Assembly: GCA_036924285.1 (NCBI GenBank)
Contig: JAYKYS010000004.1
Location: 27,808,001-27,872,000, forward strand
Length of the DNA stretch: 64,000 nucleotides
From: Asterella californica
Taxonomy: Eukaryota > Streptophyta > Marchantiopsida > Marchantiales > Aytoniaceae
Direction of reading: 5' to 3'
The notes beneath the pieces are model-generated. The model made no database searches. It saw nothing but the letters and a program-made list of their open reading frames with translations, and was not told where the DNA came from. Made by a program: the position numbers and the translations under genes. Of the stretch, positions 1 to 64,000 are shown piece after piece; position 1 is the stretch's first letter; each line of letters begins with the position of its first letter.

Positions 1-5
1 CAGTT

Positions 6-2273
6 TTGCGAGCCCCACTATTCTCAGCCACGGATATGAGAGCATTGGGAGTCAACTTGGCTCCAGTGTTCCAGTTGGCGGCCACGCTCAGTGAGAGCGA
101 GGATGTAGTTACCTCTAGTGCTGAAGTAGTTCAGCAAGAGACGGTAGACGTGTCCATGGAGTCGAGGATCAGGACAGCTACCAGTGGTACTTGGCAAGCG
201 GCGGCTGCTAGGTTAGATGAGTTACCAGCTAGGCCGGCGATTGACCGTGCTAGTTTGGCACCAGGTGTGGTGTTGTTGGACAACAGAAGTGGTATCTTCT
301 GTTTGGTGGCACCTTCAGGGAAAGTGTATCGACCCCAGAAGGTCTTGTTAGACTCTGGAGCCCAACCGTTGATGTTGGGAAAGGCGGCGTGTATTGGTTT
401 GGGTCTGAAGAAGTCCGAGATAGAGAGATGTCCATTCCAGTTGCAGACATCTCTAGGGGGATCAGGAGGTACGGCTCTACACATGACACGGGAGATGTTG
501 ACGGTGAGAGTTCGGCCAGATCACCCCACGGATGGCTCTATGGTGAAGGCCAAGGCCATTGTTACAGCCGCAGAGTCTTATGATGTATTGGTGGGAGGTG
601 CTGTGTTGTACCCTATGGGGTTCGTGATTGACTATTGGGCAGAGACAGCATCTTACAGACCAGGTTGGCAGTCCGGTGAGGGACGAGTGAGCCGCTTACC
701 AGTGCGGTTCAGTGCTAGAGTTGGGACGACGGAGCCTACACCAGGAACGATGGCATCCGTTGCAGGGTTCAGTTCGATCATCACTTGGCCGGATGAGTTG
801 TTGGAGGGTAATGCCCATGCGGAGGATACTCCGATCTATGAGGAGGTGGAGGACATGCCTAGCATGTCTACGTTAGTACCATCTGCCTTGGATGTTCCAC
901 TCTGGAGTTCGAGTGGAGGGTTGCAGCAGTATGCTGATCAGTTGGTGCAGCAGGCTTGGAGTGAAGCTTTTGTACCACCAGTAGAGGAACAAAGGGTTGT
1001 TCCTGCCACTGGCCCTGTGACCTTATCACCGTTGGATACGACTCCCATTGTGTGGCAGTATCCAGAGGAAGGTGTATGTGTGCTGGAGCTGTTTGGAGGG
1101 ATCAGCACAGGTTTGGCTGCGGTATTGCAGGCAGGTATACAAGTACAGCGATACTTGTATGTGGAGAGAGATGAGATTGCGAGACGCATCTCATTGCGAC
1201 ATGTGGCACGTTTGGTGCAAAGATATCCTGAGTTGTTGCCCATATCAGCTGTTAGAGGATACCAGCAAGCATTACCGTCGGATATTTCGTTGCTGGGGGC
1301 GCAGGATCTTACGTTTGTGGGCACCATTCACTTGGTGATAGCCGGATGGCCATGTCAAGGTCACACGCGTGCAGAGAGAGGTCAGGGTTTACATGACCCG
1401 CGATCTAGGATGTTCTGGGAGATGTTACGGATCCTACGACATCTCCAGATGCATCAGGTGGATTCTCCAGCATACATCTTGGAGAATGTTCCTTTGTTGG
1501 GTGATGCTCGTACACAGATGATGGCGAGTGTGCACCAAGTGCGGTCTTGGGTTGGACCAGCAGTGTTGTTGGATGCAGCGAGAGTGGGATCTCGTGCACA
1601 TCGTCCACGGTTGTGGTGGACGAACTTGTTACCGAGAGAGGTGCTTAAGCGCGCACACGATGGAGTGAGACGACCAGCGCACCTCACGGTTGATAGCATC
1701 TTGGATGCAGGACGACGATCTCAAGTAGTGAGAGTCGTCGATAGGTCACCCATGGCAGTGGTGAACCTAGTGGGACGGCCCATGGTAGCATTACCCACAT
1801 TGGTAAGCTTTCCAGCGTCACATGCTTACAGAGATGGAGGACCTGGGCTTGTGTGGGATGCTCAATTACGGCAGTTGGTGGAGCCCAATGCCGATGAGAG
1901 AGAGCGAGCGATGGGTTTCACTACGGGTACGACGACAGTAGCTTCGGTGTCGGAGGCTTCACGTCGTCAAGTATTGGGTCAAGCAATGGACTTGAATTGC
2001 TTGACATGGATTGTTAGCCTTGGATTGGCTGAGCAGCGTCGGATGCGATCGACGGGTGTTACTGCTCGAGCACTCTTGAGCTCTTTGCCTACCGGGTCGG
2101 TGGAGGCAAAGGCTGGGGGCGAGGCACGTGGAGTTCGTCATCCTTGGACATCATGGGATGTCATAGGAGAGAGTGTGGAGTTTGCAGCTAGAACTGCAGA
2201 AGTTTTACACACAGTAGCGGTGGAGGTTGTTGGTGGTGAGCAGAAGGAAACTGCTCCAGAGGCTGCAAGATAG
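6..2273 (+). CDS. Retroelement polyprotein, part 1: aspartic protease and DNMT3-like cytosine-5 DNA methyltransferase
   Basis: A 755-codon frame, open to the left edge of the window. Residues about 90-215 form a retropepsin-like domain with the active triad DSG at 116-118 and the later flap-side motif YDVLVGG. Residues about 358-690 form a C5-methyltransferase. Motif I is LELFGG (360-365), motif IV is GWPCQG with the catalytic cysteine at residue 450 (bases 1353-1355), motif VI is ENV (493-495), motif VIII is RPR (533-535), and the motif IX/X part has ERAMGF (from 633) followed by RRQVLG. The single-block order, the AHRPRLWW stretch and the C-terminal pattern resemble the DNMT3 clade. It should transfer a methyl group from S-adenosylmethionine to cytosine C5. 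No stop or frameshift breaks it. It ends at a TAG (2271-2273) that lies in frame with the RT part. Start codon not in window. Confidence 0.9.
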   Translation: MRAPLFSATDMRALGVNLAPVFQLAATLSESEDVVTSSAEVVQQETVDVSMESRIRTATSGTWQAAAARLDELPARPAIDRASLAPGVVLLDNRSGIFCLVAPSGKVYRPQKVLLDSGAQPLMLGKAACIGLGLKKSEIERCPFQLQTSLGGSGGTALHMTREMLTVRVRPDHPTDGSMVKAKAIVTAAESYDVLVGGAVLYPMGFVIDYWAETASYRPGWQSGEGRVSRLPVRFSARVGTTEPTPGTMASVAGFSSIITWPDELLEGNAHAEDTPIYEEVEDMPSMSTLVPSALDVPLWSSSGGLQQYADQLVQQAWSEAFVPPVEEQRVVPATGPVTLSPLDTTPIVWQYPEEGVCVLELFGGISTGLAAVLQAGIQVQRYLYVERDEIARRISLRHVARLVQRYPELLPISAVRGYQQALPSDISLLGAQDLTFVGTIHLVIAGWPCQGHTRAERGQGLHDPRSRMFWEMLRILRHLQMHQVDSPAYILENVPLLGDARTQMMASVHQVRSWVGPAVLLDAARVGSRAHRPRLWWTNLLPREVLKRAHDGVRRPAHLTVDSILDAGRRSQVVRVVDRSPMAVVNLVGRPMVALPTLVSFPASHAYRDGGPGLVWDAQLRQLVEPNADERERAMGFTTGTTTVASVSEASRRQVLGQAMDLNCLTWIVSLGLAEQRRMRSTGVTARALLSSLPTGSVEAKAGGEARGVRHPWTSWDVIGESVEFAARTAEVLHTVAVEVVGGEQKETAPEAAR

Positions 2274-5200
2274 CAGTCAACGACTTCGTCTTCTACCTCT
2301 AGCATGGTGACAGAGGATACTTGGGAGCCGGAGATCGGACCCAAGCTTATAGGAGAGGAGAGACGAAGAGTCCAAAGATTCCTGAAGAGCTACAGGAATT
2401 GTTTTGCCTTCAGTATGAAGGATTTGGGTACCTTGAAGGGACCTGGTATACGGATCGACTTGGTTAATGACACGCCAATCTTTTGACGTCCTTACAGGTA
2501 CAGTGACATGGAGAGAGCCTTGATCCAGAGTCGGACTCAAGACTTGTTGGAGGCTGGGTTGGTGGAGATGTCGCATGGAGAGTATGCATCTGCCACAGTT
2601 ATGCCAGCCAAGAAGGATATGTATGGCAACTACACAGATAGACGGATGTGTGGGGACTATCGTCCTATCAATCGGCAGACGAAGTCCGATAAGTATGCCA
2701 TGCCGACACCTGAGGAGATCTTTGATGCAGTGGGGCATGTGAAGGTCTTCAGTACTTTGGATCTTCGAGCAGGGTATCATCAGTTGCCAGTGAGAGAAGA
2801 AGATAAGTCCAAGACAACATTCTGGGGAATTGACTCTCACGGCAAGGATTGTTTGTATCAGTGGCGGTTCTTACCATTTGGGTTGAAGAACGCCCCTGCT
2901 GAGTTCCAAAGGGTGATGGACAGAATCCTTGCAGGATTGGATTTTGTCAGATGTTATATTGACAACATCTTAGTCTATAGTGCTACAGTGGAGGAGCACG
3001 AGAGACACTTACGGGATGTGTTTGAGCGGTTGAGAGCTCATGGGTTGAAGTTACACCCTGGGAAGTGTAAGTTCTTCCAGGAGTTGGTAGAGTATCTGGG
3101 CCACACCATCTATCCAGGTGGATTGGGTGTTCAACAGACGAAGGTTGAGGCTATTGCACGTATTCCACGCCCCACAGATGTGAGTCGAGTTCGAGCATTT
3201 GTTGGTTTGGCGAACTTCTATCGTCGATACGTGAAAGGGTTTAGTGCAATTGCGAAGCCGTTGACCAAGCTGATGAAGGTGGACCAGGAGTGGCAGTGGG
3301 GAGATGAGCAGGAGCGAGCTTTTGTAGAGCTCAAGGATAGGTTGACATCTGCTCCCATCTTGAGGAGACCCGTTAGAGGGCGTCCTTTCCAACTGCACAC
3401 CGATTGGAGTATGTTGGGACTTGGAGCAGTGCTGACTCAGCATGATGATGAGAAAAAGGAGTTCGTGGTGGCGTATGCCAGTCGCTCCAACAATTCAGCG
3501 GAGGCGAGGTATAGTTCGTATGAGGGAGAGTGTTTGGCGGCAGTGTGGGCTGTTGCACACTTTCGATGTTATCTGTTTGGGAACCCCTTTACTCTCATCA
3601 CTGATCACCAGCCGCTCAAGTGGTTGATGGAGTCCGACAAGCTTACAGGGAAGCTTGCACGATGGGCTCTGATCTTACAGGAGTATGACTTCCAGGTAGT
3701 ACATAGACCTGGAGTTGCAAACCTAGATGCCGATGGGTTGAGTCGCAACCCGTGCACGAGTCAGCAGGATCAGACTGGGGCTCGATGGCATGACGAGGTT
3801 GATGAGGAGATAGTGCCAGGGTGGCATGCATCTGCCTTTCTTTGTGTGTTGGCCATGAACTCTAGTATGGAGGGCCAAGTCGTATCTTTCTCTGGTCAGA
3901 GAGTAGATGATGAGTCTTCAGATCCTGAAGGTGGAGATGGTGTTTCAGACCAGCGAGATATCCATGATGATGTGACCGTGATGGAGTATCTACGTACTGG
4001 TGTGGTAGTAGGCACAGTAAGTGCCAAGGAGCGAGATCGTGTCCTTCAACGAGCGAAGAGATTTCGACGAGAAGGACGACATGTACTTCGAGTATGGGGT
4101 GATGGGAGGGTACGGATAGTGTCACATCCATCCCAGAGGGCACAGTTAGTACGACATGCCCATGAGGAGTTGGGACATTTTGGAGTGAAGCGTACGCATA
4201 GCTTACTCCAAGGACAATATTGGTGGCGTGGTATGCACATCGATGTGCAACAGTTTGTCGCACGATGTGTGGTTTGTGATCGAGTACGAGCATCGTTTAA
4301 TGCTCCTACTCCACAGTTACACCCCTTACCGATTATGGGGTTGGGTTACCGTTGGAGTTTGGATTTTACGGGACCCTTACCGTTGACCGTACGTCACCAC
4401 CGGTATGTGTTGGTGATGGTGGAGCACTTCTCCAAGTGGATTGAGTTGGTGGCATTACCAGACAAGGCGAGTGAAGGGACGGCGTACGCGTTCTTAGATC
4501 GAGTGCTGAGTCGTTTCGGAGCACCAGCTGAAGTGCTGACAGACCAAGGTACAGAGTTCCTTGGTGAGTTTCAGACCTTGTGTGATCAGGCGCTGATTGA
4601 TCATCGAACTACATCTCGAGATCATCCTGAGGCGGATGGTTTGGCGGAGAGGGTAGTTCAGACGGTGAAGAGAGGATTGCGCAAGTATGGCTTGCAGAAG
4701 GGCCACTTGGGAGACTGGGATGTGCAGTTACCATGGTTGGCTATGGGCTACCGTTTTAGCCGACAAGCATCTTTGGCTTCCTTCTCACCGTATTTCTTAT
4801 TGTATGGCCGAGATCCAGATCTACCTTCGGCCATTCGTCGTGATTCTGTTGAGGTGCTGGACCTTGATGACCCGGATATGTGGGTGAGAGCATGTTCTCA
4901 ACGAGCAGAGACATTTCGGAGAGTTATGCCTATGGCTTTTGAGAACCTAGCGATTGCCCAGCATAGAGACACGTTGCGGTATGCGACTATCCGAGGAGGA
5001 GGTTATCGGCCGTCGATTCGCAGGTTTCATCCTGGCGATTATATCTATCTACAGCAGACTGCACCGACGACGTTGGACGTGACCGCAGGGCGCACTATTT
5101 TACGAGTGCGTGAGGTGTTACCTTCTGGAGTACTCATGTTAGAGGGCCGTGATGGTGTTGTGTGGAAGGACCATGTGCGTAATTGCGCGCCATGTCATCT

Positions 5201-5399
5201 TCTCAACATTGATGGTACCGTCGATCCAAGCTTAGCAGTTGTACGCGCGGGCTTGAGGTGTATGTTGTGTGGGTCTGCTAGCGGAGCAGCCCGTATGTTG
5301 GTGTGTGATGGTTGTTCGAGAGGTTGGCACATGTCATGTTTGACTCCACCTCTCAGTGTAGTTCTTACTGGACGGTGGGTTTGTCCTCGATGTATATAG
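2274..5399 (+). CDS. Retroelement polyprotein, part 2: reverse transcriptase, RNase H, integrase, C-terminal PHD finger
   Basis: It continues the frame of the preceding methyltransferase ORF after the TAG. One further TGA (2484-2486) interrupts it just before RT, where CGA would give the usual arginine pair. From the ATG at 2508 there are 963 residues. RT comes first; its catalytic box reads CYIDNILVYS, so the second aspartate of YxDD is Asn (residue 153, bases 2964-2966). RNase H is at about 275-400. Integrase has an HHCC zinc finger (HAHEELGH ... CVVC) and the DDE triad (LDFTGP, LTDQGTEF, DGLAERV). A canonical C4HC3 PHD finger ends the protein: ligands C918, C921, C933, C936, H941, C944, C959, C962, with the conserved Trp at 957. 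The TGA and the YIDN box argue that this copy cannot transpose alone. Confidence 0.88.
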
Positions 5400-5572
5400 C
5401 GGAGATAGTCAATTAGATCTTTGCGTGGTATGGATTGCAGACAGGCGACTAACGATGGGACGATGTAGCACCCGGCCTCCTGATCCTTGCACCCATGAAG
5501 GTGTGTATCACGTAGTTGGGATATGGAGCTATCTGGAGTTAGAGGGACCTAACCGCCAGTTAGGGGGGCGAT

Positions 5573-5969
5573 TGTGGTACACTTGTGTATGTGTATGACA
5601 TCGTCCATGTGTTATGTGTATGTGTGGTGTTTCTCTGACAGCGATGTATGTTGTGTAGCGATGTGTATGCGCACGACAGCTGTCACGTCAGTTTGGGCAC
5701 CTCGGCTAGGTTGACCGAGTGCGAAGTGGCGCATCCCGGTAAGGCCGTTAGTGCCGTTAGGGCGAGTTGAGAGGAGAGTCCACTAGGGGTAAACTTCGCA
5801 GGTAGGGCTTGGAGGCCTTAGTTCTTTGAGTTGAGCCTTGAAGCTCCAGGCTATGGTGGATAGTCTAGTTGAGTGTAACCCGGATTCTCTTCGCGTTTAG
5901 AGTGGGTTTGGCTTGACCGTTTGTGAGTAATCCTTGTTGTGGTGTTGGAGATGGTAATCTCTGTATTCA
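5573..5969 (+). repeat. 3' LTR of the methyltransferase retroelement
   Basis: Begins TGTGGTACAC directly after a G-rich polypurine tract and ends ...TGTATTCA, so it has TG...CA ends and is 397 bp long. Its first ~110 bases recur at 5976-6084, which confirms the left boundary. The matching 5' LTR would be outside the window. It carries several TGTATGTGTATG-like stretches. Confidence 0.6.
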
Positions 5970-5975
5970 GATTAT

Positions 5976-6084
5976 TGTGGTACACTTGTGTATGTGTATG
6001 ACATCGTCCATGTGTTATATGTATGTGTGGTGTTTCTCTGACAGCGATGTATGTTGTGTAGCGATGTGTATGCGCACGACAGCG
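5976..6084 (+). repeat. Truncated second copy of the same LTR (first ~109 bp)
   Basis: Repeats the start of the LTR at 5573 with only a base or two of difference, then stops abruptly at GCGCACGACAGC, where the next element's sequence begins. Only six bases (GATTAT) separate it from the end of the complete LTR. It is either the head of a tandem or adjacent second insertion, or the product of LTR recombination, cut off by the following element. Confidence 0.6.
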
Positions 6085-6217
6085 GCGAGAAGCCTCTGAA
6101 CTTGATACTGGAGTTCCAGAAGAGACTGGAGATAGACGGAGGGTCACAAGGAGGCGAGCAGCCCCTCCAGAAGACGTCCCATCTACTTCTGCAGCTCCTC
6201 CACCAGCACCAGGTCCG

Positions 6218-7149
6218 ATGGAGGACGTGCAGAGATCCCAGCAGGAGCCAACGACTGCTGTTAGACGGTTTACTGCCCAAGAGAAAGGGAAAGGACCGGC
6301 TTACAAGTTGACAGCAGATATAGAGACTTCAACTGATCTCAAGAGCATCTTGGAGCAGAGAATACTTGACGCGCGAATCAAGTTTTCTCTTCGAGAAGTT
6401 CTTGGTATTGCAAAGAGGGAGTTTCACGAGCTGATCATCGACATCATCAAGCGGAAGAGACAGGTGATGTCTGAACAAGTAGAAAGCCAGATGATAGAGA
6501 TGGTAGGAGCTTCTGTTAATGATGCAGAATTCGGGAAGGTGCATTTCAGGAGGCTGATGATACAGAGTATCAGCAAGAAGCATTGGTTGCTGGTACCAAC
6601 ACTGCTGAGTTTGATGATGAAGAAGCTGGCGACGAGAGTCCAGCTACTGATAGCGACTTCAGAAAGAGACACTGGGCTCGTGCTACGACGGCTACACGAG
6701 TTCGTCTCGGAAGTCTTGAACCTGTTGCTGCGTTAGTTGATCACGGTTCAGAGATCAACATCATGTCACGGGAGGTGTACGAGAGAGGGCAGTGGCCCAT
6801 CGAACTGAACCATGGTTGGGTGCTACGAGCTGCAAACAACCAGAAGGGTGAGTTATACGGCGCTTGTCCCAACGTGAGAGTAAAGCTGGGTGATGTGGAG
6901 GTAGATCAGCACTTCTTCGTGCAATCTTCTGCTTCTTATCCTGTGATTCTTGGTCAACCTTATATCACCGCAGTTAGAATGGAGACGAAGGTGATGGATG
7001 ATGGATCTCACTATGCTAGGATCTGTAGTCCAGATGATAGACGTTCTGTGCAGTTTTTGACCGTTCGTATGAACCACGAACGAAACCGACAGACTTTGAG
7101 AGATTCTCCTATCTGTAGGAGCAAGGGTTTTCTGAAACCACTCTTGTAG
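6218..7149 (+). pseudogene. Gag-linker and aspartic protease of gypsy element (one frameshift)
   Basis: Two overlapping frames belong together. 6218-6736 has the linker with VLGIAKREFHELIIDIIKRK, then the coding sense moves to the frame 6583-7149. This second frame has a retropepsin-like domain with DHGSEINIMS (an unusual DHG instead of DSG or DTG, shared with the copy at 26.1 kb) and a later VILGQPY motif. A frameshift near 6560-6600 separates them. The linker and protease match the copy at 25.76-26.55 kb along their length, so the frame assignment does not rest on ORF length alone. The shared DHG argues that it is a family trait rather than a lesion. Confidence 0.65.
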
Positions 7150-7184
7150 GACGGGATACCAAGAGTGACGGATCTGCTACTACT

Positions 7185-8117
7185 ATGATCCCGCTTGAGC
7201 AGCCTGTGGGATCACAGGAGATTGACGAAGAGGTTGCTCAAGATTCTGAAAACTGCGACACTGTACATAGTTGGAAATCAGGTTTAATGACTTTTAGTTC
7301 TGATGATTGGAGTGAGTTCACGCGTGTAGAGGATTTGACTGAGAAGAGTAGAAGGCAGATGGAGAAGTATGTAGAAAATCTGCGTTGTACAGGAGTTCTG
7401 AAGGAAGGTGAGATGATTTCTGGTGTTTACGAGGAGTTTGTAGGTGTACAGTCTTTTGTTCGTTGGCTGGATGATGTAGATAGGTTGATGGAGCAGATGG
7501 GAGGAAGGGTGGTGATCCCTATCCACTCTCGTAAGGTCTATGAGGAGGTTGCCTCGTGCTTGCAATCTTGTCCTCATCCGAGACTGGAGAGTGGATGGAA
7601 GGATGCAATCTGCTGGTGTGGGTCTCGTGAAGAAGCAGAGGTTCACACCAAATACAAAACTGTAGCGAAGAAGGTGAAGCCAGTGGCGACCCAGTTACCT
7701 GTTGATTCACGACAGCAGATGGAGTTAGCGGCCACTGAGCCTGTACTGAGAGATCCTAAACAGATAGGACACAAGTTTACTCAAGAGACACTCGAGCAAC
7801 TCCAGATAGGAGGGGGTGGCTTCTTGACTGAAGTGGAGAAACGAGGTTTCGAGCAGATGATAGTTAGCCATGGTAAGGCATTTTCTTTCTCAACTGGAGA
7901 GATTGGTTGTGTGGATCCTAGTGTGATAGCTCCGATGGTTATCTTCACTGTTCCTCACGTACCTTGGGACTTGAAACCGATTCTAGTCCCTCGTGCCTTG
8001 CTACCGATGGTTATTGAATTATTGAAGGAGAGGATGACAAAAGATGAAGACGCCCCGGCTACTGAAGAGGCTGAGGCGGAGGAGAACGATGCTGATGAAG
8101 AACAAACCGAAGACTGA
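7185..8117 (+). CDS. Gypsy pol linker and RT N-terminal stub with acidic tail
   Basis: A 310-residue frame in the non-autonomous element. The first ~250 residues match the connector between protease and RT in the copy at 26.55-27.2 kb (shared stretches WISGVYEE-like, YKTV.KK.KPVA, IGCVDP). The RT entry motif MVIFTVPHVPWDL follows, and then, after LLKERM, the protein turns into a Glu/Asp-rich tail of about 27 residues and stops. In the other copy RT continues at that point. The catalytic RT is therefore missing and this product cannot polymerise DNA. The acidic tail may be the normal C-terminus of the polyprotein, joined by the internal deletion. Confidence 0.55.
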   Translation: MIPLEQPVGSQEIDEEVAQDSENCDTVHSWKSGLMTFSSDDWSEFTRVEDLTEKSRRQMEKYVENLRCTGVLKEGEMISGVYEEFVGVQSFVRWLDDVDRLMEQMGGRVVIPIHSRKVYEEVASCLQSCPHPRLESGWKDAICWCGSREEAEVHTKYKTVAKKVKPVATQLPVDSRQQMELAATEPVLRDPKQIGHKFTQETLEQLQIGGGGFLTEVEKRGFEQMIVSHGKAFSFSTGEIGCVDPSVIAPMVIFTVPHVPWDLKPILVPRALLPMVIELLKERMTKDEDAPATEEAEAEENDADEEQTED

Positions 8118-9322
8118 AGAGGTTGGCACATGCCGGAGGATGTGCAGGTTTGGAGGGGGTGGATGTCGTGATGTGAATTATTCCACATAGTGAATAATTC
8201 ACCTCTCAGTTAGGAGATAGTCTCTCTGAGTAAAATTAGGACCTCAGAGAAGTCGACACTGGAGGATGTTATATATTTTGAGTTTTAGTTGGTTGATTAC
8301 CATGTAGATGGAGTTAAGCTCATGGGTTGTAATTACGTGTCGCCCATGCATGCTTCCTAGCGAGGTTAGGTTATCTTTCGAGATTACGTGTCGTCTTACA
8401 TGTCTTCGCATGTAGTTTAGAGGTCTATGCTGGCACTTTAGGGGCTTGACGTGGTAGCCTTTAAGCAAATTCAAGTCACCACGTGGTTTGGGACGCAAAA
8501 GGACAGGGGAGTGAAGCTATGAACTCCCATTGGTCCAATTTTGTCTTTAGTGTACCGCTAAACTTAGTAGTAGGGGTCTTAAGAGGAGTTCGAGCATTTT
8601 GGTGAGAGATCTTCGAAATCTGAGTGCACATGGAGATAGGGTTCGTCGTGCCAAGCACTGTCAGCGAAATTTTTGATTGATTTGGAGCAATAAAGAAGGA
8701 GTTATGGTTGATTGAAGTTCGATTTGTGCCAGAATTGCAGCACTTCTGTTGATTTTGGGGTTTTCGGTGTCAATCGCAGTAGATTTGAGAAAATCGCTTC
8801 AAACCTTCGAGGTCTCGTTCATTGGCAGCAGGGCTACGACTGTCCCCAAATTTTCATGTCAATTGAAATTGTGAGTAATTCGAGGCGACCGCTGAAGTAG
8901 AGGGGGTCCGAAAAGCTCTCAATCTGGAACAACAACTTCAGAGAGCGAGATCTGGAGTTCTGTGTACAATCAGGAGGCCCAACTTCACAGGAGTGTTCAG
9001 CAAGCTGTTTACTGCAAATCCTGGCCTCACTTACATGTAGGAGGAGTTCTGAAGCCTGAACCATTGTATGTTTCTGATTCTGGACCGTTAAAGTTCGATG
9101 TCTGACCTTATTACTGTTAGTCTGATCTGATCTTCGCTTCCTGAACATACTGGAGGGTCCATTCGACCTGAATGAGTGTTTATAGTGTTTCCTTATGATC
9201 TGAAGCCTACCTCTGTATAGTAAGAAACTATAGCCTGAAGTCCAACGCTTCCCTGAGTAGACCGAACGTAGCCTTCAAGGTCATATCACAGTCAGAAGGT
9301 TCCGCCCTTCCCAGGAAAACTC
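8118..9322. other. Non-coding; probable 3' LTR and flank of the preceding element
   Basis: A likely LTR start (TGTCGTGATG, 8164) follows a polypurine tract. I could not find its end or a second copy in the window. No convincing coding sequence or RNA gene. The GTCTTC-rich region begins near its right end. Confidence 0.4.
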
Positions 9323-10581
9323 TCAACTCGACAGCGTACACTGATCTCTGGTGTGTCCGGAAGAGTTACAAAGGTTGCACCAAAGGTTTGGCCGGGAAGC
9401 TGTAGGCTGCTTCCGCTTGTCCTTCTGGTTCAAAAGATGAACTTTCAGGTCGGCAAACTGCTTCAGAACCTCATCGATGCGGGGATCAGGTGCAGACTGA
9501 ATGATCTGAGTTTGAGGCATCTTCTGCACAACTTCCTCCCTTGCTCGCGTCTTCTCCTTCTTCTTCTTCCGCGTCTTCTTCTCTTGTTCAGATTCGGATT
9601 CTGAACTTTCGACAGTAGACTCTTCAGAAGTAGAGGCTGCTTCCGAATCACTGTTATCAGTTTCAGTGGACTTGGACTTCTTCTTGGACTTCCGGGAAGA
9701 CTTCTTCAACTTCTCGGACTTCTTCGAGGTCTTCCCTTTGTCTTTCGTCATATTCCGAGTGATGCTCGAGGTTTCATACTGCTCGGCATGCTTCTGTACC
9801 TCCGCTAAATCATCACCTCCTCCTCTTCTGCAGTACAATTCCATATCCTGAGACAATCCTCCAAGTACCAGTCGACAGCTTGCTGAGCACAGTAGCCGGG
9901 TCTTCCTTGGTTCTGAGGGATGTGATCCAAGAGATCTTCAAACCTCTCGGTGTAATCCCGCAGTGTCTCTTTCTTCTTCCGTTCGAGCCTCTGAAGCTCT
10001 ATGAGGGTCATACGATCCTAGTCCACTCCTCTGAACCTCTTCAGAAAAGCTGCCTTCAGAGTAGCCCAAGCGGTCATTACTACAACATCATCCAACGTTT
10101 TACTCATCCACTTCCTTCCTTTCCCTTTGATCAAACTGGGAAATACACGGAGTCTGTCAACATCAGCGTCTTCCTTGTTGGATCTAGAGATGGTCTCGAA
10201 CATCATGATGAAGTCGTCCGCGTCAGCATCATCATCGTACGGATGGTACTTCTGCCGAGTGTGGGAAGCCATGTTGACTGCCGGCTGGTGCGACTGCCAA
10301 CTTCTTTCTTCCTCAGGTCCAGGTGGTGGAGATGGTCTTCTCGAAGGTCCAGGCCTGTCTGAATCAGGAAGATCGTCTTCTGAGTCAGAGCTACTGTCAC
10401 TGCTACCTCCCGAGACGTCTGGAACAATCTCCTCCAGTCTTCCCTCACCTTGAGAAGCTTCTTCCGCACTTGGGAAGACGTCTTCCGAGTAACCAGTACC
10501 GAAATCTACTTTATACACGTGATCACCCGGTTGGTTTCTGTCTTCGCCAAAGATTATGCTCGAGATGGAAGGCTCTTCCAA
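9323..10581 (-). pseudogene. Retrotransposon Gag polyprotein with CCHC zinc knuckle (one TAG, one frameshift)
   Basis: Read on the minus strand from 10581. An acidic Ser/Asp-rich N-terminus is followed by the retrotransposon gag core (DDFIMMFETISRSNKEDAD ... GKGRKWMSK ... FLKRFRG). An in-frame TAG (10018-10020) interrupts it, and the same frame goes on through RDYTERFEDLLDHIP. A frameshift near 9850 moves the reading into the frame 9856-9323, which is strongly Lys/Ser/Glu-rich and ends in a CCHC knuckle (CNLCNSSGHTRDQC). No protease, RT or integrase follows downstream, so this copy has lost pol or is a gag-only derivative. A PBS and LTR edge lie upstream at 11.08-11.10 kb, in the right place for the same element. 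Confidence 0.72.
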
Positions 10582-11078
10582 CTCTACCGATCGGATCTTC
10601 CTGAGCTCTTCTTCTTTCCTTTGGTGTCTCAGGGATATCCGCTGCTCTCTAGAAGCGGTTCGCTGGGGTGAGTTAACCCACTCAGGATCTTTACCCGTGC
10701 GTCTTCTGCTTCATCCTCCGGTCGGAGGCATCCACCAGAGTACGGAGAACAGATGTCTCTCTTTTTCTACAACTAGATCCGGGAGACCAAATGACTGAAC
10801 AACCGATCACAAGTTCAGAACGTCTTCTTCTCCTGCTTCTGGTTGCACTCACTGCAATCTTCCAAGATCGAGTCTTCCAAGGAGTTCTTGGAAGCAGGGA
10901 AGCGGCTTCTTCCAACTTTCCCTGAGGTATCTTATCAGCTTCTGGTTGCGGTTCCCGTCTTCTAGCAAGATAGAGTCCCACAACACATTCAACTACAATC
11001 GAAGTTAGTTCGAAACGAATCCTAACTAATGGCACACAGATCCAGGAAGCTTAGAACAAAAGTTACTAAGATGAAATT

Positions 11079-11094
11079 CCCGGCAGCGGCGCCA
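11079..11094 (-). other. Primer-binding site of the minus-strand retroelement
   Basis: Minus strand reads TGGCGCCGCTGCCGGG, close to the PBS common in plant Tat/Athila-type elements. Four T residues separate it from an LTR edge ending in CCA at 11099. The gag ORF starts about 500 bp downstream. Confidence 0.6.
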
Positions 11095-11098
11095 AAAA

Positions 11099-12733
11099 TG
11101 GTTCCTCACTATATGTAGTGACGTAGGATTTCTCCTTTTGCCCATTTAGTATACAAGATATCGTTCCCACAGAGGATTTGCACAAGTAACGCTGCTCTAA
11201 GTTCTAAGATCTGTTCAAACACACAAACACACGGGTTTTGACTAGAAATCCCGTCTTCTCACAAAACCACACAAAACAACACGTCTTCCAGACACGCCAA
11301 ATGGTGCTATGGACCCAAACAAACAACTACCAATTACAATATCATACAACTATTCACAGAGAAGCTCTGGAAGACGATCTTCCTGCTTCCAGGTTGCTTC
11401 TTCCGGTCTTCTCGATACCGTCTTCCCGAAGCGATTCTCGTCTTCTGGGGGTTCAACTCGTCTTCTCACACCTCCAGAAGGCTGTCTGGCTTCGCAGAAG
11501 TCGACTAGTAACAGTCGTTACACATTCACATTCCAACGGGTTGGATAAATCATAGGGTGTATGCCCCCTGTAGCCTTCCCAGGCTTCTGCCTACGGAAGT
11601 TGTCTTCCTGCAGCACTACAACGACATTCACCTTCACGGAAGCTCAATAGAAGTATCGGAAGCTCACTAGAAGAAGGTAAGAAGATGGGGAAGATGAAGG
11701 AAGATGGGAAGAAGAAGAAATCCAAACAAGAGAAAACAGGATGAAAAGGGCAATTAAGATTCCGACAGGCTTCTAGTCCGGATCCTGACTAACAAGCCAT
11801 CCCTGCTTGTAATAGTTTGGGGAGGAAGACAACAAACGTGAGTACTGTAGCACCGTCTTCTACTCGAGGATGTCGTCTTCTGTTGCGGGAAGAAGGCTTC
11901 TTTCTTCTTCACTTCGCTGCTCTGACTGCTCTGTCTTCTGGGATCCCTTACCCAGAAGACCGTTTGTACGTAGATCCCAAGTGCTCTACTGAACGAGTCA
12001 AGCTACACTCCACAACTGTTGACATTCACCGCCACTCAAGAAGAACACTTCCCATGCACAATTGGGAGCGAATTCAATACATTCCACCATCCAGAAGACA
12101 TGAGCGAAGCTGCTGCACTCAAATCCACAATCTATTCCCCGAGAAGAAGTCACAATGACATTGGGAAGCTCACTTCCGCTACTTCCTGCGTCTACTCCTC
12201 GACACACCAGCCTAGCTAACAGGACTGCACGAGGATGCCGTTCCCTGTTCCTAGACTGTCCACTACTTCTATCTACATCTTCGAACCACTGCTGGTGCGA
12301 GTATGCAGACCTCTCCTGTATATTCCAAGACTATTCGTATGTTTCCAACAACGGGTGTAGTGTGCTAAGACTGTCTCTGCTCTAATGTGTCTCGCCTGCC
12401 TGCCTGTAGAATCGGTGTGTATGTTCAGTTACTACGGAATCCTACAGAACTGGCAGAACTGGCAGAGCTCCATTTCCTACTCTACGATCCTACTTAACCA
12501 TCTGCCTCGAGAGTCAGGGGAGGCGACCACCAGGGAGAGAGAGAGAGGCGCTGACAAGAGATTGTCACCTCACATGTATGCGGTCCCTCTTCCCAATTAG
12601 CCCTCCACTGTGTTACTCCTACGCTACCTATGCTGTCACATGGAGTTCTAGCTATTTTTACACGAAAAACTGCCACCCTTAAGATAGCATGTCCGATCCT
12701 ACTAAATCTGGAAGTGTCGATTAAGTTTGCTAA
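11099..12733 (-). repeat. Probable LTR (3' boundary at 11099) and flanking non-coding DNA, GTCTTC-rich
   Basis: The minus-strand LTR ends CCA at 11099, immediately before the PBS. I cannot locate the upstream LTR end; it must lie at or before the accessory ORF that stops at 12734. No second copy is visible in the window. Short ORFs here have no recognisable protein. The stretch is rich in GTCTTC and GAAGAC. Confidence 0.4.
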
Positions 12734-15046
12734 CTACTCTGATTGCTCGGTGGCAATCTCTACATGATCTGCTCCTACCGGAGCTACTACCTCGACTTCT
12801 AATGGGCTGGGAAGCCCTGCACTTACCTCGGGTACCACTGAGGTAGCTTCCCTCTCCTCGCTCTTCGCTGGCCTTGCTGTTTCTGCGGCTGCGTCTTCCT
12901 CGGCTTTGACTTCGGAAGACGGAATGGTCTTCTGGGAAGACGAGTCGAATGGTGCGTCTTCGGTCTTCTGAGGCACAGATGCAATACTAGGGACCATGAC
13001 GACCTCATAGCGGTCCGGGGAAATCGCTTCCTCCACGCGGAATACCTGGGAAGACGGCTCGTCTTCCTGTCTTCCAGAAGACATCATGTCTTCCGGGGCA
13101 TCTTCTAGAGTCTTCTCGCCTTCCAACGCTGTCACCACCAAGTGTACAGCGAGATCGAACTCCTCCTTCTCCATTCCGGATCCAGTCGAGGGTGATGGGG
13201 CTTGGGAAGATGCAGTTGCAGGTGTCGGAAGTGAGGGAAGACCATAAAGTGTCTTCACTCCTTCTATCTGTCTATCCATGTACCTGAACATGCTATCTCT
13301 GCATTCCACCAACCTCGTCTTGGACCCGCTGTCCCATTCCCTAGCTAAGGTAAGTAACTTCTTACTCGCGGTGAAGTTGAACTTCTTCCGAAGCGCTTCT
13401 ACCCACAGAGCTAGCATCTTCTGCGCACGAGCCTCCGCTGCTTCCCTCTGCGTCTTCTCCACTGCAGCTCGTGCTTCTGCGGCTTCTCGCTACATCTTCC
13501 AAGTGGTCTGCTCTTCTGCGAGGGCAGTGATCTTCGTCCGCACCCGGAGAACTTCCTGATCACGCTGCTGTACTCGCATCTGCAACTCCTTGTTGCTCTT
13601 CCGAAGTTGCATCGACTCCTTGGCAGAAGCGGCTGCTTCCGTCTTGTACCTGGCTGCAAGCTTCTCCGTAGTGCGGAGGCTAGCTTCCAGCGACTCCGTC
13701 TTCTACTGGCTGTCTTCCTGTCGCAGCAAGGTGCGCAGGCCGAATCTAGACTGTAAGGGCTTCTCCTGTGCCCTCGCTCTCCTTTCCAACAACTCCATAG
13801 CGGGCTGGATCTCCTTCTGGAAGTAGGCACTGAACTCCTCCAGTCGTCTTCCTACGGAAGACAAGTTCATTTCCACCACTCGCTCCATGGTGTCGACTTC
13901 GTCTTCCAGAGGCAAGGAAGCCTCTTCCACCACTACGACCTTTATCTTCTACGCACGAGAAGAAGCTACTCTTCTCATCTTCCAGGGTGGAAGACTCCTC
14001 GTGGCAGGAGCGGCTCTCCTCTTTGCGCTTCCTCGCATCGCAGTAGGAGTGCCCATCCATCCTTCGTCTTCTGGAGTCTTCGGAAGACTCCCGGGTGTTA
14101 CAGAAGCTGTCTTCTGCTCCGATCGGGTACTCAGCAAGTCTTCCTCCGAGTCCGACTCCGATCCTGAATGAATGAGGGAGATGGGTGTCCTCGGTACACT
14201 TCTGTGACCCATCTTCCTCACTGGCGTGGCGTCTTCCGACCCACTAGACTCGTCTTCCCTCACCAGAAGCGTCTTCTGGTGAGAGCCGGGTCTCAGCTGT
14301 GGCATTAGAGTGGGAGGGGGCGTTGCTGCTGCCTCTCGGTCATCGTCTTTCGAGGTCTCCTCCTTCACCTCCTGTCGCTCCGTTGGCCCATACACTGCCA
14401 GCTGATCTTCCCTAAGATCCCCCATGGCTACATACAAGTAGCAGAAGAAGGGCGTCAAGTGTCCTCCCGCCGGGGTACCCAAGTATGCTAGCTCCGTCTG
14501 TACATAGTTGTGGATGTACGCGCCCCAGTAGATTGGCACTCTGTCATCCCACACTGATTCCAGGAACTCCACGTCCTGATCTCCTAAGTACCTTGTCTTC
14601 TACGCTTTTCCCTTGGGGAAAAGATGCAGAAACAACTTCGCCAGAAGTCGCTTCTTCGGCTCCCGGTAAGACTCTATCTTCCAACCGTTCCTCCCCTGCC
14701 TGTCTTCCACAAAAAGGCAGGTGGTACTCCCAGACACATGCCATGAACTCACAATCCTAGGCAAGATCTTCTTCTCGTACCAATATCCTCGGTTCTCGGT
14801 CTCAGGCCTGTGAAACGCCTTACGCCACCAGTCTTCAGTCCAGGAAGACGGTCTTCCCCGAGCTACTCCTGCCTTCGCAGGTACACGGTTACGCGGTGGT
14901 AACGCGACCCACACCTCCTCCAGAAGTCCTTGATCTGCGAGGTTCCAATCCCACAGGAAGAAGTCGAGACCCAACTCCTTGAGGAAAGGAGTGGCCTCGG
15001 CCAATTCTGCCGCTGGTAACACCAAGCCTCGCGGATGCATCGACAT
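12734..15046 (-). pseudogene. Long retroelement-associated accessory ORF of unknown function with four in-frame TAGs
   Basis: One minus-strand frame of about 770 codons runs from the ATG at 15046 to a TAG at 12734-12736. It has no frameshift but is broken by TAG at 14600, 13949, 13703 and 13490 (lowest base of each). The N-terminal ~200 residues look globular (FFLWDWNLADQG, SSWTEDWWRKAFHRPE, YIHNYVQTELAYLGTP). A Ser/Glu/Asp-rich linker with GSESDSEEDLL follows, then a long coiled coil with REAAEARA repeats, then an acidic C-terminus. I do not recognise the protein. Its closest analogues may be the extra ORFs of large Tat-type plant elements, which is inference. It precedes an LTR edge and a gag on the same strand, as expected if it is the 3' accessory gene of a neighbouring copy. 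Confidence 0.45.
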
Positions 15047-15120
15047 ACCTGGAAGATCTGTTGCACTAAATCACAAGCACCTACTATGAGCTGAAGGCTC
15101 AGTTCTTCCCGAGTGCCCAC

Positions 15121-16960
15121 AGTCTAGCTTCTACTTCTCAGAAGACGAAACTAGTCTTCCAGAAGACAGCTAATCCGTCTTCCGGGATTCTAACAGTACT
15201 TCCTAGATAGCTCTCGTCTTCCGAGCTATATCTAAACAATCCTATCTAAGCAAGGCCTCGCATGGATTACCAAGAAGACAACCCACCTTGCATTACATCC
15301 TACTTCCTACATCCTACTTCCTGAGAAAGGTTCAGAAGATGGTTGCGGGCTCCTGCGGTGACAGTGGCCTCTGGGAAGACACTTGGGACAGCTTCCGATT
15401 CAATGTCTTTCTCGGAAGACTTCTCGAAGTCAGACTTCCCTTCACTGGTCTCACCAGTCTTCGTCTTCCTACAAGCAATCTATCCTCACAACAGACTCAA
15501 GACATTTGCACTCTGTTCTTCTGACTTCTCACCTCTCATACACACTCAGAAGAAGCTTGCTGCATGATGAGAAGACATGACCCTCGACCATTCTCTCCAG
15601 ATTCTGCCAGCAAGACGTCTCACAACTCTCTTCTAAGTTCGGGAAGAAGAAGGAACGGCTGCTATGGGTCGGACAGAAGACCCGAATGGACCCTCGCGTC
15701 TTCTCGCTCATTTTGCCAGCCCTCCAGTCTTCTAGTCTCTCTAGGAAGATGGGGAGTTGAGAAGCTTGGAAGACCGGGAGGCACAGGCCTAGTTCCCGAC
15801 TTCCAACTTCTCGAAATAACAAAACAACTCACCACTCCTCTCAGGATTCGTACCAAGTCTCTCTAAACACAAAAGTAAAGCAAATCCACTCTTGATACGA
15901 ATTGTGTTCAGTCGACTTCCGAAGACAGTCTTCCGAAGATGTCTTCCGAAGACAGTCAAGTTCAAGAAGCGTCTTCCGAAGATGTTCCCATCTTCCGAAT
16001 CGTCTTCTGTTCCAAGTTTCGGGGATAAAGAGGTAGGGGGGTAGGGAAATTGATAGTTGGGGTCTCCAATTTGAGGGCTAGGAGTAGGGAAGCTCGAATT
16101 GAGCTCGGGAAGAAGCAAGGAGATGTCTCGACAAAAATTGGACAGTGCTTCCGCGCCCAATGTCTCAATAGAAAGAATGGGGGTGGGATAATCGATCAGG
16201 CTGCCTGCACACAATCAAGTAAGCGCGGGGAGTACCAAGAAAAGACGAGAAGAAGTGGGAGGGAGAAAGAACAGGGGGAAGAACCTCTACAGTCTTCTTC
16301 GGCTCCTCGAGTTGCCTTCGACCTCCGCGCGCTTCTGGCTCTTGTCCTAGCTTCCAATGCGACTCCACACGACTGCGCCTGCTGTCAATTTCGGTCCACA
16401 CCTTGATTCCACCTCTGCTTCTACTCGCCACTCTTCACTGTCAGCTTCTTGGAAGCTCCACAGAAACGCCTTCGCTTTCTCTGCTGTTTGTGCTCCCGCA
16501 ATTCAATCTCACCCTTCGCCTAGCTGCCAACTTACTCTCTCCTACCTCGATGTCTCACTTGATTCCTCTCTCAATGCTAGCTCGCGAAGCTCACTCTCTC
16601 AATCGATCTTCTTCAGGCGCGCTATGCTGCGGGAAGTTGGAAGGTGCCTAATGTGCTTCCTCACGCATCTTCCCCACAGATTAGGGGTTCTCGTCCTTGG
16701 TGTCTTCCTGACCTACCTACCTATTCGGTGCGCTCTAGTAGGTACACCTACTGTCTTTACCCGAAAACTCGTGGTTGGTCCTTTGCGGTCGCTGTCTTCT
16801 GGAAGATAGGTGTCTTCCGCCGTCTTCTCATCTTCCGAAGACGCAACTGAGAAGACGATCTTCCGAAGACGGTCGTCTTCTGAAGAAGTCAACTTCTTAT
16901 TACAAACAGCTCTTAAGATCATCTTCCTGTTAAGGAAGACGTAACCTTAAGTAACAACGC
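15121..16960. other. Non-coding GTCTTC-rich DNA, no gene recognised
   Basis: Short ORFs exist on both strands but none shows a known motif or resembles another part of the window. The sequence is dominated by the GTCTTC/GAAGAC motif. Confidence 0.5.
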
Positions 16961-18354
16961 TTCTTCAGTTATACAAACAAGTCATTATTCTTAAAAATTT
17001 CAAAAATTCGTGCATCCTGTAATTTGTGGGCACCACAGTTGTCGAGGAGAGTCTTTCTGAGGAAGGGCGAGTCTTCTGGCTGTGATAAATCGCGAGGTAA
17101 GAGTAGAAATTGGAAACCAAGATAAGAGCCAAGGCTGGTAGTACACAATGGCTGAAGTCACTCACATAGACTACTCTCTGACTATAGGTCACTTGCTATT
17201 TTTTTGATCAAGTCTCAGGACACAGATCCACCTTCAGACACAACAGATAAGAGAAACTTGAACTCACGATGCTTTATTTCTCTTCCAAACACACTCAATA
17301 GTCCTCCACATATATCAATTTACTACCTATCTCTACTCAACTCTTTACGGTGATCACCGCAGATGTCAAACAGCCAATTCTCACTCAACTAGTCTTCTCT
17401 CCCGCAGATTTCTCTCCAAAACCTACAACTGATGAAGATCTGAAGTCTCAACGCCTTGTATCCCTTCTTACAACAGCTTCAGCACTGAAATTTCTCAGAA
17501 AAACCTGACCTTCTCAGTCACTGTCCTCTCCTTCGTCCAGATAGATGCTCTTTGCTCACTAGATTCACCTCAAACAGCCTTGTAGGTAAATTCAAGCTCT
17601 TTCAACTCTTAATCCTCCCTCTGCGTCAATCTCCCAACTAAAAAGTATCCGGAATTTAATCCAACGTCGATCGAAAGTCCCTTGCAGATTATCAAAACGA
17701 CCCCCATCAATAAACTGTCTCGTAGTTCTATCTCCAAACTGTATATTAGATAAAGTCTCTGCTCCCAAACACTTGTCCCTCCCTCTACAACGATCACCCA
17801 GCTCACTAATTCAGTTCTATCTGAAAAATTGATCTCTCCTAGCGTCCAAGCTTTTCTTGCGCGTCCTCGATCTTAATCCCTAATCCTTCTCCTTCCGCTT
17901 CAGCTCTCAGCTCTCTGTCAAAAAAATCCCTTGAAAAGTATCCCGATCCCAAGCCGCCGTAGGTATTTAACTTAAAAGTTAAGGCCCCAGCTAAGCTGCC
18001 CCTCTGCTGTCCTTATAAGCGCAGTCACTTATCAGAAGCAGGGCCCTAGCTAAGCTGCCCCCCTATTGTCCTTACGTATAGATCTTCTCTTGCAAAACTG
18101 ACCTCTTTTTTAAATAAAAATTCACAGCTACCTTTGTAAACCAGACTCCTTCATGGATAAGGACTTCATAACTTTCTCCGTCATTACTAAACCGACTCGA
18201 CGATTAACTAATGGATTTACAAAAGTTTCTCGTGCTCTTGATGCCACCCTGAATATATCACAAGCTATCCGATGTAGACCGAAGCCCCTACACTTATGAG
18301 GCTGCCACACAAGACTTACAACCCTCATATGCGCACCAGGTATCTCCCATGGTA
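16961..18354. other. C/T-rich non-coding spacer with a short direct repeat
   Basis: No gene seen up to about 18.1 kb. A 36-bp block (AGGCCCCAGCTAAGCTGCCC...) at 17982 recurs at 18040, and a related block lies inverted near 21300. A 126-aa minus ORF (18508-18128) straddles the right border; its N-terminal part (ALITPFDELR) is also seen in the diverged copy near 60 kb, with a TAG there, so it may be old coding sequence, but I cannot name it. Confidence 0.35.
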
Positions 18355-20740
18355 TATTCACGGTATCGTGTTGTGGTTCAGCTCCTGTGTGAAATTCTTG
18401 TGGAACGTAGGTTGTGTTTCTTTTCTGTGTTTCGTGAATCGTATCGCGTAACTCGTCGAACGGTGTGATGAGTGCCACGTTTGTGATTATATGTTTAAGT
18501 GATCGCACGGTAGAGGAACGTGCTAATTCATCGATTTGTGCATGTTCACTTCAGTGGTCCTTGTCGCCGCATTTGTGTATAAAATGGTGGGTCGAAGGTT
18601 CATACGGCATTCTTTCTCAGTGGGTGATTCGTGAGGGTTCTCGCTGGTCTGCATGGAGGAGTGAAGAACTGCAGGAGTGGTGGTTATGGATGGAGGTTTG
18701 TTAGCGGCTCCGGATCCGTTTCACATCAAGCTTCATTGCATCCACCGCGATCACTTTCGACAGTGGTTAGTTGCATACTTTGGCGATGAATTTATGGGAA
18801 GAATGATGGAGTTACAACTTCCGGTGATCCTTCCGATCGTAACATACGGAGAGACTTGGGATATGACGGTGTACATTTTGTTGTGAAGAACAATGGATCT
18901 CAACTATCCATCGAACGTTCCTTTCAACCTTTGGGTCGATGTCCGGTGTCATTGCAGACCGAAGATCAATCATGGGACTTGGATCGTGAGAAACTTCGGA
19001 CAAGAATATTACAATCGAGTGATAGCTTCACCGTTTTCTTTTGTCGTACCTTTTATTGTAGAATATTTCCAGGTTGTAATATTGACGTTGTATTAGTCTG
19101 CGACTCAATCGTTTCCATTCTAGTTGAGCGCTTCTATGTAGTTACGGACCGCGAAGAATCCATCGACATATCTGAAGGATTTCCGAGGTCTTAGACTCTT
19201 GTTGATGTCTTGTGTCTCCTTGGAGAGTAAAAATTCGTTCTAGGGGAAAAAGTTGAGTGGAGAAAAGACAAAAGTAAAGCTCTTTTTGTTCTTATTGGTC
19301 CACTTTTGACCAATGGTGTTCTAGCTGATTCTCGCGATGTTTCTGTGGTTTCTGGAGGCTTCGGAGGTCCATACGCAAAACGAAGGATATGGTTGGAGAG
19401 CTCTCGACCGGGGCTACAATCTGGGTTGAAGAATCGATCGATTTGATGGAAGGATAAGGACGTTGTGTTCGATTGAGTAGAGGGGGATGAAATTCGTACC
19501 TACCGCTATGTTTCTGGTTGTTCCGAGAGACTCGTGAGGAGTTTTGAGGAGCTGTCTGTTGGGTTGGAGAGCTGACGACGTGCTGGTCGTTTTGATATCA
19601 ATTTCATCAGGTTCTTGATCGATTTGGATTCTGAACCGACCGATTGAATTAGAGAAGTGCAGACGTGATAAGGCGGGAACATCAAACTGTGATAATCATG
19701 GGTAGTTTGCTATTGCTTAAGTTCTGAGTCTAATTTCTGAGTGAAACTTTCCAGGATTGAAGCATGTCTTATCAGTAAGATACTTGAGAAGTTTCACCTC
19801 AAATGGTAGAGTAGTTTGTTCAGAATCTTGGATCAAATGTACGTGGGTCTGTAAAGCTCTTAAGTCAGCACAGATTACGGTTTGATCCATATCTGAGAAT
19901 TGGTTTAAGGTTTCGACCTGAAAATTATTCAGGGTAAGAGTGAAGGGTCCAATCAAGCTTCCTGTGAAGTTTGATGATCATTGGTCGACTGGTTTGGGAG
20001 AACTGAGGTCTCAAAGTTCGGAGATACTTCTGTTATTAGCAATTTCGAGTTTTTCGGTATCATCTATTGTCATTTTGGTCATTTTCGAGCAATTTGGAGA
20101 GGAGTTTGTTGCTGAAACTGCCATGCCTGCATACAACTCGACACTGGAGGGTGTGGGGTTGATTTCAGCTCTTGATGATGAAGGAGAACGGAGTCGTCAT
20201 GAATCTTAAGCCGTTGTTTGGGTTCTCGGAGCTGCCAGGTATTACCGTCGTTGGTGCTATATTGTGATCTGAGTAGTGTCTTGGAGCATGCATGCTTTAC
20301 CTTGCTGGAATGCTTGGTAAGCCAGGGTGTACATCAAGTTGTATCGAGACTCGTTCAAGTTGGTTGAGTGATCTTGTAGTATCTTTCAGTTGTATCAAAT
20401 AGAGTTGTGGCGGCGAACTGATGGGTAGTTAGCGTCGCTGAGAAGTTGTTAAATCATGCTTCTAGTGATTTAGAGTTACTTGCATGCAGATAGCACAAAG
20501 TTGAGTGTTTCAGGATTTGTATGTAACACAAATTTGTACAACTTATATGTATCATGAGACCGTAGCAGCCTTTAACCTTGAGTCGAGAGATACAAGATCA
20601 CTTGTCCGAGAGGAGTAGATAGAGAGCATTAGGGTTGAAAGATCAAGGTTCGGAGCCAATATGTTCAAGTCACCTACCTCTACACAGCCATATACCTCGT
20701 ATATTCCTAGATAGAAAAAAACGTTATACGATAACGGTGG
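18355..20740 (+). repeat. Dispersed repeat, copy A (~2.4 kb)
   Basis: Aligns along its length, with many substitutions and small indels, to 59900-62360 on the same strand. Shared blocks include TGTGTGAAATTCT, GGTGTGATGAGTGCCACGT, TACGGAGAGACTTGGGAT, GGATCAAATGTAC and CCTCTACACAGCCATATAC. The family is not identified; it could be a long LTR, a LARD or another non-autonomous element. It contains a possibly once-coding stretch at 18677-19096. Confidence 0.7.
18677..19096 (+). pseudogene. Possible remnant coding stretch inside the dispersed repeat
   Basis: Two ORFs (18677-18886, 18893-19096) lie in one frame separated by a single TGA. In the other repeat copy (about 60.28-60.65 kb) the frame is kept through the same stretch, with the TGA at the same place and two further stops. 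The two halves resemble each other weakly (WLVAYFGDEFMGR against WIVRNFGQEYYNR), suggesting a duplicated domain. I do not recognise a family, and this may be coincidence within a non-coding repeat. Confidence 0.25.
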
Positions 20741-20940
20741 CATGCGGAGGCTTAGGTCAGGAAGCCCACGTTTAAGAGAGATACCGGTCTCCCGCCCCTA
20801 GATATGCAGGACGTGGCTGCATATCCAACATAGACTCCCTTCCGGGAGGCCAACATGCCGGAATAGGAACATAGGCCAGGGAGAATTGATCCTGAGACCA
20901 CTTTCCTCCTAGGCAGGCGCCTTATCACTAGGATGCCCTT
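20713..20940 (-). repeat. tRNA-derived SINE-like element
   Basis: Minus strand begins with a tRNA-like head: A-box-like TAGTGATAAGGCG (20930-20918) and B-box-like GGATCAATTCTC (20892-20881), about 38 nt apart, as in pol III internal promoters. About 170 bp further on, the strand ends in a run of T (near 20713). Target duplications were not found, and the T-run overlaps the end of the dispersed repeat, so the boundary is unsure. Confidence 0.4.
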
Positions 20941-21639
20941 TGGTTCCGTTCAAGAAGCTTAAATATTCTGTACATGTGTTTTCTTGAGGAAATTTTCCTG
21001 TAAAGTTTTTACTAGCATTTCCTACGCTAACTTCTCTATACAACTCCATTTTTAATGAACAAGGAGTCAAAACTATAGTACTTGTGAACACCTACACACT
21101 CATGCTATCAGATTCTGAGTTCGAATCACGAGCCAGAATCGGCAGATTTCTCTCTTTCGCATATTTCTCAATCTAAAACTCATACTAACTATTGCTTAAA
21201 ACACTTTCTGTCAAAACTGGAAGCATGAGGTCGCTCTCCTCGTCGAGCTCTGCATTCTGGAAACTTTCGCTCTCATTCAGGGTGATATTTCAATCCAAGC
21301 TAAGGGGCAGCTTGCCAAACATAGCCCTAGCTTAGCTCCTGCTCAGCTTGATAAGCTATGCCGCAACTCCCTGAACAAATGCTGGCTGAGTGTCTTCTGA
21401 AGCTCCGTTTCATCATCTTGAACGTCACGCACTACGACAACGTCAAGCAGTTCAAGTCCATTGCTTGATCCAACACCTGACAACATGAAGCCTCTGACAT
21501 CGAAGCTACTACCGTCGTACTTGTAAGAAAACCCATTGTTTGACATTGGACTCTCTCTCATCGACATTGAGCTCCACCAACTGTTGTAACCGAGCATCCC
21601 ATACAAGCCCAGGTCTTCTATCTATGTAAACATGTGATG
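20941..21639. other. Spacer, no gene recognised
   Basis: No supported coding sequence. A short block around 21300-21350 (AGGGGCAGCTT...CCCTAGCTTAGC) is an inverted relative of the direct repeat at 17.98-18.08 kb. Confidence 0.35.
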
Positions 21640-22077
21640 TTAGAAAGCTCACCAAAGTGAGTAACGCTGTCATGGCCGTCCCATTAGGTTCATCACTGTA
21701 ATGGGTAACCTATCAATGACTCTCACTACTTGAGATCATCGCTTGCGTCCAAGATGCCATGAACTGTGAGGTACGATGATCGTCTCATTGCATCGTGTAC
21801 GTGCTTGAGCACCTCTCTCGATAACAAGTTCGTCCACCACAACCATGGACGATATGCACGAGACCTCACTCTCGCTGCATCTAACAATACTGCCGGTCCA
21901 ACTCAAGATCGCACCTGGTGAATACTCGTCATCATCTGTGTGCGAGCATCACCCAACAAAAGAACGTTATTCAAGATGTATGTTGATGAATCCACTTGAT
22001 GCATCTAGAGATATCGCAAGATTTGTAACATCTCTCATAACATCTTAGATCGCGGATCATGTAAACCTTGACCTCTC
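21640..22077 (-). pseudogene. Fragment of the retroelement DNA methyltransferase (second copy)
   Basis: The plus strand here is the reverse complement of about 1373-1817 of the intact methyltransferase ORF, with frequent transitions and small indels. It covers the part from just after motif IV to beyond motif VIII. It is joined head-on at about 22078 to an RT fragment of the same element in the opposite orientation. Confidence 0.75.
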
Positions 22078-22490
22078 TCATTGGAGGTTAGGTTGGTGGA
22101 GATGTCGCATGGAGAGTATGCATCTACCATAGTTATGCCAGCAAAGAAAGATATGTATGACAACTCACGGATAGACGAATGTGTGGAGACTACCATCATA
22201 TCAATCGACAGACGAAGTTCAATAAGTATGCCATATTGACACGTGAGGAGATCTTTGATGCAGTCGGGCATGTGAAATTCTTCATTACTTTGGATCTTCG
22301 AGCAGGGTATCATCAGTTGCTGTGAGAGAAGAAGACAAGTCCAAGACATCATTTTGGGAGATTGACTCTCACGACAAGGATTGTTTGTATCAGTGACGGT
22401 TCTTATCATTTGAGTTGAAGAGCGTCCCTGGTGAGTTCCAAAGAGTGATGGACAAGATCCTAGCAGGATTGGATTTCGTCAAATGTTATA
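22078..22490 (+). pseudogene. Fragment of the same retroelement's reverse transcriptase
   Basis: Matches about 2547-2960 of the element at the left of the window (GGTTGGTGGAGATGTCGCAT, GATCTTCGAGCAGGGTATCA and so on) with stops and indels. It ends just before the YxDD box, exactly where a 157-bp-spaced direct repeat begins (22491). Confidence 0.78.
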
Positions 22491-22722
22491 TTCGTTTGGA
22501 CGCCTAGTGGAGAAGTTACAAGACTCGAAAGACGGGTAAAACAAGCTAGACCTCAGCTTACGGACTTTTGACACGACTTCAGATTTTCACTTTCATTACA
22601 TCGATGGATAGAGCACCTTGTCAGCTTTCCATATGCACTTTGCCTATTTCGTTTGGACACCTAGTGGAGAAGTTACAAGACTCGAAAGATGGGGAAAATA
22701 AGCTAAGCCTCAACTTAGGGGC
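22491..22722 (+). repeat. Direct repeat pair, period 157 bp
   Basis: TTCGTTTGGACGCCTAGTGG and the ~60 bases after it (22491-22565) recur as TTCGTTTGGACACCTAGTGG (22648-22722) with a few substitutions. The first unit starts at the breakpoint of the RT fragment. Confidence 0.7.
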
Positions 22723-24138
22723 TTGCTTGTTCCTGCGACCTGTCGGTGGACGTTTTTGAGAATTGGGAAGTCCAATACACGCGCCCAAGGTGTCATTGAG
22801 TTCAGATCTGTGCAGGCTACGCACAGGTTAAGACGGTTTGGGAAGAGACGGATCGGAGGATGTGTACTGAGAGAAATTGAGACGCAGGAAGGAGATTTAG
22901 AGATTTCAGTTATCTGTGAAGGAGAGTTGGACCGTTCGGGCCGTTCTCGAGTTCAAACTTGCTGTCCTTGGATCCATTCGATCAGAACACCGAGTTCTAC
23001 AGGAAATTGAAGACGATACCAAGTTTCATCGGGCGGCTTAAGATTTCTGAGTGAAATTTACTCGCAAGGAAGCGCTTGCGTCAAATTTTTCATCGCTTGC
23101 GATCTAAAATTGAGTTGTTCTTCGCGATCGGTGTACCAAGCTCTTTGTTCTTGATGCCTACGCGACCAGGGAGTCTTCATCTACGCATAGGAGAAGACAA
23201 TACGTGGATTGGATTGTTGGTTTGGGTGAGGTGAGCGAGTTTGAGCCGCAGGGAGTTCATTTACGTTAGTTTTTTGTAACTTGCAACCAAATTTCTTGCG
23301 TGGTTTTGCAAGGGGAACTCCAAACGACTTGTTTGGAGTCTCGTTGGGTTCGTGATAGCTAGATCTATCTGCCAAGGAAGACGGATATCAGTTTAGACGA
23401 TCCATTTATGCGGTGTGTGCGGTTTTAAGCCGCAGGGAGGAGTTTTTGAAGATTCGGTCACCTGTGATAAAAAATCGGTGATATCTCGGCTGTTGGGAGT
23501 TGGATCTGAAGGTTTCTTGGGTTAAAGGAGTCAGCGGAGGAGACCCTATCGACATCTGAAGTTCGTTCGACGAAAGGAGGAAGTTCTCAGATAGGCCTTT
23601 TTCGATTTTTTCGTTACGGGTTTTGCTCTTTTGAATTCGTTAGAGTTCTGGTTGACTATATACAGCTTGTGGTAGCTAGTTTTGGCTAAGAGCTTGTACA
23701 TGGGTGTGGTTTGGACTTGGGTTTGGATCACGTAATACTACTGTGGCTCTGTTTGTTAGCAAAGGGAAGTTTCTCTTGCTTTGAGCTACGCTTCGGTGGT
23801 TTTGGATCAGGGTTATGATTCAGGGGTTGTTTTTAGGGGCTTTTGAAGCAGGTTACAGACCGCTTTGGTCTGTTTCTCAGTTTTGTGGTCTTAGGAGAAA
23901 GAACCGATAGTGTACATACATACATTTGGAGTTGGTATATATCGCAACATTCATTTTCGTGGTTGTTTTTCTCTGTCTTGTCTCTGTTTCAGCACACAAC
24001 ATCTCCACAGCCAGGAACCTCGCATTTTCTTGGACATCTTTCACGCAAAATCCGACACGATACGGTGGTGAACTCGACATGAAGGTCTGGGGTGGAGATT
24101 TCTTATGTGTGTGGACTTTGAAGAAGAGACTGGCAGTC
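22723..24138. other. Non-coding; probably leader or 5' LTR of the following decayed gypsy element
   Basis: No supported gene. Its position before gag suggests LTR/leader sequence, but I found no primer-binding site and no matching 3' LTR near 36.8 kb. Confidence 0.3.
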
Positions 24139-25170
24139 ATGAGTGGGGATGAGAAAGGTGATGGAGATAGAGCTAGTGGTTCAGGTGGGTTGCCGAAGGT
24201 GCAATTAGATCTGACGACTGCACCGATGTTCCAAGCTTTCACTATGTTCTTACGACAACAACAGTCTGATGAGCGGAAGGAAGCTTTGGCAACAAAGGCA
24301 AGCAGTGGTCAGCAGGATTGACCAGTTTGATGAGAGAGATGTCTCAAGATATCTGAGACATTATGTGAGGGAGATGGAACTGAACCGGGTCTCAAAAGAT
24401 GAGATGATTGAGACGTTTGAGTTAGCAGCACCTCCAGAGATTAAGGATCATGTTAAAATGCTAACGAAGCATTTTAACAAGGATTGGGAGACGTTTGCTC
24501 GTGCCTTGATGGATGAGTACTTCTTGGAGGACTCTGATCGGGTCACAAAGAAATCATTCTTGGAGTGGGTTGAGCAAGCAAGGAAAGGTTTACAAGCTAC
24601 AGAGTTGCTCAGTGAGTTTGAGAAGCAGTTCTAACGACTGACTAGGATGGAGAAGTTGACGCTGCAGTCCAACAAGACAGAGTTATTTCTTCGGGCTGTA
24701 GATGAGAAGCTGCAAGAGAAGCTGGAGGTACTTCTGGAGGATCGAGAGGAATACCATGGATTGACCAGCAATTGGAAGAAGGTTGAAGACGATGTTAGTC
24801 TGCTTACCAAGAGAGAGCGAAGACGAGAGAAAGTTCCTGTTAGGAGACTGGCACCAACATCGACTGCTGTAACATCTGTTCCTGTGATCCGACCAGTGGT
24901 TCTTGTTGCTAGACATGTAGTATCAATTGCTCCAGCTGTTCCATTTGTTCAGGCACCTGTAGTATCTCCGAAGAAGGATGATTCAAACCTTGAGGAGATT
25001 TTGCATGGAATGCGAGATTTGCATATCAAGCTCACAAGATTGGAAGAGAAGGGGTCTACAAGTGAAGCAAGACCGGTTGAGAAGCAAGGCTGGATCCAGC
25101 GGTGTATCTAATGCGATGGTACCGATCATCCACGCAGAGATTGTAAGGAGTTCACTGATATTTTACAGCA
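24139..25170 (+). pseudogene. Gag of the decayed gypsy element, with CCHC knuckle
   Basis: Starts at the ATG at 24139 (MSGDEKGDGD) and needs a frameshift near 24300 to enter the frame 24269-24634. That frame holds a gag core (FDERDVSRYLRHYV, FNKDWETFARALMDEYF). A TAA (24632-24634) is in frame with the next ORF (24647-25111). At the end a CCHC knuckle is readable (CDGTDHPRRDC, about 25108-25150), with a stop codon two residues after its first cysteine. Comparable gag is not visible in the 6-8 kb copy, which starts later. Confidence 0.65.
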
Positions 25171-25499
25171 AGGAGTGATCTTCTAGAAGGATGAGAAGGT
25201 AGTGCTGAGGGATACTGGTGCACCTCTTCAGACCAACTTTGGTAGATGAGGGATGAAGAAGTTGATTGAGACCACTTATCAGCGCAAGCAGTTGCAATGG
25301 TGGAAGCTGGAACCTATGACACGAGAGTTGAGGATCAAGTTGAGAGAGATTTTAACGGACAAGTTGAGTTGAGTGGATTGTGGTCATCTTCCATCTCCAT
25401 GGAACAGAAAGAGAAGATGACACGTGAGAAGTTGCTGAGAACAGCTGCTACGATCCGGAAGGATACTAGATAGGAGGATCCGATAGAAGCTCTATCGGT

Positions 25500-26551
25500 G
25501 CATGCTTACATCGTCAAGAACCAACACGAAGCGTTGTTGGAAGAGAAGAGAAGGCGAGATTCAGAGGATTCAAGGGAAGGAACTTCTTCAAAGAGATAGA
25601 CTCGAAGAGAGAAGGTTCGTCAAGAGCTTCGAGATGCAAGAGCTCAAGATCTACCGATGGATGATGCTCCTTCTCCATCGAAAGAGAGAGCAAAGGAGTT
25701 TTAGAAGGAGAAGGGTAAGCCGGCTGCATACAAACTACAGTCGGACATCAAGGCTTCAACAGACTTGGAGGGAGTCTTGGAAGATCGCATTCTGAATGCG
25801 AAGGTGGAGTTTACCTTGAAGGAAGTGTTGGGCATTGCTAAGCGGGAGTTTCATGATGTCATCATCGATGTCATCAAACGAAAGCGACAGATTCCGGGTG
25901 AGACTGGTTTATCACATGCCTTGGATACTAAGATGTCTGTGGATGAGGAGAGAGCTTGCAAAGTGCAGTATTTATTCTTTAGAGGAAGAAAGAGATCGAA
26001 GGCGTAGGGTACATTTTGAGGATGAAAAAGAGGATGGAAAACAAAGCTCAAGTCATTACAGTCACAATCACTGGGCTCGAGCTACAACGGAGACGTTGGT
26101 GAGAATCGGAGACTTGGATGAGCCGGTGGTTGCTCTGATCGATCATGGATCAGAAATCAACATCATGTCGAAGGAGCTGTATAAGAGGAAGAAGTGACAG
26201 ATCGACATAGAGCATGGGTGAGTCATAAGAGCAACCAACAACACAAGAGGAGACTTGTATGGAGCTTGTCCAGACATCAGAGTGCGCGTAGGTGATGTTG
26301 CTATCGAGCAAAACTTCTTTGTTCAGAAAGTAACATCATACCCACTCATTCTTGATCAACCTTTCATCATAGCAACTCGGATGGAGACAAATGTACTGGA
26401 CGACGGATCTGCTTATGCTAGGATCCGAAGTCAAGATGGGACGAGAGCGGTACAATTCTTGACTGTACCGTCCAATCACGAATGCAATCGAGATCGTCTG
26501 AGGGAGAAACCACTTCCAAGGGTGAGTGAAGAGTTCAAGGATTTTCGTTGA
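25500..26551 (+). pseudogene. Linker and aspartic protease of the decayed gypsy element
   Basis: Fragments in several frames (25765-26007, 25835-26197, 26255-26551). They contain VLGIAKREFHDVIIDVIKRK and the protease motif ALIDHGSEINIMS, followed after a stop near 26196 by the second half of the protease (LYGACPDIRVRVGD ... LILDQPF). Each block has its counterpart at 6.3-7.15 kb. The DHG triad is shared by both copies. Confidence 0.65.
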
Positions 26552-27191
26552 GTACCACTATAGAGCGAGACTGTGGTGGTGCACATGAGAAGGTACTCTC
26601 GCTTGATGGAGATAGTGCCTTTTGTACAGGGTTTGTTGGGTTTTCAGAGTGTGGGGTTGCTATTTACAAGAAGGTAGAAGAGCTGAGGAGAAAAGAACAA
26701 AAACATTTGCGTGATGTTGAGTTGATGATGAAAGAGTTGGGTGAGCTAGAAAGAGATGAATGGATTTCTGGTGTTTATGAAGAGGGTGGGTTGGAGGATC
26801 CTTTACGAGAGATCATGTCTATTGGATGGGAGGATATGAACAAGGTTGTGCAGATTCATTCAAAGGAGGTCTATTCGGTGATCGGATCATTTCGTGCACT
26901 AGAGGTTCGAGTTGAGACAAGGTACAAGACAGTGGATAAGAAGATAAAGCCAGTTGCTGATCCTTTGTCGGAAGACACTAACCAACATATGGATCGAGCT
27001 TCAAGGGAGAAGAGTTGAGAGATCCTGCAATGATAAGACACAAGTTCACGGAGAAGATCCTTGAAGAGCTGAAGATTGGATCTGATGGGTCTCTTCTACT
27101 AGAAGAGAGGATGTGCTTCAAGGAGATGCTTTCACGACATGAGAAAGCATTTGCTTTTGAGCCACATGAGATTGGGTGTGTAGACCCGTAC
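26548..27191 (+). pseudogene. Pol linker of the decayed gypsy element, interrupted by insertion
   Basis: ORFs 26548-27018 and 27015-27215 hold the protease-RT connector (WISGVYEE, RYKTVDKKIKPVAD, HKFTEKILEELKIG, HEIGCVDP). The frame runs straight into the 5' LTR of the nested element after CVDPY; the last residues of the second ORF are LTR-encoded. Confidence 0.65.
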
Positions 27192-28108
27192 TGTAACGAC
27201 CTATGTTACACATAGGAAGTTTGTCTATTAGTAAGGTATTTAGTTATAACTAAGTGTTGAGAATGTTTATTTGCTGCCAAAGTACTTTAAGGAGGTATCA
27301 AGTTAGTCATGACTAGCTAAAAGTTAGTTATGGTTAAACTTAGCTGTACTTTTGGCAGAATTCAGATATTTGCTAAAGAGTGAGCACTACTATCTTGTCA
27401 TCTTGTCTAAAAGGTAGAAAGGAGGTGGAAAGTATTCCTTATCTCCTTTTTGACTTGATATTAGTGGTTGGATTAAAGTTGTGGACTTTGTGGGCATTAA
27501 AAACAAGAAGAGATTCTACATGTTTCCTTTTTAGTGGGTCCTAGTGTAGAGGGGGGTGGAAATTCGAGATTCCTTGAGAATATTCCAGAATCCTTCTAGA
27601 AGTTGTTGACTTTGAAGGAATAAGCCCATGTGAAAAGGTAAAAAACCCATGTGATCAATGCTTTTACCTTAAGTAATATCTTAGTAAACCCGGTAAAAGT
27701 AGTTACGGTTGAGTTACCGGGGGTACCAAAGTAAAAACCTAGAATGTATAAATAGAGGAGTAGAGAAGAGCTCCTCATCCTTGTTTTCACATCGTCGTAA
27801 TGACAACTTGAGTAATATAGAGAGTGTGAGATATGTTTAGCATGTGAGAACTTGAGAGACGTCGTTAGAATGGAGGATTTTAGTGGATGAGTTTATGGAG
27901 ATTGTTAGTTGATAATTTTGTGGGTTTATGAATGAGTGAACTTAGCATTTTCCCTTCAAGTTCATGGTGTGCTTCCATCAAAGTCATCAGAGGTGACCTC
28001 TGAGTGAGAGACAGGCCCGACATGTTGCAGATTCGTGGATGACGATCGTGGAGGTTGAGAGATCGGGGGGGGGGGGTAGTTGATCGATAAGACCGCGGAG
28101 GGTTTACA
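27192..28108 (+). repeat. 5' LTR of the nested element
   Basis: 917 bp, TGTAACGACC ... GGTTTACA, with TG...CA ends. Contains a TATA-like TATAAATAG (around 27747) likely to act as the element promoter, and a G-run near its end (28067-28077). Confidence 0.92.
27747..27756 (+). promoter_or_regulatory. TATA box of the 5' LTR
   Basis: TGTATAAATAGAGG lies inside the LTR, about 350 bp before its end. The same motif is kept in the 3' LTR (about 35600). Placement fits a U3/R promoter; the transcription start is not shown by the sequence. Confidence 0.55.
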
Positions 28109-28112
28109 TTTT

Positions 28113-28129
28113 TGGTTTCGTTGCCGGGA
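28113..28129 (+). other. Primer-binding site of the nested element
   Basis: TGGTTTCGTTGCCGGGA lies four bases after the 5' LTR, a variant of the TGGCGCCGTTGCCGGG type used by Athila/Tat elements. Confidence 0.7.
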
Positions 28130-28404
28130 CCTCACTTGAAGGGATCGTTGAACGATGTTTAGAGTTCAGTTCCATATTCGACAAAAGGAGATTATGAGAG
28201 AGCACATGGAGAGAACGTTGGGAGGAGAGAGAGCTAACGCGATGTTAGCAACGTTAGAACCTTTCGTGTATCCCGTAGTGATATATGACGCGTTCGAAGT
28301 CATTCTTTACATCTTGTTCACTTAGAAAGGGTTTGAGGAGAGTTGAAAGAGTGTGCAACAAGAGTTGTAGAGGAAGGAGGAGAGAAAAGTTATTAGAGGA
28401 GATA

Positions 28405-28930
28405 AATTTGTGAGTTTAGAAATTCTGCTCTCTGGAAAATTTGTACAGTCGCTGTCAACTTTTCTGTGAATTTTATTTTCTTGTGATACTTTCCAGTGTT
28501 TTAGATTGGCTGATAACCTATCTAAGACAAAAGAAATCATAGGAAAAGGTGGTCTAGAGAGGGAGCAATGAATTTTCAAAGTTGAGGGGGTCTATTCGTG
28601 AGAGTTGAGGAATTCTGTTATCTGGAAAAAATTTACAGTCATTGTCAGATTTTCTGTGAATTTTATTTTCCTGAGAAACTTTCCAATGTTTTAGAGTGAC
28701 TGATAAGCTATCCAGGACAAAAGAAATCATGAGAAGATGAGGTCTGAAGAGGGAGAAAGAATTTTTCAAAGTGGAGGGGGTTGACAACCATGAGGGAAGT
28801 GAAAATATACAAATTTCAGTTCTCTGAAAATTTGTACAGTCATCACCATCTCTTCTGATTAGGGAAGTTTCTGTTGAAACTTCATGATTTAGTAGCTTGG
28901 AGGTTGAGCTACTAGAGACCAAAAAAATCT
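28405..28930 (+). repeat. Three diverged tandem repeats of ~190 bp in the retroelement leader
   Basis: Units start near 28405, 28597 and 28795. Each has a TCTCTGGAAAATTTGTACAGTC-like block, a TTTTCTGTGAATTTTATTTTC-like block and an AACTTTCCAGTGTTTTAGA-like block. The third unit is the most diverged. Minus-strand ORFs here only reflect the repeat. Confidence 0.75.
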
Positions 28931-28996
28931 TGGAGAGATCTCTTACCAACTAAGAGATATACGTTTCGGCATACAAGGAGGTCTTGAAGATACTTC

Positions 28997-29929
28997 ATGG
29001 GGAATCCAGTTCGAATGACGAGGTGGAAGAAGAGACGTTTAGGAGTTCGAACAGAGACGGAGAAGCCCAAGTTAAGTATAGATGAGTTACGAACCCGCAT
29101 CTATAGCACTTGGGGTGCCCTCTTTACCCTATACGAAGAAGCTTCCTCTACCATTGGCACATATTTGAAGAAAGCCGAGTTTAAAGCATCATTCACTGTG
29201 GAGGCCACGAATGCTCCTGGTGAAGTAGAGTTGGATTTTTACAAGAGTGAGTTCAAGATGTCTGTTGTGATTAGTACAAACGATGGTGAGGAGGATCATA
29301 TCTTCTATAGTTAATTTTAGATTAGATTTTATTTCTTGTATAGCATGTATAATACACGATTTCCAATATAAAGCTCGGAAGAGTTAAGAAAGTGATGTAG
29401 AATTATTTTCCTCTATGATATTTTGTCCACTTAATGGTTGAGAAGGTGCAACATGAGTGGAAATTTAAAAGATTGGAAAGTTAGACTTAGAAACCTTCCT
29501 CAAGGTTTAGATGTCATAGTAAGTGTCGGAGAAAGTTCGAGAGAGATTATCGTCGAGTTTGAAAATCCTAGTACTAAACCTCAAGTAGAATCTCCGAGGA
29601 GAAGAGTAGAAACCGACTTGTGGTGTTATTTCTGTAGAGGGTTGGGACACAAAGTACTGAATTGTCCAACTAGAATCAGAACCGAGAGAGCTAAAGGGAA
29701 GCGGGAGTTTACTGATTTAAGTCTTCGAGTGGGTCCATCGTCACCAGCGCCAATTCATCTTCTAGGCGAAGATCCTTGTCCAAGTTGTGGAGTGGGTGAT
29801 CTATCAAGAGGAAACAAGTGCGTCGATGTGGCCGCCCTACTTACGTCAGTAGTCGAGAAGTTGAACGAGACTCAAAGAGCTGAGACGGAGAAGTTGTCGA
29901 CTTCAAAAGAGGACTCGGCTGAGTTGTGA
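28997..29929 (+). CDS. Accessory ORFs upstream of gag, second with CCHC zinc knuckle
   Basis: Two ORFs in the leader: 28997-29314 (105 aa, basic N-terminus, otherwise unrecognised) and 29438-29929 (163 aa). The second has CYFCRGLGHKVLNC, a retroviral-type zinc knuckle, then a Cys pair (CPSCGVGD). They are separate from the main gag, which has its own knuckle further on. They could be one gene with an intron or a frameshift, since a non-coding stretch of about 120 bp lies between. The role is unknown; single-stranded nucleic-acid binding is a fair inference for the second. Confidence 0.45.
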
Positions 29930-30142
29930 TGGAGATCGTCATTCGGATGGTGGAGAAGGCGGTGATGCGACTCAAGCTCATGATTACCTTGGGAGAAGAG
30001 ATGGCACAAGAGGTGTTGTTACAACCATTTCCTTTCATTTTACCTATGGTAGATTATTCGCGAATGGAATTGGTGATGTTCGTACTCTTTTAGCGAGTAG
30101 TTATTGCACAAAAATTAGAAGGGTAGAAAGAATAGTTACAAG

Positions 30143-31953
30143 ATGGGGAAGTTACCAGTGTTTCATGGGAAGGACAATGAAGATGTAGAACCATTTGTAC
30201 GAGACTTCAAAAGGGGTTGCATCGGGAAACAACGTGAGAAGGAAAGAAGAATGGGTGTTGTTACTGCCAGAGTTTTTTGAAGATTTTGCTCTTACGTGGT
30301 ATGACGACCGAGTGAAGAGCAAGACACCTGGTGCAGTTGAGGACACATGGGAGACGTTGAGTAATGCACTCGTCGAAGAATTTCTTCCAGAAGAGAGTTA
30401 TGAGAAGCTCATGGTGGAGCTTACTCATTTGAAGCAACGAGACGACGAGAAAGTTCGGCAATATGCCGAAAGGGTGGATAAGTTGGAGCAACGGTTTCGG
30501 ACGGTCCTACGGAAGAGTGGAGACAATGTGGAGCTAACGATGGCGGGGATTGGAGCAGTGTTGACCAAGAACTTGGTGGGAGGGTTGAGGCCTTCAATTC
30601 GAACCCAAGTGAGGTACGAGAAGCCAGCAACCAAAGCGGAGGCTATCAAGATAGCGACAAATATGGAAGAGAGTTTGGATGAAGGAGATATCATCCAACC
30701 TCATCATGCTGCTCTGGTGTCAACTCCGACTCCTGGTGTAGTCACAACGATCGCACTTGCACCATCACAATTGGTGATTGCTTCAACGTCAGGTCCTACT
30801 CCAACGGTGGGACCAAGACCGTTTGTCCCAACAACGATGTCTACTGCCACCTCTGATTTTCATGCCGAGCTGAAGAGCATCACCGATACTCTTGCGGATC
30901 TCAAGATAAACGTGGTGCAGTTACGAGAATGGAGGAACAAAGGTGGAGGAGGAGGTCAAAGAGGTTACGACAACCATTCCCAACCGAGGAAATCAAGGTA
31001 ACTTTGGAGGCAACCAAGGTAACTTTGGAGGAATCACTTGTTGGACGTGTGGAGGTTCTCATTTCCAGCGAAATTGTCCTAACAACGGAGCAAGAGGTGC
31101 CGAAGCTATCAGAATGAATGTGGGTGGAGGAAATCCATCACAAGGACGAGACAAGGGGGTGGCTACTATCGATGTCGTGCGAAATCCCATCTACGAGAAA
31201 GGAGAGAGTTCAAACTCTTCTCATGCACCGGTGGAGCTTTTAGCTCAAGAAAGGAAAAGAACTCGATTTTCTGTTGAACCGGTTTTCATGGAGGAGTCAG
31301 CAAGTAGAAGTACTCGTTCGAGTAATGTTTCGAGTACACCAAGGGAGCCAAGAAGGAAGCTAGGGATGGCGGATTTCACCATTTCATCTTCCCAAGCGGG
31401 ATATGATGTGGTTGAAGATGTGGGTGCTCAGAAAGCCAACATCACTGTTGGACAACTCATCGCACTTAATCCCAGCTTACGAAGGGAACTCAGAGGAGGA
31501 CTGAGTTCTAAGAGAAGCAAGAAGAAGAAACCCAAGAGCAAGACATCAAAGTCTGTGGGAGTTGGTGTGGTGGATGTGCATGCTTCAGAGGTATGCGCTA
31601 GGGCTTCAAAGATTGAAGTCCGGTTGAATGGTCACTACGTCTTTGACGTATTGGTGGATGGAGGGTCGGCTGTAAACGCCATATCGGAGAGGTTGATGAA
31701 GAAGTTGGGGATGGAACCAACTCGCCCGGCTAGCATTGTCGTGGGAATGGCTAACAAGCAACGGGTAAGACCTCTTGGTGTGTTAGAGAAGGTGGTCGTG
31801 TCTGTGATGGGAGTTCAAACATTGATGTCTTTTCAAGTGTTAAAGGACTCTAGTTATGATTTGCTCCTAGGTAGACCTTGGTTGAGAGCTATGCGCACCA
31901 CGGATAGGGGCACAAGGGATATTTACGGATTGGGCCTAGAGATCAGAGAGTGA
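30143..31953 (+). pseudogene. Gag and aspartic protease of the nested element (frameshifted)
   Basis: Gag starts at the ATG at 30143 (MGKLPVFHGKDNEDVEPFV) and shifts frame near 30220 into 30195-31001, which has the gag core (EEWVLLLPEFFEDFALTWYD ... EFLPEESYEKL). A second shift near 30985 leads to 30943-31953, with the zinc knuckle CWTCGGSHFQRNC, a Lys-rich linker and the protease (VLVDGGSAVNAIS, later LLLGRPWLRA). DGGS in place of DTG/DSG is common in plant Athila/Tat proteases. A further shift near 31945 connects to the acidic linker before RT. One of the shifts could be programmed, but the number argues for decay. Confidence 0.75.
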
Positions 31954-32207
31954 TAGTTCCTCTCTCGGGTGTTGGAGTTGTGACTTCTGACTCTGATAGA
32001 CCCATTAGTGACTACTGGGAATCTGATACGGAGGATGATCAGAGTGTCTCAAAAGTAGATACCGGAGATTCTTACGATCAAGACTCCTCGTCTGAGGACG
32101 AAGGATTTGGTCGAGATGAATCATTACATCAGCTTAGTGCTATTGACTTGTTGCCTCGACCAGCAGTGGAGAAAGATCCTGACAAAGAAGAGTTGAGTGA
32201 GGCATAG
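31950..32207 (+). pseudogene. Acidic linker between protease and RT of the nested element
   Basis: Asp/Glu/Ser-rich 85 codons in the same frame as RT, ending in a TAG (32205-32207); the RT frame continues directly after it. The GTG shown as its first codon is not a real start. Confidence 0.55.
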
Positions 32208-32210
32208 ATT

Positions 32211-35030
32211 GTGAGAAGACTCTCTATCCTGAAGTTTGGTATCAATGTCACTCAAGAAGAGAAAAGTAGATTCCTAGATATATTTCGAAAATATATCCAT
32301 GTGTTTGCTTTCAGCTACAAGGATTTGAAGGAGGTGACTCTTGAGACTCATCGAATCGAATTGGAGGAGCACGCAAGACCAGTTCGACAGAAGCAGAGAA
32401 GGGTCAATCCCACAACGGCAATGATGGTCAAGGAGGAGATAGACAAGTTGAAGGAGGCGAGTTTCATCTATGAGGTGGAGAACTCAGAATGGGTTTCACC
32501 CATTGTGATTGTCAAGAAGAAGAATGGTAAGCTGCGAGTGTGCATAGACTATAAGAAGTTGAATGCAGTTACCAAGAAGGATTATTATCCTCTACCATTT
32601 ATAGATGAGATTTTGGAGGAAGTTGCTGGTCATGAGTGGTATAGCTTTGGTGATGGTTATAGTGGGTATAACCAGATCAAGATAGCACAGGAGTACCAAC
32701 AGTTGACTACTTTCACTACTCCTTGAGGAACATTTGCATTTCGGGTGATGCCATTCGGATTGTGTAATGCTCCGGCCACGTTTCAAAGGTTCATGAACAA
32801 GGTGTTTGAACCATTCATAGGGAAGTTTGTTCGGGATTTCATTGACGATTTCTGTGTGTACGGACGAAAGGAGGACCACTTTGATCATGTGATCAAAGTT
32901 TTGCAGCGGTTGGAGCAAGCCAACGCTTCTCTAAATCCAGAGAAGTGCATCTTTGGCTGCGAAGAAGGTCTGCTGTTAGGGCACATCATTTCCAAGAATG
33001 GGATTGCGGTAGATCCTGAGAAGGTGAAGAAGATTGTGGATCTTCCATTTCCGATCAACTTGACAAAGTTGAGGCAGTTTCTTGGCATGGTTGGATATTA
33101 TCGTAGGTTTGTCTTTTCCTTCTCAAACAAAGCAATAGCTTTGACTATGTACATGAAGAAGGGAGTTGATTTTGACTTGATAGTGCATGATCAGAAGGCA
33201 AAGGAAGCATTTGAGGAGCTGAAAAAAGCATTAGTGACAGCCCCTATACTTGCTAAACCTGAGTGGAGTAAAGCATTTATTCTGTATACGGATGTCTCCA
33301 ATGTAGCAATCGGATGTACATTAAGTCAGCTAGATGGAGATGGGCATGATCATCCTATAGCTTATGCTAGTAGGCAGATGGTTCCAGCGGAGAAGAATTA
33401 CTCCGTGACTGAACGAGAAGGATTAGCGGTGATCTTTGGATTGAAGAAATTTCGACACTACTTGCTAGGAGGGAAATTTTCCATAGTCACAGATCACAAG
33501 GCTTTAAAATATATCTTTAATAAGCCTAATGCCGAAGGTCGTATTGCTCGTTGGAAGATCCTTCTAACAGAATACGATTATGTGATCGAAGATAGACCAA
33601 GGAAGAAGCATGCGAATGCTGATCTTTTGTCAAGGGCTTATGATGATGAGGGAGAAGAACCGTTTGATGATTCATTTCCAGACGAGCATCTGATGACCAT
33701 CACAAGCATCGAGGAGATACCGGACGAGTACAAGAAAATCTGGAGTTTCCTTGTAAATGGCTCTTTTCCAGAAGGTATGCATACCCGAGAACGTAACGCG
33801 TTGATCAAGAGATGCAAACCTTACACCATGGTGGAGGGAATTCTATTTCATCAAGGAGCAGATGGCTTACTAAGGAGAGCAGTTGGTCAGAAGGAGGCGT
33901 TCAAGCTGATGCACGAGTTTCACGATGGCACTGTTTGCAGAGGTCACTTTGCTGGTAAAATAACAGCTTTCAAGATTTTGGATGCGGGTTATCATTGGAG
34001 AGGGATTTTCAAGGAGTGTTTAGACTATTGCAAAACTTACGACGTATGTCAAGCATTTGCTCTGAAGTCTACTAGAACACTTCCGTTAAGATCAATTCCA
34101 ATATTAGGACCATTTGAGAAGTGGGGTATTGACTTTGTAGGTCCTCTTAATAAGACACCTCGAGGCAATAGATACATTGTAGTCGCCACTGACTATTGTA
34201 CCAAGTGGGTAGAGGCTAGACCTTTGAGGGAGACCAATGAAACAGAAGTCGGTAGATTCCTATGGGAGAGGATCATCACGAGATTTGGATGTCCGTTAGA
34301 GTTGGTCTCAGATAGAGGAGGAGAGTTTGTAGGGAGCATGACTACTGCTATGCTACAACACTTTTCTATCAAGCCACGAGTAACGACCTCATACAAACCA
34401 AATGCTAATGGTCTTGCGGAGAAGACCAATCTTACACTTTGTATGATGCTCGCCAAAGATGCTGGTGTCGAAACTGCGAAACATACTTGGGATAAGAGGC
34501 TACATGTCATCTTATGGGAGTACCGAACGACAACAAAGACTTCTACTGGGTACTCTCCATTTCGACTGGTTTATGGAGTGGAGTCCAAGTTGCCGATCCA
34601 ATTCGAATTGGATACTTTTCAAACTATTCAACGAAAGTTGAAGAGGTCGAGAGGAGAAGACGTGGTCAGATCAAGAAGGGAGCAACTCATGGAGTTGGAA
34701 GAGACCCGAGCAGTAGCAATGATCCAGATGGAACGAGCTCAAGCGTATCAAAAGAAGAGTTACGACAAACGGTTGGGCAAGAGGGAGGTAAAACCTTTTC
34801 AAGTCGGAGATTGGGTAATGTTGTATGATGCTATCAGATTCAAGAGGGCTAGGAAGAAGTTTCTTCATAGATATTTTGGTCCTTTTGTTGTAGATAAGGT
34901 GTGGAGCAACTTCACGTATGACCTTCAGGAGTTGGGAGGAAGGAGATTCGATCGGGTCAACCATGACAAGTTGAAGTTGTTTCATCGACGAAAGTTCTCT
35001 CTTCACTCCGAGGACGGAGCGAAAATTTAG
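32211..35030 (+). pseudogene. Reverse transcriptase, RNase H and integrase of the nested element (one TGA)
   Basis: One frame interrupted by a TGA at 32724-32726, where Trp is expected before GTFAFRVMPFG. RT has VCIDYKKLNAVTKKDYYPLP and an intact FIDDF box. RNase H has LYTDVSNVAIG, ITDHKALKY-like VTDHKALKYI and HANADLLSR. Integrase has the zinc finger HEFHDGTVCRGH ... CKTYDVC, and DDE residues in WGIDFVGP, SDRGGEF and NGLAEKTN. The GPY/F-like end (HRYFGPFVVDKV) is followed by a short tail without a chromodomain or PHD finger, unlike the element at the left of the window. With the TGA it should not be made in full length. Confidence 0.85.
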
Positions 35031-35043
35031 TCCGGGGGTAAAA

Positions 35044-35961
35044 CGTAACGACCTATGTTACATATAGGAAGTTTGTCTATTAGTAAGGTATTTAGTTATA
35101 ACTAAGTGTTGAGAATGTTTATTTGTTGCCAAAGTACTTTAAGGAGGTATCAAGTTAGTCATGACTAGCTAAAAGTTAGTTATGGTTAAACTTAGCTGTA
35201 CTTTTGGCAGAATTCAGATATTTGCTAAAGAGTGAGCACTACTATCTTGTCATCTTGTCTAAAAGGTAGAAAGGAGGTGGAAAGTATTCCTTATCTCCTT
35301 TTTGACTTGATATTAGTGGTTGGATTAAAGTTGTGGACTTTGTGGGCATTAAAAACAAGAAGAGATTCTACATGTTTCCTTTTTAGTGGGTCCTAGTGTA
35401 GAGGGGGGGTGGAAATTCGAGATTCCTTGAGAATATTCCAGAATCCTTCTAGAAGTTGTTGACTTTGAAGGAATAAGCCCATGTGAAAAGGTAAAAAGCC
35501 CATGTGATCAATGCTTTTACCTTAAGTAATATCTTAGTAAACCCGGTAAAAGTAGTTACGGCTGAGTTACCGTGGGGTACCAAAGTAAAAACCTAGAATG
35601 TATAAATAGAGGAGTAGAGAAGAGCTCCTCATCCTTGTTTTCACATCGTCGTAATGACAACTTGAGTAATATAGAGAGTGTGAGATATGTTTAGCATGTG
35701 AGAACTTGAGAGACGTCGTTAGAATGGAGGATTTTAGTGGATGAGTTTATGGAGATTGTTAGTTGATAATTTTGTGAGTTTATGAATGAGTGAACTTAGC
35801 ATTTTCCCTTCAAGTTCAGGTGTGCTTCCATCAAAGTCATCAGAGGTGACCCCTGAGTGAGAGACAAGGCCCGACATGTTGCAGATTCGTGGATGACGAT
35901 CGTGGAGGTTGAGAGATGGGGGGGGGGGGTAGTTGATCGATAAGACCGCGGAGGGTTTACA
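35044..35961 (+). repeat. 3' LTR of the nested element
   Basis: About 99% identical to the 5' LTR. Its first base is C instead of T (CGTAACGACC). Ends ...GGTTTACA, followed by the GTAC target duplication (35962-35965). Confidence 0.92.
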
Positions 35962-36830
35962 GTACATTGTTACCCCGATGGTTATCTTCACGGTACCGCA
36001 TGTGTCATGGAACTTGAGATCAATTCCAGTACCGTGGGTTCACTTGCCCAAACTAGTGGAGTTGTTGAAAGAGAAGATGCGGATGAAGATCTTGGAGCCG
36101 TCGTTTGCACCGTATTCGAGCAGATGGTCTACAGTGTCTAAGAAGAATGGGTCGTTGCGGTTCATCCAAGACATGCAACCGGTGAACGCAGTAACAATCA
36201 GAAATGCGGGATGGGACCGATTGTGGATGATTTTTACTCATAGTATGATCAGTTTCAACTAGCGGAGGAGAGTAGAAACTTCATGACAATGAGGACATCT
36301 TTGGGGTTGGTTAGGAAGTGTATTTTACCACAGGGAGCTACCAACTCGGTAGCATACATGATGAACGAGATGAATCGAGTTCTAAGAGACTTCATTCCTG
36401 AAAAGACGATGTCGTTCTTGGATGACATCCCATTAAAGGATGTGTGGAAGATGAGAAGGATGAAGCATTAGATCAGAGGGGATGTCGACGATACGTCATC
36501 GATCACATCGCAGATTGTGAGAAGATCTTATCTCGACTTGAGGAAGTTCATCTTATGCTGTCAGGTGCGAAGTCTACATTTGAGGTTAGAGAGGTTTTGA
36601 TCGTTGATCATTTGTGTGGATCGTTTGGTCGAAAGCCAGATCCGAACAAGGTGGATACTATTGGAAGAAGACGAGTGAATACTATCGAAGGCTCGAATGA
36701 ATGTTCAGCGGAATCAATTTTAGGACCGATTCATTGCATTTTGATCCCAAGATGCATAAGAATGATATCTTGGAAGCAAGATATCATTCATTGGCTCATG
36801 AAGAAACAATGAAGATGGAGTGTTCTAAAC
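35962..36830 (+). pseudogene. RT remnant of the outer decayed gypsy element
   Basis: Resumes the pol frame broken at 27191. It has MVIFTVPHVSWNL, EPSFAPYSSRW, KKNGSLRFIQDMQPVN, then in shifted frames TMRTSLGLVRKCILPQGATN, NRVLRDFIPEKTMSFLDDIP (the FLDDIP box replaces YxDD), and CEKILSRLEEVHL. Frameshifts and stops separate the blocks. RNase H and integrase were not found, so the element ends or is deleted near 36.8 kb. Confidence 0.75.
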
Positions 36831-39287
36831 TTGATTGACTTATTATGTCCGAAATATAGTGTAGAATGACATGGTCTCATGCTTTAGACACAAACATGGA
36901 ACACTCGTTGATAAGTTTGTTAGGATTGCGTCTTTTGAGATAGAATGTCATTAAAGTTTTTTTTTTAAGAATAAAAATGCTTCATGCTCAATTATATATC
37001 AATTTCGCAAGAAATTGAATATATATTATCCTCTACACAAAAACATCATGATATAATACAACAGTCAATGTGAAAATGGAATATAAATTTTGAAAACTTA
37101 TCCACTATTCAAGAATAGATCAAAATAGAAGACAACTCCACATGTATATTGTGCAAAAGAGCATAACATTTATTCCTGCAAGTATTTGAGTATAGACGTT
37201 AAAGACCATTGATGGAGTCAAGAGTATATCATTTAACTCTCTTGCTTCTCAACAATATAAAAGTTGGAGGGGTTTGAAGTTTTTTAAGGTAAAATGAGGA
37301 TAGACGATGAGATCAGTTTGATTGTTATGAAATTCACACTTAACAAGGATTTAAAATGAAATTTTGGATCAAAAAATATCAAAATAGTAAAATTTCAAGA
37401 GATCTCATCCATATTTGTTGAAGGGACGATACTCAGTAATATTGGAATGGTCATATTACTTATATGTAATTCGACTATGATCGGTTGGTAACATTGGAAA
37501 GAAGACGAATAGTCATTTCTAATACCACCTCAACTATATGAAGTGAGTTGCGGTTAGAGAACTACTATGCTTTGAAATTTATAGTGTACTTTGAATTGAA
37601 ACGTTAAATTTGTGCGATAGCTCATGTAGATTCTAGTGGGATAAAGAATTTAGAACTTAGAGGTGACAATCTATGAGAGGGCTTGTGTAAATTTCTTCAT
37701 AAATGGATCTAAAAGCTTCATGGGATGTCACTCTAGATACGAAAGTATGTTGGAGTTGAAACTTGTATCAATGAATAGTATCTTTCAAGAAATTTTTGAT
37801 GACATCAAGAACACCGAACTCTGGTAGAGAAGATAGAAGTTACATGCATTTGAAGTTAATAAAGACCTTGAGTTGAAAGGCATAGATTGTAGATTTTGAA
37901 GGTTTTGAGGATTTTTAATCCAAAACTGCACGAGGGCTCGCATTTATTTCTTCAAGAGAGGGAGTCAAAAGACTTAGGTTAATTGTAACTCGAGTTGAAG
38001 ATGTCAATTAAAAGAGATTTGGTATAGTTGATAAAGTTAAAAATAGCTAATCTGGACTTTACAAGGACATCAAGAACTAATGATTTGGATGTACAATGAT
38101 TAATTACACATTGTCAAGGTTGAAAAGATGTTTTAGAGCCAAGTTTGTGAATCTGTGTGAGGGTTCTCACAGATTTTGACTAAGGAAAAGATCTCGACAC
38201 AACAACTCGAAAGGACTATAAATTTGTGCTAGAACATCTATTGCAAACCATAAAGTATAGTTTTAATCTGATTATGAAAGAGAACATATCTGGTCACGTA
38301 GATTTCGATTTTGATAAAAGAGTTGGAGAAGTCTTGAGAATGAAGACTGTGAACTTATAAGTGAAGTAACTTCTTTCACAAAAGTATGAATGACATATTT
38401 TTTGTATCAATCTATTGGAGCAAGGGCTATGCAACTGATGTGTTAGTTTTTGGTTGAAGCACTTTTTAAAGGTCACATACCATTGAGTATATTTGTAAAT
38501 TTTGTTGATTACTGACGAAATCAAAGATTGACCCATATAGAGTTTTTGGATCAGAAGCTTGAACTCTTGCATTGTTGTTTGTCTCTCTTGATTTTATGCT
38601 CTTTCCACAACTAGATATCATACATATCCATATATATCTCTCCAGCACAACAATACGACAACAAGTAGCAGCGGTGGTAGACCGTCATATGCTTCAACAA
38701 TTGATGATTAGAAGAGGATGACATTGACGTATGATGGATTATCAAGCGCACTCACTGACAGCTAGAGTATTTGCTCTAGCTTCTTATCGGCAAGTCACTC
38801 ATCGATTATATTTATCTGCATGTGATTACATCTACGATTATCATTAATTTTTGAACAATGACATCTATATCCATCCATCTTTACTCATATTTTGAGAAAA
38901 TTTATAATTAAATATGTTAAAATATATGATCTTTGAAATTACAATGAGTTCTGTCGAGTTTGATCAAAATAGAAAAATAACATCAGTTTATATCTTTAGT
39001 ATATTAATTATAAAGTTGATGATTTTTATTCAATTGTTTTGTTAATTATACTTGTTATTCTCTCGTTGTTATTTGCTACACTAGAGATCACATGATGAAT
39101 GTAGAGATACAAGATGGAATTCCAACTAAGCATAGTTTTGTTACAACATGTACTTTAGGAATATATTGTTTCTTTTATATAATTTATATGATATACTATT
39201 TATTTCTATGTAAAATTGTCCATTTAAGTTAATTGGTGTTTTTTGATGCCACTTTAAGTTCATGCCGTTAAGTGTATAACTACAAAA

Positions 39288-39327
<40 letters not shown>

Positions 39328-41315
39328 TATATAAGAGGACTAAGTTAGATAATACATAACGAGTTGCATATGAGATTGAAGTGTAAATAAAGAAGTTAAT
39401 AATCAGGAGGTTGGAGTTGGTGATATCAAAGCTCAACATTACTGCGGGGTTTTAGAAGGACTTGCACCTCAACATGTGTTTTCATTGTGAATATCATTGA
39501 TTTTTCAATGATGGACGATTTTGATTCTTGATCTAACTAGGTTGCTCCTTCCGATTGAATATGTTTTCACTACCACTTCTAGCAATCTTTTATTTTTATT
39601 GATATCAAATTTATTATCAGAACAAAAATAATTTACTTGAAATTGCTCTTAGATGAGAGGTTCTTGCACCAAGATTGGAAAGAAGATATGATGTGAGGAG
39701 AACGTTTTGGACTAGAATGTGACACACTAAACATAATTGTTTTCAAGAGTTTTTGAAGGTGTGTATTTCTTTTTGCAATTCGATGATATGGACATCACAA
39801 AATCACAAGTTGTGATGATCACAACTTCTATGAAGTTCATTGCTTTTGTGTGTATGACAAACCCAAGTCCGGAGCTCTATATTTTTCTCCTACTTGCAAG
39901 GTATACAATGTTCTAATATCACTATTTTATTTTGGATGATCTTGTTCTTCAAAGGGTTCACTAGTTAATTCTGTAAAATGTAATGTGAGTAAAATAGATA
40001 TTTTAACCAAAGTGTACATTTTCCAAAACATTATTTGTAAAAATTAAGATATTTGTATCCACTTTGAAATTTTAAAGCAAACAATATTCTAACAAGTTCA
40101 AAAAGATATTTTTCTTTAAATAATATATCTTTTATACATAATTTAAAAATAAAATAAGATGTATGATTCATGGATTATCTCGAATGTGATTTCGACAAAT
40201 GGGTCGAAGTGAACCCTTGATGATTGATCGAACTGTCTTTACCATCATTATTACAAGTGGTGCTGCTACCTCAAGATCTCTCTCAAGATCTCTCTCTGAT
40301 CTAACTTGTGTTTGGTGGTCCTCCCTTGTATCTCACAGTGGAGGTTTTTGTCATTTGTCTGCTAGGTTATCCTTTTTGTTAAACCGGAAAGTCGTCAAGT
40401 GATCGAAAGGTTTAAAAGTTCATAGCTCTATTATTTGAGAGCTATCCTGATCTACCTAATCTTATCTTTGTTTGTGCTATAATCTGATTGTTTGAGCAAC
40501 TAACAAAAATAACACCAAAATTCAAATTCGAAGTTTGAAAATAACTTCCCGCTTTAGATAGAACTATGTAAAAACTTACACGAAGATGCAATGCGTGTAA
40601 ATTTTGAAGTTCCTTTCGAAGATGTCTTCGAGTTAACTAGGACAATAACTGCTGGTTTCCTTACCACTAGACATGTGACGTAACGATGACTCGTGAAAAA
40701 CTTACTGATACCAAATTTAATGTCTCGAGCATTTATGAAGTCGATAAAGTGTGTGTCCAAGAGAAAAAATTTGGATTCCGCTACATCTCGAGTTATGAAA
40801 CTTGTTGTACCCGTGAGAATAATAACGTCATGTACATGTTAACAACGTGAACAAATACACTGTCGTCATGACATCTTACTTCAGGTACGCGATCCGGTAC
40901 AAGCAATAATGATGTATCAACAAAACGAACAAGAGTGTTGAGGAACAGCTACAAGCTCTGTTCTAGTAAACATACATGCATAAAGTACGGAACTTATAGT
41001 AGAAATAATTGATTGAAGCTTAAAATAAAAAGATTTCTTTTATGAATATTATCGTTTGTTGGTCATAATTGACATGTATTTTTGTGTTGAGCGCTGAACA
41101 GGCGTAACACGGAGAGTGAGAAGTGACATGGTGAGACCGATCATATTTTATTGAAAAATAATCTTTTCAGAATCGTCTAAATAGACTATAATGCTGTAAA
41201 ATTATGAAAAACATTCCATTCTCGATGATTTGAGGGTTTCATTTTTTTTTCCTGTTCCAACCTGCCAGCATACTTAATCTCTCTTATTTCGTTTCAAACC
41301 TTATTGCTTTAGGCC
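36831..41315. other. AT-rich gene desert
   Basis: No coding sequence, RNA gene or element boundary that I can support. ORFs are short and AT-driven. Includes an (AT)17 microsatellite at 39291-39324. Confidence 0.5.
39291..39324. repeat. (AT)17 microsatellite
   Basis: Uninterrupted AT dinucleotides for 34 bp in AT-rich spacer. Confidence 0.95.
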
Positions 41316-41316
41316 A

Positions 41317-41425
41317 CGGGTGGTACATTGTTCAGCCTATTCCAGTGGAACATTTTTCAACGGATTGTTTCCGGGTGGTACATTGTTCAGCCTATTCCAA
41401 TGGAACATTTTTCAACGGATTGTTT
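41317..41425. repeat. 55-bp tandem duplication
   Basis: CGGGTGGTACATTGTTCAGC and the following bases (41317-41371) are repeated at 41372-41425 with one substitution. Confidence 0.9.
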
Positions 41426-42712
41426 TTTTATAGTCTAAGGAAGTGTGTAATTTGATAAAGCGTGGATTGACACAGCTTTGTTACGTGAACTATTTCATGA
41501 ACGGACATTGTCCAGGTTTTTACATAGTTAATCATCATGAAGTATTATCCGATCTGATTTTTGGTCTTCTGGAGGAACAAAAGCGTGAAGAGATAAGCGT
41601 AGTACTGTACACAGCGACTGTCGGTAAAAAACAACATACTAGTCAAGGATGAACGAACTGGTATGCTGCAGAAATGTTTGAGCTGCTTACTGCATTCGCT
41701 GTTTCCTAGACTCGAGCTTGGATTTGGTGCGTAGATGAATGATGACTTCTGGCTGTCTCCCTAAAGTCAATGAATTTCTAAACTGAAGCTTGAAGTGTAG
41801 CTGAGCATCATTCAGTTTTCTGCATCTTAGTGTGTTTGAAGTGAAACTCATATATATTACGAGGAATGTTCATAGCAAGAAGAGAGAGGCAACTGTCTCT
41901 ATCGTGAAGCAAGCTCATATATATCACTAGGGCGTTACAGTTATCTATATATATCAACCCTTGTGATGACTTATGTATATATCAAATCAGATTGAATTGG
42001 ACTAGACGAAACTGAACTAAACTACACAGATCTGACGACTGATATGGATATTCCGGATCATTTAGGGGTGTCCTGTTTGGAGTTACTTCCTACGTCTAAT
42101 ATACAGTTCTAACTGACGAGCCGGGTACTGTTACAAGTCATACAAGATCGTACAACGGCACTTGAAGCTGAGCCCAAGAATTACAAAAAAAGATGAAAAA
42201 CAGAAAATGGTACGAAATATGAAGATACCAAAGATACTGCGTGAAACTGCTGCTTGTGAGAAGACTAGGGACATTCAGTGCTTATGTGATCTATAACTTC
42301 GTAATTCTGGAAGGGGTTGATACGCGCTGGTCGTCCCTGCCGGTAACATGCCAAAATCATTTCCTCGTCCCTCTATCCAGAAGCAGATTTTCTCAACTGT
42401 ACGAGCATGTTCGCATTCTACTATGTTACTCGGAGTCCTGATCGTCTTTAAGCTTGGCCAAGTTGCTCTAGAAGGTTTTCTCTGTTACAGAATCCTTTTT
42501 GTTCCAAGTCGTTCAGATCATCCGTGACACGTTCGTGAGCTTGGATTTCAATCTGTAGTTAGTGCGAAAATGAACAATAGTGAGTACGACAGATGGTTAG
42601 AAAAGATAGAAAGATGAAAAGAAACTATAAGAAAAATAATAATAAGTTTATCTAGAAGTCACCTGGTCTAGCTCGAGTCGTGATGCTTTACGTAGCACGT
42701 GTGTCTGTAGTT
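41426..42712. other. Spacer left of the Helitron, with one half of a flanking repeat pair
   Basis: No gene seen. About 41830-42030 resembles 48185-48395 in direct orientation (TTCATAG.AAGAAGAGAGAG..AACTGTCTCTA block), so the pair flanks the Helitron genes. Confidence 0.45.
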
Positions 42713-43940
42713 TCAAAGGGTCCGGGACTTCTCTGCAGAAGAACATACTAGTAGATAAGAAGTTACACTAAACTGATATAAGACTGAGATTGTTTCAAAC
42801 CAGATGTATAGATTGAGTAGTTCACCTGGCGGTTCTATCATGACTATATCTCGCTGATCTTGAACGGATTTGTCTGCTGACCTGCGGGTTTGATTCTCAA
42901 CAAGATCTTCAATTCCGACTATATCAGAGAATGATAGAACGAATTTCGCTTTTCTCTGTATTGATGTCAATAAGGTGATGCGTTGTAATTTTGAAGTAGA
43001 CATGAGTGCTTTCTCGTTCATTCCTACTCAAGCAAAGATCCAAGGATCTTTGACGTAGACGCATAGTACTTCATCTTTTGTAGTGAATATGTCACAGTCA
43101 AGAATTGGCTCATGGACATATTCAGTATGTTTCTGACAATGTTTGCAGTAAAAAACATCTTCCACCATTTCATAGTCAGATAGATCACAATCTTTATAGA
43201 GTTTATGAAAAGGTGGTGCGGATGGTAGACTGATCTTCAGTGTTCCTGTAACCTGCAAAAAAACATCTGTTGTTAACAAAACAACGTGATGAAAAAGAGA
43301 AAATAAAAGACTCTGTAGTAGTAGGAGAAACATATACCGTTTTGGCTCCAAAATGACTCGTGCAGTGTTTTTTGAAGATTGTTTGAAGGGTCTTTTTCTT
43401 GTCTGCATCTTCAAGGCTCGTGACGATAGTATGTCTTTCAACACGAAGAGCGCTTGGATCTGAAAAGTTCACATTAATGTTCTTGAACACAAGGAATTGT
43501 GGTCTTCCGGTTGAAAACTTCCGTTTCAAATTGTCATAATCTTGTCGAGAAGCAGCATCGAAACATATCCGTATGACATCGTCTTCTTTGTCACCATCTG
43601 CTACACGGATCTGTTGTGTTAAACCGACTTCTCCTAGAATATCGATGCAGACAACTGCAATAGTCGTAGTAGCATATGCGATGTGCATCCGTCTCTTGAA
43701 TGCTGCAATCGTGTCACCAATGAAAAAAAGAGGTCGAGCGGTTGGAGACCATGCAGAAGTTATCGTAACAACAGATGAAGCATTCAGCTTTACCAATATC
43801 TTCATATCTCCTTTCTCAAAGCCCTTGTTACTGCGTTTGCTGAGACCGTATCCTGTGATACACAAGTAATTACCTTTTTTGAACTTGTCAGCAAAATTAT
43901 CACAAAGGTTCCCAAGACAAGTTACAGTTATTGTCTGCAA
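42713..43940 (-). pseudogene. RPA70-like OB-fold gene carried by the Helitron
   Basis: Exon A starts after an acceptor AG at 43936-43935 and runs to 43338, with an OB-fold resembling RPA DBD-A (CLGNLCDNFADKFKKGNYL ... GDMKILVKL) and a second domain. A GT-AG intron (43337-43253, 85 bp, phase 0) leads to exon B (from 43252) with a zinc-binding third OB-fold pattern (CDLSDYEMVEDVFYCKHCQK). An in-frame TGA (43028) precedes a further stretch in the same frame (KFVLSFSDIVGIEDLVEN, to about 42830). RPA-like ORFs are known in plant Helitrons; it would bind single-stranded DNA. Confidence 0.7.
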
Positions 43941-43944
43941 GCAA

Positions 43945-44616
43945 TCACGATCCTATTCGAAGTTTGTTAAGTATCTCAATAAATTTATGATCATTTTGTC
44001 TCATAGTTCTAGTTAGCTCATAACATCTAATCACATCTGTCCAAATATTTGGTATAAAATCATGTATCCTTACTTGTTCCATCGACGTGAGAGTTGTTTT
44101 AAACATGAGAGAGTCCATTACAGGTTTAGCTTGATACAAATCACCACTGAATATAACATCCAAACCACCAAAATATTGTTCGTGATTTCTCATTATTTTT
44201 CTTAATCGACGGTCGACGTTTTGTAATAGTGTTTTGCCAACTAGTGAAATCTCATCTACAATCATTAATTTCAAATTACTATATTTTTTTACAAGCAAAT
44301 CTAACGTACTATCACGTATTGGTATATTTGTTTGATTAATTGGTACATGCAATGCCGAATGGAGCGTTACACCATCAATGTTAAAAGCAGCTTTTCCAGT
44401 AGGAGCGGTTAACAATACCAACGACTTTTCTAAATCCACATCCAGTTCTCTCTTATAAAGATTGGATAAACTTTGTACTATTAACATCAATAGGTATGTT
44501 TTTTCTGTACCTGCTCCTCCAGTGAGAAAAAGATGTAATGGGTCCTCCGGGTTTAATCTCTTTTTGTGTATGATATCATCATGCAAAATACGTTGTTCTG
44601 TATTTAAAGAGCGCAT
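43945..44616 (-). pseudogene. Helitron PIF1-like helicase, N-terminal half only
   Basis: Starts with LNTEQRILHDDII and FLTGGAGTEKT; the Walker A reads GTEK instead of GTGK, so ATP binding should fail. Walker B is LMIVDEISLV, followed by FSGDLYQ and CYELTRTMRQND. The frame ends at LNKLRIGS, about half the length of a full Helitron helicase domain. The C-terminal motifs are missing, and the RPA-like exon begins within about ten bases. Confidence 0.85.
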
Positions 44617-44826
44617 TCGATATCGAAATTCCTCTTCTTCTAGTGATTAAAATTTCGGGGTAGTTGTGAAGAAATAAATGTTTGTTGGTTTTATTATTTG
44701 AAGCAAGTATTTCCATTTCTTCTATGCCTTCGGTGTTTGTATATTTATCATTTATTTCTTGTTCTTGATTGACATCGTTTGTACCAGAGAAGTTTTCTTC
44801 ATCTATAGAATTTATGAGAATACTTT

Positions 44827-45036
44827 CTATATTTTCGTAAGTAGTACCATCTTGTAGATGTAATGGAAAAAATATTTCATTCTATTCATTTGTATTGTAT
44901 CAAAGTATGTATTAAAAACGTCACTTGCCGTTAAAAAGCCTTGAACTAACTCATTTTCAGAGTATCGAAAAGGTACAAACAGTAAAAGATGTTCTCTTGA
45001 ATAATTTTCTGGATCTTTTTCTTTGTTAAAATTCAC
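44827..45036 (-). pseudogene. Helitron Rep-helicase connector fragment
   Basis: A 69-residue frame with ENYSREHLLLFVPFRYSENE, the typical segment between the Rep and helicase domains. It is in the same frame as the helicase ORF but separated from it by stops. Confidence 0.55.
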
Positions 45037-45089
45037 GAACCTGATAATTTTTTGACTTGATTCTTTTCTAGGTTTGTTATTATATAAGT

Positions 45090-47718
45090 TTACATGGAAA
45101 CATAATCAGCTAAACACAAAGAATCAAACTCATTAGTAGATGGTCTCTTTATATATTTTTCAATACAAGAATAGCATGGGATATCAGTACTATCATCATC
45201 CAAGTCCTTCAAATGTATATTAGGTTTGAGAACATAATGTCGGTTTTCAGTAGGGGTTGTTGGAATAAACTGAACAGATCGAGATGTATGATGAACTGGT
45301 ATAGATAAAACAATAAAAGCAGCAGCTTGTGCTGACATTTGGAATGAATTCAAGAAAACTTTACCTAGTTTTAGTATTTTATTTTTTAAATCTATTCCTT
45401 CTTTAAGACATACATATGCAATCTCTTTCATTTCTTTGGTAAGTGTATTATCTATTTTTGTCATATATGAAGTACAATAACTAGCTGCTGCAAATGGATC
45501 AAGAATGTATTGAATATCAGTGTTTGCGTTCCATATATTTGCTATAGTAGTATTAAAAGGATTAGTACGCAAGTTTTGTAAATTGTGTTTCAGAAATAAA
45601 GTTGGTTTAATTACAGTAGACCGCAAAATACGTAAATAGAACTCCTCTGAAATTTGTAGTGTCGAAAGAAATTGATCAAATGACATATTATTGTCATCAG
45701 GTATTTCTTTTAATGTAGTATGTATTAGTTGTGCATGCATTTGGAATAATTTATTATCTTTATGTGTAACTTTGTCATTATCACTTAGAGGAACTAATAC
45801 ACATGTATGATTCATGAGCGGTTTCGGATAGTTGAACCTACAAAATATGCCTTTGTTTGTTTTTTTCTTGCATGTCGCACGATGTTTATGAGTTTGTAAG
45901 TCTATATTACTTGCAACAAGTTTTGATTTATCACAAGTGAACGTACGATCAATAAATTTTGTTACCTCCTCATCAGATTCTCATAAGAACATAGGAGCAT
46001 TTTTTATCCATATTAGCGCATGATCATGTGGACTTCCTCTGCTTTGAAACTCTGTCACAAAAAAATAATCAACAACTTTGCATAATACACTATGATCATC
46101 TTTTAGAAGCTTCCTAAGACGTGTCATTCTGTAATCGTAATACCTGGCAACAATAACAGGATAATTTCGAATTAAACTGATTTTATCTTTACTAGTCAAG
46201 TTACCGAGTATCCCAGATGATAAATTTAGAGGATTTTCTTTCTTATTATTAAAATCTAACAAACACTGCACCAATTGTGACCACCTAGTTTCAGCAGAAG
46301 AGAAAGTTACAAAAACAGTAGGTGGACCTAACTGACGTATCATGGCAAACACATCCTTTCTCAGTTTTTGCAAGTAGTCGGGAGAAAAACGTAATTTTTC
46401 TAGTTCTCTATACATAGTTTCTCCTGTCAAAAGTTTATTAAATGATTCTTTGTTACGAATTTCTGAACTGTTAACATACGATCTTTTAGATGACCTCTTC
46501 TCAGTCGGAAAGAACTGCATGATATAACTTGCTCAATGCATATTTTAGCTGCTTTAAAAAATAAATTTAAATGATGTGTAGAAAAAGAATTATCTGTATG
46601 AGTTGTTTCCCAAACTGCAATATCTTTATATGATAACTTCTCTTTATTACATGTTTCTCTAGGAAGTCCGAAAAACAAAGAAGGAAAATTTAATTCTTCA
46701 CAGTACTTATCCATGAACATTGGAATAGGACTTTCTCCTTCACTAGGTGCTAAAGTAAGACTCGAAGGTATTTCTAACTCATCTATGATTTGTTGCGATT
46801 CTAAATTTTGTATACATGTATCAGTATACATCAGTTCTTCTTCTTCTACAAATGTGTCCTTGCTAGATATTAATTGCAACTCATCACTTTTATGTTCAGC
46901 ATAATTTTCGCTATAATTATGTGTAGTATTTTGTCTTTCAAGTTCAAATTTCTCAATCCATGATGTATCTATTTCAATATTTGCATCCTTGTATAATGGA
47001 TAGTTACGTAAATCATATAATGCCTCCATAATTCTATTTGGTCGAATATTCCCATATATATAAGGATTTTTGTAGTCTAACTTTCTCTTGATGAAAATTG
47101 CTATCGTTGCTTCGTCTTCAATAAGTTTTAGAAGACTTGTATATATTTTTTGTAAACTACAAGGGACATTTATTATACTACCTTTCATTCCCCATTGTCC
47201 ATAACTTTGAAGTTTATATATTTGTGCAAATGATTGACGTAAAGAAATCAATCTCTCTTCCAAATTTGTTAGAATTGCTACACTTGAGATAGTCTTGTTT
47301 ACTTTTATATTAATGGGTGATAAGAATTTTGGCATTCTGTTTCGATATATTTTATCGAAACAATATTGACATATGGTATTTGTTATGTCTATTTCATCAA
47401 ACTTTGAACTATGTGTAGATTTTAAAAAATCCAATATTCCATATGTACAATTTCTTATCGAATGGTTAAAACATAGACGTTCACATGAAATACATGTCTG
47501 GTTTGGTACATCATTCAAGCTTTCAAGAAATATTTCAGTGTGAGATTTTTAGATTTATTTATATATTTTCTACTTAATTTCTGTTTACATCTTAAATAGT
47601 ACATACGTGTTTTAAGTTTCTCTGGTGTGATGTAACTGAATGTAGGATGTGTAGCCAAAAAAATAAAAACAAGATCTGCTACATTCTTTCCATTGTGTAT
47701 AGCAATTGTGGATATCAA
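45090..47718 (-). pseudogene. Helitron replication initiator (Rep) with N-terminal Cys-rich region
   Basis: Pieces in order on the minus strand. 47718-47515 and 47518-46427 join by a frameshift and hold a zinc-finger-like part (CISCERLC, CQYCFDK) and a conserved Helitron-specific region (LISLRQSFAQIYKL, INVPCSLQKIYTSL). Frame 46520-45981 is the Rep N-terminal domain (LQKLRKDVFAMIRQLGPPTV, TFSSAETRW) with the HUH motif RGSPHDHALIW. A TGA (45981-45983) interrupts it; the same frame continues in 45815-45090 with the tyrosine motif SYCTSYMTK. Rep would nick and join DNA during rolling-circle-like transposition. Confidence 0.8.
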
Positions 47719-49164
47719 TAGTTCATCAATTTCTCTCCATCGTATTATTTTCGTCTATGGACTTCCGTATTACCACTCTGATCATTATTTCCTTCCATAA
47801 CAAAATATATTTGTCGATTTTAGAAATGACCTCGCACACAACAGATGATTATTTGCAAACAAGTGATATTCTATTTATTTGTATGATGCCAACTTAAACT
47901 TCTATTTTAATAAAATTTTATTGTCAACATACTACAAATACTAGATTGTATGCAATAATCTGACGTACTGAAGAGAAGCAGCAAACAACTAAGGTCAAGG
48001 CAGTAATATAAAGATTTGTACCTTGTTAACAGTATAAGTTGAGAAATTATAAGAATAAATCAGAAAATTAAATCTTGAAGTTAATGCATGAAATTCTATC
48101 AAGGCGAAAATCTGTCTGGGTTTGCTGAGTTTGCTCCTCGATCCTTTCTATCGGGGTCTAGCTGAAAATCATTTTGTGCTCGAAATGAAACCCATCTGTA
48201 CTACGAGAAGGGTTCATAGTAGGAAGAGAGAGAAAACTGTCTCTACCATGAAGTTCTTATATATCACCAGCTATATGTATTACCGCCTGTGATAATTTGT
48301 GCGTTGTTGTTAAACGTATTCTATCAATTAAAAAATGCTACAACTACCAAATTAAGCTGAATCGGACTACATGAAACTAAACTACACATATGCCTGCAGG
48401 AGTCACAGCTCCATGCTCACACCAACTCGGTCGCTCTGTAGTCTCACAACCCAGATAAAACTAATCATTGATGACTCACTATGGCTTTGTAGCATGCACG
48501 TTCGCCTAGAAAGAAAAACCTGTGTGATCTGCACAAAACGATAGCACTTCTCCCTCACAGGTAAACTTGCTCTTTCTCTCCCTAGCACGAGATCAGCATT
48601 GAGCACTCCCCTCTCCTACATGAAATATAGAACTCGGCTTCAAACCATGTCCCTCTTCAAGGTGGTATATATATCCTTTCAACAGTACGTGCCCTCGTAG
48701 GAGGCCAGCTGATGCAAGCAGGCGCTTTTATTACCAAGAAATTAGATCACTGGTCGTTCAGAAGTGCTTGGGTGGGTACTGCAGGGCAGCGCAGATAGTC
48801 CAGAACCTTTACAATATTTGCCTCAGAATCAAGAAACTTGTCTCCAACGGGAGATAAAAAGAACCAACCTTATTCGTGTGATCTGGACTCCACAGATCGG
48901 AGGGTCAGAGCCAATCTACCACAGCAGCAACAACTGCCACACCTCCTCGAGGAGCATTTTCTCCCTGGATCAATCCTATTCTCTCTCGCGCTCACGTAAA
49001 TCCATACGAATCAGAAATCCTATGGTTGTCATTCATATTCAACCCTCTCTCCGTGTCTCCTGTAATAGCCAGAATCGTGCGGATCTGAGAAATACACAAC
49101 ATCTGCAGATATACACTAATCTTTCGATTGATAGATGAAAAAATAAACTCGTAAACACCTCTCA

Positions 49165-49285
49165 ATGAACCAGCTTCATAAATTGCTTGATGAACTAGTT
49201 TGATAAATTACTCGATGGACTAGCTTGATAAACCGTTTTGATCAATCAGCTTGATGGACCGGCTCGATGAATTGTTCTGATGAAC
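49165..49285. repeat. Degenerate ~25-bp tandem repeat
   Basis: About five units built on GATGAACTAGTTTGATAAAT, GATGGACTAGCTTGATAAAC, GATCAATCAGCTTGATGGAC and similar. Confidence 0.6.
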
Positions 49286-49963
49286 GTAATTCTGTATCTC
49301 ATATGAACCACCACGTAATCTGATACTGCAGTCAGTACTAGTGTTGCGGATAGATCTCACTTTGGTAAGAATTTTGACCACAAACGAGGTAGATAACAAG
49401 CACCGTCACATAAATCTTCAATCGAGAGCATACGCTTTTGCTGAGAAGTAGACATTCTGTTCGTACTATTTGGATCCTGAGCATGCAGATCCAGTTGAAA
49501 GGTTTTTACTATAATAGACTGAAGAGTTCTGTTTCTCGCTGAATTTATATAATAAAAAATATCTAAATGCTTGGTTCAAAAGATAGTGTTCAGACAAACA
49601 ATATCCATTGAAAAAGTTAAGGTTTGAGTATGGCGGTGATGTGTTGTAACTTATTTTCATATGATACTTATACCTATTCTTGAATCATCGAGATATATTA
49701 TCTTATCCAATGAAATATATATATATATACAATAATACTTCTTCTCATTTCTCTCTTCCTCTAGTCAATGCTGGAAGCGAATCCCAACTATAGTTATTTT
49801 GATAATTTTACTCCTAAAATTATTTTAATTATTTTAATAATATTAAAACTATAATTAGGATTTTGATAATTTCAAGTTTTCATTTTTCTACTTGTGGTCT
49901 TGATTTATCCAAAAGCATGTGTCTTATACAAAAACAGTAATTTCTAAAAGTGAACAAAGTCTT

Positions 49964-50099
49964 CAAATCACACGTAATATTGTTACAGTAGTTTAAAAAA
50001 ATAGTTTAGTACCAAAAATAGTAACTATATCCAAATCACACGTAATATTGTTACAGTAGTTTAAAAAAATAGTTTAGTACCAAAAATAATAACTATATC
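49964..50099. repeat. 68-bp tandem duplication
   Basis: CAAATCACACGTAATATTGT and the following bases are repeated immediately with one visible change (AATAGTAAC against AATAATAAC). Confidence 0.92.
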
Positions 50100-50699
50100 C
50101 AAACCGCAACGAAGATGCTAGAAAGAACTCCTCTTTATGTTTTATAGATCCTTCGTCTTTCAACTTCCTTCTTTATCCTCATCCACGTCAGATTTACAAA
50201 TTCACTATCGATCCCAATGGCTTGTTCCTACGGAACAGAGCCAAAAACCAGAATCAATAAAACTGCCGCGATCGAGTCTAACGGTTATCATTAAACACCA
50301 ATCATGGCGATTCGTGCGTTGCCCGAGAAATTGAAGATTGTGGTGATAAACAACTAAACTTTAACTTCACCAAATTTATCCTTTACCTTTCTCGTTTCAA
50401 TTTTCACAACGACTCCATCCAAGCTACCGCATAGCAAACTACTGGACCACGACAAACTATGTGCGGTGGGTTGCTGTTCAACTGGGAGCTCGTTGTTAAA
50501 CTCTCTCTCTGCTTTTCACTACTGGGTGTTCCTGCTCTCTCTGTTCACGTAGCTAATAACAGCAGTGTTGCATTACGATGTGGAAGCTTCCCTCCTGTCA
50601 CAGTCACGACCATCCCACAACACACTTCTGAAGTAAGCTCTCGCACACAGCGTTTGAATTGTAGTTACAGCGCTATATGTTGTCTATTAAGGGGGTTTT

Positions 50700-50845
50700 G
50701 CTCATTGCGTGCCGTCATTGATACTCATAAGGGTGCTAACACGCTACCCAAGACGAGGAGGCCCGTCCAGGAAGAGCCAGGTCGAGCCCTGGACCCCACA
50801 CTAGTGCGACGATGTTTCTGACCATTCCGCTAACCACCGCGCGGC
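50700..50845 (-). repeat. Second tRNA-like, SINE-type head
   Basis: Minus strand has A-box-like TGGTTAGCGGAATGG (about 50836-50822) and B-box-like GGGCTCGACCTGG (about 50790-50778), about 45 nt apart, preceded by GCCGCGCGG. It cannot be folded into a normal tRNA with confidence, so a tRNA-derived SINE is more likely. Its 3' end is not defined. Confidence 0.35.
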
Positions 50846-51548
50846 ACGTCACTGCAAGCCGTCGGAGGTGCCGCCATGTATATCGCCGCGGAAACACCAC
50901 CTGGACTTCTAGAGCTCCACAAGCCATTAACACGGTAGCCAATTCAAGACCCTGGAAGTTCAAACTGTTAACTGAAAATTTCCGCCTTTCGAATGAATAT
51001 TGTGCAGGACGAGACGGCAGCAATATCGAGGGTGAAATATGCCGCTTAAGATAACGTGGAGAGAAGCTTCTCCACATGTCACTTTACAATCAATGCAGCT
51101 CGAAAGCTAACCGGTAGTCACAAGGATAGAAGACCCTCTCTCTATGATACAATCCGTTCTTCATTCGCCTCACAATCCCCGCTATGTCTTTCTTGGTGCA
51201 TTTGATAACGCCGAGAAGCGAGCTGTCTCTTCCACAACTCCACTTTTACACGACTATCTAAAAGCCAAGCTAGACTAAGAATAAACGAAGGCTTCCTACA
51301 ATACCAGCTAAATACGTCGTCTGTGTTGTCAGCTTCTCTCATCTCATGTGGTAGTTATATCTCTACTTTATATAACTACCACATACAGGTAAACGGAAAG
51401 GGCTCGAGCCTGAAGAGAGCATTAGGCCACGCCACACCCTGTGCTCCCAAGATCTTAAATACCCTAAAACGAAAGAGCCAGAACTACCGCGTCACAGACT
51501 AGATTTGAAGGACGTAGCTACCGGATTCTTCCTTGGAAGAGTGTCGCT

Positions 51549-51557
51549 GTATATAAA
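51549..51557 (+). promoter_or_regulatory. TATA-box-like element
   Basis: TGTATATAAATTTG lies about 55 bp upstream of the ATG of the hypothetical ORF at 51608, a plausible distance for a core promoter. Confidence 0.35.
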
Positions 51558-51607
51558 TTTGCTTCACACCATCACTTGAAGGATCCCTAATCAGCTAGAA
51601 GACAAAC

Positions 51608-52018
51608 ATGGCCCAAAAGGTCCGAAACCCAATGTGCCTACAGACTGAACGAACACTGCTTCCAGCTTTTATCTTCAGCAAGAAGATGCCCTTGAGAGGA
51701 GTGGCAGTAACATCCATACAGGAACAACATATAGGATTCCAACCGCCTCTGAGAAGGGTTGTCATGTGGTACAACCCAAAGATCAAGTACAGACAGCCCG
51801 CATTTCCACACCTCCGCGTGTACGCGTGGAAACAGGACAAGGTGGTAGAACCCACAGCTGACTTCTACTTGGCCCCAAACACTGGAAACAAGGTGCAACC
51901 GTCCTCAAGCAGAGCAAGGGATTCTTCCTCACCCCTCGTAAGGTTGATGCTTTCTTGCCTCACGAACAGGTTGGGGTTGAAGGTGACGAGTAACCCCAAA
52001 GCAAACTTTGGTTCTTAA
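51608..52018 (+). CDS. Hypothetical protein, 136 aa
   Basis: ATG in a good plant context (AACATGGCC), with a TATA-like box about 55 bp upstream. The protein is basic with no signal peptide or motif that I recognise (MAQKVRNPMCLQTERTLLPA at the start). Minus-strand ORFs overlap it, so chance is possible. It could be a first exon. Convergent with eRF3. Confidence 0.3.
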   Translation: MAQKVRNPMCLQTERTLLPAFIFSKKMPLRGVAVTSIQEQHIGFQPPLRRVVMWYNPKIKYRQPAFPHLRVYAWKQDKVVEPTADFYLAPNTGNKVQPSSSRARDSSSPLVRLMLSCLTNRLGLKVTSNPKANFGS

Positions 52019-52495
52019 CGAGCAAGCAACAAATCTCAGGTGACGGACAAGCTAAAGGAGGTAACATGTTCGGCTCTTGAACGCTCGGTGCTCAACACAT
52101 AAATTAGTGACGAACTTGCTCCGTATACTACATTCCTCTGATCCCATCTGCTCCGGACATGGATTTGCCAGATCCCTGCACAAATAATATCCGAACTAAT
52201 AAGCACTGCACTGCACTGTGGACCCTTATCGTCGCTGACCATAAGGGTCCACAGTTCCACTCACTAAGAAAAATAAAATGGATGCCCACGAACAGAAAAG
52301 CGGTTACGATCTAAACAATCGATATTATCTTCACACACAGTAATGCCCGTCCTCCACAATCATGCCTTAAACCTCAAATCAGGGCGACCTGAGACACCTG
52401 CAAACTGGGAAGACAAACGCCATCAGGAGAAGACTCTTTACCTCGTGCCAACATAACGTCCAGCTGAGGTATTAATCCAATCAAATGTGTTGACG

Positions 52496-55400
52496 TCATT
52501 CGTTTGAAATACTAGGTTTTGGCAGCTTCACGACCTTGCCAATAGCAACCGTCTTCCCTACAGTACACAATAGGCCATCATGCGTTACGTCGTTAGAAGG
52601 ATGTACAACAATTTGTGACCATGTGTCAACCGCTACTTGCAACAAAATATACCCTCAAGGTTCACGCCCCGAAACTCACCTTCATCACGTAGAGTAAAGC
52701 GCCCAAGTTGAGGAAAATCTTCGAACCTCTCCATGCAAATCGCGTCGTTTACCTGCATAGTCGAAAGGTCAAGCAAAACAAGTTGAAGCAACGACTACAC
52801 CGGTCGTGGACTCTCCTGGAAAAGTCCCCTTTTCGAGAGCGGATGAAGCCCTCTCTCTTCACCCTCTCTCAAAACCCAAGGATATTTCATCTACCTTCGA
52901 GAAGTAATGCCCAGCTTCTGGGCAACATGAGGCACAGTGATAACCACCCAGTTAGAGACAGATAATCTCCAGACACCCAGTACATGCATCAGTTTAACAC
53001 CCAGGACATGCATCTTGTATACCTGAATCCTGACCACCACAATGGCACCACTCTTCACAAAGAGGACTTTCTTCTTTTTCGCCTTCTTGGTTTTGGGGTC
53101 TATCTCCTGAAGCAACTCAATGATTTCACACTCCTCGACAACTGAATGAATGTGAAGCACAGCCTTGTACCCAGCGGTAAATATAGCCTGCCATGTATAG
53201 ACTTCATATTAGACACACGTACAATCCATCGGAAAAAAAGCTTCTGCAGTCGTGAACATAACCATACGCTGAATACTGGTTCCCTTAACCACAAACGCTT
53301 ATCCCATTTCTGCCAACACGACCCTATGAACCTACGTCGTGAAACTGCAGTACTTTCATGTGACTCTATCCTTACCATGTATAACACTGCATACGAGGTA
53401 CACATTAACCAGAAGAGCACATAGATCTTGTAACCACTGAACCAACCAGATTCAGACCGCGCATGGTCTTAACAAGCAAGTAGCCCTAAAAAGGAATTTG
53501 AATGGGGAAACAGGCACTTACCTTGTGGTCAAGGAGCTCCAAGATCTGTAATTGTGCATCAAATTCGAGAACGACAGGGATGGGCTTAACTGCAGTTACA
53601 AACAATCAGCCGTCAACTTCGAGGGCTCAGTCCCATCCGAACGACGCGAGAGAAGAATAATCTGTGTTGTACGTGGCAAGAAGACCTGTGAGGTCATCTT
53701 GCCACGTAACCAGGGTCACTAGCACCACCCTTAAGCTAATAAAATAAGTAAAACATGAATATATATTTGACATCATCGGGCCACAGCGGCGCTGTAGTTG
53801 TCTGCTGATACTTGCCTATACTCGACAGGACAAATCCAGAAGAGATGTCTTCCTCTTCTACTCCTGACAACCTAATTCGGAGATTCTCTCCAGGTTTCGC
53901 ATAGTTTACTTCGTCATTGTCCCGATAGACAGTAACAACCTTCACTTGGGCCTGCACCACACATCGCCATGAGAAAATCTTTACGTATCTAAAAGGTGTT
54001 GCCAGTCCGATTCTCCCCGTGGAAGAAGATATACATCTGCGAACAGCAGCGTAGAAAGCCAAAACGACGTTCTCTTTCGAGTATACCTTGTTGGGCATTA
54101 CTACTAAACTGTCTCCTCTTCGAACGCTCCCAGACTCAATCTTGCCCATCACAACCGTCCCCATATCCTTGAACCTATCTATGAGTGGCATCCTGCATAA
54201 GCCACAAGGCCACTTTTAGATAAACGCGTGTTACACAAAACGAGGTAGGCTGAACCAGAAACTTGAACGCAAGAATACAATGTGGTTATTCACAATCTAC
54301 ACTCCGGACCTGAAAGGGCCGTTCGGGTCCCTCGGAGGCAACTCCACGGCATCCAAGGCCTCGAAGAGGCTTGATCCAGCCCACCAATTGCAATATTTCT
54401 TCCCCATTCGCTCCTTCATGTTGACGCCTAAAAGACCAGAAATGGGAAGGAACTGCACATCTGTGCAAACAACAAATGCCCAACTGGTCGTGAGTTGGGG
54501 CTTAGAAGAAACCAGAATCGAGAAGCTGAAGGGAAGTAGTAGAAAACGATCTCCACTATCATGAGAAATTCCCGATTCTAGAGCACCGTCTATTAGCCAC
54601 ACTTAGTCTCCAGCAAATGATGAAATGGTGAAATGTAGAACATGGACAATACGAGTCTCTTTTGACGGTGCTGGCAATCCAATAGGGCTCGTCAAGATCC
54701 AAATCACACCTTTTTTAACATTGTAGCCACATGCCTTCAAAAAGGGGAGCATTTTCTTCTCAATCTCATCAAATCTGAGGACAGGACACATTCAGATCAG
54801 CCGTCCTTCCGTGATATTTACATAAAGAGTATACATAAAAAACAGCTTTACAGCTTCACAACGGCAACCGTATTACCAGATTCACAATGGTCAAACAGTA
54901 ATCAGTTATCTATAGACATGATAAAGCTGTTCCCCAGACAGCCTCTTGTTTTCAACCAGAATTCATCGCCGAGCGAGTTTATCAACTATGAATCGAAAGA
55001 GACACTGTTCTAACCTCTCTTTCGCCCACTCAACAGAAGGATCATCCATTTTGTTTACAGCCACCAAAAGTTTCGACACTCCCAGAGTCTTCGCAAGTTG
55101 GGCGTGTTCACGAGTCTGCCCTCCTCGTTCAAATCCTGTTTCAAATTCACCTTTCCTGGCAGATATAACCTGGACGAGCATTGTCAGCTATAACAAGAGC
55201 CTCCTTCTCCCGAGATCGTACCCCTGACGGTTGACTAGACACGATTTAGCAGCAGAGATTACCAGGAATAGAGTTGAACTGATATATGAGATTTAAGCCT
55301 TCCCTTAATGCCTCTTTCTTAACGAACGTGATGTTCACACTGCCTCAGTGCACCCTCTATAACGACAGATTTGAGAACGATATCGTACCAAAACTCCGAC

Positions 55401-58260
55401 ATCCGCCTGAGAGGCTCCACTGATCATGTTCGGAACGTAGTTCTTGTGGCCCTGACATGCGAAACGTCCACTCTTGTGAACATCAAAATACACTTTGTGC
55501 GGCGCGGTTGCCACGATCACTGGACCAAAACTCCTAGGATTATGTTCACCTTCTTGAAGATTAGAAAGCATAAGGTTCAAAAAACGGCCAGCAGAGCAAA
55601 ACTCAGAAAGTGTACGCTTTACAACCGATAACTGTGTGCGAACTCCTCATTCCCTCCTACACCTAACGAACGGTAGTGTTCCATAGCATCTCCACACGTA
55701 CGAGTAAAGTACTTACAGGAGCATCGAGAATTGTGAATCTCGACTTCGCTGTTTCAAAATGAGCTCTTCCAACCTCGACAGTTTTACCCTGTTTCAGTTC
55801 AAAAGATCGTATTACAAACTATCCATTCATTCACTCTATTGCTCCATGAAGATTAGCCCAAAACAACTCCTACTTGTTAAGCCAGAACCTTGAGCGTCTA
55901 TCCCACTTACTAATATACATTATACTTGGAACACTTGGAGATAAATTACATCTCGATCCCAAACAGAAGTCAAGAAGCCTCCCCGTAACGTTGATCACCA
56001 GGAGGAATCATACGGTCATAAATAACGTAGATCACTTCAGAGCTCTGGAGTAGGTAACTGAGACTCAAGATCCTAACTCCAACCCTTAAGACAGATAACC
56101 AGGAGCAGACAACACCAGTCTAAAACAAAAAAAAACCTGTATGCGCGATGAATGCAAGTTACACGATTCACTACACCTTTGCTCGCTCTTCCTCATTGGT
56201 ATCCATGATGTAGGCCATGTACCTGAAAGCCAAATCCGATAACCAACCCGTGAGCAAAGATCACATCAGAAGTAGTATTGTCTCGACGAATGTGATGTAA
56301 TAGTAGTGAATCTTCAAAGCTTGACTCGGTGCAATTGTTTAAAGACGTGCATAGTCCAAAACGACCTGCTAAACTGCCCCATATATCCTTGCAGATAATA
56401 TCGAACTCGTGACTAATTCTCCCGAAAGAAATGTCCCCTACTGAGCAAGCAAGCGGATTTCCACGCAGCTAGCCCTGCCTTTGCAAGAAAAAATGGCATT
56501 TAACGATTCCACTGAATACCTACCAACTCTCTCGATTCTTTTCTTTGGCCTCTCGTTCATACTTCTGAATTGTTCGTTCATCGACCATGTCACTGAGGTA
56601 AAGAATCTGTCCACCAATAGTAGACTTTCCCGCATCTATAATAAAAAGCAGCAGGGTACCGTCATCGAGCAGTAACAGCAAAACGGCTTCGGGAAACGAC
56701 GATATAAAAGCAGATACAAGAGCAGCAGATACAAATTTGCAGCAGATACAAAAGGCCACATGCTAAAGCTCAAAAGAGCGGTACATGAAACAAGGCCTTG
56801 CAACTAATCTCACCGACGTGACCAATGAAGACAACGTTCATGTGTGGCCTGGTGTCTAATTCCTCCTGAGGAGCTTGCGTCGCCCGCTTTTCGGCAACCT
56901 CCTGATGAGCGTGTTCTCCTGCACGATGTCAACCAAATGTGTCATAACGCCTCCTTGGTGTGAAACTGCACCCTTCTACACTAAAAGATTACAGCAATGA
57001 CAGCGAGTTCAAAACGTATCATGAGACCCATAAATTCAAGCTAGACCCACAGACGGCACAGAAAGAGGATGCGACCAACTATACACAATTCGGGCATGAA
57101 GGACTACGCTCAGGAGCCTGCAGTATATCCACAACTAAAAGCTCTTCCAGCTGCGAGAATATATATTATTAAGTGGTCCAAGGGCGATCGCAAAAGCGAA
57201 GACGCGAAAATCCGGGACGGGCTAATCCGTCCAGAACAAGGACACTGAACCAAAATTCCTGCACCAGCCCTATCCGTGGGGCTGGACGACTTCTAAGAGA
57301 GCTGGCGGGTCCTCTCCGGATAAAGTCAGTCAGCAGATTATGCATACTAAGTTAGTTTCTGCCCTCTACGGTGTAAATGCATCCCGACTTGACAAAGGAA
57401 TTCGAGCCAAGACACCAAAAGAAAAGCAAGACCAATGAGCGAGGAAGTACTGGTCCTAGGCATGCAAAGATATACACAAAATTATCACTACGGTACTGAC
57501 TCATTAAACAGGGACCTCGACCCCATCCATACATCGGCGAACAATTATGGATACTCGACTACTCTCTCCTGAACTAAAGCTAGTGTCGCCAGTCCAAGCA
57601 AATAGCACACATGGACCTAACAGAAGCGAACCATCGATCCTGATGACACGAAGGCCTGTTGTGCGACGTAACTGCTACACAGATTCATTCTCGATCGACT
57701 GAGAAGAGGCATTTGCATGTAAGCGAAACCAAACAAAAAATGGAAGTAAAATAAAAGACCAAACCTCGATCAGAGTCAGCGGCAGGATCAACGTCCGTTC
57801 CCAAGGCATCCGCCAAAGAAGCATCGCCAGTAGTCTCCTGATTTTTTACTTGATTGTCACTGCCGGATTCAAGGACCGACGTATCTCCAGTCTCTTCGGT
57901 GATTCCAGCGTCCGCAGCAATTTCATCCGCTCCCAGGTCCAATTTAGCTAAGTGGACTGCAGCATCACCCCTTGCAGCAGTTTCGGGTGATGGTGGAGAC
58001 GGAGCAGGAGGGGCAGCCACAGCAGCTGGTACAGGAGGCGGTTGGACGACGGGTGGAGCAGCAGTAGCATTCTGCAAAGGATGACTAGAAAGGCCCGAAT
58101 TGCCAAAAGACGGAGTGGAAGGAGTGAAGACGGGGGCTGATGGATTGAAACTGAACGCAGGCGCGTTCGGATTGAACGAGAACTTGGAAGCTGGCTTGGA
58201 TGGAGCCGGAGCAGCCTGAGACGCCGGCTCCATGTCCTCCCAAGAGTCGGGCTCAGCCAT
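52496..58260 (-). CDS. eRF3: Eukaryotic peptide chain release factor GTP-binding subunit eRF3 (GSPT1/Sup35 family), 15 exons
   Basis: GTPase that works with eRF1 to end translation at stop codons. Coding exons on the minus strand: 58260-57765, 56918-56814, 56635-56524, 56222-56177, 55788-55717, 55451-55389, 55169-55015, 54774-54710, 54460-54310, 54192-54087, 53951-53816, 53589-53522, 53187-53023, 52752-52680, 52557-52496. They add up to 1875 bases, 624 residues, with phases agreeing at every junction. The start is [10 protein letters not shown] at 58260; an upstream in-frame ATG at 58278 is possible. The N-terminus has two overlapping PAM2-like motifs ([20 protein letters not shown]) for poly(A)-binding protein. 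GTPase motifs: GHVDAGKST across exons 2-3, DAPGHK, NKMD, SGL. EF-Tu-like domains 2 and 3 follow ([44 protein letters not shown]). Introns are GT-AG except intron 11, which is GC-AG. No disabling change is seen. Confidence 0.95.
53590..53815 (-). other. GC-AG intron of eRF3 (intron 11)
   Basis: No GT donor fits the conserved protein at the end of exon 11. Using GC at 53815-53814 (exon ...ATAG, intron GCAAGTAT) and AG at 53591-53590 gives the conserved SSIVKPIP junction in phase. GCAAGT is the standard context of GC donors. Confidence 0.8.
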
Positions 58261-59895
58261 GAATGAGAGCGATCTCAAAATCTGTGCAATTCAGTCACTA
58301 GTCGACGATCGTCGACCAACGAAGAATAGCAAAGAAGAAAATACAGGATAAGCACGTCAGTCTCTCGCAGAGGAGAGGTACGGAGAGGCAAGGCACCCCC
58401 TTTGGCCTGGGCTCTGCTACGCAACAACACTCGATGGGAGAGGAGGGAAAGAGAAAGGGACCGGTAGGAAGAGGGTCCAAGAAGAGAGGCAGAGAACGGA
58501 CAACGAGTTCTCGGGCAAACCCCCATAGACCAAAAAGAAGCCAGCCACGAGCCAAGCACCACGTCCGTGAATTAGGGTTCCCACTACTTTTCTTTCGTTT
58601 CTCACTCGACGCCAGAGTTTGAGTTTCCTCTCTCAACTCGGACAGGTACCAGAGAAGGACTGAAACTCGGTGCAGTCCTCTTTCCAACATATTACGGAGG
58701 ACCAGACTTCTTGTTGCCAGTAGCCGATGAGCTGTCAATCAAATGCTACTGCTTATATGCACTCCGCGATGGACTTCTTGCTAACTTTGGAGTAAACCGA
58801 TGTGCTAAACTTGGCGAGAGTTTTGGAAGAGAATCGCCCGACTTCCTTACACCCCTTCCACAAGAAGCCGGTGATTTATCCGGTAGCCTTTAGCTACCAG
58901 CCCACCGCTGTGAAGCGTGGGGATATAAGTAACCTGCTGATGCAGGTGATAGATCCTAAACGAGTACCATTACCAGTTACAGTAAGTAATCTTACCAATC
59001 AAGGTCCATTACAACTCGTATGCGGATCCCTTTACACAGGTCATCTATTTTGGTACAAACCGCCTGTCAGCCTCGGTCGGGGGCGGGATCTGGCGAATTC
59101 GGCCGGTAAGATGTGTACCCGGTTACTGACTTGCATGGAACAGACGGATAGCCGGCTTGGAGGAAAACCGTGATTTTCAAGGCGCCATCATAATCTACAG
59201 TGGGCCATCCTGCCGCTAAACGAGCATAGTAAACATGACTTGCTTTTCGCTTTTGGGTAAAGCTTCCTTCGCTTGTTGCTATGAAGGGAAAGGACCATGA
59301 TTTATATTTCAGAGATTTATTTATTTTTCTTTAACGGAACTCATAGTTTCCACTCTTGCTTGATAGGACTTCATACCTAGAATCGGCTGTTCTGCCGGTG
59401 ACAAAGCTAACCTGGTAATCATGTGGTCAATTTCACACAAAACGGTTGTATGTATGGAAAGTTGAAACTCTTCTCAAAAGTCTACAATTCTGTTTAGTTG
59501 TTTGGATGATGTGGAGATATCAAGTGCTCGCATGTGTCAGAGTCTAATCGGTTTAGTCTCGATGCATGTCTGAAATCTAAGAAGCATGAAAAAAGAAAAA
59601 AAGTCTAAAATTTTGCTTAGTTGTTTGGATGTTGTGGAGAAGTCACGTGCTTGAGTCTAATTAGTTTAACCTCGAGGTATGTGCAAAATCCATGAGATTG
59701 TCGAAATAATAATTGTGATTGTAAGCTGTTCATTATTGGAAACTCTGTATCGCAGATGAAAGTCCGATCAAGTAAAAGACTTTTGTCCGAGGACAATTCA
59801 TGCGAATAAGCAAAAAAAGGACTGTCCAAGCAATTGTCCGTCTATTTTACTCCAAACGAATAAGTTGAGAGTAATTTTAAGCTAAACTTGGCATT
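58261..59895. other. eRF3 upstream region and spacer
   Basis: The first ~450 bp should hold the eRF3 5' UTR and promoter (CT-rich on the coding strand); no clear TATA box was seen. An ORF at 58802-59173 (123 aa) has no recognisable motif and I do not call it a gene. Confidence 0.4.
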
Positions 59896-59899
59896 CTAT

Positions 59900-62360
59900 A
59901 TCGTTATCGTGTTTGGTACGGCTCTTGTGTGAAATTCTCGTAGAACTTAGGATGTGTTTCTTTTTCTATGTTGCGTGAACTTTATTACGTAACTCATCAA
60001 ATGGTGTGATGAGTGCCACGTCGCGATAATCTATCTCAGTGATCATATGATAGTAAAAGGTACTAAATCAACCATCTGTGCGTGTTCACTTCAGTGGTCC
60101 TTGTCACCGAATTTAGATAGAAAATGATAGGTCGAGGGTTCTTGAGACATTCTATCTTAACGGGTGATTCGTGAGGATTTCTTGATGTTCTGCATGACCA
60201 AATGAAGAACAATGAGAGTGGTGGTTATGGACGGAGGTATGATACCGGCTCCAGATCTTCTTTTCTCGAATCCGTTTCGCATCAACCTTCATTACATCCA
60301 TCGCGATCACTTTCGACAATGATTAGTTGTGTATTTTGACGACAAATTCATGGAGAGGATGATGGACTTACAACTTTTGGTGATCTTTCCGATTGTTACA
60401 TACGGAGAGACTTGGGATCTGACGGTGTACATCTTGTTGTGACGAAGAATGGATCTCAACTACACAGCCAACGCTCCTTTCAACGTCTTGGTCAATATTC
60501 AGTGTCACTATAGACCAAAGATTAATCATATGGCATGGATCATGATGAACTTTGGGGAAGAATAATTCAACCGAGTGATAACTTCAACGTTTTCTTTTCT
60601 CGTATCTTTCATTATAAATCATTTTCAGGTTGTAATATTGACTCTATATTAGTCGATGACTCAACTATTTCATTATAGTTGAGCGCCTCTACGTATTTAT
60701 GTTCTGTAAAGAATCCTTCAACATGTATCAAGGATTTTATTATTCTTTCTAATATTAGTGATATCTAGTGTTTTCTTGGGTGTAACAATTCGTTCTAATG
60801 ATAAAAGACGAGTGAGAAAAAGATAAACCAAAAGCTCTTTTTACTTTCATTGGTCGACTTTTGGACCGATGGTGTTCTAACTGATCCTCACGATGTTTTC
60901 TGTATTTTCAAGAATCTTCAAAGATCGATTTGCACGAAAAAGGATATGGTTGGAAAGCTCTCGAGCATGGCTACAATCAGAGCTAAGAATCGAATGATTT
61001 CATGGAGGATTGATGACGTTATGATCGATTGAGTGGAGGGGGGTATAATTCATACCCACTATTACGTTTATGGTTGTTCTGAGAGACTTGTAAGGAGCTT
61101 TGAGCTTCAGTTGGGTTGGAGAGCTAACGACGAGTTGGTCGTTTTGAAATCAATTTCAGCCGATTCTTGATCGATTTGACCGATTTCATTGATCGAGTTG
61201 ATCGATTGATCAATTTTAGCCGATTCTTGATCTTGACTCACATAAAGGATTGTGAACTGATCGATTGAAATTGAGATGTGCAGACGTGATGAGACGAGTA
61301 TTACGAACTATGACAATCACGGGAGATTGACTATTTTTTGAGTTTTGGATCGAATTTCTGAGTGAAACTTTCCAAGATGGAAGTATGATTTATCAATAAG
61401 ATATATGAGAAGTTTCATCTTTAATAGTCAAATAGGTTTTTCAGGGTCTTGGATCAAATGTACATGGGTCTGTAAAGCTCTTAAGTTAGCACAGATTACG
61501 ATTTGATCCATATTTGAGAGTTGGTTTGAGATTTTGACATGGAAATTGTTCAAGATAAGAGTGAAGGATCCAATAAAGCTTCCTGTGAAGTTTGTTCTTC
61601 ATTAATCAACTGATTTGAGAGAACTGAGGTCTCAAAGTTCAGAGAAGCTTTTGTTATTAACGAGTTCGGGTATCCGATCACATCTATTGTGATCTTTTGG
61701 TTCATTTTGGGCAATTGGAGATGAGTTTGTTGTTGAAACTATCATGTCTGCATACAACTCGACATTGTGAAGATGTGAGATTTATTTCATCTCTTCGTGG
61801 TGAAGAAGATCGGAGTCATGATGAGTCATAAGCCACAGTTTGGATTTTTAGAGCTGTTAGGTATCGTCATCGTTGGTGCTATGTTATGATCTGAGTAATG
61901 CCTTGAAGCATGCATGCTTTATCTTGCTGGAATGCTTAGAAGACCATGATTTACAACAAGTTGTATTGGGACTCTATCAAGTTTAGTTGAGTGATCCTAG
62001 AGCATCTTTCGGTGAGTTGTGACGGTCAGATTGATGAGCAACTAGCGTCGCTGGAAGCTACTAAGTCATGCTTCCATTATTATAGAGTTATTTTCAGTTA
62101 AATAGTACAGAGTTGAGTATTTCATATAGAGCACAAAAGAATCTATTTGGAACACGGTTTTTACAACTTATACATACTTTTGGATTATAACAAGCTTTAA
62201 TCTTAAATCGAAGGAGTACAAGATCACTTGTGCTAGAATAATAGATAGAGAACATTTGGGTTGAAATTTCAAGGTTTAGGGCCAACCTATTCAAGCCACA
62301 TACCTCTACACAGCCATATACTTAGAGTATTCTTAGACCAAAAAACACGTTATGGGACAT
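59900..62360 (+). repeat. Dispersed repeat, copy B (~2.45 kb)
   Basis: Colinear with copy A at 18355-20740, same strand, with many substitutions and small indels. The region equivalent to 18677-19096 has extra stops here (TGG to TGA after HFRQ, and one after NFGEE). Ends near CCTCTACACAGCCATATACT ... ACACGTTAT. Confidence 0.7.
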
Positions 62361-64000
62361 CCTGTTAAGAAGTAGAGACTTCCACTTAGTTATTTTCCTT
62401 TCATGCTCTTGAATCTAGAACAAAGCGCGACTGCACGAGCTACAGTTGCTGTCTACTCAAGACGTCGAGCATGTGTTTGCAGGAGGTCACTGAAGGACTA
62501 CCTAAGCAGAAATTTTCAGTGCTTTATGTTTCGAATAACAATAAATACTTTATGAACGACATCTGACTAGGTTTGGAGCGGTTTCTTGTAACTCGTAAAG
62601 CTTCCTTGTATATCTTGATTTTTGTCTAATAATCATATTGTATTTTATTATGCGCTATTTCTTTTCTACTGCATGTGACGATTTCTCATGGCACTTGAAC
62701 ATGTTTCTCCTATATCTAATTGTCACGATCTTGCTATAGCTCTGCTTTGTGTTCAAATTTTGCATGAGAGAAACAACTCGGTTTTTAAGATCAGCAACGC
62801 TTCTCGACTACACTCCAAAATCTTTCCAATTCTCGTCTTTATACAAGTGTTCAACCAATGTTTCATACAAAAGAGTCTCCATATCCGTCTGTGTCTAGCT
62901 ACTGAACACGAGTGTTTGAACATACCTTGTGACGCACACTCAATCATAAATGCAGGATGACATGGAGTCTACACTTCACACGTCAATTCTTTTTTTGCTT
63001 CCCAAGCAACCCAAAAATAGATGGGTGAAAGTCTATCAAGTCTCCGTCGAAATAAACTTGGGTAGAACTACGCGCGTAATATTTGCAAAACTCTGCACGA
63101 GACATCACACTTTTTCTCATTTCTTCCTCAAAAAGTTCCGCTTAGAAACATCTCGCAATACATGAAAGTTGAGATAGAGTTTGTAGTGACAAATAAATCT
63201 CATAAATCATGCTCGATTCAGATGGACATAATTCTCTTGAATTTCTCTGTTTGGGGTGAATGAGACATAATCTACATAGTAGAGCTCAATAAATGAAATA
63301 ACCTAGAGAACCACTTTCTGTAGATAAAAGCTATTTTTTCCGTCTGGACTGAATATCAAAGAATTGCGCTACTCATGATGGTGGTGAATATCATTGTATG
63401 GCACCTTTTATGTGTATATTTCTCAAAATATTGAGTCGTAAAACCATCATTGTGCGAAATAGTGTATAACACACGTCTTCTGTATTGTTACGCATAAGCT
63501 CTTCCACTAAGCAAGTTGATATTTCATGTAGCGGTTCATTCTACAACCATCAGTTGCAGTTCTAAGTTACCACTAGGATGAGTGGTTCTTTCGTTGTACT
63601 CATTCCACATGCCTCATGAAGAATCAAGAGCATTTTCTTTAACCTTTGAAATTCAAACATAATGCACGCACTAGAGTGCATAACATAATACAAGACACGA
63701 CCAAAAAATGATACGTAAAGGATGTGTTGGGAAGTGTTTAGAACTTGAAAGCTAGTTTATTTGCATTTTCTCCTGAATTTTTGCACTCGTGGCATCTTCT
63801 TCGAACCTCGTTTGTTAAAGAGAACTGCATTAGTTTGTGTACCCAACAAAAATGGGCAAGTAATCTGGCATGATAGGTCCCATTGTCTTGAGAACGTTGT
63901 AAAGAATGCAATGTGATTGCGGAGTTATGCATTTGTTATGCATTTGCTTCAGAAAGATCGATTGTGAATATATCTCTTTCGATTATGACTTCATCATAAA
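62361..64000. other. AT-rich spacer, no gene recognised
   Basis: Short ORFs only, none with a motif. No element boundary seen. Confidence 0.45.

Follow-up and report, generated by a model that had tools for sequence, protein, structure and literature searches.

The window analysed here, a stretch of 64,000 nucleotides from Asterella californica, carries on its forward strand one damaged, 5'-truncated copy of a young and abundant Ty3/gypsy-type retrotransposon, and this element contains a DNMT3-type cytosine C5 methyltransferase. The kind of element has been known since 2018, when KnitGypsy-Dnmt3 was described (PMC5890265). The full explanation that we favour on balance, built from sequence comparisons, is that of a self-primed gypsy-type element with a leaky UAG codon, which would insert after its ends have been joined and whose DNMT would methylate the element itself.

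The methyltransferase domain occupies positions 1071–2060 (+) of the window, within the open reading frame 3..2273 (+), and the motifs LELFGG, WPCQ, ILENV, AHRPR and ERAMGF...RRQVLG, on which the sequence-only reading had based its assignment, are all present; the catalytic Cys of WPCQ is residue 451 of this frame (bases 1353–1355). PCQ/PC, ENV and the other C5 motifs follow the canonical order, and the DRM-type rearrangement is absent. The Pfam match was DNA_methylase (E 1.8e-7) and the top PDB sequence match was DNMT3A (E 5.9e-10). Profile comparison with the PDB ranked DNMT3A (9.6e-23) above the best DRM-type chain (8.8e-10, partial cover), and the bacterial enzymes HaeIII and HhaI scored 8.1e-7 and 5.9e-6. 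An AlphaFold model of the domain had a mean pLDDT of 90.3; when it was submitted to Foldseek, DNMT3A was the best match (E 4.8e-21, TM 0.85 by target length) and all 50 rows listed were DNMT3 entries or complexes. The profile scores and the Foldseek rows rule out a DRM-type or bacterial-type enzyme. The DNMT3-like enzyme is real and looks intact.

The sequence-only reading had also proposed a genome search for further copies, and had named an assembly artefact as a possible source of the frame junctions. Searching the genome (516.7 Mb, 773 contigs) yielded at least 121 DNMT copies with identities of 97–100%, a lower bound, with 121 of 4250 first-look candidates scored; because so many copies occur in the same genome, an assembly artefact is excluded. 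Twenty copies were read at length, namely every second of the best 40, and this sample therefore leans to copies that resemble that of the window. The latter is truncated at its 5' end about 1056 bases upstream of window base 1.

What remains of ORF1 in the truncated window copy (1..2273, +) is its 3' part, which encodes the C-terminal portion of Gag, the protease and the DNMT3 domain; in complete copies ORF1 is 1368–1371 amino acids long. The retropepsin that had been placed upstream of the DNMT was found as a protease-like region at 288..647 (+; LLDSGAQPLMLG), with LLDSGAQ visible in the sequence, PF13650 in the homologues P0021, P0031 and P0063, and a dN/dS of 0.13 in 18 copies; in ORF 3..2273 itself there was no Pfam protease match at E 0.1. 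The uninterrupted frame from DNMT to reverse transcriptase (RT) that had been described did not survive inspection, since it is broken by an in-frame TAG at 2271–2273 and an in-frame TGA at 2484..2486 (+). The TGA is private to the window copy (0 of 19 other copies) and the TAG is common to all 20, and a single unbroken polyprotein is thus excluded. ORF2 continues in the same frame as ORF1, and its remainder at 2487..5399 (+) encodes RT, RNase H, integrase and a PHD finger according to Pfam and PDB matches. The RT is of the Ty3 type (PDB-level match to Ty3, 1.6e-97), the order is RT-RNaseH-integrase, and the integrase is of the rve type (PF00665). The PHD finger (PF00628, 2.4e-10) forms the C terminus of the integrase ORF at 5232..5396 (+); its closest sequence relatives among solved PHDs belong to KDM5B, KDM5A and PHF21A, which read unmodified H3K4. 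Both ORFs are open over their full length in seven of the 20 copies, and ORF2 is open to its full 1041 amino acids in nine.

The TAG and the six bases that follow it (TAG CAG TCA, 2271..2279, +) are identical in all 20 copies read, the window copy included, and conform to the type I readthrough motif UAG CAR YYA (PMC11166343), so that they were taken as a presumed type I leaky stop between DNMT and RT. In the window, the hexamer CARYYA follows 11 of 6171 stop triplets (both strands, TAG 2271 included). A distant relative, L009, whose DNMT domain is 49% identical, has TAG CAA TCA at the equivalent site. The sequence features of type I readthrough were all found, namely the motif, its retention between relatives and a constrained frame downstream; RNA folding around it gave modest z values (-2.4 and -2.9). 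Because the stop is kept in 20/20 copies and its CAR-YYA context recurs in a distant relative, TAG 2271 is probably a leaky UAG, in which case ORF1 would yield Gag-PR-DNMT and readthrough would add RT-RNaseH-IN-PHD. The independent DNA witnesses of the stop number two, the studied genome and L009. Among 212 homologues, 39 PR-MT proteins and 34 RT-RNH-IN-PHD proteins were counted, numbers that fit two ORFs in many relatives without proving them for each. A stop between DNMT and RT is not general, since the Klebsormidium nitens protein P0141 has both domains fused in one frame with the stop absent; fused MT-RT gene models also occur in Marchantia. The RT-RNH-IN-PHD proteins counted might also stem from elements that have no DNMT.

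Pairwise dN/dS among the copies (13–20 copies per region, gag excepted) was 0.13 for the DNMT, 0.13 for PR, 0.10 for RT, 0.17 for RNase H, 0.06 for IN and 0.31 for the PHD; the DNMT, with the same value as the protease, is hence kept about as strictly. The linker between PR and DNMT gave 0.58, gag 0.29 (three copies only) and the DNMT tail 2.13 at a dS of only 0.009. These values also bear on the possibility that the element is an ordinary gypsy in which TAG 2271 arose by mutation of one recent master, leaving a dead Pol and copies that were moved in trans. All 20 copies are young and near-identical, as a recent master would have it, and for the same reason they amount to few independent witnesses. 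Such a history is nevertheless very improbable in our estimation, given that the same stop and context occur in L009, that many relatives have separate ORF1 and ORF2 proteins, that ORF2 has stayed open to its full length in nine copies, and that RT and IN show the low ratios just listed.

Singleton C-to-T changes, counted per site and copy in 12 colinear copies, amounted to 0.0040 in CG, 0.0048 in CHG and 0.0029 in CHH, compared with 0.0008 for A-to-G. This excess, about 3.7- to 6-fold over A-to-G per site in the three contexts, fits copies that are methylated in every context, and it favours host silencing as much as self-methylation. It is also what methylated copies would predict if the DNMT were a host-tolerated brake that helps to silence the element's own copies and so permits coexistence of element and host, an idea that is among those in the 2018 discussion (PMC5890265). 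Since host enzymes alone should produce the same mutation pattern, and a brake that works is hard to square with the 121 or more young copies, we regard this role as rather unlikely.

Comparison of copies showed that complete elements, of about 9.9–10.0 kb, have the structure A1 (292–293 bases)-leader-ORF1-ORF2-polypurine tract (PPT)-B1 (110 bases with a GC bridge)-A2 (293 bases)-B2 (108 bases). The right end is preserved in the window. Its PPT (GTTAGGGGGGCG) lies at 5559..5570 (+), immediately before B1 (108 nt plus the 2-nt GC bridge, 5571..5680, +); A2 (293 nt, 5681..5973, +) is near-identical to the left-end A1 of complete copies, and B2 (5974..6081, +) forms the right end of the element with ...CGACA. 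The internal B1|A2 junction, CGACAGCTGTCACG at 5674..5687 (+), contains the palindrome GACAGCTGTC, the presumed integrase site; it was identical in 19 of the 19 junctions seen, and its 14 nt also occur in L009. The ends do not consist of two complete direct LTRs, the left end having A1 only and the right end B1-A2-B2, and conventional LTRs are thereby excluded for this DNMT element family. A1 was present at 12 of the 15 left ends fetched (11/12 in a first set and 1/3 in a second) and was not found at those of L033 and two others. The termini are TGTCACG and CGACA, with a substitution in one copy. Within copies, A1/A2 and B1/B2 differed at 18 of 4409 sites, and A1 differed between copies by a mean of 2.1% (55 pairs, range 0 to 5.1%). 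Target duplications of 4 bp, read by eye, flanked all 12 copies of which both ends were read (11 plus L077). The element thus has both the RT-RNaseH-integrase order and the 4–5 bp target duplication of Ty3/gypsy elements.

The bases directly 3' of A1 are the exact complement, over at least 12 bases, of AGTTCTTTGAGT at A position 140 in 11/11 copies (5820..5831, +, in the A2 of the window copy), with no base between A1 and the start of the complement; L034 has an A1 shortened by one base and AGTTCTTTGAGT at A position 139, and L009 has a different 13-base pair. This arrangement is the self-primer layout of Tf1, and AGTTCTTTGAGT is the presumed self-primer. The A2|B2 joint was examined in the right ends of 80 of the 121 copies (20 + 60), of which 64 had readable joints. 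Forty-eight of these were exact and 16 had insertions: a single added base in 13 copies (T in six, A in four, G in three), and longer ones in L032, where the insertion is GTTAGGGGGGCG, identical to the PPT, in L077 (27 bases with PPT letters at the end) and in L028 (23 bases). PPT letters are therefore found inside the joint of two copies (L032 and L077). Elsewhere in the same stretches, 29 indels were counted in 22,795 aligned sites. Nearest copies were not seen to share variant joints (0.06 of 12 observed against a shuffle mean of 0.40, with the observed value reached in 194 of 300 shuffles), in a test that had little power with 12 variant joints among 48 usable copies. The 16 unreadable right ends included L055 and L096, whose last repeat is an A in inverted orientation, again with the TGTC terminus, and whose left ends were not found, L031 with an inverted segment and L106 with an A fragment; the other 12 had neither repeat in the fetched stretch.

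In the mechanism that we propose, the UAG would, in all likelihood, be read through now and then, so that the DNMT would be produced in amounts like those of Gag, exceeding those of RT and integrase, and could enter the particle. With equal confidence we expect the 5' end of the RNA to fold back as its own primer; from a self-primer after A1 and a PPT before B1, reverse transcription should yield a linear [B-A]-internal-[B-A] cDNA. It is likely, at a somewhat lower level of assurance, that the ends of this cDNA are joined together, to be found inside the integrated form as A2|B2, and that the joined molecule is then cut by the integrase at the B|A palindrome within it, whereby the split repeats would arise. 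This third step is missing a directional rule, because the two equal B|A sites of a two-LTR circle predict that about half of the left ends should be A-B-A and none of the 12 readable left ends was. More tentatively, the DNMT may methylate the element as cDNA, as joined DNA or once newly inserted, the first two, before or at insertion, seeming to us the most likely; the element would then enter chromatin already methylated, with the PHD aiding the integrase in its choice of chromatin.

The single type among the left ends read would be accounted for by replication of the kind used by DIRS/PAT elements, in which RNA runs from A1 into B2, the B1-A2 guide rejoins the ends and A2|B2 is copied from RNA in each round. 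DIRS/PAT elements have split direct repeats A1-B1A2-B2 and a tyrosine recombinase; the repeat layout is shared, in that the split/inverted terminal repeats of the DIRS order are present. The second mark of that order, a tyrosine recombinase without target duplication, is absent, since the element has an rve-type integrase (PF00665) and 12/12 duplications, and tyrosine-recombinase elements are not known to produce target duplications. The A2|B2 joints, moreover, vary far above their surroundings and can contain PPT letters, and A1 ends exactly at the self-primer site, as B1 starts exactly after the PPT. We therefore consider DIRS/PAT-like replication unlikely, even with the repeat structure of KnitGypsy-Dnmt3 having been called DIRS by its authors (PMC5890265).

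Named relatives among the matches listed came from liverworts (Marchantia, Calypogeia, Riccia), Sphagnum, Closterium, Klebsormidium and some chlorophytes, together with many environmental sequences. Liverwort DNMTs were the closest named ones among the matches listed (77–78% identity), compared with 42% for K. nitens P0141; the earlier expectation of a host unlike Klebsormidium is in keeping with these values and with a genome of 517 Mb. L009 is a 9.3-kb contig whose ends overlap by 127 bases and which was binned in a cyanobacterial MAG; in the genome contigs database it was the sole element among five loci, the other four being weak matches titled Streptomyces. Scans of IMG/VR found no element: one found no relative, and the other eight loci with weak partial matches (26–38%).

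In a pol tree of the 81 sequences, out of 214, that passed length filters, all 31 DNMT-labelled tips fell inside a 67-tip clade (support 0.77), in which the PHD was present in 56 of the 67 tips, as opposed to none of the 14 tips outside it; P0141 lies within this same PHD/DNMT clade. Among the relatives the DNMT stands either before RT or, in a second layout, between RNase H and integrase. In the pol tree one 25-tip clade (support 0.88) includes all 23 second-layout tips and lies within the first layout, with modest backbone support (0.45–0.93); 42 of 43 second-layout tips form one clade in the DNMT tree (support 0.85), the root of which is weak, with human DNMT3A, the one host enzyme included, as outgroup on an adjoining branch of 2.31. 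P0156 falls with the second-layout proteins in the pol tree and outside their clade in the DNMT tree. Named sources of this layout are the chlorophytes Chlamydomonas eustigma (P0190 and P0196, the latter partial) and Tetrabaena (P0177, short DNMT match only), and one such protein, P0098, is filed under a spirochaete MAG. The simplest reading of the two trees would be one capture of DNMT and PHD, after which the DNMT moved once inside the polyprotein, although independent captures are also conceivable.

The window holds further traces of such elements. At 21442..22079 (-) a related copy (84%) has left an older, broken piece of DNMT, which has four stops in the 203 codons plus stops compared and a dN/dS of 0.47 against the window copy; it adjoins an RT fragment (89%, sequence match) at 22081..22492 (+) in the opposite orientation. 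Another gypsy element, at about 27193–35961, carries a complete repeat, about 0.9 kb long, at each end. As to the eRF3 exon structure mentioned in the sequence-only reading, a motif scan of the stop-to-stop frames revealed no GTPase motifs.

Among known systems, the nearest is KnitGypsy-Dnmt3 of K. nitens, and the claim that the gypsy-type element of the window, with its DNMT3-type enzyme, is of this kind (PMC5890265) was borne out by the Pfam, PDB, profile and Foldseek results and by comparison with P0141. The two share the domains of a gypsy element plus a DNMT3-type enzyme, which P0141 has upstream of RT, as well as DIRS-like repeats and purifying selection on the DNMT (PMC5890265); the differences are a DNMT that is 42% identical and, in P0141, one frame in place of the conserved UAG found here. 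The main text of PMC5890265 does not mention PHD or Marchantia, though its figure could show a PHD, and target duplications, a self-primer or joint variation were not found for KnitGypsy-Dnmt3 in the accessible part of that paper. Expression of its DNMT in yeast gave no methylation, a result that the authors call inconclusive (PMC5890265). The dinoflagellate DIRS-type enzymes methylate CG in yeast (PMC5890265). SymbioDIRS-Dnmt3 and SymbioLINE-Dnmt of dinoflagellates are likewise retroelements that carry a cytosine DNMT, but they belong to other retroelement classes and were, according to the authors, acquired independently (PMC5890265). DNMT3s embedded in retrotransposons of streptophytes and dinoflagellates are also referred to in PMC12344493, and the 2018 paper is cited by PMC6338049. 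Self-priming has been predicted for the Tf1/sushi and Tcn1 gypsy elements, and target duplications of 4–5 bp are given for plant LTR elements (PMC6317226); the accessible part of that paper on Tf1/sushi and Tcn1 has no match for methyltransferase or PHD. In the open-licence full texts, we did not find a conserved leaky stop, joint and target-duplication evidence or a self-primer for DNMT-bearing retrotransposons, nor the PHD clade, the second DNMT position or a recent amplification on a large scale in a genome close to those of liverworts.

Methylation usually silences transposons, and a selected de novo methyltransferase inside one is a paradox, to which elements of a charophyte and of dinoflagellates first drew attention in 2018 (PMC5890265). 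The function of the enzyme becomes testable with the copies described here, because they are young and their nearest named relatives are in liverworts, including the model plant Marchantia. That the enzyme is encoded together with Gag, ahead of the presumed leaky stop, points to the particle or the cDNA as its place of action. We judge it an evenly balanced question whether a gypsy clade spread through green plants inserts by a path that no LTR element is known to take, joining its ends first, as a two-LTR circle or similar, after which a retroviral-type integrase would cut the LTR palindrome and leave a 4-bp duplication, with the Gag-side DNMT3 marking the intermediate as self and the PHD acting on target choice. 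Tf1/sushi and Tcn1 elements have conventional LTRs. The difference from DIRS/PAT elements lies in the tyrosine recombinase there and the rve integrase with target duplications here, and the joint evidence would explain in a simple way how DIRS-like repeats can arise in an element whose integrase is of the retroviral type.

At the right ends of L055 and L096/L117, loci of the main DNMT-bearing family in the same genome, the terminal repeat B2 is replaced by an inverted copy of repeat A, and the inversion pivots at or near the presumed self-primer site. Within the window, a related copy is represented at 21442-22492 by older fragments of its DNMT and RT, which lie head to head with the junction at approximately 22080.

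The distant relative L009 (CADCWO010000201.1, 1-9285) is a gypsy-DNMT element that was binned within a cyanobacterial MAG; since it is such an element, its DNA is presumably eukaryotic. The ends of L009 overlap by 127 b, like a circular assembly path.

In the window, the B2 end of the DNMT-bearing copy is followed directly on its right by another retroelement with ORFs that resemble Gag (DUF4100) and protease (6062-8117); a stretch at 26069-26438 is 68% related. Long stretches at 18361-20727 and 59902-62353 are 77% alike, and a DUF6570 ORF (2.9e-12) is located on the minus strand at 46427-47518. A second gypsy element spans 27193-35961, and the Pfam scan revealed no DNMT in its scanned ORFs. 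Possibly flanked by GTAC as a target duplication, this element carries 0.9-kb repeats at both ends, which are 98.8% identical, and its layout is that of a conventional LTR element.
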